Below are positions 1 through 64,000 of a stretch of DNA of 64,000 nucleotides, piece by piece; positions within the stretch are counted from its first letter, which is position 1, and each line of letters starts with the position of its first letter. The stretch covers positions 30,881,465 to 30,945,464 of the forward strand of contig OX419762.1 of assembly GCA_948567375.1 (NCBI GenBank), in the 5' to 3' direction. Source of the stretch: Lunularia cruciata (Eukaryota > Streptophyta > Marchantiopsida > Lunulariales > Lunulariaceae). Made by a program: the position numbers and the translations under genes. Below the pieces are notes generated by a model. It was not told the DNA's origin, did no database searches, and saw only the letters and a program-made list of their open reading frames with translations.

Positions 1-233
1 CTTGCAAGCCAAGTAGGCAGCTTCTAGAAGGAAGTTTCTTGGTTAATTTGACTTGCACTCCAAGAAAGGGATTCAAGGAAGCTTCTTGAGAAGCTTCTCA
101 AGAGTCTTGTATGTTCTCTATAAATACCAAAACCAAAGCTCATGTTATGCATTTTGAGTTTACCCACATTCAAGTGTCCCAATGTGATCTTCCATTCTCC
201 TATTTCTCCCTTTGGTATTAGTCCTTTATATCC
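1..233 (+). mobile_element. LTR remnant of the chromovirus family at 44548-50153
   Basis: This stretch aligns by eye with the distal half of the 409-bp LTR seen at 44548-44956 and 49745-50153. It shares the GAAGCTTC-rich block, a TATAAATA box near 120 and the same end sequence. It is clearly more diverged than those two LTRs are from each other, so it is an older relic. The window edge cuts its left side, so a solo LTR and part of a longer element cannot be told apart. Confidence 0.85.
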
Positions 234-960
234 GCACCGTTATTGAGAGACAAGGATAATATTTATGGAATGAAGCCTCCAAAGGCCCTAGGTGCTACTT
301 TGGAATAATGGGCACCATTGAGTTGGATAACTTCATCTAAGAGTTTGATAGTTGATATGATCTGTAGCAAATACAGAACTCAACTTTGTTCACACCCTTC
401 ATGGCATGGAAAGGTTGTTTTAGCACTTGGAAGGTCCATTGATAGATGATTATCATGAGTTTTGGAGAGTTCACTTGGAAGTGATTGAGGTATGGAGACA
501 ATATTGGTCTCCACACTACATCTCCATCACCTTAAGCTTGATTGTTAGGGATAGATTAGATACCTATGAGTTCTAACTCTTGTAGCATTAGTGGATCTAG
601 TGGAGTTGCACTAGTTGGAGATGGTGTTATTGTACAAGTGGGGGTATCACTACAAGAGGTGGAGCAATATTGGGGTTTAACTCCAGAGTGGAGTTCTTCG
701 AGTGCTTGAGGCAGAACTACTAGGGACTTGTCAATCCGCACTCCAGATTGACAAGCTAAGGAGCTTGCAAGAGTTCCAATGGAAGGCTAGAGAGAGCCTA
801 TGCAAGGCATAAGCTTGCATGAGATGGCTGATCAGTTTCACTCAAGGAGTTACTAAGGCTTAGACAATCCAATTTGGTATGGAATCTTGGACAAGGAGTT
901 GTGTCGTAGAGTACGTGATGTTATGTTGTTACAAGCTATTTCACCTACTTTGGTAGTGAT

Positions 961-1819
961 CTTTAGTTTGGCTGAGCACATTGAGCTCAACATGGTGGAG
1001 GTGAGGTTGATGACATCTTGATTTGGTAAGGAGACCTCATCCACAGCGGTTACTTCTTCTAGAGTGCACCATGCCATGTTGGATTTTGAAGACAAAGTGG
1101 ATAGCCCAAATCCTATGGAGCGAGTGGAGGGCCTAGTATAACTAGACCCTTACCTTCATTTTCAGGTCAACAATAGCCAATGAGTGGTGTTGGATTTGTG
1201 GTAGACCTCACCACAAGAAAGAGTGTTGCCCATTTAGTCTTTAGTTTGGTTGTGGTCTTTAGTTTGGTTGAGCACATTGAGCACAACATGGTGGAGGTGA
1301 GAGTGATGACATCTTGATTTGGTAGGGAGACCTCATCCACAACTATTACTTCTCCTAGAGTGCAACATGCCATGTTGAATTTTGAAGACAAAGTGGATAG
1401 CCCAAATCCTATGGAACAAGTGGAGGGCCTAGTATAGCTAGATCCTTACCTTCATTTTACAGATCAACAGTAGCCAATGAGTGGTGTTGGATTTGTGGTA
1501 GACCTCACCACAAGAAAGAGTGTTGCCTATTTAGTCTTTAGTTTGGTTGTGGTCTTTAGTTTGGCTGAGCACATTGAGCACAACATGGTGGAGGTGAGGG
1601 TGATGACATCTTGATTTGGTAGGGAGACCTCATCCACAACTATTACTTCTCCTAGAGTGCAACATTCCATGTTGGATTTGAAGACAAAGTGGATAGCCCA
1701 AATCCTATGGAGCGAATGGAAGGCCTAGTATAGCTAGACTCTTACCTTCATTTTTAGGTCAACAATAGCCAATGAGTGGTGTTGGATTTGTGGTAGACCT
1801 CACCACAAGAAAGAGTGCA
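961..1819 (+). repeat. Threefold tandem repeat of about 297 bp across the gag zinc-knuckle region
   Basis: Three head-to-tail units start at 961, 1257 and 1554, a period of 296-297 bp; the last unit stops near 1819. Each starts with CTTTAGTTTGG and ends with a segment that reads as a CCHC knuckle (CWICGRPHHKKEC). The second copy of the element (about 62890-63190, minus strand) has one unit only, so the triplication is private to this copy or a sublineage. Confidence 0.9.
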
Positions 1820-3529
1820 CTTAGGGTAGTGGACATGATACCTCTAGTGTATCTCAACCAACACATAGAGACAATGTGACCATTGCTATAGATTTGGTCA
1901 CGCTAGTGACTAATGCTTTGACCTTCACCAAGAGTTACGAGTGGTAGGGCTGCTATGGCAAGTAGTTGAGGAGCTTTAGGTCATGGAGGTTGAGGTGGTA
2001 ATAGAGGATCCACACTTGGTAAGGTTACGATACTTGCCCTTGCTTTTGATACAGCCATAGCTACTCTGATTGAGCAATTGGAGCAAAGATTGGCTTTCAT
2101 GGCCATAGCTTAGAAGAGATCAATTTTGGGTGTTGAGGCTTCCACCTCTTATGTTGGTGATAGAGCCATCTTGGACTTCATGTGTGGAGCAACACATGTA
2201 GATGCATTTGCCATAGTGACTAGGAGTGTAGTATGTGCTCTAAATCCTAGAGGAGCAATAGTGGATTTAGACCCATAGAGAGGAGAAGTTGGTAAGTAGG
2301 TCAAACTCCCCCAATTTCTCACACTATTTGAGGTACTACAAACAATATCCATGACTCTTAGATGTCCTAGTGCAAGTTTAGTAGGTGTTGATGGAGTGCA
2401 TGATAGACTAGATGCTAATTAGCCACCTACTACTACACATATTGAGTCTAGCATGATGTTAGGAGTGCTTAGTTGATTATGCACTTCCTTTTGTTTTCAA
2501 CCATTGACATGTTTACATTGGAAGTTGACCCAACTCCAATGTTTTGGTTGGTTGCCACACTTAATGAGAGTAGGGATGATGTAGTTGTTAGTTCTAGAGT
2601 AGAGGTGGTTGATAGTGGAGCTAACTTGGTTGAGGAGCATGGGATCCACTCAAAAACCAATAGATTATGGCAAGCAACAATAGCAACTAGATTGGAAGAG
2701 TTACCAACCAGACCTACCTTTGACCAAGCTTGGTTCACACCTAGAGTTGTCCTAATGGATAATTAGACAAGGATTTTCCATTTAGTAGAACCTCTATGGA
2801 AGGTCTATATACCATAGAGTGTCTTATTAGACTCTAGTGCACATCTCTTTCTGTATGGAAGGGCTACAATTGTCAATATGGAGCTACGGTAGACCAATGT
2901 GGAGAAGTATATATTTCATATCTAGACATCTCTAAGGGGTGGTTCTACATAATACATCACATGTAGAGAGCTCAAATTCAGCTTGGTCATCTGATTGATA
3001 GCTCTATGGTGAGAGTTAATGCTACTGCAATAGTAGCAAAGTCATATGATGTGTTAGTTGGTAGAGTAGTGTTACACCCATGGGTTTTAGTATTGACTAT
3101 TGGGAGGACATAACCTCCTATAGACCAGGTTGTCAGTCAAGTGAGGGATGGATATGTCACCTACCTATATGCTTTAGTAGTGGCAGTCTTGGCTCACTAT
3201 AGTCAAGGATCATGGCTTCAATTTCAACTTTTAGTGGTTCTTTATTTGGCCTAGTGACTTATTGGAGTGGAACATCCATGTAGAGGATACTCTAGTACTG
3301 GATGAGATCACTCAGATTTGGAGTACAAGTAGGATTGTTATATCCACCTTGGATGTTCCATTGTGGAGTTTTAAGGAGGCATTGCAATAGCATGTGGATC
3401 AATTGGTGTAACGGGCTTGGAGTGGACCTTTGTACCACTAGGAGACCAATGTGAGGATGAGCCTCTAGAGTCTATTACCTTGTTACTTTTGTATTTCACA
3501 CTCATTGTTTGGCAGTATCCAATAGAGAG

Positions 3530-3987
3530 AGTATGTTTAATGGAGTTGTTTGGTGAGATTAGCATTGGACTAACTATGGTATTAAAGGTAGGTATATGAG
3601 TATAGAGGTACTTGTATATGGAGAGAGATGAGATTGATAAGCAAGTCTCTCTACATCATGTGGCACACTTGACCTATTTGTATTTTGAATTATTACCAAT
3701 ATTAGCAGTCAAGGGTTACAAAAAAACTCTACCAATAAACATTTCCTTGTTGGGAGTTTAGTATTTAGAGAGACATGGTCCTATTCATTTGGTGATTTTT
3801 GGATTGCCATATCAAGGAAATATTGTGCTAGCCAAGGTTAAGGTCTCCAAGATCCATATTCTAGTGTATTTTAGGAGATGTTACATATACTACAACATCT
3901 TTAGGTTCATCAATCCATTTCTCCAACCTACATTTTGGAGAATTTTCCTTTGATGGGTGATTCTTGTACCCAAGTGGTGGTGTATAC
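3530..3987 (+). mobile_element. DNMT-like region of copy 1, N-terminal part
   Basis: This segment corresponds to the N-terminal half of the C5-cytosine methyltransferase-like domain seen in copy 2 (60770-61185). One readable stretch, IHLVIFGLPYQG near 3780-3815, corresponds to the motif IV region (GWPCQG) of copy 2. C5 methyltransferases move a methyl group from S-adenosylmethionine to cytosine. Here the region is a fossil and an activity cannot be assumed. It ends at the insertion of the Tat-like element. Confidence 0.7.
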
Positions 3988-4680
3988 TGTGAGCCGGCCT
4001 GTCTCTTACTCAGGATGAACCTCTGATGGCTATTATGGTAGCGCACCATGGACTAAGAAGGCAAGGAACCCCAACTCCATCATACTCCTCCAAGGCTAAC
4101 ACTCCAAGACTCAAGACATTGCTCACTAGAGAACTCAATGAGAGAGAGATAGTTGCAAATGAAAGGATGATGAGTACCTCCTCACCCCTTGTTTATATAC
4201 TTGTGAAATAGTTACGTACCAAAGTTACTAATTACCGTAGTAACTCAAGTTACTACACTAAAAGTCAAGTAAAGTCAAAAAGTAGAAAGGAATATCCATT
4301 CACATGGGCATATTCCCCTAAGCATGTGATCTTATCTTGACCCAACCACTAAGTCAAGGATTCCTTCACATGGGCTATCCTTGGACTAAAGAAGAATCCA
4401 AAACAAAAAGGCTTGCGGGTCCCAAGAGTTCTCAACTCTTTCCTCAAAACCAAACACCTAGGAATAATACCAAGTCAACACACTAAAATCCAAAATAGTG
4501 GTGCTCATCTTTTCTACTTCTTCTAAAGTAAGGTCCCCTCTATCTTAGCTATGACTAACTTTAGCTAACCATGACTAATATAGAACCATCCTTTATCTCT
4601 ATATAAATAATATCTCTTAAGTACTTGTAATACCAAGCTAAATATCACAATACCACACACATGCACAAATGGGTGTTACA
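3988..4680 (-). repeat. 3' LTR of the Tat-like element
   Basis: This 693-bp direct repeat of 11119-11810 has TG...CA termini in the element's orientation (TGTAACACCC to GGCTCACA). Just inside it, at about 4681-4700, is a purine-rich tract on the minus strand (GTCCGGGGGTAAA), the expected polypurine tract for plus-strand priming. Confidence 0.92.
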
Positions 4681-4829
4681 TTTACCCCCGGACTAAGTTT
4701 TCACTTTGTCCTCAAAGTGAAGGCCTCTCTACCTTCTATGGTACATCTTCAACTTATCATGGTTAATCCTATCAAAGTGTCTTCCTCCCAACTCCTTGAG
4801 ATCATAGGTGTAATTGCCCCACACCTTCT

Positions 4830-5838
4830 TTACTTACCTCCAAAGTACTTAGGCAAAAACTTCTTTTGCACTCTCTTGAATCGAATAGAATCAAACAACA
4901 TTACCCAATCACCTTCTTTGAAAGGCTCCACCTTCTTCTTGCCTTGCCTCTTGTCATAGCTCTCCTTTTGTTTCCTTTGGGCTTGCTCCACTCGAACCAT
5001 AGCAACTGCTCTTGCCTCTTCCAACTCCATGAGTTGATCCTTCCTTGACTTCTCTGCATCACCTCCTTGTGCTTTCTTCAATCTCCTATGAATGCTTTGG
5101 AAGGTAGGAAGATCAAAGTAGATAAGTAAGGTAGACTCAATACCATACACCAATTGAAATGGAGAATGTCCGACGGAAGTCTTCATGGTTGTCCTATATT
5201 CCCACAAAACTGCATGAATCCTCTTGTCCCAATGATGTTTAGCCCCCTCCATTTTTGCATCTTTGGCCAACATCATGCACAAGGTCTGATTGGTTCTCTC
5301 TGCCAAGCCATTGGGATTTGGCTTATAGGATGTAGTTACTCTATGTGTGATAGAGAAATGTCATAGCATGGCTGTAGTAATGCTTCCTGTAAACTCTACT
5401 CCTCTATCAAAAACCAACACCAAAGGGCATCCAAACCTAGTGATAATGCGTTCATAAAGAAATCTACTCACTTCATCTTCATTCTTGTCCCTCAATGGTC
5501 TAGCCTCAACCCACTTGGTAAGGTAATTAGTAACTACCACAATGTACCAATTGTTCCTTGGGGTTCTATTGAGAGGACCTACAAAATCAATTCCCCACTT
5601 CTCAAAAGGTCCTAGCAATAGAATTGATCTAAGTGGTGGAGTGGATGGTAGACTTTCTAGCAAAAGCTTGACAAACATGACAAGTTTTGCAATAATCAAG
5701 ACAATCCTTGAAAATCCCTCTCCAATGGTAACCTGCATCTAGAATCTTGAAAGCATTCACCTTTCCTGCAAAGTGTCCTCCACATACTAAACCTTCATGA
5801 AACTCCTTTTTGAGTAGGATAGACTCTTCCTTACCCAC
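4830..5838 (-). mobile_element. Integrase region of the Tat-like element
   Basis: Three minus-strand reading segments cover the integrase. An HHCC-type zinc-binding part ends in CKTCHVCQ (about 5660-5838). The core has GIDFVGP and a VFDRG stretch (about 5361-5650). A C-terminal part holds AERTNQT and a tail rich in lysine and arginine (4830-5306). Integrase inserts the reverse-transcribed DNA into the host genome. I see no chromodomain after it. The region is described as a fossil part only. Confidence 0.88.
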
Positions 5839-5844
5839 TGCTCT

Positions 5845-8592
5845 TCAAAGTAGACCATCCGCTCCTTGGTGAAAAAGAATATCCTCCACCATTGTGTAAG
5901 GTCTAGATCTTGCTGCAAGGGCCTTCCTCTCCCTAGCATGCATCCCTTCTAGATAGTTACCTCTTGTCACAAAATCCACAATCTCCTTGTACTCCATTGG
6001 AACCTCTTGAGTGATTGAGATTGTCATGAGCTCCTCATCCGGGAAGGAATCATCCATTGGCTCATCTCCATCATGATCATAGGCTCTAGATAACAAATCA
6101 ACATTTGCATGTTTCTTTCCTGGCCTATCCTCAATGGTGTAGTCATACTCAGACAAGAGTATCATCCACCTTGCTAGTCTCCCTTCAACATTAGGCTTGT
6201 TGAAGATGTACTTCAAAGCCTTGTGATCCGTGACAATGGTGGCTTTCCCTCCAATCAAGTAGTGTCTAAACTTCTTGAGACCAAAGATCATTGCCAACCC
6301 TTCTCTCTCCGTGACAGAGTAGTTCTTCTCTGCTGAAACCATCTGCCTACTAGCATAAGCTATTGGATGATCATCCCCATCTTGGTCTAATTGACTAAGA
6401 GTGCATCCTATAGCTACATTAGAAGCATTAGTGTAGAGGATGAAAGGCTTACTCCAATCAGGTTTAGCAAGAATTGGAGCTACAACAAGGGATTGCTTGA
6501 GCTCCTCAAAAGCTTTGAGAGCCTCCTTGTCTTCCAAAATCACCATGTAATCTACACCCTTCTTCATGTAGATGGTCAATGCATAAGCCTTGTTGGAAAA
6601 TGAAAAGATGAACCTCCTATAGTACCCAACCATCCCCAAGAATTGGCGTAACTTTGTCAAGCTTGAAGGGAATGGAAGGTCTGAGATTTTCCTCACCTTC
6701 TTAGGATCAACTGCTATTCCATCCTTGGAGATGATGTGCCCCAAAAGTAGACCTTCTTCACATCCAAAAATGCACTTCTCTGGGTTGAGTGATGCATTTG
6801 CCTCATCCAAGCATTGCAAGACTTTGATTAGGTGCTCAAAGTGCTCCTCCTTGCTCCTATAGACACAAAAGTCATCAATGAAGTCTCTCACAAATTTCCC
6901 AATGAAAGGTTCAAATACCTTGTTCATGAACCGTTGGAATGTGGCTGGAGTATTGCAAAGCCCAAAAGGCATGACCTTGAAAGCGTAAGTTCTCCAAGGT
7001 GTGGTGAATGTGGTGAGTTGTTGATGCTCTGGTGCAATCTTGATTTGGTTATATCCACTATAACCATCTCCAAAACTGTACCTCTCATGACCTGCAACCT
7101 CCTCCAAGATCTCATCAATGAATGGCAATGGGTAGTAGTCCTTCTTGGTAATAGCATTGAGCTTCTTGTAATCCACACATACCCAAAGCTTGCCATTCTT
7201 TTTCTTCACAATGATAATTGGAGACACCCATTCTGAATTCTCCACCTCAAAGATAAATCCAGCCTCCTTGAGCTTATCAATCTCCTCCTTCACAACCAAA
7301 GATATTGGTGGGCTAATGCGACATTGCTTTTGGCGGATTGGTCTTGCATGTGACTCCACCTCTATCTTGTGCTCCTCCAAGGTGACTTCTTTCAAATCCT
7401 TGTAACTAAAATCAAACACATGGATGAACTTGCGGAAAATCTCTTCAAATCTCACCTTCTCCTCCTTGGTAACATTTGGGCCATACTTGAGGGTAGCTAA
7501 CCTTCTCTCTACCTCCTCAAGTGTCAATGGTGATTTGTCTGGGTCCTTCAAAACCTCTGGCTTAGGTGCAAAATCCATAGCACACAAGGGATACACATCT
7601 GAATCAGATTCAGATTCATCCTCCTCCGTGGAAGTCTCCTCCTCCATGCTTGTGTCCACACCTAAAGCTCCTTCTTCAGAATCTGATTCCCAATAATCAG
7701 AAGATGGTGTATCTGAATGTGAAGTGTTGGTGGTGTTAGTCACAGGAACTGTGACTCTATGGTTTGATGGCCCAATCCTCAAGTACCCTTTGTGCCATCG
7801 ATCAGTTGTGCATGCTGCTCTCAACCATGGCCTCCCAAGAAGTAAGTCATAGCTTGAATCCTTCAAGACTTGGAAAGTCATGAGATTTTGAACTCCCATA
7901 ACTGAAACTACCACTTTATCCATCACCCCTACTGGTTGAACTTGTTGCTTGTTTGCCATGCTCACCACAAATGTTGAAGGTCTTGAGGGTATCATACCCA
8001 ACTTCTTCATCAACCTTTCTGACATGGCATTCACTGCTGATCCTCCATCAACCAATGCATCCTTGATGTTGTGACCATTCACTCTCACATCAATCTTGGA
8101 GGCATATTCACAAGCCTCCCATGGTGCTGGCTTGGCATCCACCACCCCCATTGATATTGGAACTTTTGCCTTCTTCTTCTTCTTGCTCCTTGTAAAACTC
8201 AAACCACCTCTAAGCTCCTTTCTCAAGGTAGGGTTCAAAGCAATCAATTGGCCCATTGTGATGTTAGCCTTGTGACTACCAACATCCTCCAACACATTGT
8301 AGTTCCATTGTTGCTTTGAGATCAAGAAGTCCTCCATCTCCAACTTCTTCCTTGGAGTCTTTGTTGTTGATGGTGTTGAGATTTGAGTGCTCCTAGTAGA
8401 CATAGTAGTATCTTTGCTTGAAGTAAATCCTTGAGAAGAGTGAACATCCTTTGCAAAACGAGCTCTCTTCTTCTCTTGTGCCAAAAGCTCCAAATTAAGA
8501 CCCTTGGAGTTTGAGCACTCTCCCTTCTCGTACTTGCTCTCAACCACATCTATGGATGCTATCCCCTTACCTTTGTTGGGATTAGGAGCCAC
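5845..8592 (-). mobile_element. Protease-RT-RNase H ORF of the Tat-like element
   Basis: This long open segment of 915 codons on the minus strand carries, in order, a retropepsin-like protease (DGGSAVNAM), reverse transcriptase (SEWVSPIIIVKKKNG, YYPLPFIDEIL, MPFGLCNTPATFQ, FIDDF) and RNase H (LYTNAS, TDHKAL). An acidic linker rich in D, E and S separates protease and RT. Its order matches Ty3/gypsy pol. Its openness agrees with the low LTR divergence. Confidence 0.93.
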
Positions 8593-8754
8593 TTGGGTTT
8601 CACTACCTCCCTCTTTCCCTCTATTGGCTCCCTCATAATCCCTTCCTCCATGGTAAGTGGAATTTGGGCAATTCCTTTGGATATGGCCTCTTCCTCCACA
8701 ACCAAAACAATTTCTATCATTGAAATTGTTTGCTGGTTGGCCTCCTCTATATGG

Positions 8755-9552
8755 CTAGTTTCCATAACTCCTAGGCCCTCTCCCTACATTCTGATCCACC
8801 TCTCTCTTCTCCCATAGTTGCACCACATTGATCTTGAGATCCGCAAGTTGTTTTGTGATGGTTTGGAGTGGATCTTTTGGTGGAGGTGCAAGAACTGGAG
8901 CAACTACTACTTGTGATGCAACCCTTGTCACCAAAGTATCAGAAGTTCCACCATACTTGTAGCCTTGAGGAGGATGCACAACCTCCTTCACCACCAAATC
9001 ACTCTCATCCCCTTCCAAACTCTCCTCCATACGAATTGCGATCTTGATAGCTTCAACCTTGGAAGAAGGTTTCTCATATCTCACCTTGCTTCTAATTTTT
9101 GGTCTCAACCCTCCCACAAAATTCTTGGTGAGCATGGCCCCTATGCCAATCATTGTAGTCTCCACATCATCCCCACCCTTCCTCAACACTATGCAAAATT
9201 TGGACTCTAACTTTTCTACTCTTTCCACATAGACTCTCACTTTCTCTCCATCTCCTTGCTTGAGAAATGTAACCTCACTCATCAATCTCTCATAACTCTC
9301 ATCAAGAAGAAAGTTCTCAATGAGTGCTGAAGTCAAAGTCTCCCAAGACTCCTCTTCCCCATCTCTCCTCTCTCTCTTTTGGTATTCTGACTCATACCAT
9401 GTAAGTGATGCATCCTCAAAGAAATCTGGTAATAATGAGGCCCACTCATTCTTCCTCCTCTCATTGTTTCCTATGAAAGCTCTCTTGAAGTCTCTCACAA
9501 AGGCCTCCACATCTTCTCCATCCTTGCCAAAGAAAACCGGAAGTTTCCCCAT
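8755..9552 (-). mobile_element. Gag of the Tat-like element
   Basis: This 265-codon minus-strand ORF starts MGKLPVFFGKDGEDVEAF and continues through the typical retrotransposon gag fold (ASLTWYESE, then the YVERVEKLESKF helices). A CCHC zinc knuckle (CFGCGGRGHIQRNC) follows in the adjoining segment near 8650-8720. Gag forms the virus-like particle and binds the RNA. Confidence 0.88.
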
Positions 9553-9785
9553 CTTAACCTCTCACTATCTTTCTTTCTCTCAATTTATTTTTCTCTTTTC
9601 TTTTCTCTCACTCTATTACTAATAAAGTATATACATGACTAACACCATCTGAGTATAATCCACTCTAGGGAACACAAAAGGTTCAGGTTGCTCCAAGATT
9701 TCTATAGCAACATCAAATCCTAGAGTGCATATTAATCTAACTCTCATGGATAGTTTATCCATAAGTTGAAAGATTATCTCCATCA

Positions 9786-10259
9786 CTAATCTTGAGAACT
9801 AGCTGATGAAGGTGGTAGTATTTCTGTAGCTGTACTAAGGCTCTCTCCAAGATCCTTCACCAAAGTTTCCAAAAGTGCTTTTACTCCGTTACACTCATGT
9901 CCTCTTGGAAGTCCTTCAACTCCACAAACCTCACACAACTCCTTGGTCTTAGATCTTCTTCCTCCCAATCTTGGTGAAGAAGGTCCAACATGTAAACCCA
10001 AGTCCAGTAAGCCTCTCCTTTCTCTCAATCTCTTGCTCTCAAAGGTCAATGGACATGAACTTGCCTTATGTCCCTTCTCTCCACACAAAAAGCACTTAGA
10101 CTCACTCTTTCCTCCAAGTGGTGTAGGTTTTTGGATCCTCTCAACACTCTCTTCAAATTCTATTGTAAACTCTCTTTTCCTCAAATCCACCCCAACAATC
10201 ACCTCAAACCCTTGGGGAACCTTGCATAATCTCAATTTCCACTCTTGATGACCCTCCAT
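9786..10259 (-). mobile_element. Extra ORF with a zinc knuckle between 5' LTR and gag
   Basis: This 157-codon minus-strand ORF lies upstream of gag in the element's orientation. It contains a CCHC knuckle (CFLCGEKGHKASSC, C-x2-C-x4-H-x4-C) and a second Cys/His cluster (CEVCGVEGLPRGHEC). It ends in a serine-rich tail. Ogre/Tat elements are known to carry an additional ORF ahead of gag, but I do not recognise this protein. A nucleic-acid-binding role is an inference from the knuckle alone. Confidence 0.6.
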
Positions 10260-11118
10260 GTTCCCAAGATGAATCTAAACACTCAAACATGATTTTTGTT
10301 GATCTCAAACTCCTCATGCATGAGATCTCCACTCTGCAGAATTGACCCTTCCTCACAATGTCACTCAAATCTCCCAACCAGTATTTTAGAGTCCTCTAAA
10401 ATTTGGCACACTTGATCACAAATCTAGAGCGTCCCTCCTTGCAAAATTTCAGATCTTTTCATTGAGCCATTTGGCCTAGACACCTTTCTATTCAGCACCC
10501 ATATTTCAGATTTGGTCTAAAAACCACCCCCTTTACTTCAAAAACTCATTACTCCCTGTGCAAGAACGATCTCTCTCTAATTTTTGTGGCAGCAGGTAGA
10601 ATACAATGCACTGAATTTTCTTGGAAATTTTCAGGACAACTCTTTGAAAATTGAAGAAAATGTAAACTCTGTACAATTTTCCAGAGAGCATGCAATTGCG
10701 GGAGCACTTTATCCTATCAACTTTCAAAAATTCTAGCCCAGTGCGCATAGTAGCTCTCACAATAATTTCAAGTGTGCTAACTGAAAAATAACCCAAGGTA
10801 TCATGTGTAGAAATTTCAAGTCCAGATCTCAAACTTGGGATTTTGCCCAAAATCACCTTGATCCCAAAAATCTGCAATCCACCTCACACAATCTCTCCAA
10901 TTCCTCTCATGTGTACAAGATATACAAAATCACCACAAAGACATCATAATGAACTACAGGGTATACAAATGGATCTTGGTTCTCTAACATAAGTTCAGCT
11001 CTCTCCTCTCCTAATGTTCTCTCCAAGTGAGCTCTCATAGCCTCCTTCTGCCTAATGTAGAATTGAACGCGGAACATTATCTTACCTTCTAGAGAGGTCC
11101 CGGCAACGAAACCAAAAA
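10260..11118 (-). other. Untranslated leader and primer-binding region of the Tat-like element
   Basis: No convincing ORF lies here. Directly inside the 5' LTR, at 11099-11117 on the minus strand, the sequence TGGTTTCGTTGCCGGGACC begins with TGG. It resembles the tRNA-Asp-type primer-binding site common in Tat/Athila elements, with several differences in the first bases. The primer tRNA is therefore uncertain. Confidence 0.5.
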
Positions 11119-11810
11119 TGTGAGCCGGCATGTCTCTCACTCAGGATAAACCTCTGATGGCTATTATGGTAGCGCACCATGGACTAAGAAGGCAAGGAAC
11201 CCCAACTCCATCATACTCCTCCAAGGCTAACACTCCAAGACTCAAGACATTGCTCACTAGAGAACTCAATGAGAGAGAGATAGTTGCAAATGAAAGGATG
11301 ATGAGTACCTCCTCACCCCTTGTTTATATACTTGTGAAATAGTTACGTACCAAAGTTACTAATTATCATAGTAACTCAAGTTACTAGACTAAAAGTCAAG
11401 TAAAGTCAAAAAGTAGAAAGGAATATCCATGCACATGGGCATATTCCCCTAAGCATGTGGTCTTATCTTGACCCAACTACTAAGTCAAGGATTCCTTCAC
11501 ATGGGCTATCCTTGGACTAAAGAAGAATCCAAAACAAAAAGGCTTGTGGGCCCAAGAGTTTTCAACTCTTTCCTCAAAGCCAAACACCTAGGAATAATAC
11601 CAAGTCAACACACTAAAATCCAAAATAGTGGTGCTCATCTTTTCTACTTCCTCTAAAGTAAGGTCCCTTCTATCTTAGCTATGACTAACTTTAGCTAACC
11701 ATGACTAATATAGAACCATCCTTTATCTCTATATAAATAATATCTCTTAAGTACTTGTAATACCAAGCTAAATATCACAATACCACACACATGCACAAAT
11801 GGGTATTACA
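11119..11810 (-). repeat. 5' LTR of the Tat-like element
   Basis: This 692-bp repeat differs from 3988-4680 at about 16 positions, including one single-base length difference. In the element's orientation it is the promoter LTR. A TATATAAA-like stretch is present near 11728-11740 (ATATAAATAATA on the plus strand), but I would not assign the promoter from it. Confidence 0.9.
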
Positions 11811-12420
11811 GTACACATCAAGTCCATCCTTGGATGTGACCTGCTATGTTGTTGCATGCAACCAGAGTAGGACAATAGGCTCATCATCTTCATCTTTGGT
11901 GGACAAACCTCTTACCTAGAGAGATTCTACAACATGCTTATGATGGGATTCAAAAATTAGACCACCTTATTGTTGATAATATTTTGGATGTTGAGTGCTA
12001 ATCGTAGATGGTGGTAGTGGTTGATAGAGTCACTTATGGTAGTGGTGAACCTTGTTGGACAGCCCAAAGCCACTTTACCTATACTTATTATTTTCCCAAG
12101 CTTCTATGCTTTTAGAGAGAGAGGTCTTGGACTTCTTTGGGACTCACAATTATAATATTTGGTGAAGCCTAATGTCAATGAGAGGGAGTGGGCAATAGGT
12201 TTTTATACTAGAATTATTGATGTTACAATAGTATCAGAGGGATCCAAGTATCAAGTGTTAGGTTGGGTTATAGACCAAAATTGTTTGACCTGGATTGTGA
12301 GCCTTAGCTTGGTAGAGCAATGTAGGATGTGCTTGATAAGCATCACCACTCAAGCACTTGTGAGCTCTACGCCTATCGAGATAATTCAAGCATATGCTAA
12401 GGGTGATGAACCAAGTGGGT
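11811..12420 (+). mobile_element. DNMT-like region of copy 1, C-terminal part
   Basis: The plus-strand reading segment 12159-12422 contains NEREWAIGF followed by YQVLGWVIDQNCLTWIVS. This matches the end of C5-cytosine methyltransferases: motif IX-like ER-x-x-x-GF and motif X-like LG-x-A-x-D-x-N, where the enzyme wraps back round the S-adenosylmethionine site. The region immediately upstream, 11890-12150, aligns with 60363-60701 of copy 2. The assignment is from motif order in both copies and I could not run a profile search. Confidence 0.72.
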
Positions 12421-12889
12421 AGGGTATTCTTGGGACATAGCCAATGGCTACTAGTGAAAGTAGTCTACTTGGGATCCATCCACGTGAGTATGGTCTACTT
12501 GGGATGTAGCTAGAGGACATATGGAGCTTTTAGCCAACATAGAGGGAGTTTTCTACACTTAACTTGGCAACTCTAGTGGTTGGAGGCATGACATTATTGC
12601 TCCCAAGGGCTTAGTGTCACATCCAGTCAATATATCTTCCACTCCTACATCAATTATAGAGGATACTTGGGAGCCAGATACTGGACCCAAGCTTATAAGA
12701 GGAGAAAGATGGAGATTTTGGAGGTTCTTGAAGAGCTACACAAGTTGTTTTGCCTTTACTTGGTGCTCCAAAAGGATCTAGAATTCAGATTGTGCTTACT
12801 AGTGATACACCAGTTTTGTGACATCCCTACAATGACATGGAGAGAGTATTGATTCAAAGCCAAAGAAGAGACCTTTTTTAGGCTAATTT

Positions 12890-14080
12890 GGTGGAGATGT
12901 CACATGGAGAGTATGCTTCAACTACAATGATGCTAGTCAAGAAGGAAATGCATGGAAACTACACAAATAGGCAAATGTATGGAGATTACCATCCTATCAA
13001 CCAACAGACTAGGGCTTATTGGTATGCCATGCCTATAGGATATCTTTGATGTGATTGGGCATGCAAAGGTCTTTTCAATACTTTAGATCTTTTAGTAAGA
13101 TATCATCAATTGCCAATAAGGGAAGGGAATAAGTCCAAGGTAGCATTTTGAGCTATTGATCCTCACAGTAAGGATGTATTATATTAGTGGAGGTTCTTAC
13201 TATTTGGGTTAAAGAACTCTCTTGCCAAGTTCCAGAGGGTCATGGACAAAACCCTAGCAAGATTGGATTTTACTTGGTATTATATTGATGATATTTTGGT
13301 CTATAGCACTACTATGGAGGAGCATGACATTTGTTAGAGGTGTTTGAGATCTCATGTACATGAGAATAAGATCTCATGTACCCAAATTATATCTTGGGAA
13401 GTGTAGATTCTTCCATGAGCAAGTTGAGTATTTGGGTCACATTATCTACTCTAGGGGACTTGGTGTTCAACAGACCAAGGTAGAGGCTATTGCACATATT
13501 CCTCGGCCTATAGATGTTCACAAAGTGCAAGCATTTGTTGGGTTGGCAAACTTCTTTTGCCAATATGATAGAGGATTTCATGCCATTACCAAGGCCTTGA
13601 CCAAGCTCACACAAGAATGATGTTGGGAAGATGAGCAAGAGATAGCTTTTATTGAGCGTAAGGAGAATTGACATATGCTTCTATTCTTAGGAGACTAATC
13701 AGAGGATGATCATTCCAAGTTCACACTAATTGGAGTATGTTGGGGCTTTGAGTAATACTCACTCACCCAACATGATGATGAGGAGAAGGAGTTTATGGTG
13801 GCCTATGCTAGTTGCTCTAACAATTCAATGGAAGTGAAGTATAGTTTATATGAGGGAGAGTGTTTGGTAGCAATATGGGCAATTGCACATTTGTGATGTT
13901 ACCTATTTGGTAACCCCTTCACTCTCATCACCGATCATTAACCACCAAAGTGGTTGATAGAGTCTCACAAGCTTGCACAATGGACTTTAATTTTATTAGT
14001 ATGATTTCATGGTTATTCACCAACCTAGAGTGGTGAACCATGATGCAAATGAGCTGAGTAGAAACCCATGTCCCAGCCAG
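12890..14080 (+). mobile_element. RT and RNase H region of copy 1
   Basis: Ty3/gypsy RT wording is visible: YHPINQQTRAYWYAMP near 12985-13030, LLFGLKNSLAKFQRVMDK near 13200-13250, and the catalytic YIDDILVYS near 13280-13305. The RT thumb and connection (KLYLGKCRFF, EYLGHIIYS, FVGLANFF) follow at 13380-13560. RNase H remnants (SVKYSLYEGECLVAIWAI, ITDH) lie around 13830-13940. Confidence 0.85.
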
Positions 14081-14479
14081 CAAGATCAGACCAGAGCATG
14101 TTGGCATGATGAGACAAATGAGGAGATGGTGTTAGATTGGCATGCATCGACCTTTCTATGTATATTTTTTGAGGCTTTGGTAGTATCTCTCTCAATGCAT
14201 ACAGGAAGAGTTATTGAGGTCACAAATCCAAAGGGTAGAGATATTGGTATAGTTTAGTAAGACATACATGATGATGTCTTAGTGATGGATTATCTTTGCA
14301 TTGTTGTTGTGTGTAGCAGAATTGGTGCCAAGGAGAAAGACTATGTTCTTCAACAAGCCATGCAATTTAGATTGGAAGTCAGGCACCTTCTTTGTGCATG
14401 GGAAGATGGTAGAGTGCGAGTAGTACCACTTCCATCTTAGAGACCATAGTTGGTCCATCATACTCATGAAAGCTAGGAC

Positions 14480-15300
14480 ATTTTGGAGTAAAGCTACATA
14501 TAGCTTACTTCAAAGTCATTATTGGTGATGCGGTATACAGACCAATGTATAGTAGGTTGTTGCCAGATGTGTGGTTTGTGATCAAGTTAGAGCATCATTC
14601 AATGCTCCTACACCATAGTTACACCCATTACCTATCATGGGATTGGGTAGCCATTGGAGTTTGGACTTGCTAGACCTTTACCATTGATTGTGAGACATCA
14701 TTGATAAGTTTTGGTTATGGTGGAACACTTCTCCAAGTGGATTGAGTTGGTGGCACTTCTTGACAAGTCTAGTGAAGGGAAGGTTTTCTCATTTTTGGAT
14801 TGAGTGCTTAATCATTTTGGTGCACCAATTGAGGTTTTGACTAATCAAGGTTTAGAGTTCTTGAAGAAGTTTGTGACAAGGCATTGATTGATCATCATAC
14901 TACCTCCCCGAGATCACTCTAAGGCAAATGGTTTAGCAAAGAGAGTGGTTTAGATGATGAAGAGAGAAGATTGGGATCTCTAGTTACCTTGGTTGGCCAT
15001 GGGCTATGGATTTAATTGGCAAAACTCCTTAGCATCCTTCTCTCTTTACTTTCTACTCTATGGATGAGACCCAAATGTGCCTATAAACATTCATTGAGAT
15101 GCTACTATAGTTTTGGACTTGGATGATCAAGACATATGGGTTAGTGCATGTTCTCAATGAGTAAAGATCGTTTGGAGCATGATGTCGATGACCTTTGAGA
15201 ACTTGGCAATTGCTCAACATAAGGATACCTTATGTTATGCTACTATTCAAGGAGGAGGTTATAGATCCTTGATCCATCAATTTCATCCAAGTGACTATGT
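14480..15300 (+). mobile_element. Integrase region of copy 1
   Basis: This region carries the integrase zinc-binding end (CQMCGL and CDQVRASFNAPT near 14550-14610) followed by LHPLPIMGLGSHWSLDL-like core sequence. Catalytic-core remnants continue to about 15000 and a C-terminal part to about 15300. The same blocks occur on the minus strand at 56500-58022 in copy 2. Confidence 0.75.
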
Positions 15301-15504
15301 ATATATATAGTTAATAGCATTGACAACACTTGATGTTACTACAAGTCACACTATCTTGAAAGTGCGTGAGGTTTTGCCTTTTGGAGTCCTTATGTTGGAA
15401 GGACATGATAGTGTTGTTTGAAAGGATCATATGCGCAATTGTGTGCCATGCCACCTCCCAAACATTGATGGCACTATGGACCCAAGCTTGGCACTTGTAG
15501 GTGC

Positions 15505-15655
15505 AGGCTTGCGGTGTATGTTATGTGGCTCTTTTGGTAGAGCTACTACTATGTTGATGTATGATAGTTGTTTGAGAGGATGGCATATGGCATGTTTTAC
15601 TCCTCCACTCATGATGGTTGCTCAATGACAATGGTTATGCCCTAGATGTACTTGA
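15505..15655 (+). mobile_element. PHD-finger-like block after integrase, copy 1
   Basis: One plus-strand frame shows RCMLCGSFGRATTMLMYDSC, then LRGWHMACFTPPL, then WLCPRC at 15632-15649. Spacing and wording follow the C4-H-C3 PHD finger, including the usual D-x-C, GWH, C-x-x-PPL and W-x-C-P-x-C pattern. PHD fingers read histone H3 tails, most often methylated or unmodified lysine 4. The position, after integrase and just before the polypurine tract, is where chromoviruses carry a chromodomain, so a targeting role is a reasonable inference. The block is also seen in copy 2 (56140-56285). Confidence 0.78.
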
Positions 15656-15823
15656 TCTATAACTAGTTTAACCTTTATATGGTGTAGATTGCAGATATGC
15701 AACTAACAATGGGGCTCGATAGCACCCGGCCTCTTGATCTTTGCCATCATTGGGTACACCATACACTTGTAATAGATGGCTATCTAGAGTTAAAGAGACC
15801 TAACTGCCAACTAGGGGGGGCAT

Positions 15824-16437
15824 TGTGATACTTTAGAGTGCATGTATGACTTATGTGTGATTTTTGCTTCTATAGTGTATGATGTTGACAATGATGTATG
15901 TTGTGTAGCAATGTATATATGCATACAAATTATCATGATGTTTGTAGTGCCAAAGCTAGGTTGCTTGGTTGTTGGAGTGGTGGTGTTTGTAATCATAGGT
16001 ATTTTGGTAGTTCCTCATGGACTGCTTGTTGATGGTTCAAATTTATGTGAGGGCTACCATCAATGGTGCCATTAGGGCTAGAGATCAAGGTCGAGTAGAG
16101 GATTATACCTTCAAAAGTGCAGCTTCAGAGAGCTCACTTCTTTTATGTTGAGCCTTTGAGTTCTTGGCTATGGTGGATAGAGGTCATCAAACGTCACCTG
16201 AAGTCTCTTAGCTAGAGTGAGTGTGGCTTGATTGTAATTTGTGCCTAATTGTTGGTAGATTATTGAGTGAAGGATCAAGTACAAATCTGATTTGAGTGTG
16301 ATTTGAGTGGAAGAGTGAACTGATTATTGTGGCTTTTAACAGTTCATGTATGACTTATGTGTGAGTTATGATTCTATTGTGTATGCAATGATGTATGTTG
16401 TGTAGTGATGTATATACCCATGAGACACATACACATG
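15824..16437 (+). repeat. Probable 3' LTR of DNMT-PHD copy 1
   Basis: The LTR begins TGTGATACTTTAGAG directly after the polypurine tract and aligns with 55281-55956 (reverse strand). From 16328 about 95 bp repeat the LTR's own first 95 bp (TGTGGC, then TTCATGTATGACTTATG). The second copy does the same, so I place the end near 16437, with an uncertainty of tens of bases. Confidence 0.65.
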
Positions 16438-16447
16438 ACATGGTACA

Positions 16448-19400
16448 TGTGGCATAACATATATCTATACTAAAGGTGTTAAGGTGTCTATTACATAGCA
16501 TCCAATGGTAGCATAAGGGTCAGAGGGTTAGAGTATTTAGGTCTTACTTTTGAGAGAGCAAGTTTACCATAGTATCAAGATATTGGTGGCATAGTCAAGC
16601 CCCATGAGAAATATTTGGGAGAGGCAAGGCTAGGCACGACCAAGATTTTCATTACCTTAAAACCTAGCCTGCAAGTATTCTATTCTTCACTTCATGCAAT
16701 TAGATTTGCAATAAGAGAAAATCGACCAAAGTGCTTTATATACCTTTTTGTGTTCTTTTTATGTTGTAAATGTTGTGTAGATTTGCATCAACATTTACTA
16801 CATTTTTTACCAATAGGTTATAGGCCATGTTTACCAATGCATGAAGAGTGATTATCCTTTTTGTAATATTTTAGAGAGATTGGAAGATTCTTTCAAATAT
16901 GAGAGTAGATTAAGACACAATGGGAACAAGGAGCAATGTGAGAGATATAGCACATATTAGTCAATTTAATAAGGAGAATTTCTTGATTTGAAAATTCAGG
17001 ATGATGATCATCTTCAAGTCAAAAAGACTTAGAGGGATCAGTAATGAGACAAAGATTATAAACAAGGCATGACAAATGGAGGAGAGATTGGTTTGTAGAG
17101 TAAGAATGATGCTATAAAAATGTACATCTATGCGTCAATAGAAGAGAATTATTTATAGAGATTGATCAAGTGTAGAACCACAAACCAGATATGGAGTAGA
17201 TTGATTATGTTACATGAGCAATGTGCTTCATAGAACAAGCACAATCTATAGCAAAGATTCTTTCAATTATAGATGAAACCAAGAGAAGAGATAGCGGGTT
17301 CATTAGAAAAGTAGAAACTCTCACTAGTCAATTGAGTAACCTTGTTGTTACAATAGTTGATTCCTCAATCATCACCAAGATTATTTTTTTTGTTTGCCAC
17401 AAGCTTATTTCCATAGAATATATCTGAGGAGTAGCAAACCATTGAGAGACTAACTGCAAGATTGCTCAAGGAAGAAACCTCAAACAGATGTGGAGAGGAG
17501 AAAGAAGATAGCTCAAGGGAGAGAGCCTTTCTTGCTACTTATAAAAGAAGCATGGGAGGTAGCAATGATGGTGGGACTCACAAGGAGACCAATATTTCTT
17601 AACTGAAGAAGATAACTAGTTTCATCAAATGCAAAAAGAAGGAGCACCATGCAAGAGAATGCAGAGGTGAGTAGATCATCCCAAGAAGAAAGCTGCACAA
17701 TGCAAGTACTCATTTAAGTCAAGCCAATGCTCTAATGACATCAAGTATTGCATTTGCTACTAGTTCTAGCATTGGCACAAGTATTGATCATCTAAAAAAT
17801 GATGTTTTGTATGTGGATGGAGTTGCTCTAGAGCACATGATCAATAGATGAGAGTGGTTCCAAGATTTCAAGAAGATTGAAGAAGGAACCAAGCCAATGT
17901 ATGTTGTTGAAAATTGAAAGGTTTGGGTTGTTTGAGTTGGGAAATCTTGATTTCTTGTAAGCTTGGTGCAAGATGAAAAGAAGGAAGCATCAAAGGAGTT
18001 CTTTATATGTTGAATCACAATCTATTCAATATTGGTCAAGTAGCATCCAAAGGCATTCAAACCACCTACACCAAAGAGGGAGAAAGATGAAGTCGTGGTG
18101 GAAGGGTGTATTGTGACTTAAAGACTATAGACTTCATACTAGAGTTGCCAAGATAGGTAACATTTCCCAAGAAAACTCTATTCTTGCAGTGATTGAGAAA
18201 GTGAGAAGTTAGAAAAGAAAAAAACAATGTCAAAAGTTAGATATTGTACTTTGGTACCAATAAGAGGATCAGGTTATTATCTCCTTTATAAGGATTATAC
18301 TAGTAGTTTAAAATTTTTATTTTTCTTGAAAGAAAATCAGAAACTCTCTCTTGTTTCAAGCAACTTCACACATATATAGAAACTTATAATGGAGTGAAGA
18401 TCAAGAAACTAAAATTTGATGAAGGACGTGAATACATTAGAAAGTAATTTTTTGTTTTTGTACAGAGTGTTAGATTAGTCAATGAACTTAGAACACATTA
18501 CACTCTTGAGAAAAATGATATTTTAGAGGGAGATTATAGAACAATTCTTTAGGTAGCAAGAAGAATGTTGCTTTCTAGCAAGCTACCTAGAGAGTTGTGG
18601 GAAGAAGCAATGGAAGCTGCTACACATGTTCTGAATAAATTTTCCAATAGATTTTTAGAGAAAACTCCTTAAAAGTTTGGCTTGGAACAAAAACCAACAG
18701 TTGCACATTTGAGAACTTTTGGTTGCTCTATCTTTGTGCACACGCCAAAGGGTCAGAAAAAGCAGTTTGATCCAAAGAGACATGAGATGTCTTTTGTTTC
18801 ATAAAGTTCAGATTCCTTTAGCTTCAAATTTTGAGATCAAAAGAAGAAAAAGATATGTGAATGGAAGGATGTCATGTTTTAAGAGGAGCATAAACTATTA
18901 TAAATCATAAACTTGATCATAAACTATTATAGATGTTGAACTTAGACACAAATTGTCTTCAAATAAGAGATGAAGAGCAAGACAATGCTAGAATGAGCAT
19001 TGATGAGATAGAAGTTGATGGAGAGTCTACACAAGCTTCTAAGGTAGCTACAAAGTAGGCTATAGAAGCATCACCAAGTGAGACTATCATCTTTCTACTT
19101 CAAGAAGAAAGTGAGGTCAATCAAGAACCAGATTTGCAAATGAGCTCAATTTCAACCACTAAAGATGGAGAAAATTATAGAAGTGGGAGAATGAGAAGAC
19201 CACCACAAAGACTTGGTGAGCGGGATTATGGTAAGACATCTTATGCTTGCATTGTTGCAGCTAAGATTGAAGGAGGAGATGTAGATTTGTTCATTTCCAA
19301 GGTGTGGTGCAATCATTTGAGTGGATGAAGGCCATGGATGAGGAATTCAAGTCATTGAAGCAAAACAATACTTGTAAGCTGCAAACATTGCCTAGAGGGT

Positions 19401-21094
19401 GAAAATAGTCACATGTAAGTTGGTTTATAGAACCAAGCTTGATGTTAAGGGCAACTCACAAGGCACAAGGCTAGACTTGTTTCCAATAGATATTCACAAC
19501 TTGTAGGAATCACCTATGAGGAGACATTGGCTCTATTCTTTCACTATTTGCAATGGAAGAGATAGAGATAGCTCAATTTGACATCAAGACAACTTTTCTT
19601 AATGGAGATTTGCATGAGGAAATTTACTGGAAGTAGTTATAAGGATACATAAAATTTGGAAAGGAAAAGAGTGTTTGCAAATTGCTAAAGAGTCTTTATG
19701 GCTTAAAGCAAGTCTCAATAAATTGGAACCGGAAGTTTGATGACTTCTTAGTGAGGTATCACTTAAAGCATCACTTTTTAATCCTTGTGTGTATTATGGA
19801 TATGGGGTAATCCTCACTATCATTGTGGATGATGGACTGATTTGTGGGAATGATAAATCCCGCATTGCTAGCATGTTAGATCATCTTGGTAGAGAATTTG
19901 AAGTTACATTTGGAGAAGCAAAATGCTATTTAGGACTTTAATTTTTGTGTTAGAGAAAAAATTAGAATCATATTGACTCAAGAAAGATATGTAGAGTCAA
20001 ATATAAATTGGTTCAATCTTGGAGATGCATATCTAGTTGCTACTCTTGAAGATCCAAATACTACCAAATGATTACAAGTGAAGAAAATAAACCTATTAGA
20101 GCACCCTACCACAAAGCAATAGGATATCTAATGTATGTTATGATAGGTACAAGACCTAACATAGCTTATGCTGGTAGCATAGTAGCAAAGTTCAGTTCTA
20201 ATTGCTCACCTCAACATTTGGAAGCAAAGAAGCAAATTTTCAAGTACCTCAAAGGTATTTTGGATTATGGATTAGAGTTTAGTGGAGATTATGGTCTTAC
20301 TAATACACTAGTTGGATATTTTGATGTTGGTTTTAAAGGTGACTTAAACAATAGAAAATCATTTAGTTGTTTCATATTCATGATGAATGGTGGACCCTTA
20401 GCTTGGAGCAACCAGCAACAACAACACATTGTCACTTCTATCATAGAGGCAGAGTAAATAGCAGCATATTCAGCTGTCAAAGAAGCAATATGGCTCTACA
20501 AGTCACTCAAGGAGCTACAATCTGGACAAGATGGTCCAACTCCAATGTACAATAACAATAAGAGTGTTATCAAGTTTGTGTATAACCCAGAGTTCCACAA
20601 GAGAACCAAGCACATATAGGTCCAATATCACTATGTGTGAGAGCAGTAAGAGAAACATGAAATCTGTTCCACCTACATCAACACCAAGAGTAAGATTGCA
20701 AATATATTTACAAAAGCTTTGTAGGAGATAAGTTTTGTAAGTTTAGAAATTTGATTGAGTGTTGAAAGTACATTTCAGATGGTAGTACATGTAGCATTAA
20801 TATAGCATGTACCTATACTGCATATGTTTTTGTACAACACCTAGCATCCAACGGCAGCATAAGTAAGGGTTAGAGTATTTAGGTCTTACTTTTGAGAGAG
20901 TAGGTAGTTCATTCCATCAAGATGTGGTGGCATAGTCAAGAAGCTTGAGCACCATGACTTGTGAGCAACAGTCTGAAGAAGCAAGGCCAAGCAACATGAC
21001 CAATCTGCACAAGTATTTTGTACACCTTTTTGTGTTCCTTGTACGTTGTAAATGTTGTGCAGATTTTCCTCATTATTTATGACAATTTTCAACA
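16448..21094 (+). mobile_element. Ty1/copia retrotransposon fossil
   Basis: This is an old copia element. Its direct LTRs lie at about 16448-16811 and 20790-21094. They share TAGCATCCAA, TTAGAGTATTTAGGTCTTACTTTTGAGAGAG and a block ending near TGTTGTAAATGTTGTG. Gag-like sequence lies at 17200-17750. Integrase remnants (LRTFGCSIFVH) are near 18710. RT remnants (IKTTFLNGDLHEE, GLKQVSINW, CVYYGYG) lie at 19570-19810. RNase H (RAPYHKAIGYLMYVM, GTRPNIAYA, GPLAWSNQQQQ) covers 20068-20457. The gag-integrase-RT order is that of copia. It is extensively broken, with dozens of breaks, and LTR identity is low, so it is ancient. Confidence 0.88.
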
Positions 21095-21304
21095 CAAAGA
21101 TAGTGGTGTTTATAGTTATACTCGTTTATTCAGAAGATAGAACAAATCTTTTTACTAGTCAAACGTGTGAACACTTGTAGGTTACTGAGTTTCTACATCC
21201 ATTCAGGCTATTAATCGAATTTGATACGTGCTCCTTATACTCTACACCATTCTTCACATTCGTTGTTTGTAAATTCGTTGATGAGGATAGAAATTGAGTA
21301 TACA

Positions 21305-21785
21305 CTTTGCTTAATGTTAGTAAAGAGTGCAAGAAAACAGAAAGTTTAGAGTATTCAGGGTAACAAATGATAGTCAACAGTTGAGAAAAAACAGTAACTA
21401 ATAGCCGGTGTACATATAGTGCAAAATACAACGATTACAAAAAACAACCTTGATTGATTAAGCAAGTTTCCTAGCAAATGAGAACATCGCTGTATTAGTA
21501 CCTCTTTGCTTAATGATAACGAAAGGAGTACAAGAAAACTGAAAGTTACTATGCAGGATAACAAATAACGGTTGTAAATAAAACAGTAATTTATAGCAAG
21601 TGTATGTATAGTCCATGATACGAAGATTACCAACAATAGCCTTTATTGCAAAAGCTAGTCTCTTATCAAATGAGAAGACTGCTGTATATAGTGAGCTTAT
21701 GTTTAGGGTGGCCGGCGTGATTCGAACCTGGAGTTACTATGCAGGGTAACAGATGACGGTTGAGAGAAAACACTAGTTAATTTCT
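21305..21785. repeat. Diverged tandem repeat of about 200 bp (two units plus a partial third)
   Basis: Two units start with CTTTGCTTAATG at about 21305 and 21506. They share GGGTAACAAATGA/GGATAACAAATAA, ACAGTAA, and CTAGCAAATGAGAAC/CTTATCAAATGAGAAG. A third partial unit (GAGTTACTATGCAGGGTAACAGATGACGGTTGAGAG) starts near 21730, directly after a tRNA fragment. The function is unknown; it lies between the copia LTR and the tRNA-Ser gene. Confidence 0.75.
21707..21730 (-). pseudogene. 3' fragment of a tRNA-Ser gene
   Basis: On the minus strand this reads AGGTTCGAATCACGCCGGCC plus AC. It is the T-arm and acceptor end of a tRNA and matches the tRNA-Ser gene at 21881-21962 except for a few bases. 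Only this end is present; the repeat unit abuts it. It looks like a partial duplicate of the neighbouring tRNA locus. Confidence 0.7.
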
Positions 21786-21880
21786 AGTATTCAGAACACT
21801 TACGAGGACTACCCGTTGGTTGAGGGAGGTAATTTCGAAATTGAAAAGAAAACCAATGGATCAGGTAGCCAGATCAGGAG

Positions 21881-21962
21881 CGTGGTCGGCAGGATTCGAA
21901 CCTGCGCGGGCAAAGCCCACATGATTTCTAGTCATGCCCGATAACCACTCCGGCACGACCAC
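21881..21962 (-). tRNA. trnS-AGA: tRNA-Ser, anticodon AGA (reads UCU)
   Basis: This 82-nt gene is intact. The 7-bp acceptor stem pairs completely (GTGGTCG with CGACCAC) with discriminator G. The D-loop carries GGTTATC, the anticodon loop reads ACTAGAAAT, the long class II variable arm (TGTGGGCTTTGCCCGC) is typical of serine tRNAs, and the T-loop holds GGTTCGAATCC (B box). The whole sequence is very close to the nuclear tRNA-Ser(AGA) of flowering plants. Downstream on the minus strand, T-runs near 21846-21853 can serve as a Pol III terminator. The gene has no intron and does not encode CCA, as expected for a nuclear gene. Confidence 0.97.
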
Positions 21963-24900
21963 TCCATGGCTTTCCCACTGAAGCAAATTCAACATAATAC
22001 CTTCTTGCCATCGTGTTAGCACTTTAACTTAAATTTCTTTTACTGCACGCCTGATGGATGACATTTCGCAATATGATTGAGTTACTAATTTTTTTTTAAT
22101 TTCTCAATTTATCTATATGCAGTGGATCACAACACGTAATATTATTGAATTGATATCTTCTTTTGGATATCTCAACTTACCTATATGCAATTCTGTAATA
22201 TAATTGAATGGAAATAATATGTCCTTTTTTGGAATATATAATATCTAGTGAATATCTTTTGTAATGATAATTTTATTTTGGGTCAAAGGTGTGATATTTC
22301 TTATGGAAATTGTGGTAAATGGATCAGTTTAGAATACTTGAGTTTGTATTGTACTGTATAAGGTACATTGAGATTATAGTGTCTACACAAATAGAACTTA
22401 TGTTGAGTTAGTCCATAGGTTGACAGAAGGAAGTGTCTTTACCATGACGAAGTAGCATAGGATCTTCCAAGTTGGTCCTTCATACTAACCGGATTACTTT
22501 AAGTTAATCAAGTATTTATTAATCAAAGAAAAGCAAGAAAAGAAAGGAAAAGAGGAGAGAAGGTTGAGAAGAAAGGACGCAGATGCTAAAATAAGAATAA
22601 ACTCCCTTTTTGTAATAATTGAAACAAAAAAATAATTAATTAGGAAAGTCGGCGCATGTAAGATCAGAAAGTATGTGAATATTACTGATTTCCATTTATT
22701 ATGTTTTAATTTAATATTTTTCTGAACTAATTCATGTGAAGGTGAACCTTGCAAATATACTCTGCTCCACAACAAATTTGTACAAGTGGACCGATAACTA
22801 GTTGCTTGCAGAATGAATCCATACTGAGCTATAACTCCCTATATATGTCATTCGTAGGATGCAAAAGGTGTATCCAAGAAGTGCATATATAAGCACTCTC
22901 TTAAATGCCAAGGTGAGATTTTAAAATGTTTTACTAAACCTTCATATAGAATAGAGCTGTATGAGTGAAAATAATTTAAATCCGCTCCTTATATCCAAAG
23001 TCAATAACAAAATACGGAAAATGTCAGAATCTATCTAAGGGAATTACCAAGAGTTCGTCAAAAAAGAAATGCAATATAACTATTCTAGTCTGACAACGAA
23101 GACATATGGGAGGCTCAATAGCACCCTTGGATGATTTCATGAATATGAATATATAGTAATATTGATTATCAAAGATCTCATAAAGGTATTGCTATCTCAT
23201 TATACTCAAAATAAGGTCTATGTCTATAAACTCTCCATATCTCCCTGTAGCCATTTTCCTTGCTGAACAAACCCATAAGTTGATACCCAGTGTATACTTC
23301 CTTTCCTTCAAAAGGAAACCTTTGTCCTACATGGACAAATATTTCCTTTAGAGATATAAAGAGATATAACACACTCAAAGGAAATGGTTGGAAAGAAGAA
23401 ACGTCATTGGAGAGTTAAAGCGGACTTCCATTTACCAGTCCACTGCAATCTGCCCCATAGTAAGACAACAGGAGGAGAGACAGAAAAATAAACCTCTTAG
23501 ATGCTTACTAAATGCTTGGAATATGATAACTTGCATCAAAGAAATAGGAATCTCATGCACATAACTTTTGTGACACATCAATACGGATACCATGTCATTT
23601 GACACAATCAGTAGTCTCGATTTATATGCCATTCTATCATGTTAACTATGCCAATCGCGCTAATTAACCTGGATAAGTTACCTCTGATTAAGGCTTTCTT
23701 GGAAGATGTATCTAGATTCAGGGAGGTTTTCGTCGAAAATATGCTAGGTACACAAGTGGCAATATGTTTTTTTCAGTCGTGGAGAACAACAAACTAGTTG
23801 CAATATTCGTTTCATGGAAGTAAGCCTCTGAATCCATGCGAGTGACCAATACCTTTGGTGGATGTAGCTGCACAAATACAGCGCTTGAGCAGAGAAATGG
23901 ATAAGTAACCATGTTCCTTCACATATCCAAACCCTTAAATCCTTGGGAAGGCTCTCAAGGGGCACTGTGACTCCGTAGATATACTTTTCTTCCTACGAAT
24001 ACCAACTTTCTGTATGATCTGAAGGAAGTACTCGTGTAAGGAAGGAACTTGTATCTCAAGCTTCGCATTTCACATGGACCCACAAAGGAAAGGAGGATCT
24101 TCTGTGCTGCCTGTTTCTGTGCTGCCTTCTTCATATCTGGCTTTTAATACTCGTGTCAGAATCAGCGACTCAACTGTTAGGCTCTGCTCTGCCCTGCTCC
24201 TCAAAGATTTGCAGAACGGGAGAGGAGCTGACAAAGAGGAACAAAGAGACAAATGGATTGAGGCGTGCGTTCATTTCATGATAGGTACGTTCATTGCGGA
24301 AGGACAGAGTTTTCTTACTTTGACGGCTGTTCATCAAGACGTAAGGCAGGAAGGCAATCGCACTCGGCACGTGTAAGAGAAAGGAGAGGTTCCAGGGCGT
24401 GGTTATAAGACAAATGCTCACGATCTGCGCCATTTGTGTTGCCCATACGGTAATCTTCCTGTTGTTGAACTTGTTATCTAGGGAAAAGAGCTGGGTTGTT
24501 GGGAGTGGTGATTAACGGAAGGGGATGTTCCAGGATGCAAGGAAGGATAGCTCGCTGTTGAGCTTATCGAGCAAGCTGAAAATGAAAAATTGCCAACTGA
24601 ATAAGACTGGTGGAAGCTGTCACCATTCTGAAGGGCGATTCTGTAGTTTTCGGACAATCTGCAACATGCAGTCTTGATGGGTTAGTGGGAATTGGCTTTG
24701 TTTTGGGGTGTTAGGACTTTCTCGACCTACCCCAATTGATGAGAGGTTTTCGGGTGTGGTGGGTGAAAACTTCGATTGGGTTTTGAATTAGTGTTTGAAG
24801 TAATTAATCGCACAGGCTTGCGATGTCTGCATGCTAGTGGAATGGTGTCTTTGAGAAGGCATTAGGTCAGGAGACGAGTGGAGAGAGCGTTGGGAGGTTG

Positions 24901-25195
24901 AACAATCCGTGGTAGATACGATTTAATTTTTGAGGGATTTTTAAACAGAGCGATTTTTTTATGCTCTGTCTTTTGGATGCAGAGAAAGAGAGATAAGCCC
25001 AGTCTGACGAATAGTTTCTGGACCTCGAGATCTTGGCAGGATAGCAGGCTTTTGGAATCAACGTAGTGAATTTAATTGAATTTGTTGGCTGATTGAAGGT
25101 ACCTCTGTATGTAGCATTGTAGTAAATAGAGAATAATATTTTACTTCGGATTTGTAATATTTTCAGCGACAAAAGGGCGACTGTAACAATTTGAG
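21963..25195. other. Non-coding stretch before the SWIM gene
   Basis: I find no gene here that I can support. The first 1.1 kb is very rich in A and T. Short ORFs on both strands (for example minus 23178-23378 and 23432-23632) have no recognisable domain and no supporting splice context. The last few hundred bases, from about 24400, are expected to hold the promoter and 5' leader of the SWIM gene. A TAA lies in frame 10 bases before its ATG. Confidence 0.5.
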
Positions 25196-27500
25196 ATGGC
25201 CCCGATCGATACCGTGGCGAAAGTGAAGACACTGGTTTTCGATTCTGTGTTCAAACGTGCTCAGGACATCGCAGGTTCAAATTTGCTGTCCAATGTTTCT
25301 TTTGATGGGAATGAACTGGAGGATGCAAAAGCTGATTGCATCGGTGAGTGGTACCCAAACTTTTTCAGCCGAAGCTGCATTAGCTGTTTGTAATTTGATT
25401 GAATTCGGCGGATGTGGCTTTATCTTGAAGCTAGGCTGAGAGAATACTGAAGATCTTGATCTTGATACTACTGGTTTGGATTTGCAATATGCTCAGGATC
25501 TTCACCTTCAGATAGGTACAACCTTACTGTCACAGTCGCTGGGGACACTGCACTAGGGAAGTGTTCGTGTCCAGCTTCAGCAAAGGCCAAGTCTGGACTC
25601 TGCAAGCATGTAATAGCTCTCCTTTTGAAACGTAGCGAGGAACTTCGGGAGAAATCTGCTACTCGTGGAAAAGCCCATGAAGAAGAAGAGATTATGGATT
25701 ATCCTATTGTGGACATTGGAAGCCCGGAGGAAACACCGGTCTCTCCAGTCAAATTGGCAACACCTGCGAAGGGAGAAAAACACAGAGTGCTCGCAGGTTC
25801 TGCCCGACCAACAGTCAAGGAGTCTAGCTCCAAGCGTGCTCTTCCTGCTTGGATGCTGGGAGTTGTGGGGAGTGCTGCTAGTGGGGAGTCATTGGTAGCA
25901 CCAAAGTCGAAGAGGAAGGCACCTGTGGAAAAACCACCTCGTCGCCCTCCTCCTCCTGCTAAACGAGCTAGAAGACAGGGCCAACCATTGAAGGTTGCAC
26001 ATGACCTAGATGAGGACGAAGATCCTGGTGAAATTGATGATGCAGAACCAGTTGAGGCATTATCTGATAAAGGCGGTCACATAAGGCCCACCTCTGATGT
26101 GGTTGAAAGAAATGCCTCTAGCCCCAAGAAACAGACACGTCCGAGGTCAAGAGCAGAACTTAAAGAACTGAAGCACCAGGCAGGAGAAATTGAGAGCAAC
26201 AAAGAGGATGCTAGTGTCGGAGCCAGGAGAGGCAGAGGCAAAAGCAAATCAGTTAGTCTGCAAGCAGAAGAAAAGCCAATACATAGACAAAACTCCCGGA
26301 GAGTGGTTGGGAAGTTAGATGAAGTGATGAGTGATCTCTCAGATAATGAAGGCGGTCTTTCTTCTGGTACTATTGAAGGGGTAGTGTTGCAAGATGTGAC
26401 GGACGATGACCTGATGCTCCTAGCCCAGGAGGTATGGATCTCTATATTTCACCTGGTGTTTACCACTGGTAAATTTAGGTATTGTTCTCATCTGACGTGC
26501 TAAAGTTTAAGAGCGCTTGAATTGCAAAGGTCTTATGCTTTTGCAGAGAACAATGACGGTGGGTAGTGATGGTTAGAGATTTACTGGACATTTCCCTTGG
26601 CTGATTTGCGTTGGTTTATTTTCGTGTTTTACTTTTAGCACGTGGCGAATGAGAAGGTTGCAAATCTTGTGGGAGGGAGTAGCGAGGATATGCAGGCGGA
26701 CGAGCAGGAGGGTGAACTCGCTCGAGGAAAGTGGTCCATAGGGACGGAAATGTCACCGAAGAAAACGTCCAAATTCTCCCTCCACAAATGGAAGGAGTTA
26801 TCGTCAGGCGAAGTGAACCTGGATGGGCCTCAAGCCCTGACCATTGACAGTCTGGATATGGAAACCTTGAAAGACTGTTCACAGAGTATGAGTCAATATC
26901 AGGAAGAAACACACACGCACCGTGAAGGTACAAGTTCTTTACTATGCTTCTCATGAAAATTACGCGTCGTTGCTCTGTAAACATTATATTTGTCTGCCTT
27001 ATGTCTTCTAAATGAAATTGAGGATCTCTCTTAGTACGAATATTTTGATGATGGAAAGCATTTGTGTTCCTGACTTAACTCTAATCTCTTACGCAGGTGG
27101 TAATGAAGGATCCCCAAGCGGGCACATGAGACATGCCAATCATGGAGGAAATACTACTTTAGCAACTGTACCTACCTACGAACACAGCTCTGTAGACAAG
27201 GACTCAGTTGCGAGTGACATGCTGGATCTCATATTCGGTTCTTCCTTGAGCTCAAGTGTCGCTGTGAAGGATCACACTTATCCAGGAGATGTGCCATCGG
27301 CCAGTGCCCGCGAACTCAGTGATGGGGCAAATGAGGTTCCATTTTCATATTCAGAGGCTTCTGAACCCAATCTAGCTTTAGCAGAATCAGCTGCCACTGT
27401 GATTAACTCCACACGGGGCAGCACCCCCCATCTCGTTGTCGAACCTAAGGCCAAAAAGAAGAGTAGTCTGAGGGATAAGATAAAAATGTTTTTGGACTAA
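25196..27500 (+). CDS. SWIM zinc-finger nuclear protein with Ku-binding-like motif
   Basis: Four exons fit GT-AG rules and keep frame: 25196-25343, 25497-26431, 26639-26927 and 27097-27500, giving 591 residues. The ATG at 25196 has a TAA in frame just upstream. Residues 72-87 hold a SWIM zinc finger: C72-S-C74, then C85-K-H87, preceded by YNLTVTVAG and followed by the VIALLL helix. SWIM fingers bind DNA or protein partners, as in the SWS1-RAD51 paralogue complex, MEKK1 and MuDR/FAR1 proteins; no kinase or transposase domain is seen here. Residues 162-171, KRALPAWMLG, match the Ku80-binding motif of APLF and CYREN (K/R-x-x-P-x-W). The middle is basic then acidic (RKAPVEKPPRRPPPP, DLDEDEDPGEIDD) and looks disordered. 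The C-terminus is KKKSSLRDKIKMFLD. A role in DNA-end repair is inferred; the exact orthologue is not recognised. Confidence 0.82.
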
Positions 27501-29915
27501 AACTGTGTAATATCTAGTCAGAGGTAGTGTGCCGACGACATCTTCTGCCTTCTTCTGGAATAAAAGCAGAACTTGATCAGCTCTAAGTGCGTCTACACGA
27601 TGACTAAAGAAGCGGCTCCAGGTCAACTGGTGAGATCTACGCGTGTAGGAGATACTTGCTTCGGGAGGGCAACTCGGATGTATATAGCTTGTGCAAAGGT
27701 CGAGTTGTTCCCCATTTGTAGGAGCAAATTAAATAGGAAAGTCATGGTCGTTTTGCAACCAGACTCCACTGAAAGATGGTGTAAATTGTCAAAAGTCCAG
27801 TCTTTCGGAAGTTCGTGTTCTATCCCGTGGGAACTCGTCACACAGAATATGTGATCCACGTTATGTTATTCGACTGGTCCATCTCGCAATGAAGAATGAC
27901 TTCCCTTTCCACGTTCTGAATCCAGACTCTACGGGCACATTCCCTGCAGAGTGGAGTGGACCAGCCCAGATTGCGGCGCCTTCACCCGGACAAGCCCCCT
28001 ACATCCGCCTTACATCGGTAACTGCCGTATGTATGCAGGCCTCTCTCTTGAATACAGGACGAAAAGACTGCGACGGACTGGATTCATTGAGCTCCTGCGG
28101 TTGCCATTTCTTTGTGGGTCCTAGAGGCCTTTTGCCCACGAGCTCTTCAATGCCTACCTTTTAGCTTCTCGGATTGCACCAATGGAATGCTGGAGTAGCA
28201 CTGAGTAGGTCTCAGTTGGACGATTCCTAGTTTACAGTACTAGTGAACCCGAGTGAACCTGAGTGATCCAAGTCTTGACTATCGGCTGACAAATACTGCA
28301 AAGTTGGGTTCTTTTTGAAGATCTTTGGATATGGCTATAAAGCCTTCACTTCAATCATTATCTCATTATTCCATTCCACAACTGAAAACAGATAACGGAC
28401 TTCTTTCTCCTTCTATCCTCGGTATCAATGCCGTTACGTGATCACAAGTACGAACTAGTGTCAGTAAATTCAGATTCCTTGATCTTCTTAGTGACGACCT
28501 CAGGCGAGATAGGAAGACGTAAAAGTATTTTGACTTGATAGATCCCAAATACTTCAAATTGCGCAGGGTCGTGACCGGAGTAGTGACCGAAGTTTGGTCA
28601 AAAACACCAAAATAAGCTGTTAGCACAGTACTATTCTCAGAGTGTGCACTGAGGGGAGTACTGTAGCAACCTTTTGCAAGTCAAGGCCTCTACGATGAGT
28701 TCGTGCACACACTTCGGGCTAACCTTACCAGATATAATGAAGCAGTGGACCACGTACTTTGCTGCCATCCACAGTTTGATGATGGGAGGACTAAGCAGCG
28801 AGCGTCAGCCAAGATAGCGAATTCTTCAGCGTTGCGAAAATTATGTCTAAAACAGAGTATGACCTATTCATCTGCTTGTCGGTTGGTGGGACATGACGAG
28901 AAAGTTGGGCACTATATTTCAATGCCCTATGGGTGCATGACCCATGACGAGTGAGAGACAAGACAACCATCGCATTCATGGCCGTACTACTACTCCGATC
29001 AATTAATAAATCTGCTGTCTATCTGTCCTCTTTGTTCTTCCAATTCTTTAACTCAATCGCACTTTCTGTTCCGTTCTCTCTTTTGCTTGTCAGGCAAAGG
29101 ATTTCCACTATCATCTCTTCCTATCTTCCTGCCCTTTCACTGTCGTTTTCTGGTGGATCTCCTTTTCCCTCGAAGATCAGTCCACTGAGCTTTTGTGAAT
29201 TGAACTACTACTACTGCTACCACAAGCAAGTGTTTTCAACGGGTAGAAGCAAATCAACCAAGCAACGAGAGCGGCAGAGTTCATTAGAGACTCTACGGGG
29301 AATCGCCCATTTCTGATACCGGAGATTGTGGGTATCCCATCCCATTTTTCCTACATCAAAATTCAGATTGTCCCCACTTAGCTGCTAGCAAAGTGTTGCT
29401 TTTCGAGGCTTCTAAAATTGATTGGTCGGATCGTGTCGGTGGATCACGAGATTTGTAGATATATCCTCCTGTGTGGGCAGAATCAGGAGAATTGCACCGG
29501 ACCCGACAGGTTCTGAGTTATTCCCCAATTCTGGGACGGTTCGTTGTAAATCAATCAGCATGTGATAACACAGAAGAAGAAGTTGTATTAGGGCGTTGAT
29601 GGTGCTTACCAATTATTCATCACAGTAAAGAGCAGGATCTATCCGATTAGCATTTCAAATTGCTGACCTGATCGAATTTGGTGGTTGGGCTATAGGAAGC
29701 AAGGAAGGAAGAGAAGATTGTCCTTTCTCTCAAGTGGACTTTGACTAATGATTGTAGTGCAGTGCAGTGCGTGATCTCATAGGACAGTTACGAACTAGGA
29801 GCTCCAGTTCAGTTTTCGTTCCTGGATGTTGCGTAGTATCTATTCAATCAACACCAAGTACTGAAAAGGAGGGGAGGCTGGGAAGGAAGAGGAGGTCGAA
29901 AGAGGGAGGCAACAG
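27501..29915. other. 3' flank of the SWIM gene and 5' leader of the KH gene
   Basis: I see no supported gene. Short plus-strand ORFs at 27573-27854, 27889-28164, 28703-28954 and 28951-29316 show no domain, no plausible splice partners and no homologue I recognise. The last 600-900 bases are pyrimidine-rich around 29010-29170 and purine-rich (AGGAGGGG, GGAAGGAAGAGGAGG) at 29865-29900. They probably hold the KH gene's promoter and untranslated leader. Confidence 0.5.
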
Positions 29916-33313
<3,398 letters not shown>

Positions 33314-36300
33314 GGAGCTGTTTAGGCACTTGAGCAGTGAGGCCTGGCCTTTCAACAGCGCACCTGGAACCTTCTGGCACACAGTGGTAGATCGAAGTAA
33401 AGCAAGATATAGTGTACCGGAAAACGATCGACAAAACCTCGACCAAGCAAAGCTCTGTGATTTTCTATCGTTGGCCGTTATAACCTACCACTAATCAGTT
33501 TTGGTTTGTTGAGTTCACACTGTTGACTGGAGTCTCCACTTTATTGGGGTCTTCAGTGCACACGGCACGGAGACGCTTTGTAGGCATATATCCGCCAGAG
33601 TAGTGTGGTGCACCACCAACGGATTGCTCTGCTTTGCGGACCAGGTCTAGTCAGAGTTTCACGCCACATATTCCTTGCAGAGGAGTAAAGCGGTTGATCT
33701 TTTAGCAACAATTCCAGCTTGATTCTAGTGTAATGAGAAAAATCCTTATAAACATTTGAAACTTGTGATTAGTGGGAAGAAGAAACTTGTGATTATTTAA
33801 AGAGATGAGGTATGAACTCCATGTGTTGTGTGGAGTTTCTGGGTGAGGTATCATTGCGGCTTTAGCAGAAGATCAGATCCATTATCTGATCTGTCGTTGC
33901 AACCTGAAAATAGAGTTCATAATCGCTTGATGGCATACGACATCAAGTGTACAAGTGTAACCGGAGTGTCTTTAAAAAGCGAGAGAAAAAAGAGTTTTAG
34001 AATTGTTGCACTGTTATTTCAGTAAGACATCCACTGATGGAATGATCTTATTCCCGGAATGAGATGAGAGGCACCTGCGTGCACCTTAATACCAGTGAAT
34101 TAGCTTTCTACAACTTCTTCTCTGCCTTTAACGCAAGAACAGGCTCGTCCCCAACTGACTCAAATGATTGGCTTAAGGGTTGTGATCAGGATCGTATCAA
34201 TTTGCTGCACCTATGTAATTTATACTGCTGACAGGATACTCGGAGGATCTCCTTGGGTTGTGAGCAAATATATTTTGCTGGACTCATGAGATAGCTTCTC
34301 GGGAAACAAAGCTCTTAAGAAGCTTATTTCACCGCTTAGCATCAAGTGAGGTGAGGACGGGCGGTTTTACATGAGCTCACAGGCTTGAGATGAGCTCAGA
34401 ATGGATAACTGATGATTCAATCATGGTTCGCGCGCAATGTTTCTGCTGGTCGCATCAGAAAATTTACAGCAGTCTACAGACGTAGGTAGACCAATGCACA
34501 ACGAGACTCTGACGTTGTGTCTGCGTATCTCAGTTCCACAAGCATGTCAGTCCGAAGGAAGAAAAATGGAAGTAGGAGACAGTTTCACAAAAGTGGAGTG
34601 GAAGAAAAACCCCGTAAGTCCCAAGCAAGTCCACTGAGGAGTAACTAGAACTCTGGAGGTGCAGGAGGAAACTATTGGCATACTCAAAATCTGAAAGTCA
34701 TTGAAGCGACGAATTCTCCACAAGCAGGTTTTCAGGGAGGGCACGTACAGTCAGTGGAAGAAGAAGCCATTCTCCTGTATAGGTCACTCAATTTACCAGT
34801 ATTTCCTCATCTAACAACAAACACCTTATTATTGAATTTCCTCGTGTCGTGTTCTCAGAGGATGCCTTGATCCTTACGTCCTTACGATTCAATATATCGG
34901 CATGGAGAGCATTCGTTTCCAAAGTTCAGTTTCTTAAAGGTTGTGTTTATCAGAACCCAGTTGTTCCAATCCCTTGGCCCAGGTATTAGACTGATTCCAA
35001 CCCTTTCTCCGTATCGTTCGTAATTTGAAGATACTATTCCTTCAGGCATGCACTGCTGTGGCAATAACACCCATGGACAGGCAGTTGATAATTAGTATCA
35101 TCAACTGTGTAAAATCTCAACTGTAATATCGACAGAATACAAGAAAGGATCATGACTCTCCTCTCCGTTCAAGTCCTCCACGCTCAAGACGGGGGGAGTG
35201 ATAGTCTCAACTTCCCAAACCCCACTTCATATCCTTGAATGCCGCTTCTACAACCTGTCAAGAGCTTGAGGCCTGGATAAGGGACTGCCGTGGGCTATGT
35301 AACGGTACTCCACATACTAAAATTCAGTACATTGTAAGTTAAGCGTGATATCCTCTGTTTAGATGTCTTTCATCATCTTCTCGTATATTGTAATCAACAC
35401 ACCAAGTGCTTCATGATTCCTATTCATGACTACTTCTTGACCTTGTAGTCCCAGTGTCCGAGTTGGTGGATGATTCATAACATCGTCGACTATTGACTGA
35501 CAATCTGGAATTGTAGTACCAACACTGTGTAATAAACGGTACGAACAGGAAGATCCAGTGAACTCAAACTTCTAGAACAACCTTTCGCCTAAACTCAACG
35601 GCTACGCCACACTTCCACTTTCGAGCAACAATAAGCTGGTAAAAGTCGAGTACTTCTTCGAATTGAAACAATGTCGAAAATTTGAGGAAAGGTTACGGGT
35701 TTCACAAGTGAGTGTTTGCAAAAGCCCATTTCACACTTCAGCCCTCTCAACACAGTCATTACTTCAGCTTCGATCATGCACCCGGATGTAAATTCACAGC
35801 GAGTGAGCTATGAACAAGTCCCAGGTCTTAGACAATGAAACCAGACAAACCTTGCAGTCGTTAATCGATAGAATTGAGGGGTCTGATGTCAGTGCTGTAC
35901 CTGAAACTGCTGAAAAGCAGCAGCAGGAGGCCGAGAAAGACTGAGGATCCAGAGAAGAAGCAGCAGGAATATTCCAGAGTCTCGTCTTCTCAATTATGGT
36001 GCGAGTGGAGGACCTCACCAAAAGTATATTGCACGCAACCATCCCAACACTAATCGAGAGCCGCATGCGGATGGATCAGGCGAGAGATCCCTCGAGAGGG
36101 ATATGAAGAGCGGAGCACTCGTAGTCTGTGCCCTTTACTTCTTGCTCAATTCACAAACCTAAAGTTGCGGCACCACCACCTGTAATAAGGCAGGCAGGCA
36201 GTCCGTCAGTCAGTTCCGCAGGAAAACCGCAAGACTTATCCATTAACTCTTAGGGGTTTATTATCAGCAGCAGCAGCACTGGAGAGGAAAGTGAGCGTTG

Positions 36301-36357
36301 AGTTTGACGAAGATTTAGTGATCAACACTTCAGGAATTGAGCGAGAGGGAGATAGAG
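33314..36357. other. Intergenic region between the KH gene and AK6
   Basis: No gene can be supported. A short plus-strand ORF at 35807-35943 (MNKSQVLDNETRQTLQSL..., 44-45 codons, glutamine-rich end) and ORFs at 33828-34025 and 34437-34637 show no domain. The last 200 bases before AK6 (36180-36357) are purine-rich with AGCAGCAGCAG near 36267 and are probably its 5' leader. Confidence 0.45.
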
Positions 36358-38336
<1,979 letters not shown>

Positions 38337-39554
38337 CGCGTCATGGTCAGCCTAGACTTTCGTGAGAATCAGCAGCGCTGGACGGATACGAGAGATATGG
38401 AAGAGTTCCTGGGCAATCTACAATCTGCATACTGCATTAACTCGCTTCTCGAACAAGCGCAGTTGTCAGGAGCGCTACCTGGCGTGCAGAAGGTCCAGTG
38501 AAACCTCTCTTCAGATTCTCGCGATCAGCTTTGAGAAGTCGGGGCCTGTGTACAAGGCAGTAGAAGAAAACCTTATATGCGATGTGGCTGATTGGGTGGG
38601 TGCATATCTGTACCCTCACAGTAGGTGTAACCACTCTTCAACAATCATAGTCATAGATAGATTTAATGCTGGAGGATCACTGTAGCCAAGTTCAGCTTTG
38701 CTTAAAGCTCAATACCATCCTTGTTGGAAGGTAATTAAAGTCTCAAAGCCCCATGGCCGAGAAGCTCTTGACGAAGGTTAGGACCTTAACAAGAGCTAAG
38801 TTAGTATCTAGGCATCGGTGAGGGTCGACCTGTGCAGTGCCAAAGTCCATTATCAACTGATTGTGCGCTCTACTGTGTCTGATTTCAATATCTCGGTCAC
38901 TTCCAATGTATTACTGCGTTGTTTGGAGAGATGATTATTGCACAAAACGGACGTAGACAACCTCTGCAATTTTCTGTGTGGGAGGATATCATGTGTGGAC
39001 CTGACTGGCCATGTAACTTTGAACATTCAGATAAGAAGTAATGTTGTACTAAAGAGTCTGAAAGATGATCTATACACAGATGACAGTTGTAATGAGGAAT
39101 ACAAGGAGAGGCTGAAATATCTGATAGCTTGCACCTGTCACGAAACTTCAAAAGTGCTGAGTAATACACGCTCAGTTATTGGGAAGAGTACAGCATGACC
39201 TCTCCAAACACATTTCTAGGTCTGCAAGGATTCATGCGTTGTTAAAGAGCACGCATCTTGAGCACTCGAAGCTATGAGTACAGCGTGACCTCTCCTAAGG
39301 AAAGTTTGAGTCCACAAAGTTCATGCCCGTAGTTCAAGTTCACGCATGTTTATACACTTGCTGGTCTGAGCTTAGATTGGAGATTACTTATGATATTTAC
39401 TGGTGTATTGTCAAAGAGGGGCGTTCCCACTCATCTTCTCTGTATGCTGCGATTCATAGTCATTATGTTTCGCCATGCAAATTATCCTCTTCGCGCATCT
39501 CTTTATTGAGAAATTGCAAAGTAGACTGCATAAAGAATTAAGGAGGAATAAGCG
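38337..39554. other. 3' flank of AK6
   Basis: No supported gene. ORFs at 38362-38685, 38938-39198 and 39323-39541 lack recognisable domains. Two similar phrases, AGTACAGC(A/G)TGACCTCTCC at about 39187 and 39277, suggest a small local duplication of about 90 bp. Confidence 0.45.
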
Positions 39555-40436
39555 AAGGAGAGGAAGAATTTAAGGAAATATACACGCGCATGAATGATCT
39601 ATAAGGACTTTCAAAAGAGTAATGTAAGTTTCTTCCCATTACAATGTATTCGGAAGCATTGAATTTCAGTTAATCACATCTAGGAATGAACTTTGCAGAC
39701 CTTGTCTGCAATGTTGATTGGACGAACACATCTTCAAGTCACTTTTATCTTTCAACACACAAGTTTGAACTCCCGAACACAACAATGATAGGAAATCATC
39801 AAGGATATTGGAATCAAACAAATAAAACCATTTTGCGCATCTAGATCTGAAGCTCTAGATGCTTCAGATCTATCATTTGAGAAGTCTTGAGACCATTCTG
39901 GCTATTCTTGAAGTTAAAAATCTATGTACTAATTGATGTTGCCATTGTACCACCTCACACTGAGAAAAGATAGAAAGGAAGATACCAAGTAGATTGCCAA
40001 AAGAATTAAGCAAGAATCAACCAGGTAGAAAGAATTTGAAGAGATATACACCGTCATGAACGATATGTAAAGACTTTGAAAGAAGCAATGTCAGTGTCTG
40101 ACCATTACTAGGTGTTTGGAAGCATTGAAGTTCAGTAACCGACCTCCAAAAATGACCTCACCAAACCTTGTGGGCAATGTTGATTGGAGATCAATCATCA
40201 AAGATATCGGAATCAAACAAATAAAATCAATTTTCACATCTAGAGCTTTAGACTATCATTTGAGAAGTCTTGAGATTACATTGGCTATTTTGGAAGTTAA
40301 GAATCTGCATGTAGTAATTGACACTACCATTGTACCACCTTGTAATGAGAAAAGAATGGAAAGGGAAATACTACGTATCTTTGTAGAGAGATTTAAGTAA
40401 GAATCAACCAGAGAGAGAGTTTAAGGAGATGTACAC
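39555..40436 (+). repeat. Direct duplication of about 0.4-0.5 kb
   Basis: Two units, about 39555-40030 and 40031-40436, repeat the same string of blocks. These are AATTTAAGGAAATATACAC/AATTTGAAGAGATATACAC, GGAAGCATTGAA, GCAATGTTGATTGG, ATCAAACAAATAAAA, TATCATTTGAGAAGTCTTGAGA and TTGTACCACCT. A third start (TTTAAGGAGATGTACACCATC) closes the array near 40415. One 94-codon ORF (40116-40400, GNVDWRSIIKDIGIKQIKSI) sits in the second unit; I do not recognise it, though its wording recalls copia gag fragments. Confidence 0.7.
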
Positions 40437-40599
40437 CATCAATAACCCTATTTCAATCATTTATAGATCCCTACTCTTCACTAATCCTCATTGCTAACCA
40501 ATCTCTCAATTCTAGAAACAAAATGTTGACCGCATCAACTTTTGTAGCCATTGGGTGGATCTTTACTACGCCAGAAAGGGTGCTCTCCATACATGAGGA

Positions 40600-43500
40600 A
40601 AAATAGTGTGATTTGTGTAGATGCATTCATTTAATTGTTATAGGAAAATTCCACCAATGGAAGTAAGGTGTCTCACCTTTCTTTCTATTTTAAGGTGAAG
40701 CCACAGAGCATGTCCTCAATAGTGCAATTGGCCTGCTCTATTTGTCTATTGGTTTGTGAGTGGTATGTCATGGACATGGCAAGTTTGGTTTTGAATACAC
40801 CAAAGAGTGTTCTCCAAAAAAACTAGTGAATTGAGTGCTCTAATTGGTGATGAGCACTTCAGAAAGGACATGGTGAGAAAAGACCATAGTTAAGTATAAT
40901 TGAGCTAATTGTGTAGTTGTGTCATTCATCGTATGACACACATGAATCATTTTGTTGAGTTGGTCTACAAAGACTACAATGGAGTCAAAACCTAAGGTGG
41001 TCTTGGGCAATTCACAAACTAGGTCCATGTTTACCTACTCCCAACATTGTGTAAGAGTAGAGAGGGGTTGAAGAAGTCTTGTGGAAGCATGATTAGAGGC
41101 TTTATTTTGTTGAAAGAGTAGGTAGCTTTGAATGTACTCCATCACATTGTTCCTCATCTTAGGCCAATAACAATTGCATTTGATTGCATCTAAGGTCTTG
41201 TCTACTCCAACATGACCTACAATGGTGGAATCAAGACATTCCACTAGGATGGTGGTTCTTAGGTCTAGAGCATCCAAGATCCATAACTTGCCATCACAAA
41301 AAGTGAGTCCTTGGGTACTAATTATGCCTTTGGATGATTGAGTTCCTACAATATGTGGGTCAGTTTTCATAGCAATAAGAAAATTTTGCCAAAATTTTGG
41401 TTCATCTTGACCTCTACAACCAAATTGTTCACCATAGGCATTTGGGTGAATGCATTTGAAAGTTGCTTCTTGCCTTTCACATATATGATTTTCATGTTGA
41501 ACCTTTGTTTCCACTCTGCACAAAACTATTGATAGGATAGATATTTTTGTATCTTGAGGTAGACTAGTGGTTTATGTTTGTCTCCACTACAAATGCCATC
41601 TTGCCAAGATATACTTCCAATGCTTGGTTTCAAGGAAAATAGCCAACTCTTCTCTTTTGATGGTGTGATTGTTGTGCTCTATTGGCAACAAATTTTGATA
41701 CAAATATGCAATTGGGTGCCATCCGTCACTCCATTTTTATTCTATAACTACTCCTATTGCAATGCTTGATGCATCTATAGCCAACTTGACAAGACATGTT
41801 GGGTCATACTATTTCAAGATTGGTGCATGCAGTAATGTATCCTTGAATTCTTGAAAGACCAATTCTCGTGTTGTTCCCAACATCTACTTCTTTCTCTTGC
41901 CAAGTAGTGCTATTAGAGGTTGTGTGACCTTGGAAAAGTCCTTGACAATAAAACCCAATCAATCCCAAGAAACTCTTGAGTTTAGTCTGATCTTTTGGAG
42001 CACTCCATTTTTTAATGACAGCTATTTTATCTATTAAAACTTGGATATCTTTTGTACTTACTCTATGCGCCAAGTAATCTACTTCAAACTTGCCAAACTT
42101 GCACTTTGAGACTTTGGCTTACAACTAGTTTTTCCAAAAATCTAGAGGACTTCTCACAAATGTTGTTTGTACTCCTTCATTGTCCTATTATAGACTAAGA
42201 TGTCATCAAGGAAAATTATAATAGACTTATCCAAGTATGAATGAACATGTCATTTATCAAACTTATAAAAGAGGCAGGTGCTTGGTGAGGCCAAACTACA
42301 TCCTTAGGTACTCAAAGTGACCATACCTTGTTTGAAAAGTAATTTTGTGTATGTTTTCTTATGTGAACTTGATTTGGTTATGACCGCTCCATAGATCAAG
42401 TTGGGTGAAGGTTTTTGCCCCGTTGAGTTGATCAAACAAGTTATCCATGCAAGGTAATTAGTATTTTTTCTTCATATTCTGTTGATTTAGGCTCGATAGT
42501 CAATGCACATTTGCATTGTACCGTACTTCTTCTTCACAAACAAGACAAGAGCCTCATATAGTGATATATTAGGTTGGATAAAACGTTTTTGTAGCATATC
42601 TTCAATGGGCTTTGCACTCCTCCAAGTCATGAGGTGATAGTCAATATGGGGCATTACAAGGAGGTGTTTTCCTAGTAAGTATCTCAATTTTATGATCTAC
42701 TCTCCTTTTTGGTGATAATCCTAAAGGTAAATCATCAAGAAAGACATCTTGGAACTCTTTGACCACATCTTTCAAATTCAAAGGAATTTGTCTATCAACA
42801 AGTGCACTCCTGAATTCTCTTATTAGACTCATGGAACATCTATATGTCTTGCCAATAGTTGTTATCTCTATGACATAGATAGGTGATTCTTTCCTTTGCA
42901 ATCTTTCTCTATCTCCAATTATCTTTCATTGGCTAGTTCTCACTATTTTATTCTTCCAACTACCATGGGGTTGTAGTGCTCTATCCCCAGCATGCCTAAG
43001 ATCACATCATAATGAGCTAACTATATCACTTGCCACTCAATTTCTTTGTGATACTCTCCTACAAAGAGTGTTATCTGTCTAGGAAATGATTCAATCCTCT
43101 TTATTTGACCATTAGATAACTCTACTTCTTCATTCTCATCTTTCTCTAGTTCCATTTCCAACCTTATTGCAATAGACCAAGACAATAAATTCTTTATTGC
43201 TCTAGGGTCTATCAATATTTTTACTTGATTGCCTTTAGGACAATAGTTATGATAATTAGTTGTGCATTTCTCTTCCTCAACCTTTATGCACTTGTCCTCT
43301 TCCACTCTCTACTTTTTCTCCTCTTCCTTGAGCTAGTAAGGTAGAGAGGTTCATTTATTGGTGATCTTTGTTTTCCAATGTGATTTTAGCATCTTCCTTT
43401 TTTATTTGTTTCTCCAAGTTGTTCAAAGGTTGCATATATGGAGTCCAAGAGCCTCCAGGAAGGTGTGCATGAAAACTGATGGTGATATGCCCAACTCAGC

Positions 43501-43790
43501 CACAATTATAACAATGGTCTTTACCACACTTGATTAAGAGCTTTTGCTAGTCTCATATTGGTTATCACAACCTATAGAGCAAGAAATGCCTCTATATATT
43601 CTTGTATATTGGTCTTCTACTTCAACCCCCATAGTAAAGTTTGAGCCATTTGCACATAATCCACAGATTGGAAATTCTTCAATAATTCTTCTTGCATCGC
43701 CATCCAAGTGATCCCTCTTCCTTCTACCAATGTTGACCATTCCTAAGCATCATACCATGGGAGGCTTTATTGATCAAGTGTGGTACCCAA
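40600..43790 (-). mobile_element. Old Ty3/gypsy fossil
   Basis: In minus-strand order this contains a gag knuckle region (about 43380-43740), protease-like sequence (about 43021-43305, DPRAIKNLLSW), the RT start (42487-42901, VVKEFQDVFLDDLP, KKKYGTMQMCIDYRA), RT/connection remnants (41804-42073, IGFYCQGL), RNase H remnants, the integrase zinc domain (GHVGVDKTLDAIKCNCYWPKM near 41150) and integrase core (MDLVCELPKTTLGFDSIVVFVDQ, 40840-41028). The RT wording VFLDDLP is that of chromovirus-type elements. I found no LTRs. It is broken in very many places and is ancient. Confidence 0.85.
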
Positions 43791-44547
43791 TTTTTTTGTT
43801 TTTCTCTTATTTATGGAGAAGAAGTGTACATAGAAGTTGTATTGCGCCTATATAGCATTAGAAGACAAAGAAAGGTGTCCTCGGGTTGTAACCCGAGGTA
43901 AAGTGACTTTGTGTCAAAAGGTGAAGTACTCATATTTGCCCTATCAGCCTGCAACCCAAAGTAAGGAGACTTCATCTTGGGGATGCTCAACCCAAGGTGA
44001 GGACAGTGTAACAACTTTCCTTTGGGGTTGGATATTCAAGAAGGTAGCGTGCACAAAAATGGATGGCCTATGAATGGGAGGAAATTGACAGTGACATGAG
44101 CATGAAGAAGGTGTGATTTCTTGGTAGAAATTCAAAGTGAAGAGAGACGGAAGAAACGCACCATTATAAAATTTGAGCTAGAGATGAATTAATGACAAGT
44201 AATTTTCCATTGCCATTAAGAAGTCATCTTGTGGGAGATCATGGGAAGGGAAGTGTAGTCAAAGATGCGCTAGTGTGTAGAGAGGAAGTTAGGAGAGTTA
44301 GTCCGGGAATCAGTAGGGAGAGTAGCTCCCAACCCAGAGTGGAAGAGAGAAAGATGGGAGGTGGGAAGAAGAACTCTGAATTTATAGTGAGAAATCATAC
44401 AATTTGGATGATAGATGTGATCACAAGAGTCGAAGTCTTGAGCAAGCTTCGGATCACATTCTTGGCATGGAACTGGAACATTAGCTTTCTAGGTTTCATG
44501 ACTTAGATCATTGAGAGTAAGTGTCTTGATGGCCTTGAGGGAGAAGG
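43791..44547 (+). pseudogene. Left part of an unrecognised locus, split by the chromovirus
   Basis: This purine-rich stretch contains one plus-strand reading segment (44192-44506: RSHLVGDHGKGSVVKDALVCREE). Its base composition is like that of 50154-52300, on the far side of the inserted chromovirus. The two are likely to be one older locus cut in two. I do not recognise a family and cannot say whether it was a host gene or a mobile element. It is broken. Confidence 0.4.
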
Positions 44548-44617
44548 TGTAACAATATGGAGTTTAGTGATGAAGTTAGTCAGGCTTACAAAGTAGAGAA
44601 TAAGACAAAATAGCCTA

Positions 44618-44825
44618 GAATATTCTAGAAGCATCTAAGAAGCTTCCTAGGAAGCTTCCCAACTAGTTAACTTGCGCCCTAAGCAGGTAGCTTCTAGAAG
44701 CTTCTATCTAGCTTAGCTTGCATGCCAAGTAGGCGGCTTCTAGAAGGACGCTTCTTGAAAAGCTTCCTAGTTAACTTGGCTTGCACTCCAAGAAAGCGGC
44801 TCAAGGAAGCTTCTTGAGAAGCTTC
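44618..44825 (+). promoter_or_regulatory. Cluster of heat-shock-element-like sites upstream of the LTR TATA box
   Basis: Two three-unit elements fit the nGAAnnTTCnnGAAn rule exactly: GAATATTCTAGAA at 44618-44630 and TTCTAGAAGCTTC at 44692-44704. Partial arrays lie at 44639-44658, 44738-44745, 44752-44759 and 44806-44825 (GAAGCTTCTTGAGAAGCTTC). The nearest ends about 20 bp before the TATA box. Heat-shock factors bind such arrays, and the copia element ONSEN uses the same arrangement for heat-driven transcription. The same sites occur in the 3' LTR (49815 onward) and partly in the old LTR at 1-233. Confidence 0.75.
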
Positions 44826-44844
44826 AAGGGTCTTGTATGCTACC

Positions 44845-44852
44845 TATAAATA
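44845..44852 (+). promoter_or_regulatory. TATA box of the chromovirus LTR
   Basis: TATAAATA lies about 105 bp before the LTR end, so transcription would be expected to start near 44875-44885. The box is also present in the 3' LTR and the relic at the window start. Confidence 0.75.
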
Positions 44853-44957
44853 CCAAGGCCGAAGCTCATGCTAGGCATTCGGAGTTTTCCCTCATTCAAG
44901 TGTCCCAATGTGAGCTTCCATTCTCCTATTTCTCTCCTCGGTTTCGGTCTTTTACAT

Positions 44958-44973
44958 TGGTATCAGAGCAGGA
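44958..44973 (+). promoter_or_regulatory. Primer-binding site for initiator tRNA-Met
   Basis: TGGTATCAGAGCAGG begins one base after the 5' LTR end. It is complementary to the 3' end of plant initiator tRNA-Met and is the standard priming site of plant chromoviruses. Confidence 0.93.
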
Positions 44974-45227
44974 ATGGGATGGATGGAATTTATGGACCAC
45001 CAAATCCACTTCCACCAAACCATTGGGACTTTCATGTCCAGATATTACCAAAGCATCATTTCACACAATTCATCACCTCACGCTTTGGGCAGGATTTTCT
45101 ACATATGATCACCGTGTCAGAGGAACCCTTGATACTTCCAGTTGTAACTTATGGAGAACGGTGGACGTGTTGTATCTATGTGTTATCAACTAGATAAATT
45201 GAGGGTAGTGTAATAGAGTAGTAGCGA

Positions 45228-46140
45228 TGGCGGCAATACCAGATGTTATCCTTGCAATGCAACAACAAATCGAGCATCTTACTCGATTGTTGGATGAACG
45301 AGACTAGCAACGACGAGAACAGATAGACAGAGCGCCAATTCGAGATGGAGAAGATTGCATTTGATTTCCGAAACTCAAGGTGTTTGAAGGCAAGAATCTT
45401 CCAGGCACAGTGGAGAATTTTGTGTTTGACTGTGAACGTTACTTTGAAGCCACCAATCTTCAAGACGAGCGGAAACAAATTCTCTTGGCTTCTAGCCAGT
45501 TGGATGGAGTGGCAAAACTTTGGTGGCGATTCCGAGTAGAAAGAGCTGAACGACAAATTGTTACACCAATTTTTACATGGGCAGAATTCAAGGATGCAAT
45601 ACTTGGTCGATTTCAAACTATAAATGCCACCCGAGCGGCACGAGATAAATTGGCAGAGTTGAGGCAGATTGGCTCAGTGAGAAGCTACATCACACAATTT
45701 CAAAATATCATCATGCAAATTCCAGATATCCAAGAAGGTGAAGTTCTGGATCGATTTGTGCGAGGATTGAAGTCACAAACCAGATTGGAGGTGACCATGC
45801 GAGAGCCACAGAATGTAGAAGAAGCCATGCAATTGGCTGAGCGTTTTGATTCCTTAGTTGCAACAACTTGGTCTCGACCTCGACCTACACAAAACCCACC
45901 AGTACCACGAGTGGAAGAACTGGTACCAATGGAGATTGATGCTATCCAATGAAGACCACTTGGTACAGCAGATAGAGAAAGATTACAACAAAATGGAGGT
46001 TGTTTTTATTGTCGCCAGTTGGGGCATCGCATTGCTGAATGTCCACTCAAGAATGGACGACCTCGACAAGTTGCCCAAGTGGAGGTTGTGGAGCGGAATG
46101 ATCAGGGAAACGAGGAATCCCAGTAGGAGATTTTGAGCCA
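45228..46140 (+). mobile_element. Gag region of the young chromovirus
   Basis: The region starts with MAAIPDVILAMQQQIEHL. A gag core follows: FEGKNLPGTVENFVFDCERYF, LASSQLDGVAKLWWRF, and LRQIGSVRSYITQFQNI at 45380-45952. It ends with a CCHC knuckle (CFYCRQLGHRIAEC) near 46008-46050. The core wording is that of chromovirus gag. Confidence 0.88.
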
Positions 46141-46152
46141 CCTATTGGGAGC

Positions 46153-49057
46153 TTGATTAGTTCCAATGGGATTGAAGGCTTGACCTATGCAAGTCTACTT
46201 CACTTGCAAGGTATGATATCTAATCGGGGTTGTAGAATTTTGGTTGATTCTAGAGGTTCAGAGAATTGCATGTCTATGCAAGTAGCAAAGGAATTGGGTA
46301 TTCCTATCAAGCCAGTGATAGAAAGTAGTTTGATGATGGCGGATGGTAGAAAGGGTTTTGCATTCCGCACCTTGCATCCTATTACCTTCAAGATTGGGAA
46401 GGAGTATTTGGAGTGTATGAGGTTTGTAGTGGCACCTCTACACTATGATATCATTATGGGTCTACCTTGGCTTGAATGTCATAAGGTTCAATTTGATTGG
46501 ACCCGACACCAAATTCAAGTACAACACCAAGGTAGGAATTTCCGATTAGGTTGTCTGGCACCTCTGAGTAAGACACCTAAGAATAGTCAGTCCCAAGATG
46601 GGAAGTTCGTCGAGAAGGTAGCCATAGAGCAAATTTGGAAGGGAGATGAGTCCCAAGATGGGAAGTTTGCCAGGAAGGCAACCATGGAGCAAGCTCGGAA
46701 GAGAGATGAGTCCCTAGAAGGGAAGTTTGTTAATGAAGCAGCCATAGAGCAAGCTTTGGAGGAAGATAAGTCTGTATTTGCGGTGTGGATCAAGCCGATT
46801 GCACAAGAACAATCTGAGGAGGACCAAGTGTCGCATCAAGCAACGGTTGATCGGATAGTTCAGGAGTTTGCAGATGTGTTTCTGGATGATCTGCCAAAGG
46901 GATTACCCTCTGATCGAGGTATGCCCTTCAAGATCGAGTTATTACTAGGGAGTACTCCAGTGAGTAGACCAATCTATCGGCTCTCACCAAAAGAGTTGGA
47001 GGAGTTGCGAACAACACTTACAGAGTAGTTGGAGAAGGACTTCATATGACATAGTACCTCTCCTTGGGGAGCACCGGTACTATTTGTTCCAAAGAAGGAT
47101 GGAGGACTTTGTTTCTGTATTGATTACCGTGGGCTCAATAAGCAAACCGTGAAGAATGCATATCCCTTGCCTCAGATCGATGACTTGCTTGATCAATTAA
47201 GTGGAGCACGCTACTTTTCCAAGCTAGATCTTTGTAGCGGCTATTAGCAAATTCCTATTGAAGGAGAGGACGTGAAAAAGACTGCCTTTCGCACAAGGTA
47301 TGGACATTTTGAGTGGAGAGTTCTACCTTTCGGACTCACTAATGCTCCAGCAGATCAGATGCATCGGGTGTTGGAGGGGCTATTGGATCAGTCCGTGGTA
47401 GTGTTCTTAGATGATATCTTAATCTATAGTAGGACAGAGGCAGAACACATGAATCATGTGCAAGAAGTCCTAAGACGACTACGACAGTGGAAATTTTACT
47501 GCAAGAAGTCAAAATGTGCTTTTTGGCAGAAGGAGGTTACCTTCTTGGGTCATAAGATCTCATCAGAGGGGATCAAGATGGAAGAAGAGAAGATCAAGGC
47601 CATTACTGATTGGCCTACCCCAAAGGATGCTACCAAAGTACGAGCATTCAATGGATTAGCCAATTTTTATTGACGGTTCATCCACTATTATGCTCACGTG
47701 GCTGCACCATTGACTGACCTCTTGGGAAAGAACTCGAGCTTCCAATGGACCACCAAGCATGAAGAAGCATTCCAGAAGTTAAAGCATATGGTGTCTTCAA
47801 GACCCATTCTTCAACCATATGATCCTCAACTACCTTGTGTGGTTGATTTTGATGCTTCTAACTTTGCAATTGGAGCTGTGTTGCAACAAGAATTTCCAGA
47901 TGGACTACATCCTATTGCCTTTGTGTCTTGCCGACTAAATACAGCTGAAAGAAATTACTCTGCTCAAGATCGGGAACAACTTGCAATGGTATATGCCACC
48001 AAGGTATGGAGGCATTATCTCTTGGGGAAACAAGTGATCATGCAAACTGATCACAAGCCATTGTTGCAGACCTTACACCTAGAGCACATGAAGAGTCGAC
48101 ATCATCGATGAGAAGAGCAACTCCAATTGTTCAACATCAAACTTGAGTACAAACCAGGTTGGTTCCATGTCATCCCTGATGCTCTATCACAATGACCTGA
48201 TTTGAAGTCTCTTCCTCTCATCGCGGCAGCAATTACGACGGTGTCAATTGATCCCAAGATTCATAACGAGTTTTGGTTAGCTCTACAGCAAGATCCCTTC
48301 TTCCAAATGGTACACGGTCGTCTGACAGCACACGACAAGGAGTACAACACCTTCTCCTTCAAGGAAGGCCTTTTATTCCATGAAGACCAGATCTATGTTC
48401 CAGCCAAAGGTGATCTTTGACTTGTGCGCCTTCAAGAAGCCCATGATTTACCAATAGCTAGTCACATGGGGGTGGACAAGACCTTGGGCACCCTCCAACA
48501 CCAATGGTGGTGGCCCAACATGACACGAGATGTTCAAGACTTTGTCCGATCATGTTAGAGCTGCCAACGTAACAAGGCCAGCAACCAGAAGCCGGGGTGG
48601 ACTCCTTCAACCACTTGCCGTTCCAGCAGCTCGTTGGGAGCATGTGAGCTTGGATCTCATCACATCCTTGCCAAAGACAAAAAAAGGACACACCACCATC
48701 GTGGTGTTTGTGGATAAGCTTAGTAAGCAAATCCACTTGGCACCAACATGTGATACCGTGGATGCTCCCACCTTAGCGCAAATCTACTTCGACAATGTCT
48801 TCAAGCATCATGGAATGCCACGCGTACTCATCTCCGACCGTGATCCTTGCTTTACCGAGAAGTTTTGGCAAGCACTCTTTCAGATACTCAGCACCAAGCT
48901 TGCTTTGTCCACGGCCTATCATCCTCAAACTGATGGACAAACCGAACGTGAAAATCGTACATTGGAGGATATGTTGCGTGCCTTTGTCAATGTCCACCAT
49001 ACCAATTGGAATGAATGTCTTGCCGCTACCAAATTTGCCTACAACAATTCCAAATAG
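46153..49057 (+). mobile_element. Protease-RT-RNase H-integrase region of the young chromovirus
   Basis: Protease-like sequence (RGCRILVDSRGS, IIMGLPWLECHKVQFDW) is at 46153-46560. Next come three near-identical 63-bp repeats in a linker (46590-46770; repeated SQDGKF), then RT (VFLDDLPKGLPSDRGMPFKIEL, MPLPFGLTNAP-like block, VVFLDDILIYS) at 46850-47680. RNase H (VVDFDASNFAIGAVLQQEF, QTDHKPL) is at 47698-48111. Integrase (HMGVDKTLGTLQHQWWWPNM, LDLITSLPKTKKGHTTIVVFVDKLSK, STAYHPQTDGQTER) runs from 48430 to 49057. The order is that of Ty3/gypsy pol. Confidence 0.93.
46590..46770 (+). repeat. Tandem 63-bp repeats in the protease-RT linker
   Basis: Three successive units read QDGKFVEKVAIEQIWKGDES, QDGKFARKATMEQARKRDES and LEGKFVNEAAIEQALEEDKS, each about 21 codons. 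This charged linker expansion lies between protease and RT; no function is known to me. Confidence 0.85.
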
Positions 49058-49165
49058 GCAAGCATCGGATTCTCTCCCTTCTTTCTCAATTTTGGCCAAG
49101 ATCTGCTTGTTCCAGATTCTCTTCTTGCTCCCCCTCCCTCTCAGGTTCCTCATACTTCTACATTC

Positions 49166-49740
49166 TTGACCACTATATCCCAATCTCTCCAACAAGCCAA
49201 ATCTCACCTCCTTGTTGCTCAGAATCACCAAAAACAATATGTAGACCATCATCGTTGTGATCTCACCTTTGAAGTTGGTGATAAAGTCATGCTATCCTCT
49301 AGTAACCTCCCTCTCCCACTTGATACCCAAGTTCGTAAACTTGCTCCTAATTGGATAGGACCCTTTGATATCACCCACATTATCTCTCCTGTTGCTTATC
49401 GTCTTGCCTTACCTTGTCACATGCGTATCCATCATATCTTTCATGTTTCCAAGTTGAAACCCTTTGTTCCTAACCCTTCTTACTTTTCCTCTCGAGTCCA
49501 ACCTCCCCCTCTTCCTATCCCTATCAATGATCATGAGGAGTACGAAGTTGATCGTATCCTTGCGCGTCGCCATATTCAACGAGGCCGTCACCAACATACG
49601 GAGTACAAGGTCCTTTGGAAAGGGTATCCCCTTCATGATGCCACATGGGAACCTCTTTCTCACCTCCAGAATGCACAGATGGCCATCAAGAAATTCGAAG
49701 CTTCACTGGCGACGAGGACGTCACCAACTAGCGGCGGGGG
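49166..49740 (+). mobile_element. Integrase C-terminus and chromodomain of the young chromovirus
   Basis: The GPY/F-type integrase end (VMLSSSNLPL, KLAPNWIGPFDI, HHIFHVSKLKPF) is followed by a chromodomain: YEVDRILARR, then EYKVLWKGYPLHDATWEP at about 49540-49660. Chromodomains of this group direct integration through methylated histone H3. Confidence 0.94.
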
Positions 49741-49744
49741 AATA

Positions 49745-50153
49745 TGTAACAATATGGAGTTTAGTGATGAAGTTAGTCAGGCTTACAAAGTAGAGAATAA
49801 GACAAAATAGCCTAGAATATTCTAGAAGCATCTAAGAAGCTTCCTAGGAAGCTTCCCAACTAGTTAACTTGCGCCCTAAGCAGGTAGCTTCTAGAAGCTT
49901 CTATCTAGCTTAGCTTGCACGCCAAGTAGGCGGCTTCTAGAAGGACGCTTCTTGAAAAGCTTCCTAGTTAACTTGGCTTGCACTCCAAGAAAGCGGCTCA
50001 AGGAAGCTTCTTGAGAAGCTTCAAGGGTCTTGTATGCTACCTATAAATACTTAGGCCGAAGCTCATGCTAGGCATTCGGAGTTTTCCCTCATTCAAGTGT
50101 CCCAATGTGAGCTTCCATTCTCCTATTTCTCTCCTTGGTTTTGGTCTTTTACA
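49745..50153 (+). repeat. 3' LTR of the young chromovirus
   Basis: This LTR is 409 bp, the same length as the 5' LTR, with five differences from it. All five are C in one LTR and T in the other on the plus strand. Heat-shock-element arrays are retained at 49815-49827 and 49889-49901. Confidence 0.95.
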
Positions 50154-52292
50154 AAAGGGAAGAGAGGAAATCTGGCTCGATGGATAGAGTCGGATTGGAG
50201 GTTAATACTCAAAAGAGAGGCGAGTGATGAGCAAGGATCCACGTACTTGGGGAAGGGAGAAGTAGTTGAAGAAACCTAAGAGGTGAGAGATGTCTTCTCT
50301 TCAACATGCACAAAGAATGACTACAAGGTCAAGAGCTATAAGGACCCGATGAAGAGAGGCATTGTAGCAGCAATGATGGCTCTCTTGAAGCCGGAGCAAA
50401 CCACTTATGTGATGAAACATCAAGCGGTATTCTTCCACAAGCTGTTTGTAGGGGAGCCGATCAATCGGGCAAAGTGTTTTCATCAACATGCAAGATAGAT
50501 GGTGTGGAACTTGCAAGACAAGTTGCCTCCACACTATATTGTGTTGTTTGCAGCCCACTTCTATTTGGGACTGAACTTGCTGAACGCAGCGGAGAGACAC
50601 AAGATGGTGTTGCACTTCCACCCTGATTTGAGAAGAGATGCTAATGTGGAGGAGCAATAGTACATCTTGCAGATAAGGAGCAGTGACAAGTACTACACAC
50701 AGACGGAGCAGAGTGTGCAATTGAAGGTGAACACTCCAAAGTCGAAGAAGAGGAGTCGACAAGGCAAAGAAGAAGAAGCGGTGACAAGACCTTGGAAGAC
50801 AAGGAAAGTAAACCCGAGGAGAGGCTTGGTGGTAATTGCATTGTCAGAAGAGGAGTTAGAAGGGCAGGCCAAGTGCAAGGAAGAAGATTCAGACAAGGAG
50901 GAAGAACCCAAATTTGTAGAGTAGGGAAATGAGCAGCGAGAGTCAAGATGGAGAGGAGATGCAATTGGTACCCGAGGAGGACAAAGGAAAGATGGAAATA
51001 GAAGAAGAATGTAACCTGCACGTAGAAGAAGAAGTTCCTAAGTAGAGCAGGAGGAGAAGAAGGTGACCATTCAACAAAGGATTTGCTCCAGAAAGAAGGC
51101 AAAGTATAAAGTGTGACCAAGTAAGGTAAGAGAAGTGGAGAGTGGAAGTTCAAGGAGCAAAGCTCCTTGAACTTTGCTTTGCTTTGCTTTGAACCATCCC
51201 AATAAGGCAATTGCAGCTGAGAAGATGAGTGTCAAGTGAAGAAGAGATGAAGAAGGAGAAAAGTCTGCAAGTTGAGATAAACTCAAGTGAAGGAGTAGAG
51301 TCTCTACGGGAGATTGTGTGCCCATTGTTAGTAAGTTGGAGCACAAGAAGAAGGAGATGCAATCAAAGTGTTTGGAGGTGAAGACTGTGTTGTAGGGGTT
51401 AGCATGATTAGAGGAAGAGAACTTGGAGTTGAAGAAGAATATAATCCAAAGTGAGGAGGAGAAGGAAGTACTCCAAGTAGATGCATTAGTATAGAATCAA
51501 GTAATTGAAAACTTGAAGAGAGAAGTGGGGAGTAGAGAAAGAATCATAGAGCAGAATGACATAGCAAGGGAAAGGTAGATAGCGGAGTATGAAATCTTGA
51601 AACAGTAGTTTGCTTATTCTCGATTAGAGATTATTCATGTTATGGCAAGAGTAGCAGAGAAGGAGCAAGAGCTTGATTGATTGATGGAGAGTGCAGAAGA
51701 AAAGAAGCAGCTCTGGCAAAGGGAGTTGACAGTGAGGTATAGAGAAGAAGAAAGACTGAGAGATTTACTCCATAATCTGGAGGAGAAGATTGTGCAACAG
51801 GAGAAGGAAAAGGAGACAATGAAAGCTGAGTTCAAGGTAGAACTAGCAATGTATAGGGAAGATTGTCTTGCAGATCAAGAACGGGAGAGAAGAATGAGAC
51901 TTGAACCATTGAAGGAGATTGTAGAAAAGATGAATGTCATGCTAAGTACGGAAGCCAGCGATTGGATTGAAGAAACAAGATTGCACAAGTTGAAGTTGTT
52001 GGTGCAAGAGATGAGGAGAAGAAATGCGAAGGATAAAGACTTGAATGCCTTGCTGATTAGTCTTAGAACTCGTGTAGATATGAAGATATTAGAAGTGGAA
52101 GATAATATCACAATTAGATTAGACTTGGTAAAATTGGAGATAGATAAACTTCGGAAGGATGTAAGAGCAAAACCCAAAGTAGATGACATAGGAGTACAAA
52201 TATCTTTGGAGTTATTATCAGAGATGTTAGAGAAGAGTGGGTCGGGAGATAAAGAGTTAGATAGATTACATGCTAGTGTAATTATAGATTAG
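50154..52292 (+). pseudogene. Broken coiled-coil locus, right of the chromovirus insertion
   Basis: A run of plus-strand reading segments is rich in E, K, R and Q. 50283-50498 reads MRDVFSSTCTKNDYKVKSY and KRGIVAAMMALLKPEQTTY. 50667-50924 is a basic then acidic stretch (KKRSRQGKEEEA, EEELEGQAKCKEEDSDKEEE). 51681-52292 is a 203-codon stretch predicted as long coiled coil (REEERLRDLLHNLEEKIVQQ). I do not recognise the family. It could be a host coiled-coil gene or a gag-like ORF of an unknown element. The locus is interrupted by many breaks and by the chromovirus insertion to its left. Confidence 0.45.
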
Positions 52293-54185
52293 AGTGAAGA
52301 ATTAGTAAAATTGGTATAGGAATTAGTAATTGTGAAACCCAAGGATAGAGTAGTATGTGAAGTTACTTCGGGATTGGAAACCGAGGAAGAGGTTGACATC
52401 GGATCGGAGTAGTAACAGTTTTGAGATTTGAAGAGGCGGATATAAAGAGATGGTTTGTCATTTTGGATCTACAGGTTAGGAAAGTTGTTGTAGAACGGTA
52501 TAGTTGTTAGTAATTGTCATTTGCTTCACTATTTAAAGGTGGTATTCACAGTCATATGTTATTAAGTGCTCATAATTTCTTAGAATAGACAAAGCAAAGT
52601 GTTGTGAAGCAGTGCTCATTGTTTGAGCTTAATTCCTAGTATCAATTTTGTGCCTGTGTTTGTGAGTGTATGGAGAATTTTGAAGTGCAAGTCAGTGTGT
52701 TTGTTGGATGTTGGATTCCACAGCCTTGATCTTCATTTTGTGTGTTTGATTCTAAGTGAAGTGCAATCAAAGCAATGCCTTGACAGATCTGATAAGAATT
52801 GTAGTGTTGGTAGTATTTTTCATTTGTGAGTGCAGCTTAGAGTTGATATGAAGCAATTTCAATTGAGAAAGTTGTGCCTTCAGTGGAGAGGTAGAACACA
52901 ATTCTGAGGCAAATTTGTTTTGCAATGAAGTGCCATTTTTGGGAGAGACTGAAACATCACAATCAAGATTGTTTGGAAAGATTTGATGGAGTTGTGATTA
53001 TGGAGTGTTAATTCATGATGAGACTGCGAGTCAGTGCTTGTTACTCTCTTCAAGGTGTAGTTTCTACTTGAGAGATTAAAGATGTAACCATGAAGAACTA
53101 AGATTGTGATATTTGACTTTGTATTTGACCAATTCTCACTAGTATCTCTATAGGAATAACTTTACTTACCTGATTAACACAAAAGTGATATTTTCTGGGT
53201 TGTCACATCAAGTATCCACATGCCCACACATCTGTAAGATGATCAATGATCTTAGTTTTGAATAATTAAAAGTATCAATTCATCCTTGAGATCCAATTTT
53301 CCACTACTCCCATGGAACATTGTTTCTTATAAGGCTCAATGTTACACATCTTCTTCATCTATAGTAACATGTGACTTCATTGTAGATCAAGGTCAATGTT
53401 ATCAATATGAATGGCTCTTTAAGTACTTTGGCCATAATTATTAGGTTTTGGCATGATTTCACTTCTTGCATTACATGATTGTTCTTGAAGGTACATACTT
53501 GACTTTGTAATGCCTCCATTATCATCTTGATCTCCCAAAACTCATTCAACATCCCTTACATCAGATCTTGCAAGTATTGCTCCATGATTCATACACAAGG
53601 CAATTGCTCAATCAAAACTTCCTACTTCAAAAGAGTGTTAATGTGATAAATTATGAGGCAGCATAGATGATTGGGACTACCATTGGGACCTCATAGGCTA
53701 TCACTCATTGATAATATTCTTCACCAAAATTCCAAATTATAAAATCTTTAAATATCACTTATGGCCTAACTATATAACAGATTTCTAGTTGAGAATTGAA
53801 AGAGAGAGGACTCAATATATTCAGATCCATTGCATCATAATATAATGTAAATTGGCAAATTCCACTCTCTATCATATATCACCACATGTGGAATCACAAG
53901 GTTTGGCAAATTCATTATTATATTCATGAACTCCACTCCAAAATGGTAAACAAGATATACTCTCACTTGCTCATGCTAGATATACATAATCTTGATGTGG
54001 AATGGATTCAAGGATAAAAAGTGAGGTGTAAAAAATTATCCTCCATGAGTCTCCATCCCATCCTCTCTCTAAAACATCACCAATCTATCGATTGCACTAA
54101 ATTTTTTTCCCTCTTAAATTAACTCAGTCTCAATAGCCCATGTTCCTCCAAGAGGAGTGATTCACTCACTTGGATTAAAACACTT
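52293..54185. other. Non-coding, AT-rich stretch
   Basis: No supported gene. Short ORFs (52623-52829 plus, 53355-53552 minus) have no domain. The minus-strand wording of 53355-53552 (LNEFWEIKMIMEALQSQV) hints at a retroelement gag remnant but is too weak to call. Confidence 0.4.
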
Positions 54186-54189
54186 GCTT

Positions 54190-54770
54190 TGATACCACAA
54201 TAATATCTCAAAGACAAGAGAAACACAAGGTTTCATTCCTCAATACTCCAATACCTCAAAGGAGCACCTTGTCTTTATTATATAGCAAGGAGGATCCACC
54301 AAAGGAAGTTACAACCTTTGATCAAATACATGGATTGGTGACATGTCAATGAGCTCCACTCTTAGATTAGCTACATGGATTGTGATATGTCAATCCTTGT
54401 CCTATTTGGTTGGTCAAACAAGTTTTACCACAAAGAATCTTTGGGGAATCTTCCTATAAGAAGATGAAAATATCATAAGTGAGGTACCATTAGAAAGCTC
54501 TCAATGAGACAAGCTAGTGGGGAGAAGCTAGTGCGTTTTATCCCAAAGGCTAATAATCTTCCATTGTTTTAGTCTTAATTTATTTGTTTAGTCCTCCAAA
54601 ATTAGCTCTAAATTTTTGATGGTGATTTTGATCTTTACTTTATTAGTGAAAATGCTTTTTTGGTGATACCTCTATCTGATCTACTTAGACCATCATATAT
54701 GACATCCTTAAAGATCATAAAGCCAATTTCCATCTCTAGATAATCTATTTAGCTAATATTATTACAATAA
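54190..54770 (-). mobile_element. Solo-LTR-like copy, family of 57055-57791
   Basis: This aligns with the solo LTR at 57055-57791 through its length: GAGAAACACAAGG, CAAAGGAGCACCTTGTCTTTATTATATAGCAA, TTGGTTGGTCAAAC, GAATCTTTGGGGAATCTTC and TACCATTAGAAAGCTCT, then TTTTTGGTGATACCTCTATCTGAT near 54655. In the opposite orientation the TATA-like box CTATATAATAAAG precedes the conserved block. Ends are approximate. No internal element is attached. Confidence 0.7.
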
Positions 54771-54906
54771 CCTTGGTCCTTGCACACTTCCTCCTTGAAG
54801 CCCAAAATAAGGCATAATGCCATTGATGTAAGATAGCATGTGAAAAAAATCCTTGAAAGTGCTACAAAAACACAATTATAACCCATATTCAATTGTACCT
54901 CAATAG

Positions 54907-55230
54907 TTGTAATGTTCTAAGGATATGCAAACTCCCAAGAGAAACACAAGGCTTCATCCCTCAATCCTATAATGCTCCAAAGGAGCACCTTGTCTTTATT
55001 ATATAGCAAAGAGTATCCCCTCAAAGGGAGCTCCACCCTTAGATTAGTTGTATGGATTGATGACATGGTAATCCTTGTCCTATTTGGTTGGTCAAACAAG
55101 TTTGATTGGAAGGAATCTTTGGGGAATCTTCTTATAGGAAGCTCAAATAGCATGGTGAAGTACCATTAGAAAGCTCTTGATGAGACAAACTAGGGGGAGA
55201 AAGCAATACCTTTTCCCTCAAAAAGGGAGT
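54907..55230 (-). mobile_element. Truncated LTR fragment, same family
   Basis: A third copy of the same LTR starts TGTAATGTTCTAAGG and carries the GAGCACCTTGTCTTTATTATATAGCAA block and TACCATTAGAAAGCTCT. It stops near 55230, where it meets the end of the DNMT-PHD copy 2 LTR. Confidence 0.7.
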
Positions 55231-55280
55231 ATCTTTCAATTTTTGAGTTCTACATACATATGACAAGGTCTTTTAGGCCT

Positions 55281-55956
55281 TGTCATACATATATACATCA
55301 TTACACAACATACCTCCCTATCAACATCATACACTATAGAAGCACAACTCACACATAAGTCATACATGAACTCTAAAGTGCCACAATAATCAATTAATTC
55401 TTCCACTCAAATCACACTCAAATCACACTCAAATCAAATTGGTACTCAATCCTTCTCTTAATACTCTACCAACAATTGTGTATTGATTATAGTCAAATCA
55501 CACCCACTCTAGCTAAGAGACTCCAAGTGACGTTTACTTGCCTCTATTCACCATAGCCAGGAACTCAAAGGCTCAACATCAAAGAAGTGAGCTCTCTGGA
55601 GCTGCACTTTGAAGGTATACCTCTTTGCTTGACCTAGATCTCTAGTCTTAATTGTGCCACTAACAACACATCTGAGGGTGCAAACAATGCAAGTGACGAT
55701 GGGTCTCACCATGTGATTAGTAGCCCTAATATAAAATCAGACCACCAACAAGTAGTCCATGAGTAACTACCAAAATACCTATGATTATCAACACTACTAC
55801 TCTAGCATCCAAGAAACCTAGCTTTGGCATTACAAATGTTGTGATAGTTGTTGTGCATATATACATCACTACACAACATACATCATTGTCAACATAATAC
55901 ACTATAGAAGCACAACTCACACATAAGTCATACATGAACTTTACTAAAGTGTCACA
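55281..55956 (-). repeat. 3' LTR of DNMT-PHD copy 2
   Basis: On the minus strand the LTR starts TGTGACACTTTAG next to a purine tract (CTAGGGAGG). As in copy 1, the first stretch (TGTGGCACTTTAGAGTTCATGTATGAC) recurs from 55385 downward, giving an LTR that begins and ends with the same roughly 100-bp sequence. The end at 55281 is inferred from alignment with copy 1. Confidence 0.65.
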
Positions 55957-56139
55957 ATTGCCTCCCTAGTTGGCAGTTAGGTCCCTCTAACTCCATATAG
56001 CCATCTACTCCTAGTATGTGTTATACTCTATGATTATACTCTATGATGGGCAAAGATTAAGAGGTTGGGTGCTATCAAGCCCTATTGTTAGTTGCCTATT
56101 TGCAATCTTTATCACATAAAAGGTAAACTAGCTATAGGT

Positions 56140-56285
56140 CAAGTACATTTAGGACATAATTATTATCCTTGAGGAAGCACCATGAGGGGAAGAGTCAAAC
56201 ATACCATATGTCATTTTCTCAAACAGCTATCGCACACCAACATAGTAGTAGCTCCACCAGAAGAGCTGCATAATATACACTGTAA
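56140..56285 (-). mobile_element. PHD-finger-like block, copy 2
   Basis: The minus strand keeps the C-x2-C start, the MLVCDSC block and the final C-P-x-C of a PHD finger at the position, after integrase and before the polypurine tract, seen in copy 1. Agreement between two diverged copies argues that the finger belonged to the element. Confidence 0.72.
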
Positions 56286-57054
56286 GCCTACACATACAAG
56301 TGCTAAACTTGGGTCCATAATGCCATCAATGTTTGGGAGGTGGCATAGTGCACAATTGTGCACATGATTTTCTTAAACAACAACATCATGTCCTTCCAAC
56401 ATGAGGATCCCAAAAGGCAAAACCCCATGCACTCTCAAGATAGTGTGGCTTGTAGTAACATCAAGTGTTGTTGGTGTAGTCTACTGTAGATATACATAAT
56501 CACCTAGATGAAATTGACAAGTGAAGGATATATAACCTTCTCTTCAAATAGTAGCATAGCGTAAGATATCCCTATGTTGAGTAATTGCCAAGTTCACAAA
56601 GACCATCTGTATCACTCTTTAAAAGATCTCTGCCTATTGAGAACATGCACTCACCCATATATTTAGATCATCTAAGTCCAAAACTACAATAGCATATTGA
56701 CAAATAGCTATAGGTAAATTTGGATCTTGTCTATTGAGTAGAAAGTAAGGAAAGAAGGATGCTAAGGATGCTTGTTGGCTGAACTGATACCCCATGGCCA
56801 ACCAAGGTAACTAGAGATCCCAATCTCTCCAGTGGCCTCTTTGCAAACCATACTTATGCAATCCTCTCTTCATCATCTAAACCACTCTCTCTGCTAAGCC
56901 ATCTGCCTCAAGGTGATCTCATGAGGTAGTACAATGATTTATCAAGGCCTTGTCACACAAGACCTAATACTCCCCCAAGAACTTTGTATCAATCAAAGCC
57001 TTAATTGGTGCACCAAAATGATTAAGAACCTGATCCAAGAACAAGTAGGCCATT

Positions 57055-57791
57055 TGTAATATTTTGAGGATAGGAGAGAAACACAAAAGAGAAAGGACAA
57101 GTTCACACTCAATCTCTGATGCCCCAAAGGAGCACCTTGGCTTTATTATATAGCAAAGCAAAGAAACTCCACAGAAGCATAACCCATGGATCAGATATAT
57201 AGATTGGTGACATGTCATTGATCTCCACCCTCCGATTAGATGCATGCATGGGTGTCATGTCAGATCTGGTCCTCTCTAGTTGGTCAAACCAATGTTGACT
57301 GGAGGAAATCTTTAGAGAATCTTCTTGTAGGAACCTCACAATTGTATGGGTGAGGTACCATTAGAAAGCTCTTGATAAGACAAATAGGGGGGGAGGGAAG
57401 GCCAGCCTTTTCTCCTCTTGGGTCCAAATCTGCACATTTTTTAGGCCTATTTCTTCCATTCATGACCTCTAAATTGCCTCAAGACTTTTGGCATATTTTA
57501 TTTTTTGCTCTATTAATAGAAGTGATCTTTTGGTGATACCTCTTTTTAATTTATTTATTTCATCATGTGTAACATCCTTCCAGATATTACCAAACTAAAT
57601 TTTACCTATAGATCATATATTTAACTATTGGTTCTAAGGTTTTTGAATGTTTGATTTCTGCCCTATTAGTAGAAGTACTCTTTTGGTAATACCTCTATCT
57701 GATCTATTTATTCCATCATGTATAAAATCCTTCTAGATATTACAAAACCAAATTTCACCTCTAGATCATATGTCTAGCTATCAATATTACA
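57055..57791 (-). mobile_element. Solo LTR inside integrase of DNMT-PHD copy 2
   Basis: This 737-bp insertion has perfect 9-bp inverted ends (TGTAATATT ... AATATTACA) and breaks the otherwise collinear alignment of copy 2 with copy 1 integrase. Flanking 5-mers CCATT and TCATC may be an eroded target-site duplication. The same family is at 54190-54770 and 54907-55230. Within its distal part a sub-block (TTTTGGTGATACCTCT to CTTCTAGATATTAC) occurs twice, near 57530 and 57680. Strand is assigned from the TATA-like box and is tentative. Confidence 0.8.
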
Positions 57792-59650
57792 TCATCCCTT
57801 CACCAGACTTGTCAAGAAGTGCCACCAACTCAATCTACTTGGAGAAGTGCTCCACCATAACCAATGATGTCTCATAATCAATGGTAAAGGTCCAAAAAAG
57901 TCCAAACTCCAATAGTAACCCAATCCTATGATAGGTAATGGATGTAATTGTGGAGTAGGGGATGCTCTAACTTGGTCACAAACCAAACATCTAGTAACAA
58001 ACTTTTGTACATTGGTATGCATACCATGCTACCAATAATGACTCTCAAGTAAGCTATATGTATGCTTTACTCCAAAATTTCCTAGCTCTTCATGAGCATG
58101 ATGGACCAATTGTGGTCCCTAAGATGGAAATGGTACTACTCACACTCTACCATCCTCACATACATGAAGAAGGTGTCTACTTCTAATCTAAACTGCTTGG
58201 CTTGTTGAAGAACATGGTCTCTTCTTGGCACCAATTGTGCTACCCACAACACCAATGAAAAGATAATCTATCACTAAGACATCATCATGAATGTCTTGCT
58301 GAACTCTACCAATATCTCCACATTTTGGATCAATAACTCTTCTTGTATGAGATATTACTAAAGCCTCAAAAATATACATAAAAAGGTATATGCATGCCAA
58401 CCTGGCACCATCTCCTCATCTATCTCACCATGTCAATGTGCTCCGGTCTGATCTTGTTGGTTGGGACATTAGATGGGTTTCTACTCAACCTATCTAAAGT
58501 CATGGTTCACCACTCCAAATCTGTGAATAACCATGAAATCATATTCTTGTAAAATTAGAGCCCATCATGCAAGCTTCCCTGAAAGCTTGTCAAACTCCAT
58601 CAACCACTTTAGTGGTTGATGATCACTAATGAGAATGAAAATGTTACCAAATATGTAACACTAGAAATGTACTATTGCCCATACTGCTACCAAATACTCT
58701 CCCTTATATGAACTATATTTTACCTTTGTTGAATTGTTGGAGCAACTAGCTTAGGCCACCACAAAATCCTTTCTCTTATCATCATGTTGGATGAGCACTG
58801 CTCCAAGCCCCAATGTACTCCAATCAATATGAACCTAGAATGGTCTTCCTCTAATTGGTCTCTTAAGAACAGGGACAAATGTCAACCTCTCCTTGAGCTT
58901 ATAAAAGCTCTCTCTTGCTCATCTCCTCAACACCACTCCTATGTAGGCTTGGTTAGCTTTGTAAAGGCCTTGGCAATGGCACTAACTCCACTAATATAAT
59001 GGCAATAGAAGTTTGCCAACCCAAGAAATGCTTGCACTCTACTCACATCTGTAGGCCAAGGAATACATGCAATAGCCTCTACCTTGGTCTATTGATTGGA
59101 AAGTCCTTTAGGGTAGATAGTGTGACCCAAATACTCAACCTACTTGTGGAAGAATCTACACTTCCCAAGATGTAATTTGAATCTATGAGATCTCAATCTC
59201 TCAAATACCCAACAACAAATGTCTCTCATAATCCTCCATAGTAGTGTTATAGACCACAATGTCATCAATATAGCACCAAGCAAAATCCAATCCTATTAGG
59301 ATCATATCCATGATCCTTTGGAAATTAAGTAGGAGTATTTTTTAATCCAAATAGTAAGAACTTCCATCAATATAATACATCCTTGTTGTGAAGATCAATA
59401 GCCCAAAATGCTATCTTGGACTTATCCTCCTCCTTGATTGGCAATTGATGATGTCCTACTTAAAGATCCAAAGTGCTAAAGACCTTTGCATGCCCAATCA
59501 TATCAAAGATCTCCTTTGGTGTAGGCATGGCATACCAATCAACCCTAGTTTGTCAATTGATAGGATGGTAATCTCCAAATATCTACCTATTTGTGTAGTT
59601 GTTATGCATATTCTTCTTGGCTAGCATCACTATAGCTAAAGCATACTCTC
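57792..59650 (-). mobile_element. Integrase start, RNase H and RT regions of copy 2
   Basis: The integrase zinc end (CLVCDQVRASPTPQLHPLP) and core start are at 57792-58022. RNase H and connection remnants lie at about 58190-58740. RT runs at about 58780-59650, with the conserved lysine-rich and FxxLxxFxxYxR-like sequence complementary to 58960-59240. Matches to copy 1 are collinear. Confidence 0.78.
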
Positions 59651-60049
59651 GTTGTGAAATCTCCACAAAACCAACATCAAAAAGGTCTCTACTTTGGCTA
59701 TGGATCCATGCTCTCTCCATGTCACTATATTTGTAGGGATGTCAAAAAGTTGGTGTATCACTATTAAGCTCAATTCAAATACCAAATCCCTTAAGAGCAT
59801 CTAAATCCTTTATATTGAAGGCAAAACAACTCATATAGCTCCTCAAGAACCTCCAAACTCTTTGTCTTTCTTCTCTTGTAAGCTTAGGTCCAATATTTGG
59901 CTCCCAAGTATCCTATGAAACTGATGTAGGAGTGGAAGATATATTGACTGGCTGCTATATTAGGCCCTTGGAAGTAGTAGCATCATGCTCCTAACCATTA
60001 GTGTCCCAACCTCAATGTGGAGAACTCCCTTTGCTCTAATTGCAAGCTC

Positions 60050-61185
60050 CATACGTCCTCTAGTTTCATCCCAAGTAGGCCACATTTACCTAGATGGACC
60101 CCAAGTAGACCACTCTCACTAGTAGCTATTGATTGTGTCCCAAGAATATCCTACCCACTTGGTTCATTGTTCTTAGCATATGCATGAATCATCTTGATAT
60201 TCATAAATATTTCAATTTTTTGAGTAGTGATGCCTATCAAGCATATCCTACCTTGCTCTGCCAAGCCAAGGCTCACAATCTAGCTCAAACAGTTTAGGTC
60301 CATAGCCTGATCTAACACTTGACATTTGAATGCCTTTGACATTCCTATAACAATGGTAATACCTATATAAAAACCATCACTTGCTCCCTCTCATCGATAT
60401 TGGGCTCTATTAATTGTTGTAATTGTGAGTCCCAAACAAACCTAAGATCTCCCTCTTGAAGAGCATGGGAGCTTAGGAAACTCATAATTGTGAGTAATAC
60501 AACTTTGGGTTGTCCAGCAAGGTTCACCATTGCCATATGTGACCTATCAGCCACTACCACCATCCAAAGTTGGCACCCAACATCCAAAATGTCATCAACA
60601 GTAAGGTGGTCTAGTCTTTGAATCCCATTAAGCACTCTCAAGAACCTCTTTAGGTAAGATGTTTGTCCACCAAAGATAAAGACATCCCATTTTGGCTGCA
60701 TCCAACAACACTATAGACCCCATCTAAGAATGGACCCAATGTGTACTCACCACCACCTAGGTGCAAGAATCACCCATCAAAGGAACATTCTCCAAAATAT
60801 AAGTTAGAGAAACAGATTGAGAACTTGAAGATGTCATTGTATAAGTAACGATCCCAAAACACACCAAAATGGAGATCTTGGAGGCCTTGACCTTGGCCAT
60901 CATAGGTATGTCCTTGACATGGCCATCCAAAAATCACCAAATGAATAGGAACATGTCTCTCCAAATCTTGTGCTCCCAACAAGGAAATGTTTGTTGGTAG
61001 GGTCTTCTAATAATCCCTACTACTGATATTGGCAATAACTCAAGATACCTATAGGCCAAGTGTACCACATAATATAGAGAGACTTTCCTAATAGTCTCAT
61101 CTCTTTCCATATATAAGTACCTCTTGTAGAGTTGCCTATAGTACCATAGCTAGTCTAGTGTTAATCCCACCGAACAACTCCAATA
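60050..61185 (-). mobile_element. C5-cytosine DNA methyltransferase-like region of copy 2
   Basis: On the minus strand, in order: ELFGGINTRLAMV at about 61180-61142 (motif I, S-adenosylmethionine binding, FGG-x-x-T-x-L); GPIHLVI-like strand and FGWPCQGHT at about 60930-60905 (motif IV with the catalytic Pro-Cys-Gln); a YFGEC segment near 60785 at the place of the ENV motif (VI); HLTVDDILDVG, then VVVVADRSHMAMVN and FVWDSQLQQLIEPNIDEREQ within 60363-60701, placed like the target-recognition part and motif IX. A C-terminal LNCLxxIVSLGLAEQ segment near 60250 fits motif X. This gives five conserved motifs in the right order between protease and RT. Gypsy and DIRS-type elements with captured DNMTs are known from charophytes and dinoflagellates. 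It is described as a fossil only. Confidence 0.8.
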
Positions 61186-61879
61186 AATATACTCCCCGTA
61201 TTGGATGTTGCCAAGCAATGAGTGTGGTATCCAAAGTGGACAAGGTAATAGACTCCGGAGGTTCATCCTCACACTAGTCTCCTAGTGATACAAAGGTTTC
61301 ACTCCAAGCTTGTTGCACCAATTGATTTGCATGTTGTTGCAATGCCTCCTTAGAACTCCACAATAAAACATCTGAGGTGGATGGAGCAATCCCACTCAAA
61401 CTCCAAATACGAGTGATCTCCTCTAGTATTGGAGTATCCTTTGCACGGGCATTCCCCTCCAATAAGTCACTAGGCCAAGTAATGAAACCATTAAAAGCTA
61501 AAACTGATGCTATGGTCCTTGATTATAGTGAGCCAAGACTACCACTACTAAAGCTTTTTGGTAGATAATATACCCGTCCCTCACCTAACCACCAACTTTT
61601 TCTACAGGAGGTTGTCTCCTCCCAATAGTCAATATTGAAACCTATGAGGTATAACACTATTCCACCAACTAGCACATCATATGACTCTACTATTGTCACA
61701 ATGGCTTTAGCTCTCACCATTGAGCTATCATTCAAATGACCAAGCTGAATCTAGACAATGAGCTCTCCACTTGTGATGTACTATATAGAACCACCCTAGA
61801 GATGTTTAGATCTGAAATGGACATCTCTTCATATTGGTCTTTGGTAGCTCTAGACCGACAATTGCAACCTTTCCCAACA

Positions 61880-63250
61880 TAAGGAGCTATGATCCAAAGT
61901 CTAATAAGACCTTCTATGGTGTATAGATCTTTCTTGAAGGTCCCACCAAATGGAAAATCCTCCTTTGGTTATTTAATAGGACAAATCTAAAAGTGAATTG
62001 CACTCGCTCAAAGGTAGGTCTAGTTGGTAACTCCTCCAAGCTAGCTACTATTGCTTGCCATAAACCATTGGTCATTGAGTAGATCACATGCTCCTCAACA
62101 AAGTTAGCTCCACTATCAATCACCTTTGCTCTAGTAGTAGGAACCACATCATCTCTACTCTCACAAGTGTAGCAGCCAACCAAAACACTAGAGTTGGGTC
62201 AACTTTCAATGTAAACATATCACTAGCTAAGAATAAAGGGAAGCATATATTCAATTAAGCCGCCCCTAACATCATACTAGACTCAATCTATATAGTAGTA
62301 GGTGGCTGACTAGCATCTAGTCTATCATGCACTCCATCACCACCTACTACACCTACACTAGGATGTCTAGGAGCCATGGATGTTATCTATAATGCTTTAG
62401 AGAGTGTGAAAGACTAGGGAGTCAGACCTATCTACTAACCTCTCTCTTTATAGATCCACCTCCACTAATGCTCCTCTAGGCACTCTAGAGCACATATTGC
62501 ACTCCTAGTTATTTCAATAGATGCATCTACTTGTGCTACTCCACACATAAAGTCCAAGATGTCTCTATCACCAACATAAGAGGTGGAAGTCTCAACACCC
62601 AAATCTAATCTCCTTTGAGTTATGGCCATGCTAGCCAATCTTTGCTCCAACTGCCTAATCTAAGTAACCATGGCTATATCAAAAGCAATGGTACGTACTA
62701 CATCCTTGCCAGGTGTGGATCCTCTACCACCACCTTGTCTTTCATGACTTGGAGTTCCTCTACCACTTTCCATAGTAGCCTTACCACTCTATAACTCCGA
62801 GTGAAGGTCAAAGCATCAATCATCAGTGTGACCAAATTTGTGGTAATGGTCACATTGTCTCTATGGTGGTTGTGATGTACCAGAGGTATCATGTTCATTG
62901 CCTTGAATGCACTCTCTCTTGTGATGTGGTCCACCACAAGTCTAACAAGCAACACTACCACTCACTAGCTACTATTGATCTAAAAATGAAGGTAAGGGTC
63001 TAGCTACACTAGAACCCCACTTGCTTTATAAGATTTGAGCTATTCACTTTGTCCTTGAAAGCCAATATGGCATGGTGTACTTTGCTACACTCTAAAAGAA
63101 GTAATATTTAGGGATGAGGTCTCCCCACCAAATTTAAATGTCATCACTTTCTCCTCTACCATGTTGAGCTCAATGCACTCAGCCAAACTAAAGACCACTA
63201 ACTAAGTAGGTGAAGTAGTCTATAACAACATAGCATCATGTACTTTCCGT
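61880..63250 (-). mobile_element. Gag and protease regions of copy 2
   Basis: Minus strand: gag remnants (ALAEC-type and matrix-like wording) with a Cys/His knuckle area near 62930-62890 (CGGPHHKRECIQG-like), a gag tail at 62465-62650 (MEQRLASMAITQRRLDLGVE), and a conserved stretch ahead of protease at 61914-62183 (DDVVPTTRAKVIDSGANFVEE, LEELPTRPTFERVQF) that copy 1 shares at 2570-2740. The gag repeat unit that is triplicated in copy 1 occurs once here. Confidence 0.72.
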
Positions 63251-63270
63251 CACAACTCCTTGTCTAGGAT

Positions 63271-63419
63271 ATGTAACACCCATTTGTGCATGTATGTAGT
63301 ATTGTGATATTTATTTTGGTATTACTAGTACTTGAAAGATATTATTTATATAGAGATAAAGGACGGTTCTACATTAGTCATGATTAGCTAAAGTTAGTCA
63401 TAGCTAAGATAGAGTGGAC
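63271..63419 (+). mobile_element. First 149 bp of a Tat-like-family LTR, plus orientation
   Basis: The sequence begins TGTAACACCCATTTGTGCATG and is the reverse complement of the end of the repeats at 3988-4680 and 11119-11810, down to GAGTGGACC. It starts exactly where copy 2 of the DNMT-PHD element stops. It then abuts an oppositely oriented LTR at 63422. Confidence 0.85.
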
Positions 63420-63421
63420 CT

Positions 63422-64000
63422 ATGAGCCGGCCTGTCTCTCACTCAAGATGAACCTCTGATGGCTATTATGGTAGCGCACCATGGACTAAGAAGGCAAGGA
63501 ACCCCAACTCCATCATACTCCTCCAAGGCTAACACTCCAAGACTCAAGACATTGCTCACTAGAGAACTCAATGAGAGAGAGATAGTTGCAAATGAAAGGA
63601 TGTTGAGTACCTCCTCACTCCTTGTTTATATCTTGTGAAATAGTTACGTACCAAAGTTACTAATTACCATAGTAACTCAAGTTACTAGACTAAAAGTCAA
63701 GTAAAGTCAAAAAGTAGAAAGGAATATCCATTCACATGGGCATATTCCCCTAAGCATGTGGTCTTATCTTGACCCAACCACTAAGTCAAGGATTCCTTCA
63801 CATGGGCTATCCTTGGACTAAAGAAGAATCCAAAACAAAAAGGCTTGTGGGCCCAAGAGTTCTCAACTCTTTCCTCAAAGCCAAACACCTAGGAATAATA
63901 CCAAGTCAACACACTAAAATCCAAAATAGTGGTGCTCATCTTTTCTACTTCCTCTAAAGTAAGGTCCCATCTATCTTAGCTATGACTAAATTTAGCTAAC
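63422..64000 (-). mobile_element. LTR of the Tat-like family, minus orientation, cut by the window end
   Basis: The sequence TGAGCCGGCCTGTCTCTCACTC onward matches 3990 onward and 11121 onward closely for about 580 bp, to the window end. About 110 bp of the LTR should follow outside the window. It probably belongs to an element whose body lies to the right. Confidence 0.9.

What the first reader, a model, noticed from the sequence alone, without database searches (positions are those of the whole stretch)
60050..61185. A C5-cytosine DNA methyltransferase carried inside a plant Ty3/gypsy retrotransposon
Between protease and RT the minus strand shows C5-methyltransferase motifs in the correct order: FGG-x-x-T-x-L (I), GWPCQG (IV), an ENV-like site (VI), an ER-x-x-x-x-F region (IX) and a terminal LG/LN-C-L-x-x-I-V-S region (X). 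The same region is found in the second copy at 3530-3987 and 11811-12420. Captured DNMTs were reported in gypsy elements of charophyte algae and in dinoflagellate elements, where self-methylation was proposed. I know of no description in a land plant. An element that methylates its own DNA would change the usual host-silencing picture. What I see is motifs and order; activity and novelty are inference.
Basis: partly seen in the sequence, partly recalled or inferred. Interest (0 to 1): 0.93.

Follow-up and report, generated by a model that had tools for sequence, protein, structure and literature searches.

The report
Liverwort retrotransposon carrying a DNA methyltransferase
A high-copy jumping gene in what looks like a liverwort carries its own DNMT3-type DNA-methylating enzyme and a histone-reading finger; it extends to land plants a kind of element so far described in algae, and makes 'why would a transposon methylate DNA?' testable there.

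Summary
Both window copies (A: 3528-3987 + 11811-12320; B: 61192-60253, minus) are decayed remnants of a cytosine-C5 methyltransferase domain between protease and reverse transcriptase. Alone they give no PF00145 hit. The host genome (565.8 Mb) holds copies with open frames that match DNMT3A best and fold as DNMT3 (pLDDT 91; top Foldseek hit DNMT3A). 20 of 20 sampled young RT copies have it upstream. Substitutions suggest purifying selection while the family multiplied. New here: (1) a land-plant host, liverwort-like by plastid genes; named relatives in Marchantia, Calypogeia, Sphagnum and one green alga; (2) a PHD finger ending the integrase; (3) UAG-CAG after the DNMT in 29 of 29 copies (27 fit CARYYA), so the DNMT sits on the Gag side of a likely readthrough site; (4) DIRS-like split repeats A-coding-B-A-B, yet 4-bp target duplications (14 of 16). 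Closest known: KnitGypsy-Dnmt3 of Klebsormidium. Self-methylation of cDNA is likely but undemonstrated. New variant of a known kind.

The parts
55281..63270 (-). Copy B of the element, decayed; 5' part cut off at 63270 by an LTR piece of another family
60253..61192 (-). Copy B: DNMT3-class methyltransferase remnant, motifs I to X, three frames
   Evidence: limits interpolated from the tblastn pieces
61448..61967 (-). Copy B: aspartic protease-like region
   Evidence: limits interpolated; no Pfam hit here; PF13650 precomputed in relatives P0018, P0031, P0034, P0039
59955..59957 (-). Copy B: TAG stop followed by CAGCCA, between DNMT and RT
58367..59738 (-). Copy B: reverse transcriptase and RNase H
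   Evidence: RT_RNaseH E 9.3e-24; RVT_1 only 15-16 bits, below cut-off; tblastn
56142..58382 (-). Copy B: integrase, with about 745 bases of unaligned insert at 57051-57795
   Evidence: Integrase_H2C2 E 1.9e-10
56145..56279 (-). Copy B: PHD finger at the end of the polyprotein
   Evidence: PF00628 26.2 bits, cut-off 24
55281..55958 (-). Copy B: 3' end repeats B1 (55958-55849), A2 (55844-55416), B2 (55387-55281)
1..16423 (+). Copy A of the element, decayed, split by a nested gypsy element; its 5' end lies outside the window
3528..3987 (+). Copy A: methyltransferase, first part (motifs I to VI)
11811..12320 (+). Copy A: methyltransferase, second part (motifs VIII to X)
2761..3273 (+). Copy A: aspartic protease-like region
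   Evidence: limits interpolated
12828..14066 (+). Copy A: reverse transcriptase and RNase H
   Evidence: RVT_1 E 2.3e-10, RT_RNaseH E 1.9e-16
14067..15514 (+). Copy A: integrase
   Evidence: H2C2 E 0.0017 and rve E 0.002, both below their cut-offs; tblastn
15515..15649 (+). Copy A: PHD finger
   Evidence: PF00628 26.1 bits, cut-off 24
15822..16423 (+). Copy A: 3' end repeats B1 (15822-15923), A2 (15941-16317), B2 (16326-16423)
3988..11810 (-). Nested gypsy element, no methyltransferase seen, inserted in copy A's DNMT; LTRs 3988-4680 and 11119-11810 (677 of 692 bases alike)

Best explanation
The window holds two dead copies of a high-copy Ty3/gypsy-type retroelement family of a liverwort. Shown by sequence: gag (two zinc-knuckle-like motifs), a protease-like region and a DNMT3-class methyltransferase share one reading frame that ends in UAG-CAG in every genomic copy compared; RT, RNase H, a DDE integrase and a terminal PHD finger follow in the same frame. 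Inferred: ribosomes mostly stop at the UAG, so methyltransferase is made at Gag-like amounts and packed into the particle, and a minority read through to make RT-integrase-PHD. Inside the particle or preintegration complex the enzyme methylates CG in new cDNA before or at integration, and the PHD finger helps the integrase dock on nucleosomes, where chromoviruses use a chromodomain. The likely benefit is that cDNA arrives looking like host DNA, or enters chromatin it seeds itself. Shares: identity and architecture about 0.95; readthrough about 0.8; cDNA methylation as main role about 0.45.
For: Identity: DNMT3A is the best PDB match by sequence (E 1.2e-10), by profile (92 bits; DRM2 34, HaeIII 34) and by fold. 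PF00145 passes in 5 of 5 ORFs, but these came from a PF00145 search, so that is not independent. Regular part: 20 of 20 RT-picked copies have it (18 of the 20 are not on the PF00145 list), with the catalytic Cys in 19 (one Tyr) and the ENV Glu in 19 (one outside the alignment) of 20. Selection: differences shared by both window copies against the family majority have N/S ratio 0.209 in the DNMT, private ones 0.844 (Fisher p 2e-7). Readthrough: TAG in 29 of 29, CARYYA fits 27 of 29; CARYYA defined in PMC5382211 (passages). PHD: PF00628 E 6e-11, same frame as the integrase in 4 of 4 copies looked at. Activity precedent: SymbioDIRS-Dnmt3 domains methylate CG in yeast (PMC5890265 section 10).
Against: No activity, expression, methylome or protein data were available. 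The nearest described relative, KnitGypsy-Dnmt3, gave no methylation in yeast (called inconclusive there). C-to-T loss in the copies is strong at CG and CHG (26 copies: 0.085, 0.062, against CHH 0.012); CHG is not what a CG enzyme writes, so host silencing acts on these copies anyway. The nested gypsy element without DNMT is as CpG-poor as the window copies (0.12 against 0.09 and 0.11), so no special methylation of this family shows. Two stops are among the changes shared by both window copies in the DNMT, so 'shared' is not purely pre-insertion. Low N/S does not prove constraint on catalysis. In three relatives the DNMT lies after RT (P0054, P0055, P0065), so Gag-side expression is not general.
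Confidence: 0.6

Rival explanations
1. The methyltransferase acts on host chromatin at or around the insertion site, together with the PHD finger, rather than on free cDNA: the element writes a chromatin state it can later live in.
For: PHD finger at the integrase end in both window copies and 4 of 4 genomic copies looked at, and in 3 of 66 relatives, many of which end before that point. Its nearest solved relatives are PHD fingers of chromatin proteins such as CHD4, KMT2D, KDM5.
Against: DNMT and integrase-PHD are on opposite sides of the conserved stop, so most DNMT would not be joined to the PHD finger. No insertion-site or methylome data.
Confidence: 0.2
2. The domain is kept for a non-catalytic use, such as binding nucleic acid in the particle, or methylates RNA.
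For: KnitGypsy-Dnmt3 was inactive on DNA in yeast, inconclusively; Asn of ENV is His in 4 of the 20 rows aligned.
Against: Catalytic Cys and ENV Glu are invariant in the 20 rows aligned (19 relatives and one host copy) and kept in 19 of 20 RT-picked copies each; DNMT3, not DNMT2, is the best match.
Confidence: 0.12
3. A recent capture of a host DNMT gene or a chimeric insertion, not a stable part of the element.
For: The host has exons that look like its own DNMT3- and DRM-type genes.
Against: The best piece of each of five host loci is only 27-35% identical, against 75% for a Marchantia polyprotein; 20 of 20 RT-picked copies carry it; one well-supported clade of bryophyte elements (100/99).
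Confidence: 0.02
4. Chance motif order in decayed sequence.
For: No PF00145 hit in isolated window frames.
Against: Both copies align along an open-frame relative that passes PF00145.
Confidence: 0.01

Closest known systems
KnitGypsy-Dnmt3 of Klebsormidium nitens (de Mendoza et al. 2018, PMC5890265; abstract and sections 6, 9, 10, 11 read)
   Same: Gypsy-type coding domains with a non-rearranged DNMT3-class domain in the polyprotein; intronless; multi-copy; purifying selection; repeats ordered as in DIRS elements (their Fig. 4 legend).
   Different: Land-plant host; DNMT upstream of a conserved UAG, in the Gag-side frame; PHD finger on the integrase; 4-bp target duplications documented. Whether the Klebsormidium element has a PHD finger, a readthrough stop or target duplications could not be seen here.
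SymbioDIRS-Dnmt3 and SymbioLINE-Dnmt of dinoflagellates (same paper)
   Same: Retroelement-borne DNMT; SymbioDIRS is DNMT3-class with A-coding-B-A-B repeats, and its domain methylated CG in yeast.
   Different: DIRS tyrosine recombinase or LINE machinery, not RT-RNase H-DDE integrase.
Plant chromoviruses (Ty3/gypsy with a chromodomain; recalled, and abstracts in the listing)
   Same: A chromatin-reading type of module at the integrase C-terminus.
   Different: PHD finger instead of a chromodomain; split repeats; DNMT.
Type I stop-codon readthrough (UAG-CARYYA) of tobamoviruses (PMC5382211, passages); SIRE1 of soybean as an LTR-element precedent (recalled)
   Same: UAG followed by CARYYA between two in-frame ORFs.
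   Different: Efficiency not measured; here it parts gag-protease-DNMT from RT-integrase-PHD.

Membership tests
C5-cytosine methyltransferase, DNMT3 class | PF00145 above cut-off | tested here: met
   5 of 5 genomic ORFs, taken from a PF00145 search; relatives P0045 and P0060; PF00145 precomputed for most of the 66 hits. Window pieces themselves 0 of 14 (five, nine)
C5-cytosine methyltransferase, DNMT3 class | Catalytic PCQ/PCN Cys and ENV Glu | tested here: met
   20 of 20 aligned rows; 19 of 20 RT-picked copies each
C5-cytosine methyltransferase, DNMT3 class | Closest to DNMT3 in sequence and fold, motif order I to X not rearranged | tested here: met
C5-cytosine methyltransferase, DNMT3 class | Methylates CG DNA | not testable with these tools
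   no assay
DRM (plant rearranged DNMT3) | Motifs VI-X placed before I-IV | tested here: not met
   order I, IV, VI, VIII, IX, X
Ty3/gypsy LTR retrotransposon | gag, PR, RT, RNase H, DDE integrase in this order | tested here: met
   RT, RNase H, H2C2, rve by Pfam; gag and PR by eye and by relatives' names and domains; DNMT lies between PR and RT
Ty3/gypsy LTR retrotransposon | 4-6 bp target-site duplication | tested here: met
   4 bp in 14 of 16 copies with both ends, and 3 of 3 read by eye
Ty3/gypsy LTR retrotransposon | Same full LTR at both ends | tested here: not met
   right end B-A-B in 20 of 20; left end A in 16 of 20, B in 0 of 20
DIRS element | Tyrosine recombinase in place of DDE integrase, no target duplication | tested here: not met
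   H2C2 and rve found, no phage-integrase domain listed in the ORF scanned; duplications present
KnitGypsy-Dnmt3 kind | Gypsy polyprotein with DNMT3 plus A-coding-B-A-B repeats | tested here: met
   description in PMC5890265 section 9
KnitGypsy-Dnmt3 kind | Sequence kinship to the Klebsormidium copies | not testable with these tools
   no Klebsormidium protein is named among the 66 hits
Chromovirus | Chromodomain at integrase end | tested here: not met
   PHD finger there; no chromodomain listed at E 0.01
Type I readthrough | UAG-CARYYA between in-frame ORFs | tested here: met
   27 of 29 copies; UAG-CAG in 29 of 29
Type I readthrough | Readthrough product made | not testable with these tools
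   no reporter or proteome

The most novel reading that the evidence does not exclude
An ancient green-lineage clade of retroelements carries both a writer (DNMT3) and a reader (PHD) of chromatin marks. The writer is made at Gag level upstream of a readthrough stop and methylates the element's own cDNA; integration uses a circle-like intermediate opened inside the LTR (GACA-NN-TGTC junction), which would explain A-coding-B-A-B ends with integrase-type 4-bp duplications. The clade survived the move to land and still drives genome growth in liverworts.
Probability: 0.3. Interest if true: 0.88.

Novelty: new variant of a known kind. Interest (0 to 1): 0.75.

Why it matters
DNA methylation is the main way plants silence transposons, so a successful plant transposon that carries a de novo type of DNA methyltransferase, apparently under purifying selection, is a paradox. 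Relatives lie in the genome of Marchantia polymorpha, a genetic model, under names such as hypothetical protein, so the question can be tested directly there. The element also brings together three features worth testing: a PHD finger in the chromodomain position, a conserved and likely leaky stop, and split terminal repeats used by a DDE integrase. Some relatives bear the database name DNA (cytosine-5-)-methyltransferase (for example P0021), so they can be mistaken for host genes.

Tried and rejected
Pfam and NCBIfam on isolated or X-at-stop frames of the window: no methyltransferase hit. Protein searches with window frames: none at E 0.01 among 322 candidates or E 10 with 1 candidate; only a copy from the host genome worked. 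IMG/VR scan: no relative. Motif IX-X piece against phages, plasmids and the PDB: nothing relevant. The motif-IV piece against phages gave mostly annotated methyltransferases (13 of the 15 rows listed, of 41 records, those 13 at E 0.1-5), and 2 of 5 plasmid records: suggestive only. I considered a DIRS element (rejected: rve integrase and target duplications), a DRM or CMT origin (rejected: motif order and best match), recent host-gene capture (rejected), and self-methylation read from the CpG footprint (rejected as proof: CHG is lost nearly as much, and the neighbour without DNMT looks alike). Genome-wide copy number by the A repeat was not obtained; one search lists 150 RT matches, the cap, at 99-100% amino-acid identity over 154 residues. 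A tree with canonical plant DNMT3 was not made.

Full report
Observation. On the minus strand of copy B the motifs run LELFGG (I), GWPCQG (IV), ILENV (VI), LLDAAKMG..WWTN (VIII), ERE (IX) and a terminal motif X, spread over three frames. Copy A holds the same stretch on the plus strand, cut at 3987/11811 by a nested gypsy element; the two copies are 81.2% and 80.8% identical in DNA on either side of the cut. Both are dead: no piece and no single frame of the stretch reaches PF00145 (five of the ten pieces lie in it; nine frames). On the window alone the finding would have stayed at motif level.

The family. The window lies on a 565.8-Mb genome; eight contigs of 60-85 Mb were seen and make up 558 Mb of it. 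PF00145 gave 123 scored matches there, all over the cut-off, most at the motif IV block (the tool says counts are lower bounds). Of the 30 loci cut out, 25 align to one reference ORF1 of 1428 aa; the other five look by eye like host DNMT3-, DRM- and CMT-type exons. The reference reads gag with two zinc-knuckle-like motifs (by eye; a Marchantia relative is named CCHC-type), a protease-like region and the methyltransferase, then a stop, then RT, RNase H, integrase and a PHD finger. The protease gave no Pfam hit in this family; PF13650 is precomputed in four relatives. Both window copies map along the reference.

Which methyltransferase. Five of five ORFs pass PF00145 (E 5e-9 to 3.5e-8), but they were found by that profile. 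Independently, one copy finds DNMT3A in the PDB at 1.2e-10, HaeIII at 7e-4, DRM2 only at 0.1. A profile of 20 rows gives DNMT3A 92 bits, DRM2 34 (an entry named only DNA methyltransferase, 4onj, recalled as tobacco DRM, 45), HaeIII 34, HhaI 32, DNMT2 29. AlphaFold gives pLDDT 91 and pTM 0.90; all 50 rows Foldseek listed are DNMT3 entries, the top one with TM 0.84 by target and 0.67 by model length. Motif order is not rearranged. Catalytic Cys and ENV Glu are invariant in the 20 rows aligned, one of them the host copy. In copies picked by RT and not by the DNMT, Cys is kept in 19 and Glu in 19 of 20, and 15 of 20 have no stop in the stretch read.

A regular part. A search with 154 residues of the RT listed 150 matches, the cap, all 99-100% identical, 50 of them 100%, the query's own place included. 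I took every seventh row from 1 to 134 (20 of the 150) and fetched 351 bases where the DNMT should lie: 20 of 20 encode it; two of the 20 are also on the list. These are the youngest copies; whether old copies or sister families lack the domain was not tested, except that the nested gypsy element in the window shows none.

Selection. Across 26 copies pooled dN/dS is 0.41 in the DNMT, 0.38 in the protease region and 0.50 in the gag zinc-knuckle region; these pools mix pre- and post-insertion change. Within the family, variants in one copy, two copies and three or more have N/S 0.74, 0.47 and 0.35 in the DNMT. Both window copies against the family majority: changes shared by A and B (mostly before their insertion) have N/S 0.209 in the DNMT, private ones (after) 0.844, 55S/35N against 54S/139N, Fisher p 2e-7; protease 0.253 and 1.022, p 0.0009; gag region 0.383 and 0.702, p 0.13. 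Two stops are among the shared changes in the DNMT, so parallel C-to-T events are included; they would raise N/S. Between this host and Marchantia protein P0001 the DNMT (75%) is kept better than gag or protease (58% each).

The stop. After the DNMT an in-frame TAG is present in 29 of 29 genomic copies compared, always followed by CAG; 27 of 29 fit CARYYA. Copy B keeps TAG CAGCCA although decayed; copy A has lost it. The type I readthrough signal is UAG-CARYYA (PMC5382211, passages). Changes within 60 codons on either side are too few to test coding constraint, but the residues after the stop resemble Marchantia and Sphagnum relatives at the RT start (by eye). Readthrough is therefore inferred, not shown. 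If right, methyltransferase is made in Gag-like amounts.

PHD finger. PF00628 passes its cut-off in both window copies (26.1 and 26.2 bits) and at E 6e-11 in a genomic copy. It ends the polyprotein in 4 of 4 copies looked at, in one of them past a stop. Three of 66 relatives show it (P0053 Marchantia, P0060, P0066); many of the others end before that point, and P0045, which reaches it, has a cysteine-rich end without a PF00628 hit. Its nearest solved relatives are PHD fingers of CHD4, KMT2D/C, PHF12, DPF3 and KDM5. Which histone state it reads is untested.

Ends. Three copies first showed A(449)-coding-B(about 107)-A-B, with 4-bp duplications CATA, TTTA, ACTC read by eye; in the fourth (C8) no left A was found. 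I then fetched the ends of 20 copies chosen by hand down the list: B-A-B on the right in 20 of 20; A on the left in 16 (4 not found in the 1201 bases fetched); B on the left in 0; a perfect 4-bp duplication in 14 of the 16. Right ends of both window copies are B-A-B. A1 and A2 of one copy are more alike (0.9715, n 16) than A1 and A2 of different copies (0.9548, n 304; 15 of 16 above their own between-copy mean); B likewise 0.989 (n 20) against 0.982 (n 380). So the repeats are renewed at each round, as LTRs are. The B1-A2 junction reads GACA-NN-TGTC in 14 of 20 and differs by one or two bases in 6; AGCTAGGGGGGCGA, polypurine-like, stands before B1 in 12 of 20. The integrated form is what one would get by opening a two-LTR circle, LTR being B-NN-A, at that inner junction; this is my inference. 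The same repeat order is described for KnitGypsy-Dnmt3.

Host and relatives. The plastid contig C74 (112.5 kb) carries chlN (637 bits) and, between rpl21 and ccsA, cysT (400 bits). chlN excludes flowering plants and plastid cysT points to liverworts or hornworts (both recalled). Size and a Ty3/Gypsy-driven doubling fit Lunularia cruciata (580 Mb, PMC9985172, passages): likely, not proven. Of 7996 candidates scored, 66 proteins matched the DNMT: 19 named Marchantia polymorpha, 2 Calypogeia fissa, 2 Sphagnum, 1 Monoraphidium neglectum, 42 without organism. By blastp 60 of 66 hold at least one other element part. In a tree of 58 rows (56 relatives with at least 250 aligned residues and two host copies, one of them short; 10 of the 66 left out) the bryophyte rows and three unnamed ones form one clade (100/99); Sphagnum falls beside Marchantia among the liverworts with weak support (92/80).

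Methylation footprint. Against the family majority, C-to-T at CG, CHG, CHH is 0.487, 0.413, 0.150 in copy A and 0.432, 0.447, 0.141 in copy B (A-to-G and T-to-C 0.04-0.06), and 0.085, 0.062, 0.012 over 26 copies (0.005-0.006). So copies have very likely been methylated at CG and CHG in the germ line. CHG is the mark of host chromomethylases (recalled; for bryophytes also PMC9516144, passage), so the host silences this family; the footprint neither supports nor excludes self-methylation.

Print. De Mendoza 2018 (PMC5890265; abstract and sections 6, 9, 10, 11 read) has the charophyte and dinoflagellate cases and found KnitGypsy-Dnmt3 inactive, inconclusively, in yeast. PMC12344493 (passages) cites streptophytes and dinoflagellates, naming Copia and DIRS. 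[quoted passage not shown] The passages seen of PMC6453930, PMC9516144, PMC13182070 and PMC9985172 mention no such element. No listed row of the ten searches is a land-plant report; rows beyond the listings, subscription journals and repeat databases were not seen.

Verdict. Real, DNMT3-class, a regular part of a land-plant gypsy family with signs of past purifying selection; a new variant of the Klebsormidium kind.

Noticed in passing
window 3988-11810: Nested gypsy element in copy A's methyltransferase, minus strand, with a 969-aa open frame at 5845-8754 and LTRs 97.8% alike (677 of 692).
   Followed up: partly
window 863-1679: Three copies of a 224-base unit about 296 bases apart, over the gag zinc-knuckle part of copy A; the same part of the reference gag matches there more than once.
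   Followed up: partly
window 63271-63931: LTR piece of the nested element's family at the 5' cut end of copy B; its first 150 bases match in the inverted sense.
   Followed up: no
window 57051-57795: About 745 bases inside copy B's integrase that do not align to the family: an insertion or rearrangement.
   Followed up: no
window 44539-50035: Possibly another LTR element: 300-base direct repeats 99% alike about 5.2 kb apart, with gypsy pol hits at 46966-49123.
   Followed up: no
P0054, P0055, P0065 (relatives): In these polyproteins the DNMT lies after RT-RNase H instead of before RT, so the domain has moved or was captured more than once.
   Followed up: partly
tree: Sphagnum element DNMTs fall among liverwort ones, beside Marchantia (92/80): horizontal transfer or lineage sorting; support is weak.
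   Followed up: no
L009, L010, L011, L012, L023 (host genome): Exons of what look by eye like the host's own DNMT3-, DRM- and CMT-type genes.
   Followed up: partly
L056, about 1-4500 (plastid contig): A long run of N at the start of the fetched plastid stretch.
   Followed up: no
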